From: Delphinus delphis
Lineage: Eukaryota; Chordata; Mammalia; Artiodactyla; Delphinidae
Direction: 5' to 3'
Length of the DNA stretch: 64,000 bases
NCBI RefSeq assembly: GCF_949987515.2
Contig: NW_027192671.1
Span: 62,001 to 126,000, forward strand
Shown piece after piece: positions 1 to 64,000 of the stretch (positions are counted from its first letter, which is position 1; every line of letters begins with the position of its first letter). Under the pieces are notes generated by a model. It made no database searches, had not been told where the DNA came from, and was given only the letters and a program-made list of their open reading frames with translations. The position numbers and the translations under genes are program-made.

Positions 1-310
1 CATTTCCCACCAGGAAGAGGAATTAACCAAAGGCTCAGCGTGCCGTGCCAGAACCAGATTAGGGCCTGAAGACATCCTGCGGTGTTGCGGCCAGGTCACA
101 AGAAAGCGAGTTGAAGAAAGGAGCTCAGGGGCACTGTAATTCACAAACCTGCAGAGTTATAAATGACAGCTATTGTCCAAAAATATACTGAAGTAAGGCT
201 GCCAAGAGGACTTGAAAGCGGGGCAGAATTGCAGGAAACCGATTTCAGGAGGTAGACTGGAATTGCATTGAAAGCATAGGAAAAGAGGCAGAACGTCCAC
301 AATGATGCAC
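1..310 (+). repeat. Partial satellite monomer, 3' end only
   Basis: This is the unidentified (non-L1) end of a monomer whose start lies outside the window. It runs up to the first palindrome at 311. Confidence 0.9.
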
Positions 311-382
311 TTGGCCAAAAAGGGCGTATGCGTTTTTTCCTGAATATATTCAGGAAAAAACGCATACGCCCTTTTTGGCCAA
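311..382. repeat. 72-bp perfect palindrome, mariner-MITE-like, one per monomer
   Basis: The two 36-bp arms are exact reverse complements with no spacer; the centre lies between 346 and 347 and the ends read TTGGCCAAAAAG...CTTTTTGGCCAA. Copies start at every monomer start listed here. By eye 22 of 35 copies in the homogenised arrays are perfect; those with defects start at 9,787, 12,946, 17,683, 19,262, 24,000, 27,159, 33,477, 38,215, 49,808, 52,967, 57,704, 60,862 and 62,441. From memory, ruminant genomes carry many mariner-derived palindromes with the same TTGGCCAAAAAG terminus, a T-run before CC, and a short AT-rich centre; the family assignment is inference. No TA target duplication is visible. 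Confidence 0.85.
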
Positions 383-392
383 CCAAGCAAGC

Positions 393-1218
393 TTGCAAAG
401 GAAATCTGCACTACAATGAAGTCTCACTTCCCCCTGGTCAAAAGGGCCATCTGAAAAAAGTGTAAAATCCAGAAAGGCAGGACAGGCCATGGAGAACTGG
501 GAGCCTTGTTATGCTGATGGGCGGGATGTAAATTGCCAACAGACACTCGGGAGAAGTGTATGGTGTTTCCTGAAACATCTAAAAAACAAAGCAACAGAGC
601 CTAGGGCACTGCCACTTATGGTCCTATAGCTTAGGGAATTTCAAATCAAAAAGACACAGCCACCCCAAAGTTTGGAACGGCTCTGTTTACAAGAACCTCG
701 TTTACAGTACAAGTTCAACATCGCAGAAATTGAAAAATGGATAAAGAAGTTGTGGTATTTACTTACAAAGCAATATCACTCAGCAATGAAATCTGTGTCA
801 TCAGGCCCTTAGTAGCACAATGAGTGGATTCAGGTATGATGATTCTAACTGAAATAAGTCACACAGAAAAAGAAACATCATAAGATATCAGTAATACACG
901 GAATGTAAACTTGGCTACACAGGAACTGAATTACAGAACAGAACAGGGTCTCAAATTTAGAAAACCAACTTATGCTTGCTTAAGGGGAAAGGTGAGTTGG
1001 GGTGCTGCATAAAACCAGAGATTGAAATGAGCACAGATAATGTTCCTTAAGCCAAATATGGAATAGACAAGAGCTACTCCTTGCTCAACGAAATGGACTC
1101 AATACCGCATATTAAACGCCTAAGAATGTACCTGACTAGTAAGTATCTTAAAACCTATGGATTGCTATGTCTCCGAAAGAGAATCAAGCATGTGTACAGG
1201 GGCATAAACGCAGCAGTG
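393..1218 (+). mobile_element. L1-derived half of the satellite monomer (representative, in M1)
   Basis: From just after the palindrome the unit follows the 3' end of a cetartiodactyl L1 in the sense direction. ORF2 C-terminal landmarks are visible: the AATGAAGTCTCAC start, ATCAAAAAGACACA, GGATAAAGAAG with a following TGTGGTA, and CACTCAGCAATGAAAT. L1 3' UTR landmarks follow: AAGTCACACAGAAAAAGAAA and AAGGGGAAAGGTGAG. The same features occur in the less decayed L1 at 39,006-39,744, so the alignment can be made within the window. The element is old and no coding capacity remains. The L1 A-rich tail is missing here but present in D1 and D2. Confidence 0.85.
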
Positions 1219-1889
1219 ATAGGATTGGAGAGGTTCGGTGAGCAAATGAAGACCCTTTGAAGTCATATTGCATGGTACCCATTCCACGGGTTTCAACTAC
1301 CCAGGTTTTAGGTATTCTTCCTTCAGCTAAAACATGCATGTGGAACCCAAGTATGATCAACCATGTGAACGGGAGACGTGTTCAAATATGTCTCAGTTTT
1401 CCTCCCCTGGTACTCGGGTGCAACATTCCAGCCGCTTTACTAACACTCTCCCCACTTGGAAAGTCAGCGCCTTTAACCTCCTTTTTGGCCCAGTTTGCAA
1501 TTTCTGCGGAAGATGAACAGGAATAGCGAGAACAAATGAGAGGCTAGCTGGAGGTGTCTGGACGGGCAAATTTAACTCTCATTTCCCACCAGGAAGAGGA
1601 AATAACCAAAGGCTCAGCATGCCGGGCCGGAACCAGATTAGGGCCTGAAGCCATCCTGCAGTGTTGCGGCCAGCTCAAAAGAAAGCGAGTTGAAGAAAGG
1701 AGCTCAGGGGCACTGTAATTCACAAACCTGCAGAGTTATAAATGACAGCTATCGTCCAAAAATAGACTGAAGTAAGGCTGCCAAGAGGACTTGAAAGCGG
1801 GGCAGAATTGCAGGAAACCGATTTCAGGAGGTAGACTGGAATTGCATTGAAAGCATAGGAAAAGAGGCAGAACGTCCACAATGATGCAC

Positions 1890-3468
1890 TTGGCCAAAAA
1901 GGGCGTATGCGTTTTTTCCTGAATATATTCAGGAAAAAACGCATACGCCCTTTTTGGCCAACCAAGCAAGCTTGCAAAGGAAATCTGCACTACAATGAAG
2001 TCTCACTTCCCCCCGGTCAAAAGGGCCATCTGAAAAAAGTGTAAAATCCAGAAAGGCAGGACAGGCCATGGAGAACTGGGAGCCTTGTTATGCTGAAGGG
2101 CGGGATGTAAATTGCCAACAACCACTCGGGAGAAGTGTATGGTGTTTCCTAAAACATCTAAAAAACAAAGCAACAGAGCCTAGGGCACTTCCACTTATGG
2201 TCCTATAGCTTAGGGAATTTAAAATCAAAAAGACACAGCCACCCCAAAGTTTCGAACGGCTCTGTTTACAAGAACCTCGTTTACAGTACAAGTTCAACAT
2301 CGCAGAAAGTGAAAAATGGATAAAGAACTTGTGGTACTTACGTACAATGCAGTATCACTCAGCAATGAAATCTATGTCATCAGGCCCTTAGCAGCATAAT
2401 GAGTGGATTCAGGTACGATGATTCTAACTGAAATAAGTCACACAGAAAAAGAAACATCATAAGATATCACTAATACACGGAATGTAAACTTGGCTACACA
2501 GGAACTGAATTACAGAACAGAACAGGGTCTCAAATTTAGAAAACCATCTTATGCTTGCTTAAGGGGAAAGGTGAGTTGGGGTGCTGCATAAAACCAGAGA
2601 TTGAAATGAGAACAGATAAAGTTCCTTAAGCCAAATATGGAATAGACAAGAGCTACTCCTTGCTCAACGAAATGGACTCAACACCGCATATTAAACGCCT
2701 AAGAATGTACCTGACTAGTAAGTATCTTAAAACCTATGGATTGCTATGTCTCCGAAAGAGAATCAAGCATGTGTACAGGGGCATAAACGCAGCAGTGATA
2801 GGATTGGAGAGGTTCGGTGAGCAAATGAAGACCCTTTGAAGTCATATTGCATGGTACCCATTCCACGGGTTTCAACTACCCAGGTTTAAGGTATTCTTCC
2901 TTCAGCTAAAACATGCATGTGGAACCCAAGTATGATCAACCATGTGAACGGGAGACGTGTTCAAATATGTCTCAGTTTTCGTACCCTGGTACTCGGGTGC
3001 AACATTCCAGACGCTTTACTAACACTCTCCCCACTTGGAAAGTCAGCGCCTTTAACCTCCTGTTTGGCCCAGTTTGCAATTTCTGCGGAAGATGAACAGG
3101 AATAGCGAGAACCAATGAGAGACTAGCTGGAGGTGTCTGGACGGGCAAATTTAACTCTCATTTCCCACCAGGAAGAGGAATTAACCAAAGGCTCAGCGTG
3201 CCGTGCCAGAACCAGATTAGGGCCTGAAGACATCCTGCGGTGTTGCGGCCAGGTCACAAGAAAGCGAGTTGAAGAAAGGAGCTCAGGGGCACTGTAATTC
3301 ACAAACCTGCAGAGTTATAAATGACAGCTATCGTCCAAAAATAGACTGAAGTAAGGCTGCCAAGAGGACTTGAAAGCGGGGCAGAATTGCAGGAAACCGA
3401 TTTCAGGAGGTAGACTGGAATTGCATTGAAAGCATAGGAAAAGAGGCAGAACGTCCACAATGATGCAC
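1890..3468 (+). repeat. Satellite monomer M2 (1,579 bp)
   Basis: Short form (CCAAG). Perfect palindrome. It combines the short-form length site with CGTACC at about 2,980, a base state otherwise found in long-form units, so it looks like a mosaic. Confidence 0.9.
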
Positions 3469-5047
3469 TTGGCCAAAAAGGGCGTATGCGTTTTTTCCTG
3501 AATATATTCAGGAAAAAACGCATACGCCCTTTTTGGCCAACCAAGCAAGCTTGCAAAGGAAATCTGCACTACAATGAAGTCTCACTTCCCCCCGGTCAGA
3601 AGGGCCATCTGAAAACAGTGTAAAATCCAGAAAGGCAGAACAGGCCATGGAGAACTGGGAGCCTTGTTATGCTGATGGGCGGGATGTAAATTGCCAACAA
3701 CCACTTGGGAGAAGTGTATGGTGTTTCCTGAAACATCTAAATAACAAAGCAACAGAGCCTAGGGCACTGCCACTTATGGTCCTATAGCTTAGGGAATTTC
3801 AAATCAAAAAGACACAGCCACCCCAAAGTTTCGAACGGCTCTGTTTACAAGAACCTCGTTTACAGTACAAGTTCAACATCGCAGAAATTGAAAAATGGAT
3901 AAAGAAGTTGTGGTATTTACTTACAAAGCAATATCACTCAACAATGAAATCTGTGTCATCAGGCCCTTAGCAGCACAATGAGTGGATTCAGGTATGATGA
4001 TTCTAACTGAAATAAGTCACACAGAAAAAGAAACATCATAAGATATCAGTAATACACGGAATGGAAACTTGGCTACACAGGAACTGAATTACAGAACAGA
4101 ACAGGGTCTCAAATTTAGAAAACCAACTTATGCTTGCTTAAGGGTAAAGGTGAGTTGGGGTGCTGCATAAAACCAGAGATTGAAATGAGCACAGATAAAG
4201 TTCCTTAAGCCAAATATGGAATAGACAAGAGCTACTCCTTGCTCAACGAAATGGACTCAACACCCCATATTAAACGCCTAAGAATGTACCTGACTAGTAA
4301 GTATCTTAAAACCTATGGATTGCTATGTGTCCGAAACAGAATCAAGCATGTGTACAGGGGCATAAACGCAGCAGTGATAGGATTGGAGAGGATCAGTGAG
4401 CAAATGAAGACGCTTTGAAGTCATATTGCATGGTACCCATTCCACGGGTTTCAACTACCCAGGTTTTAGGTATTCTTCCTTCAGCTAAAACATGCATGTG
4501 GAACCCAAGTATGATCAACCATGTGAACGGGAGACGTGTTCAAATATGTCTCAGTTTTCCTCCCCTGGTACTCGGGTGCAACATTCCAGACGCTTTACTA
4601 ACACTCTCCCCACTTGGAAAGTCAGCGCCTTTAACCTCCTGTTTGGCCCAGTTTGCAATTTCTGCGGAAGATGAACAGGAATAGCGAGAACCAATGAGAG
4701 ACTAGCTGGAGGTGTCTGGACGGGCAAATTTAACTCTCATTTCCCACCAGGAAGAGGAAATAACCAAAGGCTCAGCGTGCCGTGCCGTAACCAGATTAGG
4801 GCCTGAAGCCATCTTGCGGTGTTGCGGCCAGCTCACAAGAAAGCGAGTTGAAGAAAGGAGCTCAGGGGCACTGTAATTCACAAACCTGCAGAGTTATAAA
4901 TGACAGCTATCGTCCAAAAATAGACTGAAGTAAGGCTGCCAAGAGGACTTGAAAGCGGGGCAGAATTGCAGGAAACCGATTTCAGGAGGTAGACTGGAAT
5001 TGCATTGAAAGCATAGGAAAAGAGGCAGAACGTCCACAATGATGCAC
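3469..5047 (+). repeat. Satellite monomer M3 (1,579 bp)
   Basis: Short form with a perfect palindrome. It carries GGGTAAAGG at about 4,142, a state more usual in long-form units. Confidence 0.9.
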
Positions 5048-6626
5048 TTGGCCAAAAAGGGCGTATGCGTTTTTTCCTGAATATATTCAGGAAAAAACGC
5101 ATACGCCCTTTTTGGCCAACCAAGCAAGCTTGCAAAGGAAATCTGCACTACAATGAAGTCTCACTTCCCCCTGGTCAAAAGGGCCATCTGAAAAAAGTGT
5201 AAAATCCAGAAAGGCAGGACAGGCCATGGAGAACTGGGAGCCTTGTTATGCTGAAGGGCGGGATGTAAATTGCCAATAAACACTCGGGAGAAGTGTATGG
5301 TGTTTCCTGAAACATCTAAAAAACAAAGCAACAGAGCCTAGGGCACTTCCACTTATGGTCCTATAGTTTAGGGAATTTAAAATCAAAAAGACACAGCCAC
5401 CCCAAAGTTTGGAACGGCTCTGTTTACAAGAACCTCGTTTACAGTACAAGTTCAACATCGCAGAAAGTGAAAAATGGATAAAAAAGTTGTGGTATTTACT
5501 TACAAAGCAATATCACTCAGCAATGAAATCTGTGTCATCAGGCCCTTAGCAGCACAATGAGTGGATTCAGGTATGATGATTCTAACTGAAATAAGTCACA
5601 CAGAAAAAGAAACATCATAAGATATCAGTAATACACGGAATGGAAACTTGGCTACACAGGAACTGAATTACAGAACAGAACAGGGTCTCAAATTTAGAAA
5701 ATCAACTTATGCTTGCTTAAGGGGAAAGGTGAGTTGGGGTGCTGCATAAAACCAGAGATTGAAATGAGCACAGATAAAGTTCCTTAAGCCAAATATGGAA
5801 TAGACAAGAGCTACTCCTTGCTCAACGTAATGGACTCAACACCGCATATTAAACGCCTAAGAATGTACCTGACTAGTAAGTATCTTAAAACCTATGGATT
5901 GCTATGTCTCCGAAAGAGAATCAAGCATGTGTACAGGGGCATAAACGCAGCAGTGATAGGATTGGAGAGGTTCGGTGAGCAAATGAAGACCCTTTGAAGT
6001 CATATTTCATGGTACCCATTCCACGGGTTTCAAATACACAGGTTTAAGGTATTCTTCCTTCAGCTAAAACATGCATGTGGAACCCAAGTATGATCAACCA
6101 TGTGAACGGGAGACGTGTTCAAATATGTCTCAGTTTTCCTCCCCTGGTACTCGGGTGCAACATTCCAGACGCTTTACTAACACTCTCCCCACTTGGAAAG
6201 TCAGCGCCTTTAACCTCCTGTTTGGCCCAGTTTGCAATTTCTGCGGAAGATGAACAGGAATAGCGAGAACCAATGAGAGGCTAGCTGGAGGTGTCTGGAC
6301 GGGCAAATTTAACTCTCATTTCCCACCAGGAAGAGGAAATAACCAAAGGCTCAGCATGCCGTGCCGGAACCAGATTAAGGCCTGAAGCCATCCTGCGGTG
6401 TTGCGGCCAGGTCACAAGAAAGCGAGTTGAAGAAAGGAGTTCAGGGGCACTGTAATTCACAAACCTGCAGAGTTATAAATGACAGCTATCGTCCAAAAAT
6501 AGACTGAAGTAAGGCTGCCAAGAGGACTTGAAAGCGGGGCAGAATTGCAGGAAACCGATTTCAGGAGGTAGACTGGAATTGCATTGAAAGCATAGGAAAA
6601 GAGGCAGAACGTCCACAATGATGCAC
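5048..6626 (+). repeat. Satellite monomer M4 (1,579 bp)
   Basis: Short form with a perfect palindrome. It has private changes such as CAATAAACACTC near 5,274 where neighbours read CAACA. Confidence 0.9.
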
Positions 6627-8206
6627 TTGGCCAAAAAGGGCGTATGCGTTTTTTCCTGAATATATTCAGGAAAAAACGCATACGCCCTTTTTGGCCAACC
6701 AAGCAAGCTTGCAAAGGAAATCTGCACTACAATGAAGTCTCACTTCCCCCCGGTCAAAAGGGCCATCTGAAAAAAGTGTAAAATCCAGAAAGGCAGGACA
6801 GGCCATGGAGAACTGGGAGCCTTGTTATGCTGATGGGCAGGATGTAAATTGCCAACAACCACTCGGGAGAAGTGTATGGTGTTTCCTGAAACATCTAAAA
6901 AACAAAGCAACAGAGCCTAGGGCACTTCCACTTATGGTCCTATAGCTTAGGGAAATTAAAATCAAAAAGACACAGCCACCCCAAAGTTTGGAACGGCTCT
7001 GTTTACAAGAACCTCGTTTACAGTACAAGTTCAACATCGCAGAAAGTGAAAAATGGATAAAGAACTTGTGGTACTTACGTACAATGCAGTATCACTCAGC
7101 AATGAAATCTATGTCATCAGGCCCGTAGCAGCATAATGAGTGGATTCAGGTACGATGATTCTAACTGAAATAAGTCACACAGAAAAAGAAACATCATAAG
7201 ATATCACTAATACACGGAATGTAAACTTGGCTACACAGGAACTGAATTACAGAACAGAACAGGGTCTCAAATTTACAAAACCAACTTATGCTTGCTTAAG
7301 GGTAAAGGTGAGTTGGGGTGCTGCATAAAACCAGAGATTGAAATGAGCACAGATAAAGTTCCTTAAGCCAAATATGGAATAGACAAGAGCTACTCCTTGC
7401 TCAACGAAATGGACTCAACACCGCATATTAAATGCCTAAGAATGTACCTGACTAGTAAGTATCTTAAAACCTATGGATTGCTATGTCTCCGAAAGAGAAT
7501 CAAGCATGTGTACAGGGGCATAAACGCAGCAGTGATAGGATTGGAGAGGTTCGGTGAGCAAATGAAGACCCTTTGAAGTCATATTGCATGGTACCCATTC
7601 CACGGGTTTCAACTACCCAGGTTTAAGGTATTCTTCCTTCAGCTAAAACATGCATGTGGAACCTAGAGTATGATCAACCATGTGATCGGGAGACGTGTTC
7701 AAATATGTCTCAGTTTTCATACCCTGGTACTCGGGTGCAACATTCCAGACGCTTTACTAACACTCTCCCCACTTGGAGAGTCAGTCCCTTTAACCTCCTG
7801 TTTGGCCCAGTTTGCAATTTCTGTGGAAGATGAACAGGAATAGGCAGAACCAATGAGAGACTAGCTGGAGGTGTCTGGATGGGCAAATTTAACTCTCATT
7901 TCCCACCAGGAAGAGGAATTAACCGAAGGCTCAGCGTGCCGTGCCAGAACCAGATTAGGGCCTGAAGACATCCTGCGGTATTGCGGCTAGGTCACAAGAA
8001 AGCGAGTTGAAGAAAGGAGCTCAGGGGCACTGTAATTCACAAACCTGCAGAGTTATAAATGACAGCTATCGTCCAAAAATAGACTGAAGTAAGGCTGCCA
8101 AGAGGACTTGAAAGCGGGGCAGAATTGCAGGAAACCGATTTCAGGAGGTAGACTGGAATTGCATTGAAAGCATAGGAAAAGAGGCAGAACGTCCACAATG
8201 ATGCAC
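6627..8206 (+). repeat. Satellite monomer M5 (1,580 bp)
   Basis: Long form: the length site reads CTAGAG (near 7,663), one base longer than CCAAG. It also has GTGATCGGG and GGAGAGTCAGTCCC, the long-form haplotype. Perfect palindrome. Confidence 0.9.
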
Positions 8207-9786
8207 TTGGCCAAAAAGGGCGTATGCGTTTTTTCCTGAATATATTCAGGAAAAAACGCATACGCCCTTTTTGGCCAACCAAGCAAGCTTGCAAAGGAAA
8301 TCTGCACTACAATGAAGTCTCACTTCCCCCCGGTCAAAAGGGCCATCTGAAAAAAGTGTAAAATCCAGAAAGGCAGGACAGGCCATGGAGAACTGGGAGC
8401 CTTGTTATGCTGAAGGGCGGGATGTAAATTGCCAACAACCACTTGGGAGAAGTGTATGGTGTTTCCTGAAACATCTAAAAAACAAAGCAACAGAGCCTAG
8501 GGCACTTCCACTTATGGTCCTATAGCTTAGGGAATTTAAAATCAAAAAGACACAGCCACCCCAAAGTTCGGAACGGCTCTGTTTACAAGAACCTCGTTTA
8601 CAGTACAAGTTCAACATCGCAGAAATAGAAAAATGGATAAAGAAGTTGTGGTATTTACTTACAAAGCAATATCACTCAGCAATGAAATCTGTGTCATCAG
8701 GCCCTTAGCAGCAGAATGAGTGGATGCAGGTATGATGATTCTAACTGAAATAAGTCACACAGAAAAAGAAACATCATAAGATATCACTAATACACGGAAT
8801 GTAAACTTGGCTACACAGGAACTGAATTACAGAACAGAACAGGGTCTCAAATTTAGAAAACCAACTTATGCTTGCTTAAGGGTAAAGGTGAGTTGGGGTG
8901 CTGCATAAAACCAGAGATTGAAATGAGCACAGATAAAGTTCCTTAAGCCAAATATGGAATAGACAAGAGCTACTCCTTGCTCAACGAAATGGACTCAACA
9001 CCGCATATTAAACGCCTAAGAATGTACCTGACTTGTAAGTATCTTAAAACCTATGGATTGCTATGTCTCCGAAAGAGAATCAAGCATGTGTACAGGGGCA
9101 TAAACGCAGCAGTGATAGGATTGGAGAGGTTCGGTGAGCAAATGAAGACCCTTTGAAGTCATATTGCATGGTACCCATTCCACGGGTCTCAACTACCCAG
9201 GTTTAAGGTATTCTTCCTTCAGCTAAAACATGCATGTGGAACCTAGAGTATGATCAACCATGTGATTGGGAGACGTGTTCAAATATGTCTCAGTTTTCGT
9301 ACCCTGGTACTCGGGTGCAACATTCCAGATGCTTTACTAACACTCTCCCCACTTGGAGAGTCAGTCCCTTTAACCTCCTGTTTGGCCCAGTTTGCAATTT
9401 CTGTGGAAGATGAACAGGAATAGCGAGAACCAATGAGAGACTAGCTGGAGGTGTCTGGATGGGCAAATTTAACTCTCATTTCCCACCAGGAAGAGGAATT
9501 AACCAAAGGCTCAGCGTGCCGTGCCAGAACCAGATTAGGGCCTGAAGACATCCTGCGGTGTTGCGGCCAGGTCACAAGAAAGCGAGTTGAAGAAAGGAGC
9601 TCAGGGGCACTGTAATTCACAAACCTGCAGAGTTATAAATGACAGCTATTGTCCAAAAATATACTGAAGTAAGGCTGCCAAGAGGACTTGAAAGTGGGGC
9701 AGAATTGCAGGAAACCGATTTCAGGAGGTAGACTGGAATTGCATTGAAAGCATAGGAAAAGAGGCAGAACGTCCACAATGATGCAC
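8207..9786 (+). repeat. Satellite monomer M6 (1,580 bp)
   Basis: Long form with perfect palindrome. From about 8,645 it is the first half of a dimer repeated in M8 (markers GCAGAATGAGTGGATGC, GACTTGTAAG, GTGATTGGG). Confidence 0.9.
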
Positions 9787-11595
9787 TTGGCCAAAAAGGG
9801 CGTATGCGTTTTTGCCTGAATATATTCAGGAAAAAACGCATACGCCCTTTTTTGCCAACCAAGCAAGCTTGCAAAGGAAATCTGCACTACAATGAAGTCT
9901 CACTTCCCCCCGGTCAAAAGGGCCATCTGAAAAAAGTGTAAAATCCAGAAAGGCAGGACAGGCCATGGAGAACTGGGAGCCTTGTTATGCTGATGGGCGG
10001 GATGTAAATTGCCAACAACCACTCGGGAGAAGTGTATGGTGTTTCCTGAAACATCTAAAAAACAAAGCAACAGAGCCTAGGGCACTTCCACTTATGGTCC
10101 TATAGCTTAGGGAATTTAAAATCAAAAAGACACAGCCACCCCAAAGTTTGGAATGGCTCTGTTTACAAGAACCTCGTTTACAGTACAAGTTCAACATCGC
10201 AGAAATTGAAAAATGGATAAAGAAGTTGTGGTATTTACTTACAAAGCAATATCACTCAGCAATGAAATCTGTGTCATCAGGCCCTTAGCAGCACAATGAG
10301 TGGATTCAGGTACGATGATTCTAACTGAAATAAGTCACACAGAAAAAGAAACATCATAAGATATCAGTAATACACGGAATGTAAACTTGGCTACACAGGA
10401 ACTGAATTACAGAACAGAACAGGGTCTCAAATTTAGAAAACCAACTTATGCTTGCTTAAGGGGAAAGGTGAGTTGGGGTGCTGCATAAAACCAGAGATTG
10501 AAATGAGCACAGATAAAGTTCCTTAAGCCAAATATGGAATAGACAAGAGCTACTCCTTGCTCAAAGAAATGGACTCAACACCGCATATTAAACGCCTAAG
10601 AATGTACCTGACTAGTAAGTATCTTAAAACCTATGGATTGCTATGTCTCCGAAAGAGAATCAAGCATGTGTACAGGGGCATAAACGCAGCAGTGATAGGA
10701 TTGGAGAGGTTCGGTGAGCAAATGAAGACCCTTTGAAGTCATATTGCATGGTACCCATTCCACGGGTTTCAACTACCCAGGTTTTAGGTATTCTTCCTTC
10801 AGCTAAAACATGCATGTGGAACCCAAGTATGATCAACCATGTGAACGGGAGACGTGTTCAAATATGTCTCAGTTCTCCTCCCCTGGTACTCGGGTGCAAC
10901 ATTCCAGACGCTTTACTAACACTCTCCCCACTTGGAAAGTCAGCGCCTTAAACCTCCTGTTTGGCCCAGTTTGCAATTTCTGCGGAAGATGAACAGGAAT
11001 AGCGAGAACCAATGAGAGGCTAGCTGGAGGTGTCTGGACGGGCAAATTTAACTCTCATTTCCCACCAGGAAGAGGAAATAACCAAAGGCTCAGCGTGCCG
11101 TGCCGGAACCAGATTAGGGCCTGAAGCCATCCTGCGGTGTTGCGGCCAGCTCAAAAGAAAGCGAGTTGAAGAAAGGAGCTCAGGGGCACTGTAATTCACA
11201 AACCTGCAGAGTTATAAATGACAGCTATCGTCCAAAAATAGACTGAAGTAAGGCTGCCAAGAGGACTTGAAAGCGGGGCAGAATTGCAGGAAACCGATTT
11301 CAGGAGGTAGACTGGAATTGCATTGAAAGCATAGGAAAAGAGGCAGAACGTCCACAATGATGCACTTGGCCAAAAAGGGCGTATGCGTTTTTTCCTGAAT
11401 ATATTCAGGAAAAAACGCATACGCCCTTTTTGGCCAACCAAGCAAGCTTGCAAAGGAAATCTGCACTACAATGAAGTCTCACTTCCCCCCGGTCAAAAGG
11501 GCCATCTGAAAAAAGTGTAAAATCCAGAAAGGCAGGACAGGCCATGGAGAACTGGGAGCCTTGTTATGCTGAAGGGCGGGATGTAAATTGCCAAC
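8645..11595 (+). repeat. First copy of a tandemly duplicated dimer (M6-M7)
   Basis: This stretch recurs at 11,804-14,754, displaced by 3,159 bp (1,580 + 1,579). Every diagnostic variant I checked is shared, including GACTTGTAAG, CCAGATGCTTT, the two palindrome defects, AAAGTGGGG, CAAAGAAATGG, GTTCTCCTCC and GCCTTAAACC. The limits are set by differences at the flanks (GAAATAGAAAA against GAAAGTGAAAA on the left, CAACCACTT against CAAACACTC on the right). Confidence 0.85.
9787..11365 (+). repeat. Satellite monomer M7 (1,579 bp)
   Basis: Short form. The palindrome has two non-matching defects, GTTTTTGCC in the left arm and TTTTTTGCC at the right end, both shared with M9. Confidence 0.9.
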
Positions 11596-12945
11596 AACCA
11601 CTTGGGAGAAGTGTATGGTGTTTCCTGAAACATCTAAAAAACAAAGCAACAGAGCCTAGGGCACTTCCACTTATGGTCCTATAGCTTAGGGAATTTAAAA
11701 TCAAAAAGACACAGCCACCCCAAAGTTTCGAATGGCTCTGTTTACAAGAACCTCGTTTACAGTACAAGTTCAACATCGCAGAAAGTGAAAAATGGATAAA
11801 AAAGTTGTGGTATTTACTTACAAAGCAATATCACTCAGCAATGAAATCTGTGTCATCAGGCCCTTAGCAGCAGAATGAGTGGATGCAGGTATGATGATTC
11901 TAACTGAAATAAGTCACACAGAAAAAGAAACATCATAAGATATCACTAATACACGGAATGTAAACTTGGCTACACAGGAACTGAATTACAGAACAGAACA
12001 GGGTCTCAAATTTAGAAAACCAACTTATGCTTGCTTAAGGGTAAAGGTGAGTTGGGGTGCTGCATAAAACCAGAGATTGAAATGAGCACAGATAAAGTTC
12101 CTTAAGCCAAATATGGAATAGACAAGAGCTACTCCTTGCTCAACGAAATGGACTCAACACCGCATATTAAACGCCTAAGAATGTACCTGACTTGTAAGTA
12201 TCTTAAAACCTATGGATTGCTATGTCTCCGAAAGAGAATCAAGCATGTGTACAGGGGCATAAACGCAGCAGTGATAGGATTGGAGAGGTTCGGTGAGCAA
12301 ATGAAGACCCTTTGAAGTCATATTGCATGGTACCCATTCCACGGGTCTCAACTACCCAGGTTTAAGGTATTCTTCCTTCAGCTAAAACATGCATGTGGAA
12401 CCTAGAGTATGATCAACCATGTGATTGGGAGACGTGTTCAAATATGTCTCAGTTTTCGTACCCTGGTACTCGGGTGCAACATTCCAGATGCTTTACTAAC
12501 ACTCTCCCCACTTGGAGAGTCAGTCCCTTTAACCTCCTGTTTGGCCCAGTTTGCAATTTCTGTGGAAGATGAACAGGAATAGCGAGAACCAATGAGAGAC
12601 TAGCTGGAGGTGTCTGGATGGGCAAATTTAACTCTCATTTCCCACCAGGAAGAGGAATTAACCAAAGGCTCAGCGTGCCGTGCCAGAACCAGATTAGGGC
12701 CTGAAGACATCCTGCGGTGTTGCGGCCAGGTCACAAGAAAGCGAGTTGAAGAAAGGAGCTCAGGGGCACTGTAATTCACAAACCTGCAGAGTTATAAATG
12801 ACAGCTATTGTCCAAAAATATACTGAAGTAAGGCTGCCAAGAGGACTTGAAAGTGGGGCAGAATTGCAGGAAACCGATTTCAGGAGGTAGACTGGAATTG
12901 CATTGAAAGCATAGGAAAAGAGGCAGAACGTCCACAATGATGCAC
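11366..12945 (+). repeat. Satellite monomer M8 (1,580 bp)
   Basis: Long form with perfect palindrome. From about 11,804 it is a copy of M6. Confidence 0.9.
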
Positions 12946-14754
12946 TTGGCCAAAAAGGGCGTATGCGTTTTTGCCTGAATATATTCAGGAAAAAACGCAT
13001 ACGCCCTTTTTTGCCAACCAAGCAAGCTTGCAAAGGAAATCTGCACTACAATGAAGTCTCACTTCCCCCCGGTCAAAAGGGCCATCTGAAAAAAGTGTAA
13101 AATCCAGAAAGGCAGGACAGGCCATGGAGAACTGGGAGCCTTGTTATGCTGATGGGCGGGATGTAAATTGCCAACAACCACTCGGGAGAAGTGTATGGTG
13201 TTTCCTGAAACATCTAAAAAACAAAGCAACAGAGCCTAGGGCACTTCCACTTATGGTCCTATAGCTTAGGGAATTTAAAATCAAAAAGACACAGCCACCC
13301 CAAAGTTTGGAATGGCTCTGTTTACAAGAACCTCGTTTACAGTACAAGTTCAACATCGCAGAAATTGAAAAATGGATAAAGAAGTTGTGGTATTTACTTA
13401 CAAAGCAATATCACTCAGCAATGAAATCTGTGTCATCAGGCCCTTAGCAGCACAATGAGTGGATTCAGGTACGATGATTCTAACTGAAATAAGTCACACA
13501 GAAAAAGAAACATCATAAGATATCAGTAATACACGGAATGTAAACTTGGCTACACAGGAACTGAATTACAGAACAGAACAGGGTCTCAAATTTAGAAAAC
13601 CAACTTATGCTTGCTTAAGGGGAAAGGTGAGTTGGGGTGCTGCATAAAACCAGAGATTGAAATGAGCACAGATAAAGTTCCTTAAGCCAAATATGGAATA
13701 GACAAGAGCTACTCCTTGCTCAAAGAAATGGACTCAACACCGCATATTAAACGCCTAAGAATGTACCTGACTAGTAAGTATCTTAAAACCTATGGATTGC
13801 TATGTCTCCGAAAGAGAATCAAGCATGTGTACAGGGGCATAAACGCAGCAGTGATAGGATTGGAGAGGTTCGGTGAGCAAATGAAGACCCTTTGAAGTCA
13901 TATTGCATGGTACCCATTCCACGGGTTTCAACTACCCAGGTTTTAGGTATTCTTCCTTCAGCTAAAACATGCATGTGGAACCCAAGTATGATCAACCATG
14001 TGAACGGGAGACGTGTTCAAATATGTCTCAGTTCTCCTCCCCTGGTACTCGGGTGCAACATTCCAGACGCTTTACTAACACTCTCCCCACTTGGAAAGTC
14101 AGCGCCTTAAACCTCCTGTTTGGCCCAGTTTGCAATTTCTGCGGAAGATGAACAGGAATAGCGAGAACCAATGAGAGGCTAGCTGGAGGTGTCTGGACGG
14201 GCAAATTTAACTCTCATTTCCCACCAGGAAGAGGAAATAACCAAAGGCTCAGCGTGCCGTGCCGGAACCAGATTAGGGCCTGAAGCCATCCTGCGGTGTT
14301 GCGGCCAGCTCAAAAGAAAGCGAGTTGAAGAAAGGAGCTCAGGGGCACTGTAATTCACAAACCTGCAGAGTTATAAATGACAGCTATCGTCCAAAAATAG
14401 ACTGAAGTAAGGCTGCCAAGAGGACTTGAAAGCGGGGCAGAATTGCAGGAAACCGATTTCAGGAGGTAGACTGGAATTGCATTGAAAGCATAGGAAAAGA
14501 GGCAGAACGTCCACAATGATGCACTTGGCCAAAAAGGGCGTATGCGTTTTTTCCTGAATATATTCAGGAAAAAACGCATACGCCCTTTTTGGCCAACCAA
14601 GCAAGCTTGCAAAGGAAATCTGCACTACAATGAAGTCTCACTTCCCCCCGGTCAAAAGGGCCATCTGAAAAAAGTGTAAAATCCAGAAAGGCAGGACAGG
14701 CCATGGAGAACTGGGAGCCTTGTTATGCTGAAGGGCGGGATGTAAATTGCCAAC
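11804..14754 (+). repeat. Second copy of the duplicated dimer (M8-M9)
   Basis: It matches 8,645-11,595 at every diagnostic position checked. The near-identity implies a very recent unequal exchange or conversion, or an assembly duplication. Confidence 0.85.
12946..14524 (+). repeat. Satellite monomer M9 (1,579 bp)
   Basis: Short form, copy of M7 including both palindrome defects. Confidence 0.9.
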
Positions 14755-16103
14755 AAACACTCGGGAGAAGTGTATGGTGTTTCCTGAAACATCTAAAAAA
14801 CAAAGCAACAGAGCCTAGGGCACTTCCACTTATGGTCCTATAGCTTAGGGAATTTAAAATCAAAAAGACACAGCCACCCCAAAGTTTCGAATGGCTCTGT
14901 TTACAAGAACCTCGTTTACAGTACAAGTTCAACATCGCAGAAAGTGAAAAATGGATAAAAAAGTTGTGGTATTTACTTACAAAGCAATATCACTCAGCAA
15001 TGAAATCTGTGTCATCAGGCCCTTAGCAGCACAATGAGTGGATTCAGGTATGATGATTATAACTGAAATAAGTCACACAGAAAAAGAAACATCATAAGAT
15101 ATCAGTAATACACGGAATGTAAACTTGGCTACACAGGAACTGAATTACAGAACAGAACAGGGTCTCAAATTTAGAAAACCAACTTATGCTTGCTTAAGGG
15201 GAAAGGTGAGTTGGGGTGCTGCATAAAACCAGAGATTGAAATGAGCACAGATAAAGTTCCTTAAGCCAAATATGGAATAGACAAGAGCTACTCCTTGCTC
15301 AACGAAATGGACTCAACACCGCATATTAAACGCCTAAGAATGTACCTGACTAGTAAGTATCTTAAAACCTATGGATTGCTATGTCTCCGAAAGAGAATCA
15401 AGCATGTGTACAGGGGCATAAACGCAGCAGTGATAGGATTGGAGAGGTTCGGTGAGCAAATGAAGACCCTTTGAAGTCATATTGCATGGTACCCATTCCA
15501 CGGGTTTCAAATACACAGGTTTAAGGTATTCTTCCTTTAGCTAAAACATGCATGTGGAACCCAAGTATGATCAACCACGTGAACGGGAGACGTGTTCCAA
15601 TATGTCTCAGTTTTCCTCCCCTGGTACTCGGGTGCAACATTCCAGACGCTTTACTAACACTCTCCCCACTTGAAAAGTCAGCGCCTTTAACCTCCTGTTT
15701 GGCCCAGTTTGCAATTTCTGCGGAAGATGAACAGGAATAGCGAGAACCAATGAGAGACTAGCTGGAGGTGTCTGGACGGGCAAATTTAACTCTCATTTCC
15801 CACCAGGAAGAGGAAATAACCAAAGGCTCAGCATGCCGTGCCGGAACCAGATTAGGGCCTGAAGACATCCTGCGGTGTTGCGGCCAGGTCACAAGAAAGC
15901 GAGTTGAAGAAAGGAGCTCAGGGGCACTGTAATTCACAAACCTGCAGAGTTATAAATGACAGCTATCGTCCAAAAATAGACTGAAGTAAGGCTGCCAAGA
16001 GGACTTGAAAGCGGGGCAGAATTGCAGGAAACCGATTTCAGGAGGTAGACTGGAATTGCATTGAAAGCATAGGAAAAGAGGCAGAACGTCCACAATGATG
16101 CAC
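14525..16103 (+). repeat. Satellite monomer M10 (1,579 bp)
   Basis: Short form, perfect palindrome. Markers CTTTAGCTAAAAC, GTTCCAATATG and CTTGAAAAGTCAGC are shared with M13, 4,737 bp (three units) downstream. Confidence 0.9.
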
Positions 16104-17682
16104 TTGGCCAAAAAGGGCGTATGCGTTTTTTCCTGAATATATTCAGGAAAAAACGCATACGCCCTTTTTGGCCAACCAAGCAAGCTTGCAAAGGAAATCT
16201 GCACTACAATGAAGTCTCACTTCCCCCCGGTCAAAAGGGCCATCTGAAAAAAGTGTAAAATCCAGAAAGGCAGGACAGGCCATGGAGAACTGGGAGCCTT
16301 GTTATGCTGAAGGGCGGGATGTAAATTGCCAACAAACACTTGGAAGAAGTGTATGGTGTTTCCTGAAACATCTAAAAAACAAAGCAACAGAGCCTAGGGC
16401 ACTTCCACTTATGGTCCTATAGCTTAGGGAATTTAAAATCAAAAAGACACAGCCACGCCAAAGTTTCGAACGGCTCTGTATACAAGAACCTCGTTTACAG
16501 TACAAGTTCAACATCGCAGAAAGTGAAAAATGGATAAAAAAGTTGTGGTATTTACTTACAAAGCAATATCACTCAGCAATGAAATCTGTGTCATCAGGCC
16601 CTTAGCAGCACAATGAGTGGATTCAGGTATGATGATTCTAACTGAAATAAGTCACACAGAAAAAGAAACATCATAAGATATCAGTAATACACGGAATGTA
16701 AACTTGGCTACACAGGAACTGAATTACAGAACAGAACAGGGTCTCAAATTTAGAAAACCAACTTATGCTTGCTTAAGGGTAAAGGTGAGTTGGGGTGCTG
16801 CATAAAACCAGAGATTGAAATGAGCACAGATAAAGTTCCTTAAGCCAAATATGGAATAGACAAGAGCTACTCCTTGCTCAACGAAATGGACTCAACACCG
16901 CATATTAAACGCCTAAGAATGTACCTGACTAGTAAGTATCTTAAAACCTATGGATTGCTATGTCTCCGAAAGAGAATCAAGCATGTGTACAGGGGCATAA
17001 ACGCAGCAGTGATAGGATTGGAGAGGTTCGGTGAGCAAATGAAGACCCTTTGAAGTCATATTGCATGGTACCCATTCCACGGGTTTCAAATTCACAGGTT
17101 TAAGGTATTCTTCCTTCAGCTAAAACATGCATGTGGAACCCAAGTATGATCAACCACGTGAACGGGAGACGTGTTCAAATATGTCTCAGTTTTCCTCCGC
17201 TGGTACTCGGGTGCAACATTCCAGACGCTTTACTAACACTCTCCCCACTTGGAGAGTCAGTCCCTTTAACCTCCTGTTTGGCCCAGTTTGCAATTTCTGC
17301 GGAAGATGAACAGGAATAGCGAGAACCAATGAGAGGCTAGCTGGAGGTGTCTGGACGGGCAAATTTAACTCTCATTTCCCACCAGGAAGAGGAATTAACC
17401 AAAGGCTCAGCATGCCGGGCCAGAACCAGATTAGGGCCTGAAGCCATCCTGCGGTGTTGCGGCCAGGTCACAAGAAAGCGAGTTGAAGAAAGGAGCTCAG
17501 GGGCACTGTAATTCACAAACCTGCAGAGTTATAAATGACAGCTATCGTCCAAAAATAGACTGAAGTAAGGCTGCCAAGAGGACTTGAAAGCGGGGCAGAA
17601 TTGCAGGAAACCGATTTCAGGAGGTAGACTGGAATTGCATTGAAAGCATAGGAAAAGAGGCAGAACGTCCACAATGATGCAC
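16104..17682 (+). repeat. Satellite monomer M11 (1,579 bp)
   Basis: Short form, perfect palindrome. The GGAAGAAGTG variant near 16,341 is shared with M14 and M15. CCTCCGCTGG near 17,195 is private. Confidence 0.9.
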
Positions 17683-19261
17683 TTGGCCAAAAAGGGCGTA
17701 TGCGTTTTTTCCTGAATATATTCAGGAAAAAACGCATACGCCCTTTTTTGCCAACCAAGCAAGCTTGCAAAGGAAATCTGCACTACAATGAAGTCTCACT
17801 TCCCCCCGGTCAAAAGGGCCATCTGAAAAAAGTGTAAAATACAGAAAGGCAGGACAGGCCATGGAGAACTGGGAGCCTTGTTATGCTGATGGGCGGGATG
17901 TAAATTGCCAACAACCACTCGGGAGAAGTGTATGGTGTTTCCTGAAACATCAAAAAAACAAAGCAACAGAGCCTAGGGCACTTCCACTTATGGTCCTATA
18001 GCTTAGGGAATTTAAAATCAAAAAGACACAGCCACCCCAAAGTTTGGAACGGCTCTGTTTACAAGAACCTCGTTTACAGTACAAGTTCAACATCGCAGAA
18101 ATTGAAAAATGGATAAAGAAGTTGTGGTATTTACTTACAAAGCAATATCACTCAGCAATGAAATCTGTGTCATCAGGCCCTTTGCAGCACAATGAGTGGA
18201 TTCAGGTATGATGATTCTAACTGAAATAAGTCACACAGAAAAAGAAACATCATAAGATATCAGTAATACACGGAATGTAAACTTGGCTACACAGGAACTG
18301 AATTACAGAACAGAACAGGGTCTCAAATTTAGAAAACCAACTTATGCTTGCTTAAGGGGAAAGGTGAGTTGGGGTGCTGCATAAAACCAGAGATTGAAAT
18401 GAGCACAGATAAAGTTCCTTAAGCCAAATATGGAATAGACAAGAGCTACTCCTTGCTCAACGAAATGGACTCAACACCGCATATTAAACGCCTAAGAATG
18501 TACCTGACTAGTAAGTATCTTAAAACCTATGGATTGCTATGTCTCCGAAAGAGAATCAAGCATGTGTACAGGGGCATAAACGCAGCAGTGATAGGATTGG
18601 AGAGGTTCGGTGAGCAAATGAAGACCCTTTGAAGTCATATTGCATGGTACCCATTCCACGGGTTTCAACTACCCAGGTTTTAGGTATTCTTCCTTCAGCT
18701 AAAACATGCATGTGGAACCCAAGTATGATCAACCATGTGAACGGGAGACGTGTTCAAATATGTCTCAGTTTTCCTCCCCTGGAACTCGGGTGCAACATTC
18801 CAGACGCTTTACTAACACTCTCCCCACTTGAAAAGTCAGCGCCTTTAACCTCCTGTTTGGCCCAGTTTGCAATTTCTGCGGAAGATGAACAGGAATAGCG
18901 AGAACCAATGAGAGACTAGCTGGAGCTGTCTGGACGGGCAAATTTAACTCTCATTACCCACCAGGAAGAGGAAATAACCAAAGGCTCAGCGTGCCGTGCC
19001 GGAACCAGATCAGGGCCTGAAGCCATCCTGCGGTGTTGCGGCCAGCTCAAAAGAAAGCGAGTTGAAGAAAGGAGCTCAGGGGCACTGTAATTCACAAACC
19101 TGCAGAGTTATAAATGACAGCTATCGTCCAAAAATAGACTGAAGTAAGGCTGCCAAGAGGACTTGAAAGCGGGGCAGAATTGCAGGAAACCGATTTCAGG
19201 AGGTAGACTGGAATTGCATTGAAAGCATAGGAAAAGAGGCAGAACGTCCACAATGATGCAC
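17683..19261 (+). repeat. Satellite monomer M12 (1,579 bp)
   Basis: Short form. The palindrome has one defect at its right end (TTTTTTGCC). CCTGGAACTCGG near 18,778 is shared with M14 only. Confidence 0.9.
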
Positions 19262-20840
19262 TTGGCCAAAAAGGGCGTATACGTTTTTTCCTGAATATAT
19301 TCAGGGAAAAACGCATACGCCCTTTTTGGCCAACCAAGCAAGCTTGCAAAGGAAATCTGCACTACAATGAAGTCTCACTTCCCCCCGGTCAAAAGGGCCA
19401 TCTGAAAAAAGTGTAAAATCCAGAAAGGCAGGACAGGCCATGGAGAACTGGGAGCCTTGTTATGCTGAAGGGCGGGATGTAAATTGCCAACAAACACTCG
19501 GGAGAAGTGTATGGTGTTTCCTGAAACATCTAAAAAACAAAGCAACAGAGCCTAGGGCACTTCCACTTATGGTCCTATAGCTTAGGGAATTTAAAATCAA
19601 AAAGACACAGCCACCCCAAAGTTTCGAATGGCTCTGTTTACAAGAACCTCGTTTACAGTACAAGTTCAACATCGCAGAAAGTGAAAAATGGATAAAAAAG
19701 TTGTGGTATTTACTTACAAAGCAATATCACTCAGCAATGAAATCTGTGTCATCAGGCCCTTAGCAGCACAATGAGTGGATTCAGGTATGATGATTCTAAC
19801 TGAAATAAGTCACACAGAAAAAGAAACATCATAAGATATCAGTAATACACGGAATGTAAACTTGGCTACACAGGAACTGAATTACAGAACAGAACAGGGT
19901 CTCAAATTTAGAAAACCAACTTATGCTTGCTTAAGGGGAAAGGTGAGTTGGGGTGCTGCATAAAACCAGAGATTGAAATGAGCACAGATAAAGTTCCTTA
20001 AGCCAAATATGGAATAGACAAGAGCTACTCCTTGCTCAACGAAATGGACTCAACACCACATATTAAACGCCTAAGAATGTACCTGACTAGTAAGTATCTT
20101 AAAACCTATGGATTGCTATGTCTCCGAAAGAGAATCAAGCATGTGTACAGGGGCATAAATGCAGCAGTGATAGGATTGGAAAGGTTCGGTGAGCAAATGA
20201 AGACCCTTTGAAGTCATATTGCATGGTACCCATTCCACGGGTTTCAAATACACAGGTTTAAGGTATTCTTCCTTTAGCTAAAACATGCATGTGGAACCCA
20301 AGTATGATCAACCACGTGAACGGGAGACGTGTTCCAATATGTCTCAGTTTTCCTCCCCTGGTACTCGGGTGCAACATTCCAGACGCTTTACTAACACTCT
20401 CCCCACTTGAAAAGTCAGCGCCTTTAACCTCCTGTTTGGCCCAGTTTGCAATTTCTGCGGAAGATGAACAGGAATAGCGAGAACCAATGAGAGACTAGCT
20501 GGAGGTGTCTGGACGGGCAAATTTAACTCTCATTTCCCACCAGGAAGAGGAAATAACCAAAGGCTCAGCATGCCGTGCCGGAAACAGATTAGGGCCTGAA
20601 GACATCCTGCGGTGTTGCGGCCAGGTCACAAGAAAGCGAGTTGAAGAAAGGAGCTCAGGGGCACTGTAATTCACAAACCTGCAGAGTTATAAATGACAGC
20701 TATCGTCCAAAAATAGACTGAAGTAAGGCTGCCAAGAGGACTTGAAAGCGGGGCAGAATTGCAGGAAACCGATTTCAGGAGGTAGACTGGAATTGCATTG
20801 AAAGCATAGGAAAAGAGGCAGAACGTCCACAATGATGCAC
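19262..20840 (+). repeat. Satellite monomer M13 (1,579 bp)
   Basis: Short form, close relative of M10. The palindrome has two defects (GTATACG and TCAGGGAAAA); the first is a CpG transition. Confidence 0.9.
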
Positions 20841-22419
20841 TTGGCCAAAAAGGGCGTATGCGTTTTTTCCTGAATATATTCAGGAAAAAACGCATACGCC
20901 CTTTTTGGCCAACCAAGCAAGCTTGCAAAGGAAATCTGCACTACAATGAAGTCTCACTTCCCCCCGGTCAAAAGGGCCATCTGAAAAAAGTGTAAAATCC
21001 AGAAAGGCAGGACAGGCCATGGAGAACTGGGAGCCTTGTTATGCTGAAGGGCGGGATGTAAATTGCCAACAAACACTCGGAAGAAGTGTATGGTGTTTCC
21101 TGAAACATCTAAAAAACAAAGCAACAGAGCCTAGGGCACTTCCACTTATGGTCCTATAGCTTAGGGAATTTAAAATCAAAAAGACACAGCCACCCCAAAG
21201 TTTCGAACGGCTCTGTTTACAAGAACCTCGTTTACAGTACAAGTTCAACATCGCAGAAAGTGAAAAATGGATAAAAAAGTTGTGGTATTTACTTACAAAG
21301 CAATATCACTCAGCAATGAAATCTGTGTCATCAGGCCCTTAGCAGCACAATGAGTGGATTCAGGTATGATGATTCTAACTGAAATAAGTCACACAGAAAA
21401 AGAAACATCATAAGATATCAGTAATACACGGAATGTAAACTTGGCTACACAGGAACTGAATTACAGAACAGAACAGGGTCTCAAATTTAGAAAACCAACT
21501 TATGCTTGCTTAAGGGGAAAGGTGAGTTGGGGTGCTGCATAAAACCAGAGATTGAAATGAGCACAGATAAAGTTCCTTAAGCCAAATATGGAATAGACAA
21601 GAGCTACTCCTTGCTCAACGAAATGGACTCAACACCGCATATTAAACGCCTAAGAATGTACCTGACTAGTAAGTATCTTAAAACCTATGGATTGCTACGT
21701 CTCCGAAAGAGAATCAAGCATGTGTACAGGGGCATAAACGCAGCAGTGATAGGATTGGAGAGGTTCGGTGAGCAAATGAAGACCCTTTGAAGTCATATTG
21801 CATGGTACCCATTCCACGGGTTTCAACTACCCAGGTTTTAGGTATTCTTCCTTCAGCTAAAACATGCATGTGGAACCCAAGTATGATCAACCATGTGAAC
21901 GGGAGACGTGTTCAAATATGTCTCAGTTTTCCTCCCCTGGAACTCGGGTGCAACATTCCAGACGCTTTACTAACACTCTCCCCACTTGAAAAGTCAGCGC
22001 CTTTAACCTCCTGTTTGGCCCAGTTTGCAATTTCTGCGGAAGATGAACAGGAATAGCGAGAACCAATGAGAGACTAGCTGGAGGTGTCTGGACGGGCAAA
22101 TTTAACTCTCATTTCCCACCAGGAAGAGGAAATAACCAAAGGCTCAGCATGCCGTGCCGGAACCAGATTAGGGCCTGAAGACATCCTGCGGTGTTGCGGC
22201 CAGGTCACAAGAAAGCGAGTTGAAGAAAGGAGCTCAGGGGCACTGTAATTCACAAACCTGCAGAGTTATAAATGACAGCTATCGTCCAAAAATAGACTGA
22301 AGTAAGGCTGCCAAGAGGACTTGAAAGCGGGGCAGAATTGCAGGAAACCGATTTCAGGAGGTAGACTGGAATTGCATTGAAAGCATAGGAAAAGAGGCAG
22401 AACGTCCACAATGATGCAC
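20841..22419 (+). repeat. Satellite monomer M14 (1,579 bp)
   Basis: Short form, perfect palindrome. Its 5' part resembles M11 and its 3' part resembles M12, so it looks recombinant. Confidence 0.9.
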
Positions 22420-23999
22420 TTGGCCAAAAAGGGCGTATGCGTTTTTTCCTGAATATATTCAGGAAAAAACGCATACGCCCTTTTTGGCCAACCAAGCAAG
22501 CTTGCAAAGGAAATCTGCACTACAATGAAGTCTCACTTCCCCCCGGTCAAAAGGGCCATCTGAAAAAAGTGTAAAATCCAGAAAGGCAGGACAGGCCATG
22601 GAGAACTGGGAGCCTTGTTATGCTGAAGGGCGGGATGTAAATTGCCAACAAACACTCGGAAGAAGTGTATGGTGTTTCCTGAAACATCTAAAAAACAAAG
22701 CAACAGAGCCTAGGGCACTTCCACTTATGGTCCTATAGCTTAGGGAATTTAAAATCAAAAAGACACAGCCACCCCAAAGTTTCGAACGGCTCTGTTTACA
22801 AGAACCTCGTTTACATTACAAGTTCAACATCGCAGAAAGTGAAAAATGGATAAAAAAGTTGTGGTATTTACTTACAAAGCAATATCACTCAGCAATGAAA
22901 TCTGTGTCCTCAGGCCCTTAGCAGCACAATGAGTGGATTCAGTTATGATGATTCTAACTGAAATAAGTCACACAGAAAAAGAAACATCATAAGATATCAC
23001 TAATACACGGAATGTAAACTTGGCTACACAGGAACTGAATTACAGAACAGAACAGGGTCTCAAATTTAGAAAACCAACTTATGCTTGCTTAAGGGTAAAG
23101 GTGAGTTGGGGTGCTGCATAAAACCAGAGATTGAAATGAGCACAGATAAAGTTCCTTAAGCCAAATATGGAATAGACAAGAGCTACTCCTTGCTCAACGA
23201 AATGGACTCAACACCGCATATTAAACGCCTAAGAATGTACCTGACTAGTAAGTATCTTAAAACCTATGGATTGCTATGTCTCCGAAAGAGAATCAAGCAT
23301 GTGTACAGGGGCATAAACGCAGCAGTGATAGGATTGGAGAGGTTCGGTGAGCAAATGAAGACCCTTTGAAGTCATATTGCATGGTACCCATTCCACGGGT
23401 TTCAACTACCCAGGTTTAAGGTATTCTTCCTTCAGCTAAAACATGCATGTGGAACCTAGAGTATGAACAACCATGTGATCGGGAGACGTGTTCAAATATG
23501 TCTCAGTTTTTGTACCCTGGTACTCGGGTGCAACATTCCAGACGCTTTACTAACACTCTGCTGACTTGGAGAGTCAGTCCCTTTAACCTCCTGTTTGGCC
23601 CAGTTTGCAATTTCTGCGGAAGATGAACAGGAATAGCGAGAACCAATGAGAGACTAGCTGGAGGTGTCTGGATGGGCAAATTTAACTCTCATTTCCCACC
23701 AGGAAGAGGAATTAACCAAAGGCTCAGCGTGCCGTGCCGGAACCAGATTAGGGCCTGAAGCCATCCTGCGGTGTTGCGGCCAGCTCACAAGAAAGCGAGT
23801 TGAAGAAAGGAGCTCAGGGGCACTGTAATTCACAAACCTGCAGAGTTATATATGACAGCTATCGTCCAAAAATAGACTGAAGTAAGGCTGCCAAGAGGAC
23901 TTGAAAGCGGGGCAGAATTGCAGGAAACCGATTTCAGGAGGTAGACTGGAATTGCATTGAAAGCATAGGAAAAGAGGCAGAACGTCCACAATGATGCAC
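22420..23999 (+). repeat. Satellite monomer M15 (1,580 bp)
   Basis: Long form, perfect palindrome. GTGTCCTCAGG and CAGTTATGATG (near 22,904-22,945) are shared with M21. Its 3' part (TATGAACAACC, TTTTTGTACC, CTGCTGACTTGG) is shared with M17. Confidence 0.9.
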
Positions 24000-25578
24000 T
24001 TGGCCAAAAAGGGCGTATGCGTTTTTTCCTGAATATATTCAGGAAAAAATGCATACGCCCTTTTTGGCCAACCAAGCAAGCTTGCAAAGGAAATCTGCAC
24101 TACAATGAAGTCTCACTTCCCCCCGGTCAAAAGGGCTATCTGAAAAAAGTGTAAAATCCAGAAAGGCAGGACAGGCCATGGAGAACTGGGAGCCTTCTTA
24201 TGCTGATGGGCGGGATGTAAATTACCAACAGACACTCAGGAGAAGTGTATGGTGTTTCCTGAAACATCTAAAAAACAAAGCAACAGAGCCTAGGGCACTG
24301 CCACTTATGGTCCTATAGCTTAGGGAAATTAAAATCAAAAAGACACAGCCACCCCAGAGTTTGGGACGCCTCTGTTTACAAGAACCTCGTTTACAGTACA
24401 AGTTCAACATCGCAGAAAGTGAAAAATGGATAAAGAAGTTGTGGTATTTACTTACAAAGCAATATCACTCAGCAATGAAATCTGTGTCATCAGGCCCTTA
24501 GCAGCACAATGAGTGGATTCAGGTATGATGATTCTAACTGAAATAAGTCACACAGAAAAAGAAACATCATAAGATATCAGTAATACACGGAATGTAAACT
24601 TGGCTACACAGGAACTGAATTACAGAACAGAACAGGGTCTCAAATTTAGAAAACCAACTTATGCTTGCTTAAGGGGAAAGGTGAGTTGGGGTGCTGCATA
24701 AAACCAGAGATTGAAATGAGCACAGATAAAGTTCCTTAAGCCAAATATGGAATAGACAAGAGCTACTCCTTGCTCAACGAAATGGACTCAACACCGCATA
24801 TTAAACGCCTAAGAATGTACCTGACTAGTAAGTATCTTAAAACCTATGGATTGCTATGTCTCCGAAAGAGAATCAAGCATGTGTACAGGGGCATAAACGC
24901 ACCAGTGATAGGATTGGAGAGGTTCGGTGAGCAAATGAAGACCCTTTGAAGTCATATTGCATGGTACCCATTCCACGGGTTTCAACTACCCAGGTTTTAG
25001 GTATTCTTCCTTCAGCTAAAACATGCATGTGGAACCCAAGTATGATCAACCATGTGAATGGGAGACGTGTTCAAATATGTCTCAGTTTTCCTCCCCTGGT
25101 ACTCGGGTGCAACATTCCAGACGCTTTACTAACACTCTCCCGACTTGGAGAGTCAGTCCCTTTAACCTCCTGTTTGGCCCAGTTTGCAATTTCTGCGGAA
25201 GATGAACAGGAATAGCGAGAACCAATGAGAGGCTAGCTGGAGGTGTCTGGACGGGCAAATTTAACTCTCATTTCCCACCAGGAAGAGGAATTAACCAAAG
25301 GCTCAGCGTGCCGTGCCGGAACCAGATTAGGGCCTGAAGCCATCCTGCGGTGTTGCGGCCAGCTCACAAGAAAGCGAGTTGAAGAAAGGAGCTCAGGGGC
25401 ACTGTAATTCACAAACCTGCAGAGTTATAAATGACAGCTATCGTCCAAAAATAGACTGAAGTAAGGCTGCCAAGAGGACTTGAAAGCGGGGCAGAATTGC
25501 AGGAAACCGATTTCAGGAGGTAGACTGGAATTGCATTGAAAGCATAGGAAAAGAGGCAGAACGTCCACAATGATGCAC
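24000..25578 (+). repeat. Satellite monomer M16 (1,579 bp)
   Basis: Short form. The palindrome has one CpG transition (ATGCATACG). Private set TTATATATGAC and GCACCAGTGAT is shared only with M18 and M22. Confidence 0.9.
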
Positions 25579-27158
25579 TTGGCCAAAAAGGGCGTATGCG
25601 TTTTTTCCTGAATATATTCAGGAAAAAACGCATACGCCCTTTTTGGCCAACCAAGCAAGCTTGCAAAGGAAATCTGCACTACAATGAAGTCTCACTTCCC
25701 CCCGGTCAAAAGGGCCATCTGAAAAAAGTGTAAAATCCAGAAAGGCAGGACAGGCCATGGAGAACTGGGAGCCTTGTTATGCTGATGGGCGGGATGTAAA
25801 TTGCCAACAACCACTCGGGAGAAGTGTATGGTGTTTCCTGAAACATCTAAAAAACAAAGCAACAGAGGCTAGGGCACTTCCACTTATGGTCCTATAGCTT
25901 AGGGAATTTAAAATCAAAAAGACACAGCCACCCCAAAGTTTGGAACGGCTCTGTTTACAAGAACCTCGTTTACAGTACAAGTTCAACATCGCAGAAATTG
26001 AAAAATGGATAAAGAAGTTGTGGTATTTACTTACAAAGCAATATCACTCAGCAATGAAATCTGTGTCATCAGGCCCTTAGCAGCACAATGAGTGGATTCA
26101 GGTATGATGATTCTAACTGAAATAAGTCACACAGAAAAAGAAACATCATAAGATATCAGTAATACACGGAATGTAAACTTGGCTACACAGGAACTGAATT
26201 ACAGAACAGAACAGGGTCTCAAATTTAGAAAACCAACTTATGCTTGCTTAAGGGGAAAGGTGAGTTGGGGTGCTGCATAAAACCAGAGATTGAAATGAGC
26301 ACAGATAAAGTTCCTTAAGCCAAATATGGAATAGACAAGAGCTACTCCTTGCTCAACGAAATGGACTCAACACCGCATATTAAACGCCTAAGAATGTACC
26401 TGACTAGTAAGTATCTTAAAACCTATGGATTGCTATGTCTCCGAAAGAGAATCAAGCATGTGTACAGGGGCATAAACGCAGCAGTGATAGGATTGGAGAG
26501 GTTCGGTGAGCAAATGAAGACCCTTTGAAGTCATATTGCATGGTACCCATTCCACGGGTTTCAACTACCCAGGTTTAAGGTATTCTTCCTTCAGCTAAAA
26601 CATGCATGTGGAACCTAGAGTATGAACAACCATGTGATCGGGAGACGTGTTCAAATATGTCTCAGTTTTTGTACCCTGGTACTCGGGTGCAACATTCCAG
26701 ACGCTTTACTAACACTCTGCTGACTTGGAGAGTCAGTCCCTTTAACCTCCTGTTTGGCCCAGTTTGCAATTTCTGCGGAAGATGAACAGGAATAGCGAGA
26801 ACCAATGAGAGACTAGCTGGAGGTGTCTGGATGGGCAAATTTAACTCTCATTTCCCACCAGGAAGAGGAATTAACCAAAGGCTCAGCGTGCCGTGCCGGA
26901 ACCAGATTAGGGCCTGAAGCCATCCTGCGGTGTTGCGGCCAGCTCACAAGAAAGCGAGTTGAAGAAAGGAGCTCAGGGGCACTGTAATTCACAAACCTGC
27001 AGAGTTATATATGACAGCTATCGTCCAAAAATAGACTGAAGTAAGGCTGCCAAGAGGACTTGAAAGCGGGGCAGAATTGCAGGAAACCGATTTCAGGAGG
27101 TAGACTGGAATTGCATTGAAAGCATAGGAAAAGAGGCAGAACGTCCACAATGATGCAC
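25579..27158 (+). repeat. Satellite monomer M17 (1,580 bp)
   Basis: Long form, perfect palindrome. ACAGAGGCTAGG is shared with M19 and M23. The 3' end matches M15. Confidence 0.9.
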
Positions 27159-28737
27159 TTGGCCAAAAAGGGCGTATGCGTTTTTTCCTGAATATATTCA
27201 GGAAAAAATGCATACGCCCTTTTTGGCCAACCAAGCAAGCTTGCAAAGGAAATCTGCACTACAATGAAGTCTCACTTCCCCCCGGTCAAAAGGGCTATCT
27301 GAAAAAAGTGTAAAATCCAGAAAGGCAGGACAGGCCATGGAGAACTGGGAGCCTTCTTATGCTGATGGGCGGGATGTAAATTACCAACAGACACTCAGGA
27401 GAAGTGTATGGTGTTTCCTGAAACATCTAAAAAACAAAGCAACAGAGCCTAGGGCACTGCCACTTATGGTCCTATAGCTTAGGGAAATTAAAATCAAAAA
27501 GACACAGCCACCCCAGAGTTTGGGACGCCTCTGTTTACAAGAACCTCGTTTACAGTACAAGTTCAACATCGCAGAAAGTGAAAAATGGATAAAGAAGTTG
27601 TGGTATTTACTTACAAAGCAATATCACTCAGCAATGAAATCTGTGTCATCAGGCCCTTAGCAGCACAATGAGTGGATTCAGGTATGATGATTCTAACTGA
27701 AATAAGTCACACAGAAAAAGAAACATCATAAGATATCAGTAATACACGGAATGTAAACTTGGCTACACAGGAACTGAATTACAGAACAGAACAGGGTCTC
27801 AAATTTAGAAAACCAACTTATGCTTGCTTAAGGGGAAAGGTGAGTTGGGGTGCTGCATAAAACCAGAGATTGAAATGAGCACAGATAAAGTTCCTTAAGC
27901 CAAATATGGAATAGACAAGAGCTACTCCTTGCTCAACGAAATGGACTCAACACCGCATATTAAACGCCTAAGAATGTACCTGACTAGTAAGTATCTTAAA
28001 ACCTATGGATTGCTATGTCTCCGAAAGAGAATCAAGCATGTGTACAGGGGCATAAACGCACCAGTGATAGGATTGGAGAGGTTCGGTGAGCAAATGAAGA
28101 CCCTTTGAAGTCATATTGCATGGTACCCATTCCACGGGTTTCAACTACCCAGGTTTTAGGTATTCTTCCTTCAGCTAAAACATGCATGTGGAACCCAAGT
28201 ATGATCAACCATGTGAATGGGAGACGTGTTCAAATATGTCTCAGTTTTCCTCCCCTGGTACTCGGGTGCAACATTCCAGACGCTTTACTAACACTCTCCC
28301 GACTTGGAGAGTCAGTCCCTTTAACCTCCTGTTTGGCCCAGTTTGCAATTTCTGCGGAAGATGAACAGGAATAGCGAGAACCAATGAGAGGCTAGCTGGA
28401 GGTGTCTGGACGGGCAAATTTAACTCTCATTTCCCACCAGGAAGAGGAATTAACCAAAGGCTCAGCGTGCCGTGCCGGAACCAGATTAGGGCCTGAAGCC
28501 ATCCTGCGGTGTTGCGGCCAGCTCACAAGAAAGCGAGTTGAAGAAAGGAGCTCAGGGGCACTGTAATTCACAAACCTGCAGAGTTATAAATGACAGCTAT
28601 CGTCCAAAAATAGACTGAAGTAAGGCTGCCAAGAGGACTTGAAAGCGGGGCAGAATTGCAGGAAACCGATTTCAGGAGGTAGACTGGAATTGCATTGAAA
28701 GCATAGGAAAAGAGGCAGAACGTCCACAATGATGCAC
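27159..28737 (+). repeat. Satellite monomer M18 (1,579 bp)
   Basis: Short form, copy of M16 including the palindrome transition. Confidence 0.9.
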
Positions 28738-30316
28738 TTGGCCAAAAAGGGCGTATGCGTTTTTTCCTGAATATATTCAGGAAAAAACGCATACGCCCTT
28801 TTTGGCCAACCAAGCAAGCTTGCAAAGGAAATCTGCACTACAATGAAGTCTCACTTCCCCCCGGTCAAAAGGGCCATCTGAAAAAAGTGTAAAATCCAGA
28901 AAGGCAGGACAGGCCATGGAGAACTGGGAGCCTTGTTATGCTGATGGGCGGGATGTAAATTGCCAACAACCACTCGGGAGAAGTGTATGGTGTTTCCTGA
29001 AACATCTAAAAAACAAAGCAACAGAGGCTAGGGCACTTCCACTTATGGTCCTATAGCTTAGGGAATTTAAAATCAAAAAGACACAGCCACCCCAAAGTTT
29101 GGAACGGCTCTGTTTACAAGAACCTCGTTTACAGTACAAGTTCAACATCGCAGAAATTGAAAAATGGATAAAGAAGTTGTGGTATTTACTTACAAAGCAA
29201 TATCACTCAGCAATGAAATCTGTGTCATCAGGCCCTTAGCAGCACAATGAGTGGATTCAGGTATGATGATTCTAACTGAAATAAGTCACACAGAAAAAGA
29301 AACATCATAAGATATCAGTAATACACGGAATGTAAACTTGGCTACACAGGAACTGAATTACAGAACAGAACAGGGTCTCAAATTTAGAAAACCAACTTAT
29401 GCTTGCTTAAGGGGAAAGGTGAGTTGGGGTGCTGCATAAAACCAGAGATTGAAATGAGCACAGATAAAGTTCCTTAAGCCAAATATGGAATAGACAAGAG
29501 CTACTCCTTGCTCAACGAAATGGACTCAACACCGCATATTAAACGCCTAAGAATGTACCTGACTAGTAAGTATCTTAAAACCTATGGATTGCTATGTCTC
29601 CGAAAGAGAATCAAGCATGTGTACAGGGGCATAAACGCAGCAGTGATAGGATTGGAGAGGTTCGGTGAGCAAATGAAGACCCTTTGAAGTCATATTGCAT
29701 GGTACCCATTCCACGGGTTTCAAATACACAGGATTAAGGTATTCTTCCTTCAGCTAAAACATGCATGTGGAACCCAAGTATGATCAACCATGTGAATGGG
29801 AGACGTGTTCAAATATGTCTCAGTTTTCCTCCCCTGGTACTCGGGTGCAACATTCCAGGCGCTTTACTAACACTCTCCCCACTTGGAAAGTCATCGCCTT
29901 TAACCTCCTGTTTGGCCCAGTTTGCAATTTCTGCGGAAGATGAACAGGAATAGCGAGAACCAATGAGAGACAGGCTGGAGGTGTCTGGATGGGCAAATTT
30001 AACTCTCATTTCCCACCAGGAAGAGGAAATAACCAAAGGCTCAGCATGCCGTGCCGGAACCAGATTAGGGCCTGAAGACATCCTGCGGTGTTGCGGCCAG
30101 GTCACAAGAAAGCGAGTTGAAGAAAGGAGCTCAGGGGCACTGTAATTCACAAACCTGCAGAGTTATAAATGACAGCTATCGTCCAAAAATAGACTGAAGT
30201 AAGGCTGCCAAGAGGACTTGAAAGCGGGGCAGAATTGCAGGAATCCGATTTCAGGAGGTAGACTGGAATTGCATTGAAAGCATAGGAAAAGAGGCAGAAC
30301 GTCCACAATGATGCAC
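28738..30316 (+). repeat. Satellite monomer M19 (1,579 bp)
   Basis: Short form, perfect palindrome. ACACAGGATTAAGG and CCAGGCGCTTT are shared only with M23. GAATCCGATTT near 30,241 is shared with the end of M23. Confidence 0.9.
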
Positions 30317-31896
30317 TTGGCCAAAAAGGGCGTATGCGTTTTTTCCTGAATATATTCAGGAAAAAACGCATACGCCCTTTTTGGCCAACCAAGCAAGCTT
30401 GCAAAGGAAATCTGCACTACAATGAAGTCTCACTTCCCCCCGGTCAAAAGGGCCATCTGAAAAAAGTGTAAAATCCAGAAAGGCAGGACAGGCCATGGAG
30501 AACTGGGAGCCTTGTTATGCTGATGGGCGGGATGTAAATTGCCAACAACCACTCGGGAGAAGTGTATGGTGTTTCCTGAAACATCTAAAAAACAAAGCAA
30601 CAGAGCCTAGGGCACTTCCACTTATGGTCCTATAGCTTAGGGAAAATAAAACCAAAAATACACAGCCACCCCAAAGTTCGGAACGGCTCTGTTTACAAGA
30701 AACTCGTTTACAGTACAAGTTCAACATCGCAGAAAGTGAAAAATGGATAAAGAAGTTGTGGTATTTACTTACAAAGCAATATCACTCAGCAATGAAATCT
30801 GTGTCATCAGGCCCTTAGCAGCACAATGAGTGGATTCAGGTATGATGATTCTAACTGAAATAAGTCACACAGAAAAAGAAACATCATAAGATATCACTAA
30901 TACACGGAATGTAAACTTGGCTACACAGGAACTGAATTACAGAACAGAACAGGGTCTCAAATTTAGAAAACCAACTTATGCTTGCTTAAGGGTAAAGGTG
31001 AGTTGGGGTGCTGCATAAAACCAGAGATTGAAATGAGCACAGATAAAGTTCCTTAAGCCAAATATGGAATAGACAAGAGCTACTCCTTGCTCAACGAAAT
31101 GGACTCAACACCGCATATTAAACGCCTAAGAATGTACCTGACTAGTAAGTATCTTAAAACCTATGGATTGCTATGTCTCCGAAAGAGAATCAAGCATGTG
31201 TACAGGGGCATAAACGCAGCAGTGATAGGATTGGAGAGGTTCGGTGAGCAAATGAAGACCCTTTGAAGTCATATTGCATGGTACCCATTCCACGGGTTTC
31301 AACTACCCAGGTTTAAGGTATTCTTCCTTCAGCTAAAACATGCATGTGGAACCTAGAGTATGATCAACCATGTGATCGGGAGACGTGTTCAAATATGTCT
31401 CAGTTTTCGTACCCTGGTACTCGGGTGCAACATTCCAGACGCTTTACGAACACTCTCCCCACTTGGAGAGTCAGTCCCTTTAACCTCCTGTTTGGCCCAG
31501 TTTGCAATTTCTGTGGAAGATGAACAGGAATAGCGAGAACCAATGAGAGACTAGCTGGAGGTGTCTGGATGGGCAAATTTAACTCTCATTTCCCACCAGG
31601 AAGTGGAATTAACCAAAGGCTCAGCGTGCCGTGCCAGAACCAGATTAGGGCCTGAAGACATCCTGCGGTGTTGCGGCCAGGTCACAAGAAAGCGAGTTAA
31701 AGAAAGGAGCTCAGGAGCATTGTAATTCACAAACCTGCAGAGTTATAAATGACAGCTATCGTCCAAAAATAGACTGAAGTAAGGCTGCCAAGAGGACTTG
31801 AAAGCGGGGCAGAATTGCAGGAAACCGATTTCAGGAGGTAGACTGGAATTGCATTGAAAGCATAGGAAAAGAGGCAGAACGTCCACAATGATGCAC
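30317..31896 (+). repeat. Satellite monomer M20 (1,580 bp)
   Basis: Long form, perfect palindrome. Private changes include GGAAAATAAAACC near 30,641 and TTTACGAACAC near 31,443. It separates the composite block from its X-D-Y copy. Confidence 0.9.
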
Positions 31897-33476
31897 TTGG
31901 CCAAAAAGGGCGTATGCGTTTTTTCCTGAATATATTCAGGAAAAAACGCATACGCCCTTTTTGGCCAACCAAGCAAGCTTGCAAAGGAAATCTGCACTAC
32001 AATGAAGTCTCACTTCCCCCCGGTCAAAAGGGCCATCTGAAAAAAGTGTAAAATCCAGAAAGGCAGGACAGGCCATGGAGAACTGGGAGCCTTGTTATGC
32101 TGAAGGGCGGGATGTAGATTGCCAACAAACACTGGGGAGAAGTGTATGGTGTTTCCTGAAACATCTAAAAAACAAAGCAACAGAGCCTAGGGCATTTCCA
32201 CTTATGGTCCTATAGCTTAGGGAATTTAAAATCAAAAAGACACAGCCACCCCAAAGTTTCTAACGGCTCTGTTTACAAGAACCTCGTTTACAGTACAAGT
32301 TCAACATCGCGGAAAGTGAAAAATGGATAAAGAAGTTGTAGTATTTACTTACAAAGCAATATCACTCAGCAATGAAATCTGTGTCCTCAGGCCCTTAGCA
32401 GCACAATGAGTGGATTCAGTTATGATGATTCTAACTGAAATAAGTCACACAGAAAAAGAAACATCATAAGATATCACTAATACACGGAATGTAAACTTGG
32501 CTACACAGGAACTGAATTACAGAACAGAACAGGGTCTCAAATTTAGAAAACCAACTTATGCTTGCTTAAGGGTAAAGGTGAGTTGGGGTGCTGCATAAAA
32601 CCAGAGATTGAAATGAGCACAGATAAAGTTCCTTAAGCCAAATATGGAATAGACAAGAGCTACTCCTTGCTCAACGAAATGGACTCAACACCGCATATTA
32701 AACGCCTAAGAATGTACCTGACTAGTAAGTATCTTAAAACCTATGGATTGCTATGTCTCCGAAAGAGAATCAAGCATGTGTACAGGGGCATAAACGCAGC
32801 AGTGATAGGATTGGAGAGGTTCGGTGAGCAAATGAAGACCCTTTGAAGTCATATTGCATGGTACCCATTCCACGGGTTTCAAATACCCAGGTTTAAGGTA
32901 TTCTTCCTTCAGCTAAAACATGCATGTGGAACCTAGAGTATGATCAACCATGTGATCGGGAGACGTGTTCAAATATGTCTCAGTTTTTGTACCCTGGTAC
33001 TCGGGTGCAACATTCCAGACGCTTTACTAACACTCTGCTGACTTGGAGAGTCAGTCCCTTTAACCTCCTGTTTGGCCCAGTTTGCAATTTCTGCGGAAGA
33101 TGAACAGGAATAGCGAGAACCAATGAGAGACTAGCTGGAGGTGTCTGGACGGGCAAATTTAACTCTCATTTCCCACCAGGAAGAGGAATTAACCAAAGGC
33201 TCAGCGTGCCGTGCCGGAACCAGATTAGGGCCTGAAGCCATCCTGCGGTGTTGCGGCCAGCTCACAAGAAAGCGAGTTGAAGAAAGGAGCTCAGGGGCAC
33301 TGTAATTCACAAACCTGCAGAGTTATATATGACAGCTATCGTCCAAAAATAGACTGAAGTAAGGCTGCCAAGAGGACTTGAAAGCGGGGCAGAATTGCAG
33401 GAAACCGATTTCAGGAGGTAGACTGGAATTGCATTGAAAGCATAGGAAAAGAGGCAGAACGTCCACAATGATGCAC
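31897..33476 (+). repeat. Satellite monomer M21 (1,580 bp)
   Basis: Long form, perfect palindrome. It carries the X markers GTGTCCTCAGG and CAGTTATGATG, as in M15. Confidence 0.9.
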
Positions 33477-36400
33477 TTGGCCAAAAAGGGCGTATGCGTT
33501 TTTTCCTGAATATATTCAGGAAAAAATGCATACGCCCTTTTTGGCCAACCAAGCAAGCTTGCAAAGGAAATCTGCACTACAATGAAGTCTCACTTCCCCC
33601 CGGTCAAAAGGGCTATCTGAAAAAAGTGTAAAATCCAGAAAGGCAGGACAGGCCATGGAGAACTGGGAGCCTTCTTATGCTGATGGGCGGGATGTAAATT
33701 ACCAACAGACACTCAGGAGAAGTGTATGGTGTTTCCTGAAACATCTAAAAAACAAAGCAACAGAGCCTAGGGCACTGCCACTTATGGTCCTATAGCTTAG
33801 GGAAATTAAAATCAAAAAGACACAGCCACCCCAGAGTTTGGGACGCCTCTGTTTACAAGAACCTCGTTTACAGTACAAGTTCAACATCGCAGAAAGTGAA
33901 AAATGGATAAAGAAGTTGTGGTATTTACTTACAAAGCAATATCACTCAGCAATGAAATCTGTGTCATCAGGCCCTTAGCAGCACAATGAGTGGATTCAGG
34001 TATGATGATTCTAACTGAAATAAGTCACACAGAAAAAGAAACATCATAAGATATCAGTAATACACGGAATGTAAACTTGGCTACACAGGAACTGAATTAC
34101 AGAACAGAACAGGGTCTCAAATTTAGAAAACCAACTTATGCTTGCTTAAGGGGAAAGGTGAGTTGGGGTGCTGCATAAAACCAGAGATTGAAATGAGCAC
34201 AGATAAAGTTCCTTAAGCCAAATATGGAATAGACAAGAGCTACTCCTTGCTCAACGAAATGGACTCAACACCGCATATTAAACGCCTAAGAATGTACCTG
34301 ACTAGTAAGTATCTTAAAACCTATGGATTGCTATGTCTCCGAAAGAGAATCAAGCATGTGTACAGGGGCATAAACGCACCAGTGATAGGATTGGAGAGGT
34401 TCGGTGAGCAAATGAAGACCCTTTGAAGTCATATTGCATGGTACCCATTCCACGGGTTTCAACTACCCAGGTTTTAGGTATTCTTCCTTCAGCTAAAACA
34501 TGCATGTGGAACCCAAGTATGATCAACCATGTGAATGGGAGACGTGTTCAAATATGTCTCAGTTTTCCTCCCCTGGTACTCGGGTGCAACATTCCAGACG
34601 CTTTACTAACACTCTCCCGACTTGGAGAGTCAGTCCCTTTAACCTCCTGTTTGGCCCAGTTTGCAATTTCTGCGGAAGATGAACAGGAATAGCGAGAACC
34701 AATGAGAGGCTAGCTGGAGGTGTCTGGACGGGCAAATTTAACTCTCATTTCCCAACAGGAAGAGGAATTAACCAAAGGCTCAGCGTGCCGTGCCGGAACC
34801 AGATTAGGGCCTGAAGCCATCCTGCGGTGTTGCGGCCAGCTCACAAGAAAGCGAGTTGAAGAAAGGAGCTCAGGGGCACTGTAATTCACAAACCTGCAGA
34901 GTTATAAATGACAGCTATCGTCCAAAAATAGACTGAAGTAAGGCTGCCAAGAGGACTTGAAAGCGGGGCAGAATTGCAGGAAACCGATTTCAGGAGGTAG
35001 ACTGGAATTGCATTGAAAGCATAGGAAAAGAGGCAGAACGTCCACAATGATGCACTTGGCCAAAAAGGGCGTATGCGTTTTTTCCTGAATATATTCAGGA
35101 AAAAACGCATACGCCCTTTTTGGCCAACCAAGCAAGCTTGCAAAGGAAATCTGCACTACAATGAAGTCTCACTTCCCCCCGGTCAAAAGGGCCATCTGAA
35201 AAAAGTGTAAAATCCAGAAAGGCAGGACAGGCCATGGAGAACTGGGAGCCTTGTTATGCTGATGGGCGGGATGTAAATTGCCAACAACCACTCGGGAGAA
35301 GTGTATGGTGTTTCCTGAAACATCTAAAAAACAAAGCAACAGAGGCTAGGGCACTTCCACTTATGGTCCTATAGCTTAGGGAATTTAAAATCAAAAAGAC
35401 ACAGCCACCCCAAAGTTTGGAACGGCTCTGTTTACAAGAACCTCGTTTACAGTACAAGTTCAACATCGCAGAAATTGAAAAATGGATAAAGAAGTTGTGG
35501 TATTTACTTACAAAGCAATATCACTCAGCAATGAAATCTGTGTCATCAGGCCCTTAGCAGCACAATGAGTGGATTCAGGTATGATGATTCTAACTGAAAT
35601 AAGTCACACAGAAAAAGAAACATCATAAGATATCAGTAATACACGGAATGTAAACTTGGCTACACAGGAACTGAATTACAGAACAGAACAGGGTCTCAAA
35701 TTTAGAAAACCAACTTATGCTTGCTTAAGGGGAAAGGTGAGTTGGGGTGCTGCATAAAACCAGAGATTGAAATGAGCACAGATAAAGTTCCTTAAGCCAA
35801 ATATGGAATAGACAAGAGCTACTCCTTGCTCAACGAAATGGACTCAACACCGCATATTAAACGCCTAAGAATGTACCTGACTAGTAAGTATCTTAAAACC
35901 TATGGATTGCTATGTCTCCGAAAGAGAATCAAGCATGTGTACAGGGGCATAAACGCAGCAGTGATAGGATTGGAGAGGTTCGGTGAGCAAATGAAGACCC
36001 TTTGAAGTCATATTGCATGGTACCCATTCCACGGGTTTCAAATACACAGGATTAAGGTATTCTTCCTTCAGCTAAAACATGCATGTGGAACCCAAGTATG
36101 ATCAACCATGTGAACGGGAGACGTGTTCAAATATGTCTCAGTTTTCCTCCCCTGGTACTCGGGTGCAACATTCCAGGCGCTTTACTAACACTCTCCCCAC
36201 TTGAAAAGTCAGCGCCTTTAACCTCCTGTTTGGCCCAGTTTGCAATTTCTGCGGAAGATGAACAGGAATAGCGAGAACCAATGAGAGACTAGCTGGAGGT
36301 GTCTGGATGGGCAAATTTAACTCTCATTTCCCACCAGGAAGAGGAAATAACCAAAGGCTCAGCATGCCGTGCCGGAACCAGATTAGGGCCTGAAGACATC

Positions 36401-36560
36401 CTGCGGTGTTGCGGCCAGGTCACAAGAAAGCGAGTTGAAGAAAGGAGCTCAGGGGCACTGTAATTCACAAACCTGCAGAGTTATAAATGACAGCTATCGT
36501 CCAAAAATAGACTGAAGTAAGGCTGCCAAGAGGACTTGAAAGCGGGGCAGAATTGCAGGA
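32340..36560 (+). repeat. Block X-D-Y (single-dimer version)
   Basis: X matches 22,860-23,400 at an offset of 9,477 bp. Y matches about 29,420-30,240 at 6,318 bp. The offsets differ by 3,159 bp, exactly one dimer, so this copy has one D where the upstream block has two. Confidence 0.8.
33477..35055 (+). repeat. Satellite monomer M22 (1,579 bp)
   Basis: Short form, third copy of the M16/M18 type with the same CpG transition in the palindrome. CCCAACAGG at 34,752 is a private change. Confidence 0.9.
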
Positions 36561-36634
36561 ATCCGATTTCAGGAGGTAGGCTGGAATTGCATTGAAAGCA
36601 TAGGAAAAGAGGCAGAACGTCCACAATGATGCAC
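35056..36634 (+). repeat. Satellite monomer M23 (1,579 bp)
   Basis: Short form, perfect palindrome, relative of M19 but with GTGAACGGG and CTTGAAAAG. This is the short-form unit nearest to the island. Confidence 0.9.
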
Positions 36635-38214
36635 TTGGCCAAAAAGGGCGTATGCGTTTTTTCCTGAATATATTCAGGAAAAAACGCATACGCCCTTTTT
36701 GGCCAACCAAGCAAGCTTGCAAAGGAAATCTGCACTACAATGAAGTCTGACTTCCCCCCGGTCAAAAGGGCCATCTGAAAAAAGTGTAAAATCCAGAAAG
36801 GCAGGACAGGCCATGGAGAACTGGGAGCCTTGTTATGCTGATGGGCGGGATGTAAATTGCCAACAGACATTCGGGAGAAGTGTATGGTGTTTCCTGAAAC
36901 ATCTAAAAAACAAAGCAACAGAACCTAGGGCACTTCCACTTATGGTCCTATAGCTTAGGGAAATTAAAATGAAAAAGACACAGCCACCCCAACGTTTGGA
37001 ACGGCTCTGTTTACAAGAACCTCGTTTACAGTACAAGTTCAACATCGCAGAAAGTGAAAAATGGATAAAGAAGTTGTGGTATTTACTTACAAAGCAATAT
37101 CACTCAGCAATGAAATCTGTGTCATCAGGCCCTTAGCAGCACAATGAGTGGATTCAGGTATGATGATTCTAACTGAAATAAGTCACACAGAAAAAGAAAC
37201 ATCATAAGATATCAGTAATACACGGAATGTAAACTTGGCTACACAGGAACTGAATTACAGAACAGAACAGGGTCTCAAATTTAGAAAATCAACTTATGCT
37301 TGCTTAAGGGGAAAGGTGAGTTGGGGTGCTGCATAAAACCAGAGATTGAAATGAGCACAGATAAAGTTCCTTAAGCCAAATATGGAATAGACAAGAGCTA
37401 CTCCTTGCTCAACGAAATGGACTCAACACCGCATATTAAACGCCTAAGAATGTACCTGACTAGTAAGTATCTTAAAACCTATGGATTGCTATGTCTCCGA
37501 AAGAGAATCAAGCATGTGTACAGGGGCATGAACGCAGCAGTGATAGGATTGGAGAGGTTCGGTGAGCAAATGAAGACCCTTTGAAGTCATATTGCATGGT
37601 ACCCATTACACGGGTCTCAACTCTCCAGGTTTAAGGTATTCTTCCTTCAGCTAAAACATGCATGTGGAACCCCGCGTATGATCAACCGTGTGAACGGGAG
37701 ATGTGTTCAAATATGCCTCAGTTTTCCTCCCCTGGTACTCGGGTGCAACATTCCAGACCCTTTACTAACACTCTCCCGACTTGGAGAGTCAGCGCCTTTA
37801 ACCTCCTGTTTGGCCCAGTTTGCAATTTCTGCGGAAGATGAACAGGAATAGGGAGAACCAATGAGAGACTAGCTGGTGGTGTCTGGACGGGCAAATTTAA
37901 CTCTCATTTCCCACCAGGAAGAGGAAATAACCAAAGGCTCAGCGTGCCGTGCCGGAACCAGATTAGGGCCTGAAGCCATCCTGCGGTGTTGCGGCCAGCT
38001 CACAAGAAAGCGAGTTGAAGAAAGGAGCTCAGGGTCTCTGTAATTCACAAACCTGCAGAGTTATAAATGACAGCTATCGTCCAAAAATATACTGAAGTAA
38101 GGCTGCCAAGAGGACTTGAAAGCGGGGCAGAATTGCAGGATACCGATTTCAGGAGGTAGACTGGAATTGCATTGAAAGCATAGGAAAAGAGGCAGAACGT
38201 CCACAATGATGCAC
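36635..38214 (+). repeat. Satellite monomer M24 (1,580 bp)
   Basis: Length site reads CCGCGTATG, full length. CATTACACGGGTCTCAACTCTCC near 37,606 is shared in part with M26, M28 and M35 of the right array rather than with its left neighbours. Perfect palindrome. Confidence 0.9.
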
Positions 38215-39005
38215 TTTGCCAAAAGGGCGTATGCGTTTTTTCCTGAATATATTCAGGAAAAAACGCATACGCCCTTTTTGGCCAACCAAGCAAGCTTGCA
38301 AAGGAAATCTGCACTACAATGAAGTCTCACTTCCCCCCGGTCAAAAGGGCCATCTGAAAAAAGTGTAAAACCCAGAAAGGCAGGACAGGCCATGGAGAAC
38401 TGGGAGCCTTGTTATGCTGATGGGCGGGATGTAAATTGCCAACAGACACTCAGGAGATGTGTATGGTGTTTCCTGAAACATCTAAAAAACAAAGCAACAG
38501 AGCCTAGGGCACTTCCACTTATGGTCCTATAGGTTAGGGAAATTAATATCAAAAAGACACAGCAACCCCAAAATTTGGGATGGCTCTTTTTACAGAAATC
38601 TCTTCTATGGCACAAGTTAAATATCCCAGAGAGCAAATAATGGATAAAGAAGTTGCGGTACTTATGTACAACAGAATACCACTCAGCAATGAAATCTATG
38701 TCACCAGGCCCGTACCAGCATAATGAGTGCATTGAGGCACGATGATTCTAAGTGAAATAAGTCACACAGAAAAAGAAACATCATAAGGTATCACTAATAC
38801 ACGGAATGTGAACTTGGCTACACATGAACTGAATTACAAAACAGAACAGGGTCTCAAGTTTAGAAAACCAACTTATGCCTGCGTAAGGGGGAAGGTGAGT
38901 TGGGGTGCTGCATAAAAGCAGAGTTTGAAATTAGCACAGATACCGTTCCATAAGCCAAATATGTAATAGACAAGAGCTACCCCTTGCTCAACGAAATGGA
39001 TTCAA
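38215..39005 (+). repeat. Truncated edge monomer M25
   Basis: It starts as an ordinary unit; the palindrome has one missing base and one change (38,215-38,285). From about 38,530 many differences appear, for example TTTTTACAGAAATC and AAATATCCCAGAG. It stops after about 790 bp of unit, inside the L1-derived part, where another L1 begins. Near 38,785-38,900 it shares AAGGTATCAC, GTGAACTTGG, CACATGAAC, TTACAAAAC and AAGTTTAG with M26, the first unit across the island. Confidence 0.85.
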
Positions 39006-39744
39006 CAATGAGGTATCACCTCACACCTGGTAGAATAGGCATCATTGAAAATCTACAAACAAAAAATGCTGGAAAGGGTGTGGAGAAAAGGAACCCTCTT
39101 CCACTATTGTTGGGAATATAAATTGATACAGTCATTATGGAGAACAATATGGAATTTCTTAAGAAACTAACAATAGAATTACCATATGATACAGCAATCC
39201 CAGTACTGGACATATACCCAGACAAAACCATAAATCAAAAAGAGTCATTCACCGCAATGTTCATTGCATCACTATTTACAATATCGAGGTAATGGAAGCA
39301 ACCTAAATGCCCACAGACAGACGAATGCATAAAGCTGTGGTACATATATAAAATGGAATATTACTAAGCCATGAAAAGGAATGAAATTGGGTCATTTGTA
39401 GAGACGTCGATGGATCTAGAGACTGTCATACAGAGTGAAGTAAGTCAGAAAGAGAAAAACAAATCTTGTATATTCATGCATATATGTGGAACCTAGAAAA
39501 ACTGTACAGATTAACCATTTTGCAAGGCATAAATAGAGCAACAGATGTAGACAACAAACGTATGGACAACAAGGGGGGAAAGCTGTTGGGGGGGTGGTGG
39601 TGGGAGGAGTTGAGAGACTGGGATTGGCATGTATACATTTATATGTATAAAATAGATAACCAATAAGAACCTGCTGTATAAAAATATAAAATAAAATTCA
39701 AAATTAAAAAGAAATAAAATTTAAAAAATAAAACAGAAAAAACA
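39006..39744 (+). mobile_element. 5'-truncated LINE-1, 3' end of ORF2 plus 3' UTR and A-rich tail
   Basis: Starting with ACAATGAGGTATCACCTCAC, this follows L1 ORF2 near its C-terminus (GCTGGAAAGGGTGTGGAGAA, TGGGAATATAAATTGATACAG, ATTACTAAGCCATGAAAAGG). The 3' UTR follows with its G-rich run (GGGGGGGTGGTGGTGGG) near 39,588-39,605 and the tail CCTGCTGTATAAAAATA. It ends in A-rich sequence at about 39,744. Much less decayed than the satellite L1 half. No target-site duplication is recognisable, because satellite does not resume after the tail. It cannot encode a working ORF2 protein. Confidence 0.9.
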
Positions 39745-41233
39745 ATTATTCCCTGCACATACATGTATTTATATGAATAAATTATTTCCATGCTTATATC
39801 TGTAAATACAAAAAAGAGGAATAAAATCTACCTTGAACCAAAAACGAAAAAGAGAAAAAAAACACAGAACCCACCAGTTACACAGAGGAAAACCGTATCA
39901 GGGCACTTGCTCCAGTTGTAAACAATTCTGAAGTTGGTCAGTGGTGGGGAATCGTCTCCCATTCAGCCAGCAGCCCCCACGCAACAAGCGTCCTCATTGC
40001 AAAGCTGGGGCACCGTGCCGAGGCATCTGTGAGTAAACGTGAGCTGAGCCCCAGGCCAGTTGCTGCTGAACTATTCCCACCCGTCCCAGGTAAAACACCT
40101 GAATATATACAAGGACTTGAAAGCCTAGAGGAAGGGCCATAGAGCCACACGAGTGACAGCATGCCGGCCGACTTGGTGCCTGCAGGCCAGCCAGGATGGT
40201 CCTGGCCCTGGGTGCTCTTCTGGAAGATTTCCATTTCCCTGCCTGAGATACCCGTCCTGTCCCTGCCCCCACTGCTTTTTTCCTTCCTCACCTCTGCCCA
40301 GGGAGAAATTCCAGCAGCAGGTATGGGTGACACATCCTCTTCTTTAGCAGGTGGCAGCCTGGCAACTGCTGCAGAAAGTCCAGCAGAGCCCCACTCACAC
40401 TGGGCCACCCACAAAGCCGTGGCCTCTCACTCCCTCCCACCAGCCCAGCCCCGAGACTGCTGACAGGGCAGAGAAAATGGCGTCAGGCACGGCTGCAGGG
40501 GCTCTTGCTGCCTGGAGTGGTATTTATATTGATCTCAACCCAGGCACACCTGGGGAGGGCTGGCCGGCACGGTAAGGCTGCCCAGGTCAGCCAATCATCA
40601 CCCCTCAGGGGCTCACAGTTGCAGAAAATGGAACTTGCTGAACCGGCCAGGTCCAAGGAACAGGTGTGGGCTCCTGAGAGTCAGGATAGACAAGGGGCTG
40701 CAGCTTTGGCTTGTTTTCTAATCATTTTATCTGGCCCATGAGTGGGAGACAACTTCAAGAAAACCCTCTCCTAATGAGAGGAACCCAGGAGTCAGGCAGA
40801 GGAGGGGTGGGTGGTGGTTGGAGACAGAGGCCTGGTGCCCCGGGTGCAGTGGAAGTCTCTGGAAGACCAGGTGGAGGGAGGCCTCACGGAGTGATGCCCA
40901 GGGTCACAGACCTGTCGCAGCTGCTGTTTGTTAGTTCAAGTCCTGCTCTGAGGTGCTCTGTGTCAGCTCTGAGCGACAGGTGAGCTGGGGGTGCTCTGCA
41001 ATGAGGGCTATGTGCACGGTTCCTGTGTGCCCAGCCCTGCCACGGTACCTGCAAGGGTAGCTCTGTATCCTGGGAGGGGCCTGACCACGAGAGCCCCGTG
41101 GGCTGGGGTGGGGGTGGGGTACCTGCCCAGGTGAGCTCCATATTCTGGGATTGGTCTGACCACGAGAGCCCCATGGGCTGCTGGGGACCTGGTAAAAGAT
41201 GTCAGGACAGTCAGTGAAGCCACCGAGGATATA
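39745..41233. other. Island sequence without a recognised gene
   Basis: The first 150 bases are AT-rich and simple. From about 39,920 the sequence becomes GC-rich and non-repetitive in this window. Open frames of 60-158 codons exist on both strands but overlap each other and show no domain I recognise, as expected by chance in GC-rich DNA. There is a TATA-like TATTTATATTG near 40,520 with nothing else to support a promoter. It could be part of the retroviral element that follows, an unrelated dispersed repeat, or ancestral unique DNA. Confidence 0.5.
41044..41190 (+). repeat. Imperfect tandem duplication, about 75-bp unit, two copies
   Basis: GGTACCTG at 41,044 and 41,118 opens two similar segments that both contain GACCACGAGAGCCCC (41,083 and 41,158) followed by GGGCTG. 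The copies differ at several positions. Confidence 0.7.
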
Positions 41234-42260
41234 CCTCCAGTTGCTCCTAATTCCTACACCCTGCTGGTCATTCTACCAACCACCAGGACATGGTATTCTG
41301 TATTAGTCTTCAATGATGCCTTCTTTTGTATTCCATTAGTCCCAGAGTCACAAGAAATTTTGGCTTGTGAGTGGCAGGACTCAACATACAACTAAAACAA
41401 TACTTCCGGGCCGTCTGGCCCCAAGGGTGCAAAAATTCCCACACCATCTTTGGGGAAAGCTTAGCTAAAGACCTAAAAGTTCTACCTCTGGAAAAGGAAA
41501 CCCTCCTTCAATATGCAGACGACATTCTGATCACCAGCCCTACTAAGGAGGCCTCTGAACTACCAAGCCAATAAAGGATAGAAGTTGTCCAAGAAAAAGC
41601 TCAAATATCACAGACTGCGGTGACCTGCCTGGGCTTCATTCTCACAGAAGGTCAGAGAAGCCCATCCCAGGAAAGGGAAGAAACCATTTTCAGCCTTACC
41701 CCTTTCTAAAACTAGAAGACAGCTTAGGGGTTCCTGGGGAGGCCAGGGTTTGCTGCTTCTGGATCCCTAGCTACAGTCTACTAGCTGGGCCTCTATATGA
41801 AACACTGAAAGGAAAAGATGATGATCCTTTTGAATAGAATCCAGAAGTGGCCTTTCAAGAATGGAAAGAGCAGTCAATTCAGACCCTTGCCCTGGAACTC
41901 CCTAATTTAGCTAAACCCTTTGACCTTTACATTCCCGGTGAAAGGTGAATCGCCATTGGAGAATTAGTGCAAAAACTGGGACCACTTGAAATGGAACAAT
42001 GCAAGAATGCCATCCAGGTAGGATAAACTACGGTCACTAAGGGGCTTGGCCCACTGCCACATCTGGCCAAGATACTGGCGGTATCTAAAAACCTGGAAAT
42101 CAGCAGCCCAAAAGGCCACCTCCCTCCTAAGGGAAAAGGACCCCACGTGGTGATCCTAACCACCAACCATGCCCTGAAGTTGCAGGGTTCGCTCCGTGGG
42201 CACACCGACCTCGAGTGAGGAGGCCCTCCAACTCCAACATCCAGAGAGATAACCGGGGGC
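41234..42260 (+). pseudogene. Broken pol remnant of a gammaretrovirus-like endogenous retrovirus (ERV1 class)
   Basis: The plus strand encodes a recognisable reverse transcriptase fragment. From about 41,234 one frame reads through a DAFFCIPL-type palm segment to a stop near 41,393. The next part continues in another frame (41,371-41,574) and holds the catalytic-site variant YADD at 41,512-41,523, then stops. Further downstream LGFILTEGQ (near 41,630) and GPLYETLKG (near 41,790) fit the thumb and connection regions, and RNase H-like sequence follows with more stops. At least one frameshift and several stops interrupt it, and no gag or protease is visible. It is an old, inactive copy. Class assignment rests on motif recognition only. 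Confidence 0.75.
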
Positions 42261-42419
42261 AACAGGGCACCATGACGACTCATGTGAACATCACTCGACC
42301 TGGAGTTTCTCTCATAAAACAACAAGAGTGTGTCCCAAAAGAGTAGACTACTGCTTGCAGGACTTACTGCACCCAGAGGGGAGCTAATAATCTTGGCGGG
42401 GGAACAGTATACCACACTG

Positions 42420-42640
42420 TCACCATAGAAAAGCCTACAGACACCGTGATGATGGTGGCCAATAAGACCGGCTGGACTCCTGTTTACTTCAAAAGGCTGT
42501 TGACTCAGTAGCCATCATGGTCCTTGATCACCACTGACCCTGGACTGTCTGGGAGTTGAGCGGGCAGGGCTCTGACACCTGGTGCTGTTTGTACGTTAAT
42601 TCAGGGACCTAACTGAAGAAAGCACAGACTACTGGTCAGA
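42420..42640 (+). pseudogene. Env transmembrane-like remnant of the same retrovirus
   Basis: A short plus-strand stretch near 42,578-42,610 reads WCCLYVNSG, reminiscent of the cysteine pair and following residues in the transmembrane subunit of gammaretroviral envelopes. Stops and frame changes surround it. The position downstream of pol fits, but the match is short and weak. Confidence 0.4.
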
Positions 42641-43059
42641 GCATCTAGGCTGGCAGAGACGGTCAGCCTAAGGTGGCCGAACAAATGTGGGGCGGGGTGA
42701 AACCGGCCCCCACAGCGTCTCTGCACATCTCTTTCCTGGACCCTTAAAGGTCATTAGAATCTATAACACTTCCAATGCTGGTGCTCAGGTGGACGAGCAG
42801 GGAGGCAGGGGTCCTGGGGACAATCAACGTCACCGGGAGGCTGCTGGGGAGAAGCTCTGACCCTCGCCCCAGGGTATGAGGGCTCCCAACTCAGCACTCA
42901 GCAGTTACAGAAGAAGGGTCTGCACCCTCAGCACTCCAAGAATGAGGAACAGGACAAAAGGCAGAGGAGGGGTTTGTCCCCAGCAAAGCCCATTAAAAAT
43001 CCCTGGGAGATAAAAATAGAATCTGGGCAATAAAGTCAAGTCTAACTTTTTTTATCCTT
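42641..43059. other. Unassigned stretch inside the retroviral remnant
   Basis: No gene or repeat is recognised. It ends in an A-rich part with AATAAAGTC near 43,028 and a T-run, which could belong to the retroviral 3' region. Confidence 0.4.
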
Positions 43060-43450
43060 TGTGCTTTGTCTAATTTCACGTGCTCCTAGGGTCCCGCATG
43101 CAGAGGTTCCACACCCGGCACTTCAGACCAGATTTCCTAGTGCAGAATGGCTGGGTCGACACCTCAGCTCCTGGGGCCCAGTGCAGACTCCACGATATAG
43201 AGCCTGAGCTACAGCCAACCCGGCCCTCGAGAGCTCCACCGCCTCCCTCCCTCCCACTGACTCTGACAGGATCTCTACACAGCAGCCCAGCCCACAGCCC
43301 ACGGGGTAGTGCATGCTCTCACCTCTCCATTCTCTGATCAAAATATAAAGTTTCCTTTGCTTGTGAACCAAACTCAGTCTCGATCTGTTGGCCCCAATGA
43401 CACTGGGCAGGGGGACACTTGTTGGGGTCCACTCTGGAGGATCAGTAACA
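43060..43450 (+). mobile_element. LTR-like segment of the endogenous retrovirus
   Basis: The position after the env-like piece, a polyadenylation-like ATATAAAGTTTCC near 43,344, the following CTTTGCTTGTGAACC, and an ending region TTGTTGGGGTCC near 43,418 give the look of a gammaretroviral R-U5. The boundaries are not certain and I see no matching second LTR in the window, so it could be a 3' LTR or a rearranged 5' one. Confidence 0.4.
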
Positions 43451-43774
43451 GAAATTGAGACTATTGTAACCTCAATGAACAGATGTGTGAGCCAAACTGT
43501 AGTTAACATAGAACAGTGTATAAGGCTCGGGTAAAATAAGATGTTTTTAACACTTCCATTTGATATTTCCATCACTTTTTATAAGCAAGTTCAGTGAAAA
43601 GGTTTGTCTTATTTGTCAGGTCAATATTAGAGAAACGAAGTGATTTCTTTCCAAGGATGTACAGCTAATAATCTTGGTTAAACCTTCAATCTTGTTTTAA
43701 ATGCTTTTCCATTGAAAATGATACCTCTCTTTCAGCTCCCCCATTTCTGAGAAGTATAAAATCTTATAATTTAT
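43451..43774. other. AT-rich sequence with no recognised feature
   Basis: I see no gene, RNA gene or known repeat here. Confidence 0.4.
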
Positions 43775-43945
43775 TATTACCAAAGGGGAAAGGTGGGAGG
43801 AGGGATAAATTAACAGTTTGGAATGAACACATACACACTGCTATGTATAAAATAGATCATCAACAAGGAACTACTGTATAGCACAGGGAACTACACTCAA
43901 CATTTTGCAATAACCTATAAGGGGAAATAATCTGAAAAAGAATAG
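43775..43945 (+). mobile_element. L1 3' UTR fragment
   Basis: ATAAAATAGATCATCAACAA, GGAACTACTGTATAGCACAG and AATCTGAAAAAGAATAGATA are standard L1 3' UTR sequence in the sense direction. It lies just ahead of the first ancestral satellite piece. It may be an independent insertion or the better-preserved L1 half of D0, because the following TTTTTATTGACATCATCT loosely resembles the equivalent part of D1. Confidence 0.75.
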
Positions 43946-44154
43946 ATATTTTTATTGACATCATCTATCAATGACAGTTAAAGTGTAGCCTAAGGGAAGC
44001 TGGTGGTGAGTGCTTCTGACCCTGAAGACTTCAATCATCTAAAGTTTGGACTCTGCCTACTTCCCAAGGCCCTTAATGAACATATGTGTAGCCGTAGCTT
44101 AAAAACTTCCCCAGTTTGGGTTTCGGGGAGACACTGATTTTGAAAAAGCCCTGG
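43946..44154. other. Short spacer, no recognised feature
   Basis: I see nothing identifiable except the possible weak satellite similarity noted for the preceding L1 fragment. Confidence 0.35.
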
Positions 44155-44749
44155 TGTTCTCCTTACATGAATGGGACTCTTCCTACTGCTAAAACATGTC
44201 TGTCACACCCAGAGGATGGTATACCGTCTGATCGGGAAGAGTTTGGAAAAGGCATCTCATCTCCTCATCTCCTGGTGCTCGGGTTCACCCCTCCAGCGTC
44301 TTTACTAACAGTCTCCCCACTTGGAGATGTCAGCACTGTCAACATCCTGTTGCGTACAGTTTGGAATTTGTCCAGAGGATGAAGCGGAAGGATGAGGAAC
44401 AATGAGAGACAAGTCCTAGGTGTTCAGACAGGCACATGTCACTCTAATTTCCAATCAGGAAGACGAATTGACCAAAGGCTAGGGTTGCCCATGGAAACAG
44501 TATAGGGCTTGAGGAAATCCCGCTGCTTTGTGGCCAGTTCCCATAAACACGAGTTGAACAATGGAACTCAGGGGCAGTAAAATTCACAAAACTGCAGAGT
44601 TGAAAATATCCATCACTGAAAAATGTCTTGAGGAAAGTCAGAGAAAAGGACTTGTAAGCAAGGGAGAATGGCAGGAAAGGGATTTGAGGAGGTAGAAAGG
44701 ACTCGCCATTAAGCACAAGAAAAGGAGCTGAACATTGCCAACATTGCAG
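44155..44749 (+). repeat. Ancestral satellite unit D0, 3' part only
   Basis: Diverged but collinear with the unidentified third of the monomer: CTTCCTACTGCTAAAACATG, CCCAGAGGATGG at the length site, TGATCGGGAAGAG, CTCCCCACTTGGAGA and CACAAAACTGCAGAGTT occur in the same order and spacing as in the homogenised units. It is in phase with D1. Confidence 0.8.
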
Positions 44750-44819
44750 TTGGCCAAAAAGGGTGTATGCGTTCTTTTCTGTATATATTCAAGAAAAGGG
44801 CATACACTTTTTTAGCCAA
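44750..44819. repeat. Degenerate palindrome in D1
   Basis: Arms are recognisable (TTGGCCAAAAAGGGTGTATG and CATACACTTTTTTAGCCAA) but mismatched, and the inner arms are altered. The preceding base is G, so the outer end reads GTTGGCC, as on the right-hand side; this supports an originally longer inverted repeat. Confidence 0.8.
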
Positions 44820-44834
44820 CCAAACAGGTGGGCA

Positions 44835-45700
44835 CTGGAAGTCAATACTACAAAAGATATCACTTCGCATCAGTCAGAAGAGCCATCCTCATAAAGCGTA
44901 AACAACAGAAATGCAGGACAGGGCAACGAGAAGAGGGAGCCCTGTGAGACTTATAGTGGAAATGTATATTGCCAACGGCCATTCTGGAGAAGTGTATTGT
45001 GTTTACTAAAGCATCTAAAAAATGAGCTACAGAGCATAGGGCACTTGCACTCATGGGCGTATATCTTGGGAAAAACAAAAATCGAGAGGACACAGGCACC
45101 CCAATGTTTACCCCCTCTCTGTTTAAAAGATCCTCGACTAGGATATAACTTAAATGTCTCTGGAGGGAAAAAATGTGGTACTTAGGTAGAGTGGAATATT
45201 ATTCAGCCTGGAAATCAATGAAATATGGCCAGTTGTAACAACTCCGGAGGAGTTACGTATGATCATTCTAAGTGACAGAATTCAAAAAGAAAAAGACACA
45301 TATCATAAGATATCACTTAAAGGTGGAATCCAAAATGGCTACACATGAAATAAATTACAAAACAAAAACATAGTCAAATATGTAGAAAACACGCATAAGG
45401 CTGCTAAACGGGAAAGGTGGGGAGGGGTGAGGCATCATCCAGGAGGTTGAAATTAGCAAAGATACCATTCCAAATACCAAACTGATAATCAACAAGGCCT
45501 ACACGGTAGCTAAAAGAACTGCACTCAGCACACTCAAGTCACCGGAAAAGAATATATACGACTGGTAAGAATCTGAAAAAGAATTTATTGATGTCTCTCT
45601 GTACGCGAATCAAGTGGATGTACAGCAGCAAGAAACAGAGCTTTGAAAATCAGCTGTAACCAATATAGTAATAAATTGAAAAAAATAAACGACAGAGAGA
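44835..45700 (+). mobile_element. L1-derived part of D1, with tail
   Basis: Easier to align with L1 than in the array units: AAAGATATCACTTCGCATC, GGAATATTATTCAGCCTGG, ATAAGATATCACTTAAAGG and GTACAGCAGCAAGAAACAGA. It ends in AATAAATTGAAAAAAATAAA, the L1 A-rich tail, which the 1.58-kb units have lost. Confidence 0.85.
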
Positions 45701-45808
45701 CAGAGAAAACCTCTTACAACTTTTCCTCAGGGACGGTGATGCAACATGGATTGAACACATCTAGACCCACAGCAGGATGAGACATAAGGCTGGAAACTGT
45801 TTGCGCTA
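45647..45808 (+). other. Segment present in D1 and absent from all 1.58-kb monomers
   Basis: In array units the sequence jumps from CAGCAGTGA directly to TAGGATTGG. Here about 162 bp lie between the corresponding points: the L1 tail followed by unidentified sequence containing TGATGCAACATGGATTGA. Confidence 0.8.
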
Positions 45809-46479
45809 AGAGAAATGTGAGGTTGGGTGAGGAAATGCACACCCTTTAAAGTAATACTACCTGGTACCCATTCAATGGGTCCCAAATCTGCAGGTTCAAG
45901 GGATCTTCCTACAGCTAAAACATGCATGGAAAACCCAGAGGACTGTACACCATGTGATCGGGAGATGTGTCTAAAATGCACCTCATTTATCCTCTCCTGG
46001 TGCTCCTGTTCACCATTCCAGCCACGCTACTTAGAATCTCCCCACTTGGAGAATCAGCACATTTAAACTTCTGTTTCACACATTTTGCAAATTGTGAGGA
46101 GGATGAACGGGAAGAGGGGGAACCAATGAGAGAAGAGTTGTAGGGGTTTGGACGGGCACATATCACTCTAATTTCCCATTAAGAATAAGAATTAAAGAAA
46201 GGCTCAGCCTGCCTCGCCGGAGCCAAAATAGGGCCTGAAGCAATCCTGCGGGTTTGAGGCCAGCTCACAAAAGAGCAACTTAAAAAATGGAGCTCAGGGT
46301 CACTGCAATTCACAAACCTGCAGAGTTATAAATGAAAACTAACGTCCAAAAATATGTTGAGGTAAGGCAAAGAAGAGGATCTGAATGCAAGACAGAATTG
46401 CAAGAAACAGATTTCAAGAGATAGATTGGACTCGTCTTTAACGCACATGAAAAGCGGCAGAATTTCGACAATGATGCAG

Positions 46480-46551
46480 TTGGCCCAAAAGGGCGTATGC
46501 GTTTTTTCCTGATTATATCCAGGAAAAAACGCATACGCACTTTATGGGCAA
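46480..46551. repeat. Degenerate 72-bp palindrome in D2
   Basis: The inner arms are intact (GCGTATGCGTTTTTTCC with its complement), while the outer arms and centre have about six mismatched pairs by eye. The same total length as the perfect array palindromes indicates common descent. Confidence 0.85.
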
Positions 46552-46562
46552 CGAAGCAAGCA

Positions 46563-47440
46563 AGCAATGCAAATGTGCACAACAAAGAAGTCTCACTTCC
46601 CACCGGTCAAAAGGGCCATCCTAAAAAATTGTAAAAACCAGAAATGCAGGACAGGCCATGGAGAACAGGGAGCCTTTATACGCTGATGGGCAGTGTGTGA
46701 ACTGCCGAGAGCCACTCTGGAGAAGTGTATGGTGGTTCCTAAATCATCTAAAAAACAGAGCTACAGAGCATAGGACACTTCCAATCATGGGAGTATATCT
46801 AGGGAAGTCTAAAAATCAACAAGACACAAGCACACCACAGTTTAGGGCTACTCTGTTTACAAGAACCTCAACTTCAGTACACCTTAAATATCCCAGGAAA
46901 GAGAACAATGGATAAAGAAGATGTGGTACTTATGTACAATGGAATATCTCTTCACCATGAAATCAATGTAATAAGGCTAGTAGAAGGATAAAGAGTGGAT
47001 TTAGGTCCGATAATACTACTTGAAATAAGTCAAACAGAAAAAGAAACATATCATAAGATATCACTTATAGAGGGAGGGTAAATATGGCTGCACAAGAAAT
47101 GAATTACAGAACAGAACAGTGTCTCACATTTAGAAAACACACTTATGTCAGCTTAAGGGGAAAGGAGAGGTGGGGTGATGCATAAAACCAGAGTTTGAAA
47201 TTAGCACAGATACCGTTCAATAAACCAAATAGGTATTAGACAAGATCTACACCTTGCTCAATGAACAGGCCTCAACACACCCTATACACCGCAGAGAAAT
47301 ATATCTGAGGAATAAGAATCTTAAAACCCATGTATTGATATATCTCCATAAGGGAATCAAGTGTGTGCAGAGCGGCACAAACACAGCAGTGAAAAGGAGC
47401 TAAACCCCATTATAGAAATAAATTTTAAAAACAAAACGCT
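46563..47440 (+). mobile_element. L1-derived part of D2, with tail
   Basis: It begins with CAATGCAAATGTGCACAACA, an L1 ORF2-like start, just after the palindrome. It continues through GGATAAAGAAGATGTGGTAC and CATATCATAAGATATCACTT to an A-rich tail (AATTTTAAAAACAAAAC). Confidence 0.85.
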
Positions 47441-47559
47441 GAAACAATGAAAGAGAGAAAAATTCTTACAAAATTCGCTCAGGGGCTGTGATGCAACCTG
47501 GATTGACCACATATAAACCCACAGCTGGATAAGACATAAGGCTGGACACTTGGGGCTGA
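47393..47559 (+). other. About 167-bp segment missing from the 1.58-kb monomers
   Basis: Flanks match both sides of the deletion joint: CACAGCAGTGA before and CAGGATTGG after, against CAGCAGTGA|TAGGATTGG in the arrays. The content is the L1 tail plus sequence with CTGTGATGCAACCTGGATTG, also present in D1. The size accounts for the difference between 1,749 and 1,579 bp. Confidence 0.85.
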
Positions 47560-48228
47560 CAGGATTGGTGAGCTTTGGTGAGCAACTGCCGAAAGTTTAA
47601 TGCAATACTTCATGCTACTCAGTCCAAGGGTCCCAACACTCCAGGTTGAAGGGAATCTTCCTACAGCTAAACCATGCTTGGGAAACCCAGCGACTGGTAT
47701 ACCATATGATCGGGAAAGGTTTCTAAAACGCACCTCATTTTTCCTCTCCTGGGGCTCCGGATCGACATTCCAGCCGCTTTACTAACAACATCCCCACAGG
47801 GAGTCAATGCCTTTAAGTTCTGGTATCGCACAGTCTGCAGTTAGTGCAGAGGATGAATGGGAATAGGGGGAACCAGTGAGAAACTAGCTTTAGCGGTTTC
47901 AATGGGCACATGTCACTCTAATATCACATCAGTAAGAAGAATTAACCAAAGGCACAGCAGGTGCCCCAGAAGAAAAATAGGGCTTCAAGGAATCCTTTGG
48001 TTATGGGGCAATACCACAAAAATAAGAGCTAAAAAATGGAGCTAAGGGCCACTGCAATTCAAAACCCTGCAGAGTTATAAAGGCCAACTATTTTTAAAAA
48101 ATATATTGAGGTAAGGCTATGAAGAGGCATTGAAAGCAAGGCAGAATTGCAGGAAACCGATTTCAGGAGGTAGACTGGAATTGCATTGAAAGCATATGAA
48201 GAGAGTCAGAAACTCGACAATGATGCAC

Positions 48229-49807
48229 TTGGCCAAAAAGGGCGTATGCGTTTTTTCCTGAATATATTCAGGAAAAAACGCATACGCCCTTTTTGGCCAA
48301 CCAAGCAAGCTTGCAAAGGAAATCTGCACTAAAATGAAGTCTCACTTCCCCCCGGTCAAAAGGGCCATCTGAAAAAAGTGTAAAATCCATAAAGGCACGA
48401 CAGGCCATGGAGAACTGGGAGCCTTCTTATGCTGATGGGCGGGATGTAAATTGCCAACAGCCACTCTGGAGAAGTGTATGGTGTTTCCTGAAACATCTAA
48501 AACACAAAGCAACAGAGCCTAGGGCACTTACACTTATGGTCCTATAGCTTAGGGAAATTAAAATCAAAAAGACACAGCCACCCCAAAGTTTGGGACGGCT
48601 CTGTTTACAAGAACCTCGTTTACAGTACAAGTTCAATATCGCAGAAAGTGAAAAATGGATAAAGAACTTGTGGTACTTACGTACAATGCAATATCACTCA
48701 GCAATGAAATCTATGTCATCAGGCCCGTAGCAGCATAATGAGTGGATGCAGGTATGATGATTCGAACTGAAATAAGTCACACAGAAAAGAAACATCATAA
48801 GGTATCACTAATACACAGAATGTGAACTTGGCTACACATGAACTGAATTACAAAACAGAACAGTGTCTCAAGTTTAGAAAACCAACTTATGCTTGCTTAA
48901 GGGGGAAGGTGAGTTGGGGTGCTGCATAAAACCAGAGATTGAAATGAGCACAGATAAAGTTCCTTAAGCCAAATATGGAATAGACAAGAGCTACTCCTTG
49001 CTCAACGAAATGGACTCAACACCCCATATTAAACGCCTAAGAATGTACCTGACTAGTAAGTATCTTAAATCCTATGGATTGCTATGTCTCCAAAAGAGAA
49101 TCAAGCGTGTGTACAGGGGCATAAACGCAGCAGTGATAGGATTGGAGAGGTTCGGTGAGCAAATGAAGACCCTTTGAAGTCATATTGCATGGTACCCATT
49201 ACACGGGTCTCAACTCTCCAGGTTTAAGGTATTCTTCCTTCAGCTAAAACATGCATGTGGAACCCAGAGTATGATCAACCGTGTGAACAGGAGACGTGTT
49301 CAAATATGTCTCAGTTTTCCTCCCCTGGTACTCGGGTGCAACATTCCAGACGCTTTACTAACACTCTCCCCACTTGGAGAGTCAGCACCTTTAACCTCCT
49401 GTTTGGCCCCGTTTGCAATTTCTGCGGAAGATGAACAGGAATAGGGAGAACCAATGAGAGACTAGCTGGAGGTGTCTGGATGGGCAAATTTAACTCTCAT
49501 TTCCCACCAGAAAGAGGAAATAACCAAAGGCTCAGCATGTCGTGCCGGAACCAGATTAGGGCCTGAAGCCATCCAGCGGTGTTGCAGCCAGCTCACAAGA
49601 AAACGAGTTGAAGAAAGGAGCTCAGGGGCACTGTAATTCACAAACCTGCAGAGTTATAAATGACAGCTATCGTCCAAAAATAGACTGAAGTAAGGCTGCC
49701 AAGAGGACTTGAAAGCGGGGCAGAATTGCAGGAAACCGATTTCAGGAGGTAGACTGGAATTGCATTGAAAGCATAGGAAAAGAGGCAGAACTTCCACAAT
49801 GATGCAC
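48229..49807 (+). repeat. Edge monomer M26 (1,579 bp), first deletion-form unit of the right array
   Basis: Palindrome perfect. It already lacks the 167-bp block. The tract about 48,770-48,910 keeps older states shared with M25 (AAGGTATCAC, GTGAACTTGG, CACATGAAC, TTACAAAAC, AAGTTTAG). The length site is CAGAG, the ancestral state; a one-base loss in CAGAAAAGAAAC offsets the length. Confidence 0.9.
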
Positions 49808-51387
49808 TTGGCCAAAAAGAGCGTATGCGTTTTTTCCTGAATATATTCAGGGAAAAACGCATACGCCCTTTTTGGTCAACCAAGCAAACTTGCAAAGGAA
49901 ATCTGCAGTACAATGAAGTCTCACTTCCCCCCAGTCAAAAGGGCCATCTGAAAAAAGTGTAAAATCCAGAAAGGCAGGACAGGCCATGGAGAACTGGGAG
50001 CCTTGTTATGCTGATGGGCGGGATGTAAATTGCCAACAGACACTTGGGAGAAGTGTATGGTGTTTCCTGAAACATCTAAAAAACAAAGCAACAGAGCCTA
50101 GGGCACTTCCACTTATGGTCCTATAGCTTAGGGAAATTAAAATCAAAAAGACACAGCCACTGCAAAGTTTGGGACGCCTCTGTTTACAAGAACCTCGTTT
50201 ACAATACAAGTTCAACATCGCAGAAAGTGAAAAATGGATAAAGAAGTTGTGGTATTCACTTACAAAGCAATATCACTCAGCAATGAAATCTATGTCATCA
50301 GGCCCTTAGCAGCACAATGAGTGGATTCAGGTATGATGATTCTAACTGAAATAAGTCACACAGAAAAAGAAACATCATAAGATATCAGTAATACACGGAA
50401 TGTAAACTTGGCTACACAGGAACTGAATTACAGAACAGAACAGGGTCTCAAATTTAGAAAACCAACTTATGCTTGCTTAAGGGTAAAGGTGAGTTGGGGT
50501 GCTGCATAAAACCAGAGATTGAAATGAGCACAGATAAAGTTCCTTAAGCCAAATATGGAATAGACAAGAGCTACTCCTTGCTCAACGCAATGGACTCAAC
50601 ACCGCATTTTAAACGCCTAAGAATGTACCTGACTAGTAAGTATCTTAAAACCTATGGATTGCTATGTCTCCGAAAGAGAATCAAGCATGTGTACAGGGGC
50701 ATAAACGCAGCAGTGATAGGATTGGAGAGATTCGGTGAGGAAATGAAGACCCATTGAAGTCATATTGCATGGTACCCATTCCACGGGTTTCAACTACCCA
50801 GGTTTTAGGTATTCTTCCTTCAGCTAAAACATGCATGTGGAACCCAGAGTATGATCAACCATGTGATCGGGAGACGTGTTCAAATATGTCTCAGTTTTCG
50901 TACCCTGGTACTCGGGTACAACATTCCAGACGCTTTACTAACACTCTCCCGACTTGGAGAGTCAGTCCCTTTAACCTCCTGTTTGGCCCAGTTTGCAATT
51001 TCTGCGGAAGATGAACAGGAATAGCGAGAACCAATGAGAGACTAGCTGGAGGTGTCTGGACGGGCAAATTTAACTCTCATTTCCCACCAGGAAGAGGAAT
51101 TAACCAAAGGCTCAGCGTGCCGTGCCGGAACCAGATTAGGGCCTGAAGCCATCCTGCGGTGTTGCGGCCAGCTCACAAGAAAGCGAGTTGAAGAAAGGAG
51201 CTCAGGGGCACTGTAATTCACAAACCTGCAGAGTTATAAATGACAGCCATCGTCCAAAAATAGACTGAAGTAAGGCTGCCAAGAGGACTTGAAAGTGGGG
51301 CAGAATTGCAGGAAACCGATTTCAGGAGGTAGACTGGAATTGCATTGAAAGCATAGGAAAAGAGGCAGAACGTCCACAATGATGCAC
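49808..51387 (+). repeat. Satellite monomer M27 (1,580 bp)
   Basis: Length site CAGAG. The palindrome has three defects (AAGAGCG, TCAGGGAAAA, TTGGTCAAC). CGTACC near 50,900 is the same state as in long-form left units. Confidence 0.9.
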
Positions 51388-52966
51388 TTGGCCAAAAAGG
51401 GCGTATGCGTTTTTTCCTGAATATATTCAGGAAAAAACGCATACGCCCTTTTTGGCCAACCAAGCAAGCTTGCAAAGGAAATCTGCACTACAATGAAGTC
51501 TCACTTCCCCCCGGTCAAAAGGGCCATCTGAAAAAAGTGTAAAATCCAGAAAGGCAGGACAGGCCATGGAGAACTGGGAGCCTTGTTATGCTGATGGGCG
51601 GGATGTAAATTGCCAACAACCACTCGGGAGAAGTGTATGGTGTTTCCTGAAACATCTAAAAAACAAAGCAACAGAACCTAGGGCACTTCCACTTATGGTC
51701 CTATAGCTTAGGGAAATTAAAATCAAAAAGACACAGCCACCCCAAAGTTTGGAACGGCTCTGTTTACAAGAACCTCGTTTACAGTACAAGTTCAACATCG
51801 CAGAAAGTGAAAAATGGATAAAGAAGTTGTGGTATTTACTTACAAAGCAATATCACTCAGCAATGAAATCTGTGTCATCAGGCCCTTAGCAGCACAATGA
51901 GTGGATTCAGGTATGATGATTCTAACTGAAATAAGTCACACAGAAAAAGAAACATCATAAGATATCAGTAATACACGGAATGTAAACTTGGCTACACAGG
52001 AACTGAATTACAGAACAGAACAGGGTCTCAAATTTAGAAAACCAACTTATTCTTGCTTAAGGGTAAAGGTGAGTTGGGGTGCTGCATAAAACCAGAGATT
52101 GAAATGAGCACAGATAAAGTTCCTTAAGCCAAATATGGAATAGACAAGAGCTACTCCTTGCTCAACGAAATGGACTCAACACCGCATATTAAACGCCTAA
52201 GAAGGTACCTGTCTAGTAAGTATCTTAAAACCTATGGATTGCTATGTCTCCGAAAGAGAATCAAGCATGTGTACAGGGGCATAAACGCAGCAGTGATAGG
52301 ATTTGAGAGGTTCGTGAGCAAATGAAGACCCTTTGAAGTCATATTGCATGGTACCCATTACACGGGTCTCAACTCTCCAGGTTTAAGGTATTCTTCCTTC
52401 AGCTAAAACATGCATGTGGAACCCAGAGTATGATCAACCGTGTGAACGGGAGACGTGTTCAAATATGTCTCAGTTTTCCTCCCCTGGTACTCGGGTGCAA
52501 CATTCCAGACGCTTTACTAACACCCTCCCGACTTGGAGAGTCAGTCCCTTTAACCTCCTGTTTGGCCCAGTTTGCAATTTCTGCGGAAGGTGAACAGGAA
52601 TAGCGAGAACCAATGAGAGACTAGCTGGAGGTGTCTGGACGGGCAAATTTAACTCTAATTTCCCACCAGGAAGAGGAATTAACCAAAGGCTCAGCGTGCC
52701 GTGCCGGAACCAGATTAGGGCCTGAAGCCATCCTGCGGTGTTGCGGCCAGCTCACAAGAAAGTGAGTTGTAGAAAGGAGCTCAGGGGCACTGTAATTCAC
52801 AAACCTGCAGAGTTATAAATGACAGCTATCGTCCAAAAATAGACTGAAGTAAGGCTGCCAAGAGGACTTGAAAGCGGGGCAGAGTTGCAGGAAACCGATT
52901 TCAGGAGGTAGACTGAAATTGCATTGAAAGCATAGGAAAAGAGGCAGAACGTCCACAATGATGCAC
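51388..52966 (+). repeat. Satellite monomer M28 (1,579 bp)
   Basis: Length site CAGAG, perfect palindrome. One base is missing in GGTTCGTGAGC near 52,310. Confidence 0.9.
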
Positions 52967-54546
52967 TTGGCCAAAAAGGGCATATGCGTTTTTTCCTGAA
53001 TATATTCAGGAAAAAACGCATACGCCCTTTTTGGCCAACCAAGCAAGCTTGCAAAGGAAATCTGCACTACAATGAAGTCTCACTTCCCCCCGGTCAAAAG
53101 GGCCATCTGAAAAAAGTGTAAAATCCAGAAAGGCAGGACAGGCCATGGAGAACTGGGAGCCTTGTTATGCTGATGGGCGGGATGTAAATTGCCAACAGAC
53201 ACTTGGGAGAAGTGTATGGTGTTTCCTGAAACATCTAAAAAACAAAGCAACAGAGCCTAGGGCACTTCCACTTATGGTCCTATAGCTTAGGGAAATTAAA
53301 ATCAAAAAGACACAGCCACCCCAAAGTTTGGGACGCCTCAGTTTACAAGAACCTCGTTTACCGTACAAGTTCAACATCGCAGAAAGTGAAAAATGGATAA
53401 AGAAGTTGTGGTATTTACTTACAAAGCAATATCACTCAGCAATGAAATCTGTGTCCTCAGGCCCTTAGCAGCACAATGAGTGGATTCAGGTATGATGATT
53501 CTAACTGAAATAAGTCACACAGAAAAAGAAACATCATAAGATATCAGTAATACACGGAATGTAAACTTGGCTACACAGGAACTGAATTACAGAACAGAAC
53601 AGGGTCTCAAATTTAGAAAACCAACTTATTCTTGCTTAAGGGTAAAGGTGAGTTGGGGTGCTACATAAAACCAGAGATTGAAATGAGCACAGATAAAGTT
53701 CCTTAAGCCAAATATGGAATAGACAAGAGCTACTCCTTCCTCAACGAAATGGACTCAACACCGCATATTAAACGCCTAAGAATGTACCTGACTAGTAAGT
53801 ATCTTAAAACCTATGGATTGCTATGTCTCCGAAAGAGAATCAAGCATGTGTACAGGGGCATAAACGCAGCAGTGATAGGATTGGAGAGGTTCGGTGAGCA
53901 AATGAAGACCCTTTGAAGTCATATTGCATGGTACCCATTCCACGGGTTTCAACTACCCAGGTTTAAGGTATTCTTCCTTCAGCTAAAACATGCATGTGGA
54001 ACCTAGAGTATGATCAACCATGTGAACGGGAGACGTGTTCAAATATGTCTCAGTTTTCCTCCCCTGGTACTCGGGTGCAACATTCCAGACGCTTTACTAA
54101 CACTCTCCCCACTTGGAGAGTCAGCGCCTTTAACCTCCTGTTTGGCCCAGTTTGCAATTTCTGCGGAAGATGAACAGGAATAGCGAGAACCAATGAGAGG
54201 CTAGCTGGAGGTGTCTGGACGGGCAAATTTAACTCTCATTTCCCACCAGGAAGAGGAAATAACCAAAGGCTCAGTGTGCCGTGCCGGAACCAGATTAGGG
54301 CCTGAAGCCATCCTGCGGTGTTGCGGCCAGGTCACAAGAAAGCGAGTTGAAGAAAGGAGCTCAGGGGCACTGTAATTCACAAACCTGCAGAGTTATAAAT
54401 GACAGCTATCGTCCAAAAATAGACTGAAGTAAGGCTGCCAAGAGGACTTGAAAGCGGGGCAGAATTGCAGGAAACCGATTTCAGGAGGTAGACTGGAATT
54501 GCATTGAAAGCATAGGAAAAGAGGCAGAACGTCCACAATGATGCAC
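52967..54546 (+). repeat. Satellite monomer M29 (1,580 bp)
   Basis: Length site CTAGAG. The palindrome has one CpG transition (GGGCATATG). GTGCTACATAAAACC and CTCCTTCCTCAACG are shared with M32, 4,737 bp downstream. Confidence 0.9.
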
Positions 54547-56125
54547 TTGGCCAAAAAGGGCGTATGCGTTTTTTCCTGAATATATTCAGGAAAAAACGCA
54601 TACGCCCTTTTTGGCCAACCAAGCAAGCTTGCAAAGGAAATCTGCACTACAATGAAGTCTCACTTCCCCCCAGTCAAAAGGGCCATCTGAAAAAAGTGTA
54701 AAATCCAGAAAGGCAACAGGCCATTGAGAACTGGGAGCCTTGTTATGCTGATGGGCGGGATGTAAATTGCCAACAGACACTCGGGAGAAGTGTATGGTGT
54801 TTCCTGAAACATCTAAAAAACAAAGCAACAGAGCCTAGGGCACTTCCACTTATGGTCCTATAGCTTAGGGAAATTAAAATGAAAAAGACACAGCCACCCC
54901 AAAGTTTGGAACGGCTCTGTTTACAAGAACCTCGTTTACAGTACAAGTTCAACATCGCAGAAAGTGAAAAATGGATAAAGAAGTTGTGGTATTTACTTAC
55001 AAAGCAATATCACTCAGCAATGAAATCTGTGTCCTCAGGCCCTTAGCAGCACAATGAGTGGATTCAGGTATGATGATTCTAACTGAAATAAGTCACACAG
55101 AAAAAAGAAACATCATAAGATATCAGTAATACACGGAATGGAAACTTGGCTACACAGGAACTGAATTACAGAACAGAACAGGGTCTCAAATTTAGAAAAA
55201 CAACTTATTCTTGCTTAAGGGTAAAGGTGAGTTGGGGTGCTGCATAAAACCAGAGATTGAAATGAGCACAGATAAAGTTCCTTAAGCCAAATATGGAATA
55301 GACAAGAGCTACTCCTTGCTCAACGAAATGGACTCAACACCCCATATTAAACGCCTAAGAATGTACCTGACTAGTAAGTATCTTAAAACCTATGGATTGC
55401 TATGTCTCCGAAAGAGAATCAAACATGTGTACAGGGGCATAAACGCAGCAGTGATAGGAATGGAGAGGTTCGGTGAGCAAATGAAGACCCTTTGAAATCA
55501 TATTGCATGGTACCCATTCCACGGGTTTCAACTACCCAGGTTTAAGGTATTCTTCCTTCAGCTAAAACATGCATGTGGAACCTAGAGTATGATCAACCAT
55601 GTGATCGGGAGACGTGTTCAAATATGTCTCAGTTTTCCTCCCCTGGTACTCGGGTGCAACATTCCAGACGCTTTACTAACACTCTCCCCACTTGGAGAGT
55701 CAGCACCTTTAACCTCCTGTTTGGCACAGTTTGCAATTTCTGCGGAAGATGAACAGGAATAGCGAGAACCAATGAGAGGCTAGCTGGAGGTGTCTGGACG
55801 GGCAAATTTAACTCTCATTTCCCACCAGGAAGAGGAAATAACCAAAGGCTCAGCGTGCCGTACCGGAACCAGATTAGGGCCTGAAGCCATCCTGCGGTGT
55901 TGCGGCCAGGTCACAAGAAAGCGAGTTGAAGAAAGGAGCTCAGGGGCACTGTAATTCACACACCTGCAGAGTTATAAATGACAGCTATCGTCCAAAAATA
56001 GACTGAAGTAAGGCTGCCAAGAGGACTTGAAAGCGGGGCAGAATTGCAGGAAACCGATTTCAGGAGGTAGACTGGAATTGCATTGAAAGCATAGGAAAAG
56101 AGGCAGAACGTCCACAATGATGCAC
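54547..56125 (+). repeat. Satellite monomer M30 (1,579 bp)
   Basis: Perfect palindrome. GGCAACAGGCCATTGAG (two bases lost) near 54,712, AGGAATGGAGAGG, TTTGAAATCATATTGC and GGCACAGTTTGC are all shared with M31. Confidence 0.9.
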
Positions 56126-57703
56126 TTGGCCAAAAAGGGCGTATGCGTTTTTTCCTGAATATATTCAGGAAAAAACGCATACGCCCTTTTTGGCCAACCA
56201 AGCAAGCTTGCAAAGGAAATCTGCACTACAATGAAGTCTCACTTCCCCCCAGTCAAAAGGGCCATCTGAAAAAAGTGTAAAATCCAGAAAGGCAACAGGC
56301 CATTGAGAACTGGGAGCCTTGTTATGCTGATGGGCGGGATGTAAATTGCCAACAGACACTCGGGAGAAGTGTATGGTGTTTCCTGAAACATCTAAAAAAC
56401 AAAGCAACAGAGCCTAGGGCACTTCCACTTATGGTCCTATAGCTTAGGGAAATTAAAATGAAAAAGACACAGCCACCCCAAAGTTTGGAACGGCTCTGTT
56501 TACAAGAACCTCGTTTACAGTACAAGTTCAACATCGCAGAAAGTGAAAAATGGATAAAGAAGTTGTGGTATTTACTTACAAAGCAATATCACTCAGCAAT
56601 GAAATCTGTGTCATCAGGCCCTTAGCAGCACAATGAGTGGATTCAGGTATGATGATTCTAACTGAAATAAGTCACACAGAAAAAGAAACATCATAAGATA
56701 TCAGTAATACACGGAATGGAAACTTGGCTACACAGGAACTGAATTACAGAACAGAACAGGGTCTCAAATTTAGAAAAACAACTTATTCTTGCTTAAGGGT
56801 AAAGGTGAGTTGGGGTGCTGCATAAAACCAGAGATTGAAATGAGCACAGATAAAGTTCCTTAAGCCAAATATGGAATAGACAAGAGCTACTCCTTGCTCA
56901 ACGAAATGGATTCAACACCCCATATTAAACGCCTAAGAATGTACCTGACTAGTAAGTATCTTAAAACCTATGGATTGCTATGTCTCCGAAAGAGAATCAA
57001 GCATGTGTACAGGGGCATAAACGCAGCAGTGATAGGAATGGAGAGGTTCGGTGAGCAAATGAAGACCCTTTGAAATCATATTGCATGGTACCCATTCCAC
57101 GGGTTTCAACTACCCAGGTTTAAGGTATTCTTCCTTCAGCTAAAACATGCATGTGGAACCTAGAGTATGATCAACCATGTGATCGGGAGACGTGTTCAAA
57201 TATGTCTCAGTTTTCCTCCCCTGGTACTCGGGTGCAACATTCCAGACGCTTTACTAACACTCTCCCCACTTGGAGAGTCAGCACCTTTAACCTCCTGTTT
57301 GGCACAGTTTGCAATTTCTGCGGAAGATGAACAGGAATAACGAGAACCAATGAGAGGCTAGCTGGAGGTGTCTGGACGGGCAAATTTAACTCTCATTTCC
57401 CACCAGGAAGAGGAAATAACCAAAGGCTCAGCGTGCCGTACCGGAACCAGATTAGGGCCTGAAGCCATCCTGCGGTGTTGCGGCCAGGTCACAAGAAAGC
57501 GAGTTGAAGAAAGGAGCTCAGGGGCACTGTAATTCACACACCTGCAGAGTTATAAATGACAGCTATCGTCCAAAAATAGACTGAAGTAAGGCTGCCAAGA
57601 GGACTTGAAAGCGGGGCAGAATTGCAGGAAACCGATTTCAGGAGGTAGACTGGAATTGCATTGAAAGCATAGGAAAAGAGGCAGAACGTCCACAATGATG
57701 CAC
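56126..57703 (+). repeat. Satellite monomer M31 (1,578 bp)
   Basis: Adjacent near-copy of M30 by single-unit duplication. Perfect palindrome. CACACACCTGCAG follows in M30, M31 and M32 ends. Confidence 0.9.
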
Positions 57704-59283
57704 TTGGCCAAAAAGGGCGTATGGGTTTTTTCCTGAATATATTCAGGAAAAAACGCATACGCCCTTTTTGGCCAACCAAGCAAGCTTGCAAAGGAAATCT
57801 GCACTACAATGAAGTCTCACTTCCCCCCGGTCAAAAGGGCCATCTGAAAAAAGTGTAAAATCCAGAAAGGCAGGACAGGCCATGGAGAACTGGGAGCCTT
57901 GTTATGCTGATGGGCGGGATGTAAATTGCCAACAACCACTCGGGAGAAGTGTATGGTGTTTCCTGAAACATCTAAAAAACAAAGCAACAGAGCCTAGGGC
58001 ACTTCCACTTATGGTCCTATAGCTTAGGGAAATTAAAATCAAAAAGACACAGCCACCCCAAAGTTTGGAACGGCTCTGTTTACAAGAACCTCGTTTACAG
58101 TACAAGTTCAACATCGCAGAAAGTGAAAAATGGATAAAGAAGTTGTGGTATTTACTTACAAAGCAATATCACTCAGCAATGAAATCTGTGTCCTCAGGCC
58201 CTTAGCAGCACAATGAGTGGATTCAGGTATGATGATTCTAACTGAAATAAGTCACACAGAAAAAGAAACATCATAAGATATCAGTAATACACGGAATGTA
58301 AACTTGGCTACACAGGAACTGAATTACAGAACAGAACAGGGTCTCAAATTTAGAAAACCAACTTATTCTTGCTTAAGGGTAAAGGTGAGTTGGGGTGCTA
58401 CATAAAACCAGAGATTGAAATGAGCACAGATAAAGTTCCTTAAGCCAAATATGGAATAGACAAGAGCTACTCCTTCCTCAACGAAATGGACTCAACACCC
58501 CATATTAAACGCCTAAGAATGTACCTGACTAGTAAGTATCTTAAAACCTATGGATTGCTATGTCTCCGAAAGAGAATCAAGCATGTGTACAGGGGCATAA
58601 ACGCAGCAGTGATAGGATTGGAGAGGTTCGGTGAGCAAATGAAGACCCTTTGAAGTCATATTGCATGGTACCCATTCCACGGGTTTCAACTACCCAGGTT
58701 TAAGGTATTCTTCCTTCAGCTAAAACATGCATGTGGAACCTAGAGTATGATCAACCATGTGAACGGGAGACGTGTTCAAATATGTCTCAGTTTTCCTCCC
58801 CTGGTACTCGGGTGCAACATTCCAGACGCTTTACTAACACTCTCCCCACTTGGAGAGTCAGCGCCTTTAACCTCCTGTTTGGCCCAGTTTGCAATTTCTG
58901 CGGAAGATGAACAGGAATAGCGAGAACCAATGAGAGGCTAGCTGGAGGTGTCTGGACGGGCAAATTTAACTCTCATTTCCCACCAGGAAGAGGAAATAAC
59001 CAAAGGCTCAGTGTGCCGTGCCGGAACCAGATTAGGGCCTGAAGCCATCCTGCGGTGTTGCGGCCAGGTCACAAGAAAGCGAGTTGAAGAAAGGAGCTCA
59101 GGGGCACTGTAATTCACACACCTGCAGAGTTATAAATGACAGCTATCGTCCAAAAATAGACTGAAGTAAGGCTGCCAAGAGGACTTGAAAGCGGGGCAGA
59201 ATTGCAGGAAACCGATTTCAGGAGGTAGACTGGAATTGCATTGAAAGCATAGGAAAAGAGGCAGAACGTCCACAATGATGCAC
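57704..59283 (+). repeat. Satellite monomer M32 (1,580 bp)
   Basis: Related to M29. The palindrome has one transversion (GTATGGGTTT), shared with M34. Confidence 0.9.
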
Positions 59284-60861
59284 TTGGCCAAAAAGGGCGT
59301 ATGCGTTTTTTCCTGAATATATTCAGGAAAAAACGCATACGCCCTTTTTGGCCAACCAAGCAAGCTTGCAAAGGAAATCTGCACTACAATGAAGTCTCAC
59401 TTCCCCCCGGTCAAAAGGGCCATCTGAAAAAAGTGTAAAATACAGAAAGGCAACAGGCCATTGAGAACTGGGAGCCTTGTTATGCTGATGGGCGGGATGT
59501 AAATTGCCAACAGACACTTGGGAGAAGTGTATGGTGTTTCCTGAAACATCTAAAAAACAAAGCAACAGAGCCTAGGGCACTTCCACTTATGGTCCTATAG
59601 CTTAGGGAAATTAAAATCAAAAAGACACAGCCACCCCAAAGTTTGGAACGGCTCTGTTTACAAGAACCTCGTTTACAGTACAAGTTCAACATCGCAGAAA
59701 GGGAAAAATGGATAAACAAGTTGTGGTATTCACTTACAAAGCAATATCACTCAGCAATGAAATCTATGTCATCAGGCCCTTAGCAGCACAATGAGTGGAT
59801 TCAGGTATGATGATTCTAACTGAAATAAGTCACACAGAAAAAGAAACATCATAAGATATCACTAATACACGGAATGGAAACTTGGCTACACAGGAACTGA
59901 ATTACAGAACAGAACAGGGTCTCAAATTTAGAAAAACAACTTATGCTTGCTTAAGGGGAAAGGTGAGTTGGGGTGCTGCATAAAACCAGAGATTGAAATG
60001 AGCACAGATAAAGTTCCTTAAGCCAAATATGGAATAGACAAGAGCTACTCCTTGCTCAATGAAATGGACTCAACACTGCATATTAAACGCCTAAGAATGT
60101 ACCTGACTTGTAAGTATCTTAAAACCTATGGATTGCTATGTCTCCGAAAGAGAATCAAGCATGTGTACAGGGGCATAAACGCAGCAGTGATAGGATTGGA
60201 GAGGTTCGGTGAGCAAATGAAGACCCTTTGAAGTCATATTGCATGGTACCCATTCCACGGGTTTCAAATACCCAGGTTTAAGGTATTCTTCCTTCAGCTA
60301 AAACATGCATGTGGAACCCAGAGTATGATCAACCATGTGAACGGGAGACGTGTTCAAATATGTCTCAGTTTTCCTCCCCTGGTACTCGGGTGCAACATTC
60401 CAGACGCTTTACTAACACTCTCCCGACTTGGAGAGTCAGTCCCTTTAACCTCCTGTTTGGCCCAGTTTGCAATTTCTGCGGAAGATCAACAGGAATAGCG
60501 AGAACCAAGGAGAGGCTAGCTGGAGGTGTCTGGACGGGCAAATTTAACTCTCATTTCCCAACAGGAAGAGGAAATAACCAAAGGCTCAGCGTGCCGTACC
60601 GGAACCAGATTAGGGCCTGAAGCCATCCTGCGGTGTTGCAGCCAGCTCAAAAGAAAGCGAGTTGAAGAAAGGAGCTCAGGGGCACTGTAATTCACAAACC
60701 TGCAGAGTTATAAATGACAGCTATCGTCCAAAAATATACTGAAGTAAGGCTGCCAAGAGGACTTGAAAGCGGGGCAGAATTGCAGGAAACCGATTTCAGG
60801 AGGTAGACTGGAATTGCATTGAAAGCATAGGAAAAGAGGCAGGACGTCCACAATGATGCAC
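59284..60861 (+). repeat. Satellite monomer M33 (1,578 bp)
   Basis: Perfect palindrome. Carries the two-base loss GGCAACAGGCC seen in M30 and M31. Length site CAGAG. Confidence 0.9.
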
Positions 60862-62440
60862 TTGGCCAAAAAGGGCGTATGGGTTTTTTCCTGAATATAT
60901 TCAGGAAAAAACGCATACGCCCTTTTTGGCCAACCAAGCAAGCTTGCAAAGGAAATCTGCACTACAATGAAGTCTCACTTCCCCCCGGTCAAAAGGGCCA
61001 TCTGAAAAAAGTGTAAAATCCAGAAAGGCAGGACAGGCCATGGAGAACTGGGAGCCTTGTTATGCTGATGGGCGGGATGTAAATTGCCAACAACCACTCG
61101 GGAGAAGTGTATGGTGTTTCCTGAAACATCTAAAAAACAAAGCAACAGAGCCTAGGGCACTTCCACTTATGGTCCTATAGCTTAGGGAAATTAAAATCAA
61201 AAAGACACAGCCACCCCAAAGTTTGGAACGGCTCTGTTTACAAGAACCTCGTTTACAGTACAAGTTCAACATCGCAGAAAGTGAAAAATGGATAAAGAAG
61301 TTGTGGTATTTACTTACAAAGCAATATCACTCAGCAATGAAATCTGTGTCATCAGGCCCTTAGCAGCACAATGAGTGGATTCAGGTATGATGATTCTAAC
61401 TGAAATAAGTCACACAGAAAAAGAAACATCATAAGATATCAGTAATACACGGAATGGAAACTTGGCTACACAGGAACTGAATTACAGAACAGAACAGGGT
61501 CTCAAATTTAGAAAACCAACTTATGCTTGCTTAAGGGTAAAGGTGAGTTGGGGTGCTGCATAAAACCAGAGATTGAAATGAGCACAGATAAAGTTCCTTA
61601 AGCCAAATATGGAATAGACAAGAGCTACTCCTTGCTCAACGAAATGGACTCAACACTCCATATTAAACGCCTAAGAATGTACCTGACTAGTAAGTATCTT
61701 AAAACCTATGGATTGCTATGTCTCCGAAAGAGAATCAAGCATGTGTACAGGGGCATAAACGCAGCAGTGATAGGATTGGAGAGGTTCGGTGAGCAAATGA
61801 AGACCCTTTGAAATCAAATTGCATGGTACCCATTCCACGGGTTTCAAATACCCAGGTTTAAGGTATTCTTCCTTCAGCTAAAACATGCATGTGGAACCTA
61901 GAGTATGATCAACCATGTGATCGGGAGACGTGTTCAAATATGTCTCAGTTTTCCTCCCCTGGTACTCGGGTGCAACATTCCAGACGCTTTACTAACACTC
62001 TCCCCACTTGGAGAGTCAGTCCCTTTAACCTCCTGTTTGGCCCAGTTTGCAATTTCTGCGGAAGATGAACAGGAATAGCGAGAACCAATGAGAGGCTAGC
62101 TGGAGGTGTCTGGACGGGCAAATTTACTCTCATTTCCCACCAGGAAGAGGAATTAACCAAAGGCTCAGCATGCCGGGCCGGAACCAGATTAGGGCCTGAA
62201 GCCATCCTGCGGTGTTGCGGCCAGGTCACAAGAAAGCGAGTTGAAGAAAGGAGCTCAGGGGCACTGTAATTCACAAACCTGCAGAGTTATAAATGACAGC
62301 TATCGTCCAAAAATAGACTGAAGTAAGGCTGCCAAGAGGACTTGAATGCGGGGCAGAATTGCAGGAACCCGATTTCAGGAGGTAGACTGGAATTGCATTG
62401 AAAGCATAGGAAAAGAGGCAGAACGTCCACAATGATGCAC
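60862..62440 (+). repeat. Satellite monomer M34 (1,579 bp)
   Basis: Length site CTAGAG. One base is lost in AAATTTACTCTC near 62,122. The palindrome has the GTATGGGTTT transversion. Confidence 0.9.
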
Positions 62441-64000
62441 TTGGCCAAAAAGGGTGTATGCGTTTTTTCCTGAATATATTCAGGAAAAAACGCATACGCC
62501 CTTTTTGGCCAACCAAGCAAGCTTGCAAAGGAAATCTGCACTACAATGAAGTCTCACTTCCCCCCGGTCAAAAGGGCCATTTGAAAAAAGTGTAAAATCC
62601 AGAAAGGCAGGACAGGCCATGGAGAACTGGGAGCCTTGTTATGCTGATGGGCGGGATGTAAATTGCCAACAACCACTTGGGAGAAGTGTATGGTGTTTCC
62701 TGAAACATCTAAAAAACAAAGCAACAGAACCTAGGGCACTTCCACTTATGGTCCTATAGCTTAGGGAAATTAAAATCAAAAAGACACAGCCACCCCAAAG
62801 TTTGGAACGGCTCTGTTTACAAGAACCTCGTTTACAGTACAAGTTCAACATCGCAGAAAGTGAAAAATGGATAAAGAAGTTGTGGTATTTACGTACAAAG
62901 CAATATCACTCAGCAATGAAATCTGTGTCATCAGGCCCGTAGCAGCACAATGAGTGGATTCAGGTACGATGATTCTAACTGAAATAAGTCACACAGAAAA
63001 AGAAACATCATAAGATATCACTAATACACGGAATGTAAACTTGGCTACACAGGAACTGCATTCCAAAACAGAACAGGGTCTCAAATTTAGAAAACCAACT
63101 TATGCTTGCTTAAGGGGAAAGGTGAGTTGGGGTGCTGCATAAAACCAGAGATTGAAATGAGCACAGAAAAAGTTCCTTAAGCCAAATATGGAATAGACAA
63201 GAGCTACTCCTTGCTCAATGAAATGGACTCAAAACCCCATATTAAACGCCTAAGAATGTACCTGACTAGTAAGTATCTTAAAACCTATGGATTGCTATGT
63301 CTCCAAAAGAGAATCAAGCATGTGTACAGGGGCATAAACGCAGCAGTGATAGGATTGTAGAGGTTCGGAGAGCAAATGAAGACCCTTTGAAGTCATATTG
63401 CATGGTACCCATTACACGGGTCTTATCTCTCCAGGTTTAAGGTATTCTTCCTTCAGCTAAAACATGCATGTGGAACCCAGAGTATGATCAACCATGTGAA
63501 CGGGAGACGTGTTCAAATATGTCTCAGTTTTCCTCCCCTGGTACTCGGGTGCAATATTCCAGACGCTTTACTAACACTCTCCCCACTTGGAGAGTCAGTC
63601 CCTTTAACCTCCTGTTTGGCCCAGTTTGCAATTTCTGCGGAAGATGAACAGGAATAGCGAGAACCAATGAGAGACTACCTGGAGGTGTCTGGACGGGCAA
63701 ATTTAACTCTTATTTCCCACCAGGAAGAGGAATTAACCAAAGGCTCAGCGTGCCGTGCCGGAACCAGATTAGGGCCTGAAGCCATCCTGCGGTGTTGCGG
63801 CCAGGTCACAAGAAAGCGAGTTGAAGAAAGGAGCTCAGGGGCACTGTAATTCACAAACCTGCAGAGTTATAAATGACAGCTATCGTCCAAAAAATAGACT
63901 GAAGTAAGGCTGCCAAGAGGACTTGAAAGCGGGGCAGAATTGCAGGAAACCGATTTCAGGAGGTAGACTGGAATTGCATTGAAAGCATAGGAAAAGAGGC
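62441..64000 (+). repeat. Satellite monomer M35, cut by the window edge
   Basis: About 1,560 bp are present. Length site CAGAG. The palindrome has one CpG transition (GGGTGTATG). Several private changes occur, such as GAACTGCATTCC near 63,053. Confidence 0.9.

What the first reader, a model, noticed from the sequence alone, without database searches (positions are those of the whole stretch)
44155..48228. Ancestral-length (about 1.75-kb) satellite units preserved in phase beside the 1.58-kb dolphin form
D1 (1,730 bp) and D2 (1,749 bp) are strongly diverged, collinear with the array monomer, and run in phase into the right array. Their length matches the unit remembered for non-delphinid cetaceans, while the arrays match the delphinid length. 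The locus seems to hold both the old and the new form of the satellite side by side, on the edge where homogenisation would be weakest.
Basis: partly seen in the sequence, partly recalled or inferred. Interest (0 to 1): 0.88.

Follow-up and report, generated by a model that had tools for sequence, protein, structure and literature searches.

The report
Old-form satellite units inside amplified module
Two worn, longer copies of a whale satellite repeat are older relatives of the short form that now dominates this genome, but they are not an undisturbed fossil: they ride in a roughly 10-kb spacer module copied about two thousand times through the satellite DNA.

Summary
D1 (44750-46479) and D2 (46480-48228) are collinear, in phase, 74% and 79% identical to the 1,579-bp array consensus, and both carry an extra block of about 165 bp. 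The window's genome is held, so the claim could be tested. All 12 long units aligned (10 places) carry the block, all 8 short units lack it; rooted with L1, the short form is one clade inside long-form diversity (rival rooting AU p=0.0005). The long form is ancestral; the 1.58-kb form arose by deletion. 'Delphinid versus other cetaceans' could not be tested.

The mechanism offered is wrong. D1/D2 are no neglected array edge but part of a ~10-kb module (island, partial unit, D1, D2, chimaeric return to array) whose left junction occurs 2,075 times. Of 20 copies fetched, 18 are full length at 98.2-99.5%. D1 differs by 0.6% between copies, the satellite just left of the island by 4.2%. The old form survived by being amplified. 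Closest analogue: ape subterminal caps with segmental-duplication spacers. New variant of a known kind.

The parts
1..39007 (+). left array of 1,579-bp short-form satellite units; the last ~470 bp are somewhat diverged (80-93% per 100 bp)
39008..44154 (+). island (non-satellite spacer) of the module, about 5.1 kb
39008..39565 (+). L1 3' portion abutting the left array; used as outgroup L1w
   Evidence: BLAST match to D1, D2 and the consensus; the name L1 from general knowledge and PMC9659126 (passage)
43787..43943 (+). second L1-like 3'UTR fragment in the island
   Evidence: BLAST matches to D1 and D2
44155..44749 (+). D0: partial, decayed satellite unit at the island's right end (match starts 44173)
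44750..46479 (+). D1: complete long-form unit, 1,730 bp here (1,740 in 17 of 18 other full copies)
45644..45806 (+). D1 copy of the extra block (163 bp) that the array lacks
   Evidence: unit positions 895-1057
46480..48228 (+). D2: complete long-form unit, 1,749 bp
47390..47556 (+). D2 copy of the extra block (167 bp)
   Evidence: unit positions 911-1077
48140..48217 (.). switch from long-form-like (65-83% per 60 bp) to array-like (about 96%) sequence: chimaeric junction of the module
48229..48300 (.). 72-bp palindrome, perfect in the first right-array unit and in 22 of 33 array units
48229..64000 (+). right array of short-form units

Best explanation
D1 and D2 are two different old lineages of the long (about 1.74-kb) form of a satellite whose first half comes from the 3' end of an L1 element. 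The 1.58-kb form arose once, within the group of long forms that holds D2, by deletion of about 165 bp, and then took over (about 148,000 copies). Beside an early short-form array lay an island of ordinary DNA followed by a few old long-form units. A homologous, in-phase exchange joined the second long unit to a short-form array just before the unit's palindrome, giving a closed piece: array, island, D0, D1, D2, array. That piece could then be passed on by unequal and ectopic exchange between arrays, and it now stands about 2,000 times on many chromosomes. Shown: the forms, the tree, the module, its copy number, its shared junctions and, in the sample listed, its fixed orientation. Inferred: the order of events and exchange as the spreading process.
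For: Block present in 12 of 12 long units from 10 places, absent in 8 of 8 short units. Short form monophyletic (100/100) and nested in long-form diversity with L1 as outgroup; long-form monophyly rejected, AU p=0.00046. At the 61 sites where D1=D2 differ from the array, L1 agrees with D at 35, with the array at 9, with neither at 17. Left junction 2,075 hits at up to 3 mismatches, reversed-pattern control 0; 18 of 20 fetched copies full length, 98.2-99.5%. D1 block 163 and D2 block 167 letters in 19 of 19 full-length copies, window included. Long-form block 4,677 hits, control 0; short-form deletion junction 147,974 hits, control 0. Neighbouring modules lie a whole number of array units apart (within 15 bp) in 21 of 35 close pairs; random-offset mean 0.63.
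Against: The pre-module state is inferred from one diverged locus (C2:150.75-150.79 Mb), and there the satellite next to the island is only about 80% like D0/D1 although the island is 92.6%, so replacement or conversion must be added. Fourteen of 35 neighbour pairs are out of phase by more than 15 bp. The 20 copies came from the listed hits with 0 mismatches at the junction, so their identity may be higher than that of an average copy. Rooting uses L1 copies behind a long branch (0.34-0.35) and only 714-716 columns. D1's place among the old long forms is weakly supported (UFBoot 53-73), and which long unit is nearest the short form is not settled (C8_60 at 60, D2 at 70). With whole units, D2 placed among the old long forms is rejected by AU (0.013) but not by SH (0.31). 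Satellite assembly may contain errors, and the window's own contig (C47, 2.35 Mb) is not chromosome scale.
Confidence: 0.8

Rival explanations
1. One reading: a single array edge where unequal exchange no longer reaches, so two ancestral units decayed in place.
For: Divergence rises outward in the window: array 97-99%, D2 79%, D1 74%, then non-satellite DNA. The left edge also loosens (80-93%). Such decay probably did happen once, before amplification.
Against: The same edge is repeated: all 40 places scored (the window's own among them) hold the full D2 at 100% after rounding, out of 901 candidates; 2,075 left junctions; mean pairwise D1 difference 0.6% over 19 copies.
Confidence: 0.1
2. D1 and D2 are long only because of an insertion into the D lineage; the short form is the original.
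For: Only the minority of sites (9 of 61) where L1 agrees with the array against both D units, and the weak scores of most L1-tail alignments.
Against: Long-form units lie on both sides of the deepest split of the L1-rooted tree and the short form in one inner clade. The start of the block is where L1 3' ends align best in 5 of 6 long-form tests, and in 0 of 2 tests of the short consensus, although only one of the six scores beats all 500 shuffles.
Confidence: 0.03
3. The repeated module is an assembly artefact (one edge copied into many contigs).
For: Many copies lie on small contigs that are not chromosome scale.
Against: Copies differ from each other (0.6-0.8% on average in D1 and island, 4.2% in the flanking satellite), stand also on the chromosome-scale contigs C1, C2, C3, C5, C6, C7, C8 and C12, and are separated by different numbers of array units.
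Confidence: 0.04

Closest known systems
Common cetacean satellite (1,579-bp killer-whale component; L1-derived heterochromatin satellite of cetaceans)
   Same: Unit length 1,579 bp; L1 3'-end homology in the unit; very abundant (short-form junction hits x unit length = about 234 Mb, 8.8% of the assembly).
   Different: No published unit sequence was available to align. Added here: long-form units in the same genome and the 10-kb module. I saw neither described in the listings and passages of searches; that library lacks most subscription journals, where the older satellite papers appeared.
African great ape subterminal caps: pCht satellite arrays broken by segmental-duplication spacers (PMC12758386; abstract and section 4 read)
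   Same: Long satellite arrays irregularly interrupted by a non-satellite spacer present in hundreds to thousands of closely similar copies on non-homologous chromosomes; ectopic exchange proposed there.
   Different: A different satellite (32 bp against 1,579 bp) and spacer; here the spacer module also carries two old units of the surrounding satellite; blocks are interstitial as well as terminal; methylation unknown here.
Satellite library hypothesis and low-copy ancestral variants that escape homogenisation (PMC5615363, passages)
   Same: Old variants persist as small clusters of long-form units at many places.
   Different: D1/D2 persist by being amplified and homogenised with a module, not by low copy number.

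Membership tests
Common cetacean satellite | 1,579-bp unit | tested here: met
   33 units of 1,578-1,580 bp; the title of Widegren et al. 1985 gives 1,579 bp (reference list seen)
Common cetacean satellite | homology to the L1 3' end | tested here: met
   the published claim seen as a passage of PMC9659126
Common cetacean satellite | sequence identity with a published unit from a named cetacean | not testable with these tools
   no cetacean collection at hand; pattern scans of viral contigs and genome contigs found 0 stretches
Ancestral long form (about 1.75 kb) of that satellite | branches outside the short-form clade | tested here: met
Ancestral long form (about 1.75 kb) of that satellite | identity with units of non-delphinid cetaceans | not testable with these tools
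Array-edge relic outside homogenisation | divergence grows toward the non-satellite edge | tested here: met
Array-edge relic outside homogenisation | unique or rare, not co-amplified | tested here: not met
Ape-type cap with spacer modules | satellite arrays irregularly interrupted by one amplified spacer | tested here: met
   2,075 junctions; about 1 to 29 array units between neighbours in the 35 close pairs
Ape-type cap with spacer modules | subterminal position | tested here: inconclusive
   38 of the 63 listed hits on chromosome-scale contigs lie within about 1.6 Mb of a contig end, 24 in interstitial blocks, 1 apart; those contig ends were not shown to be telomeres
Ape-type cap with spacer modules | undermethylated spacer | not testable with these tools
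   no methylation data
Ape-type cap with spacer modules | pCht 32-bp satellite | tested here: not met
   unit is 1,579 bp; works like, is not a member
Higher-order repeat | fixed larger period | tested here: not met
   spacing varies; only local runs such as four steps of 11,603 bp on C25

The most novel reading that the evidence does not exclude
The spacer module is the unit of exchange that keeps this satellite alike across non-homologous chromosomes: it moves in one fixed orientation relative to the neighbouring euchromatin, breaks and rejoins at the satellite's palindrome, and thereby preserves two old lineages of the satellite as passengers, so ancient variants can be kept by amplification instead of isolation.
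Probability: 0.2. Interest if true: 0.75.

Novelty: new variant of a known kind. Interest (0 to 1): 0.55.

Why it matters
It gives an ordered record of satellite turnover inside one genome: relic long forms at many places, one deletion, a takeover by about 148,000 short units, and a module that carried two old units along. It also gives whales a counterpart of the ape cap spacers, with about 2,075 copies, where the question whether spacers promote exchange between non-homologous chromosomes can be tested in an unrelated lineage and with a different satellite.

Tried and rejected
Exact-pattern scans of viral contigs and genome contigs for L1 or satellite letters found 0 stretches. A DNA search of the own genome with the 181-bp L1 fragment found nothing (the tool skips very common words); a pattern for complete L1 3' ends did not complete, so the L1-tail argument rests on two related L1 copies near C2:150.75 Mb and stays weak. 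I thought that the break between the C2 locus and the modules also lay at the palindrome; one search showed that identity falls already near the island/satellite boundary (about 80% from 44280 on), and I dropped that. The telomere pattern had 10,283 hits, but its listing was almost filled by the start of C2, so it does not show whether other contig ends are telomeres. In one search the constraint 'longs_monophyletic' is the same split as the best unrooted tree and tests nothing; the rooted version does. Calendar ages are not claimed: the island distance of 0.078 would give about 39-76 million years at 1e-9 to 5.14e-10 per site and year (the second rate is the one quoted in PMC10919930 for mysticetes, passages; the first is assumed), and heterochromatin may mutate faster.

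Rows dropped or chosen: the 20 copies were picked from the first 100 of 2,075 hits, all with 0 mismatches at the junction. For the trees I used 10 long-form units out of the 151 matches (23 candidates scored of 10,937), plus D1 and D2, and 10 or 6 of the 33 array units. L013 (diverged) and L021 (truncated) were left out. C2_150E1 was left out of the palindrome pair count. The offset of 10,024 bp was set after seeing the spacings; the random offsets of the control include the true one, which presumably explains its maximum of 21; several of the in-phase pairs are local repeats of one another (C25, C1) and not independent.

Full report
What is in the window. From 1 to 39007 and from 48229 to the end lies a satellite with a 1,579-bp period. 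Thirty-three complete units are 1,578-1,580 bp. Between the arrays lie a 5.1-kb island without satellite (39008-44154), a partial unit D0 (44155-44749), D1 (44750-46479, 1,730 bp) and D2 (46480-48228, 1,749 bp). D1 is 74.1% and D2 78.8% identical to the array consensus; D1 and D2 are 74.7% identical to each other. Both carry one block that the array lacks, 163 and 167 bp long and 78% identical to each other (126/161).

Which form is older. The unit's first half is homologous to an L1 3' end (D1 62%, E=2e-32, against the L1 piece that abuts the left array), in agreement with the claim attributed to Kapitonov et al. 1998 in PMC9659126 (passage seen). L1 can therefore root that half. Of 61 sites where D1=D2 differ from the array, L1 agrees with D at 35, with the array at 9, with neither at 17. 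Of 109 sites where D2=array differ from D1, L1 agrees with D1 at 42, with the others at 47, with neither at 20. Of 39 sites where D1=array differ from D2, L1 agrees with D2 at 5, with the others at 24, with neither at 10. This fits (L1,(D1,(D2,array))): D1 and D2 are two lineages, not a pair. A tree with D1 and D2 as sisters is rejected too (AU p about 6e-59).

The whole genome settles it further. A long-form unit from C2:150.77 Mb finds further long-form units in small clusters on at least 15 contigs; the matches that cover nearly the whole query are 1.69-1.78 kb long (23 of 10,937 candidates scored). I aligned ten such units with D1, D2 and eight short units: 12 of 12 long units hold 152-193 letters in the block, 8 of 8 short units hold none. 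The short units form one clade (100/100). With L1 as outgroup the short clade lies inside the long forms, in a group with D2 and units from C22, C8, C1 and C2:89 Mb (100/100 for that group); which of these is nearest is not settled. D1 goes with units from C2:150, C12, C7 and C5 on weak support (53-73). Forcing D1 and D2 into one clade with the six array units costs 520 log-likelihood units (AU p about 3e-46); forcing all long forms to be one clade apart from the short ones, in the rooted data, costs 55 (AU p=0.00046). The plainest reading is that the short form is a single deletion from a long form. The start of the deleted block is where L1 3' ends fall (5 of 6 best alignments in the expected place, 0 of 2 for the short consensus), but only one of the six scores beats all 500 shuffles; the other five are reached by 31, 48, 140, 211 and 311 of 500.

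Why this is not an edge relic. D2 was found complete at all 40 scored places of 901 candidates, identity 100% after rounding, and a non-satellite part of the island at all 40 scored of 710; both sets include the window's own copy. The left junction, half satellite and half L1, occurs 2,075 times with up to 3 mismatches, control 0. Of 20 copies fetched, 17 match the window from 38291 to about 48270-48283 in one piece and one (L016) in two pieces around an insertion, at 98.2-99.5%; one (L021) stops at 43583; one (L013) is diverged. These 20 were taken from hits with no mismatch at the junction, so an average copy may be less alike. Over 19 full copies, window included, the mean pairwise difference is 0.61% in D1, 0.78% in the island, 1.2% in D2, 4.2% in the satellite just left of the island and 3.6% in the 141 bp after the right switch begins. 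D1 and D2 are thus kept more alike across the copies than the satellite beside them. The shared block has 4,677 hits, which would be about two per module plus some hundreds elsewhere; the short-form deletion junction has 147,974, or roughly one module per 71 short units and 8.8% of the assembly in short units.

How the module may have formed. D2 turns into array sequence at 48140-48217, 12 to 89 bp before the 72-bp palindrome of the first array unit. The 18 full-length fetched copies align through this switch. Neighbouring modules on one strand and less than 60 kb apart lie at 10,024 bp plus a whole number of array units, within 15 bp, in 21 of 35 pairs (mean 0.63 for random offsets, maximum 21). 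Of the other 14, six differ by +169 to +185 or by -168 and -196 bp, about the length difference of one long unit; two differ by +225 in a run whose D1 is longer (L016); six by other amounts. That is what in-phase exchange between long and short units could leave. At C2:150.75-150.79 Mb the same junction and island (375 of 5,097 sites different, 7.4%) lie between about 2.7 short units on one side and a few long units on the other, with only L1-type matches in the 19.6 kb beyond and no return to a short array. I take this as the nearest thing to the state before closure, with the reservation that its satellite is only about 80% like D0 and D1. Its short units already have the deletion, so, unless they were converted later, the short form is older than the split of that locus from the modules. 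The modules differ among themselves by about a tenth of that distance (0.8% in the island), which homogenisation may have lowered.

Orientation. Of the 100 listed left junctions, 63 lie on chromosome-scale contigs. Thirty-eight are near contig ends, all '+' at low ends and '-' at high ends; 24 lie in interstitial blocks that are '-' on the left and, where both sides are listed, flip once to '+'; one is the diverged C2 copy. The 37 on C24 and C25 are all '-'. In this sample the direction island to D points to the adjoining euchromatin. Some single long-form hits outside blocks (for example C2:89.4, C2:107.7 and C4:109.1 Mb) are not covered by this rule.

Comparison. The arrays fit the common cetacean satellite; the title of Widegren et al. 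1985 names a 1,579-bp killer-whale component (reference list), and heterochromatin is given as 25-30% of whale genomes (PMC7763226, passage). The arrangement works like the ape subterminal caps, in which pCht arrays are interrupted by segmental-duplication spacers of about 413, 430 and 700 copies per haplotype (PMC12758386, abstract and section 4 read). It is not a member of that family. I saw no description of the module, or of long-form units beside short ones, in the listings of searches, but that library lacks the older satellite papers.

What stays open. No age is claimed. That exchange spreads the module is inference from phase, orientation and identity.

Noticed in passing
48229-48300 and the same place in the array units: A 72-bp palindrome, perfect in 22 of 33 array units and never below 33 of 36 arm pairs; about half the mean site diversity, though only 11th most conserved of 63 windows. 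Across 18 divergent or array units 8 symmetric double changes against 1.6 expected by shuffling (most 6); five of the eight are C-to-T with G-to-A changes that CpG decay on both arms could give.
   Followed up: partly
about 41400-42000: A fragment in the island resembles retroviral pol (judged by eye, motif recalled; no search run). Described only.
   Followed up: no
C1 121 Mb, C2 95 Mb, C3 38 Mb, C5 52 Mb, C7 95 Mb of G000: Interstitial satellite blocks flip orientation once, '-' then '+', as centromere-flanking or fused terminal blocks would.
   Followed up: partly
C2:150.77, C12:46.34, C7:97.03, C5:39.27 Mb of G000: Near-copies (92-96% to the C2 unit) of one long-form cluster with the same internal gaps in the match: an old segmental duplication of a relic satellite locus.
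   Followed up: partly
joined stretch L030, L029, L013, L031 (C2:150.75-150.79 Mb): A 592-bp spacing recurs in the C2 region (223 word pairs, with 1,184 and 1,776), perhaps another tandem repeat; not located.
   Followed up: no
L016 (C3:38.09 Mb): A module variant with D1 of 1,801 bp; its neighbours stand at two steps of 11,828 bp, as if one variant had been amplified in tandem.
   Followed up: no
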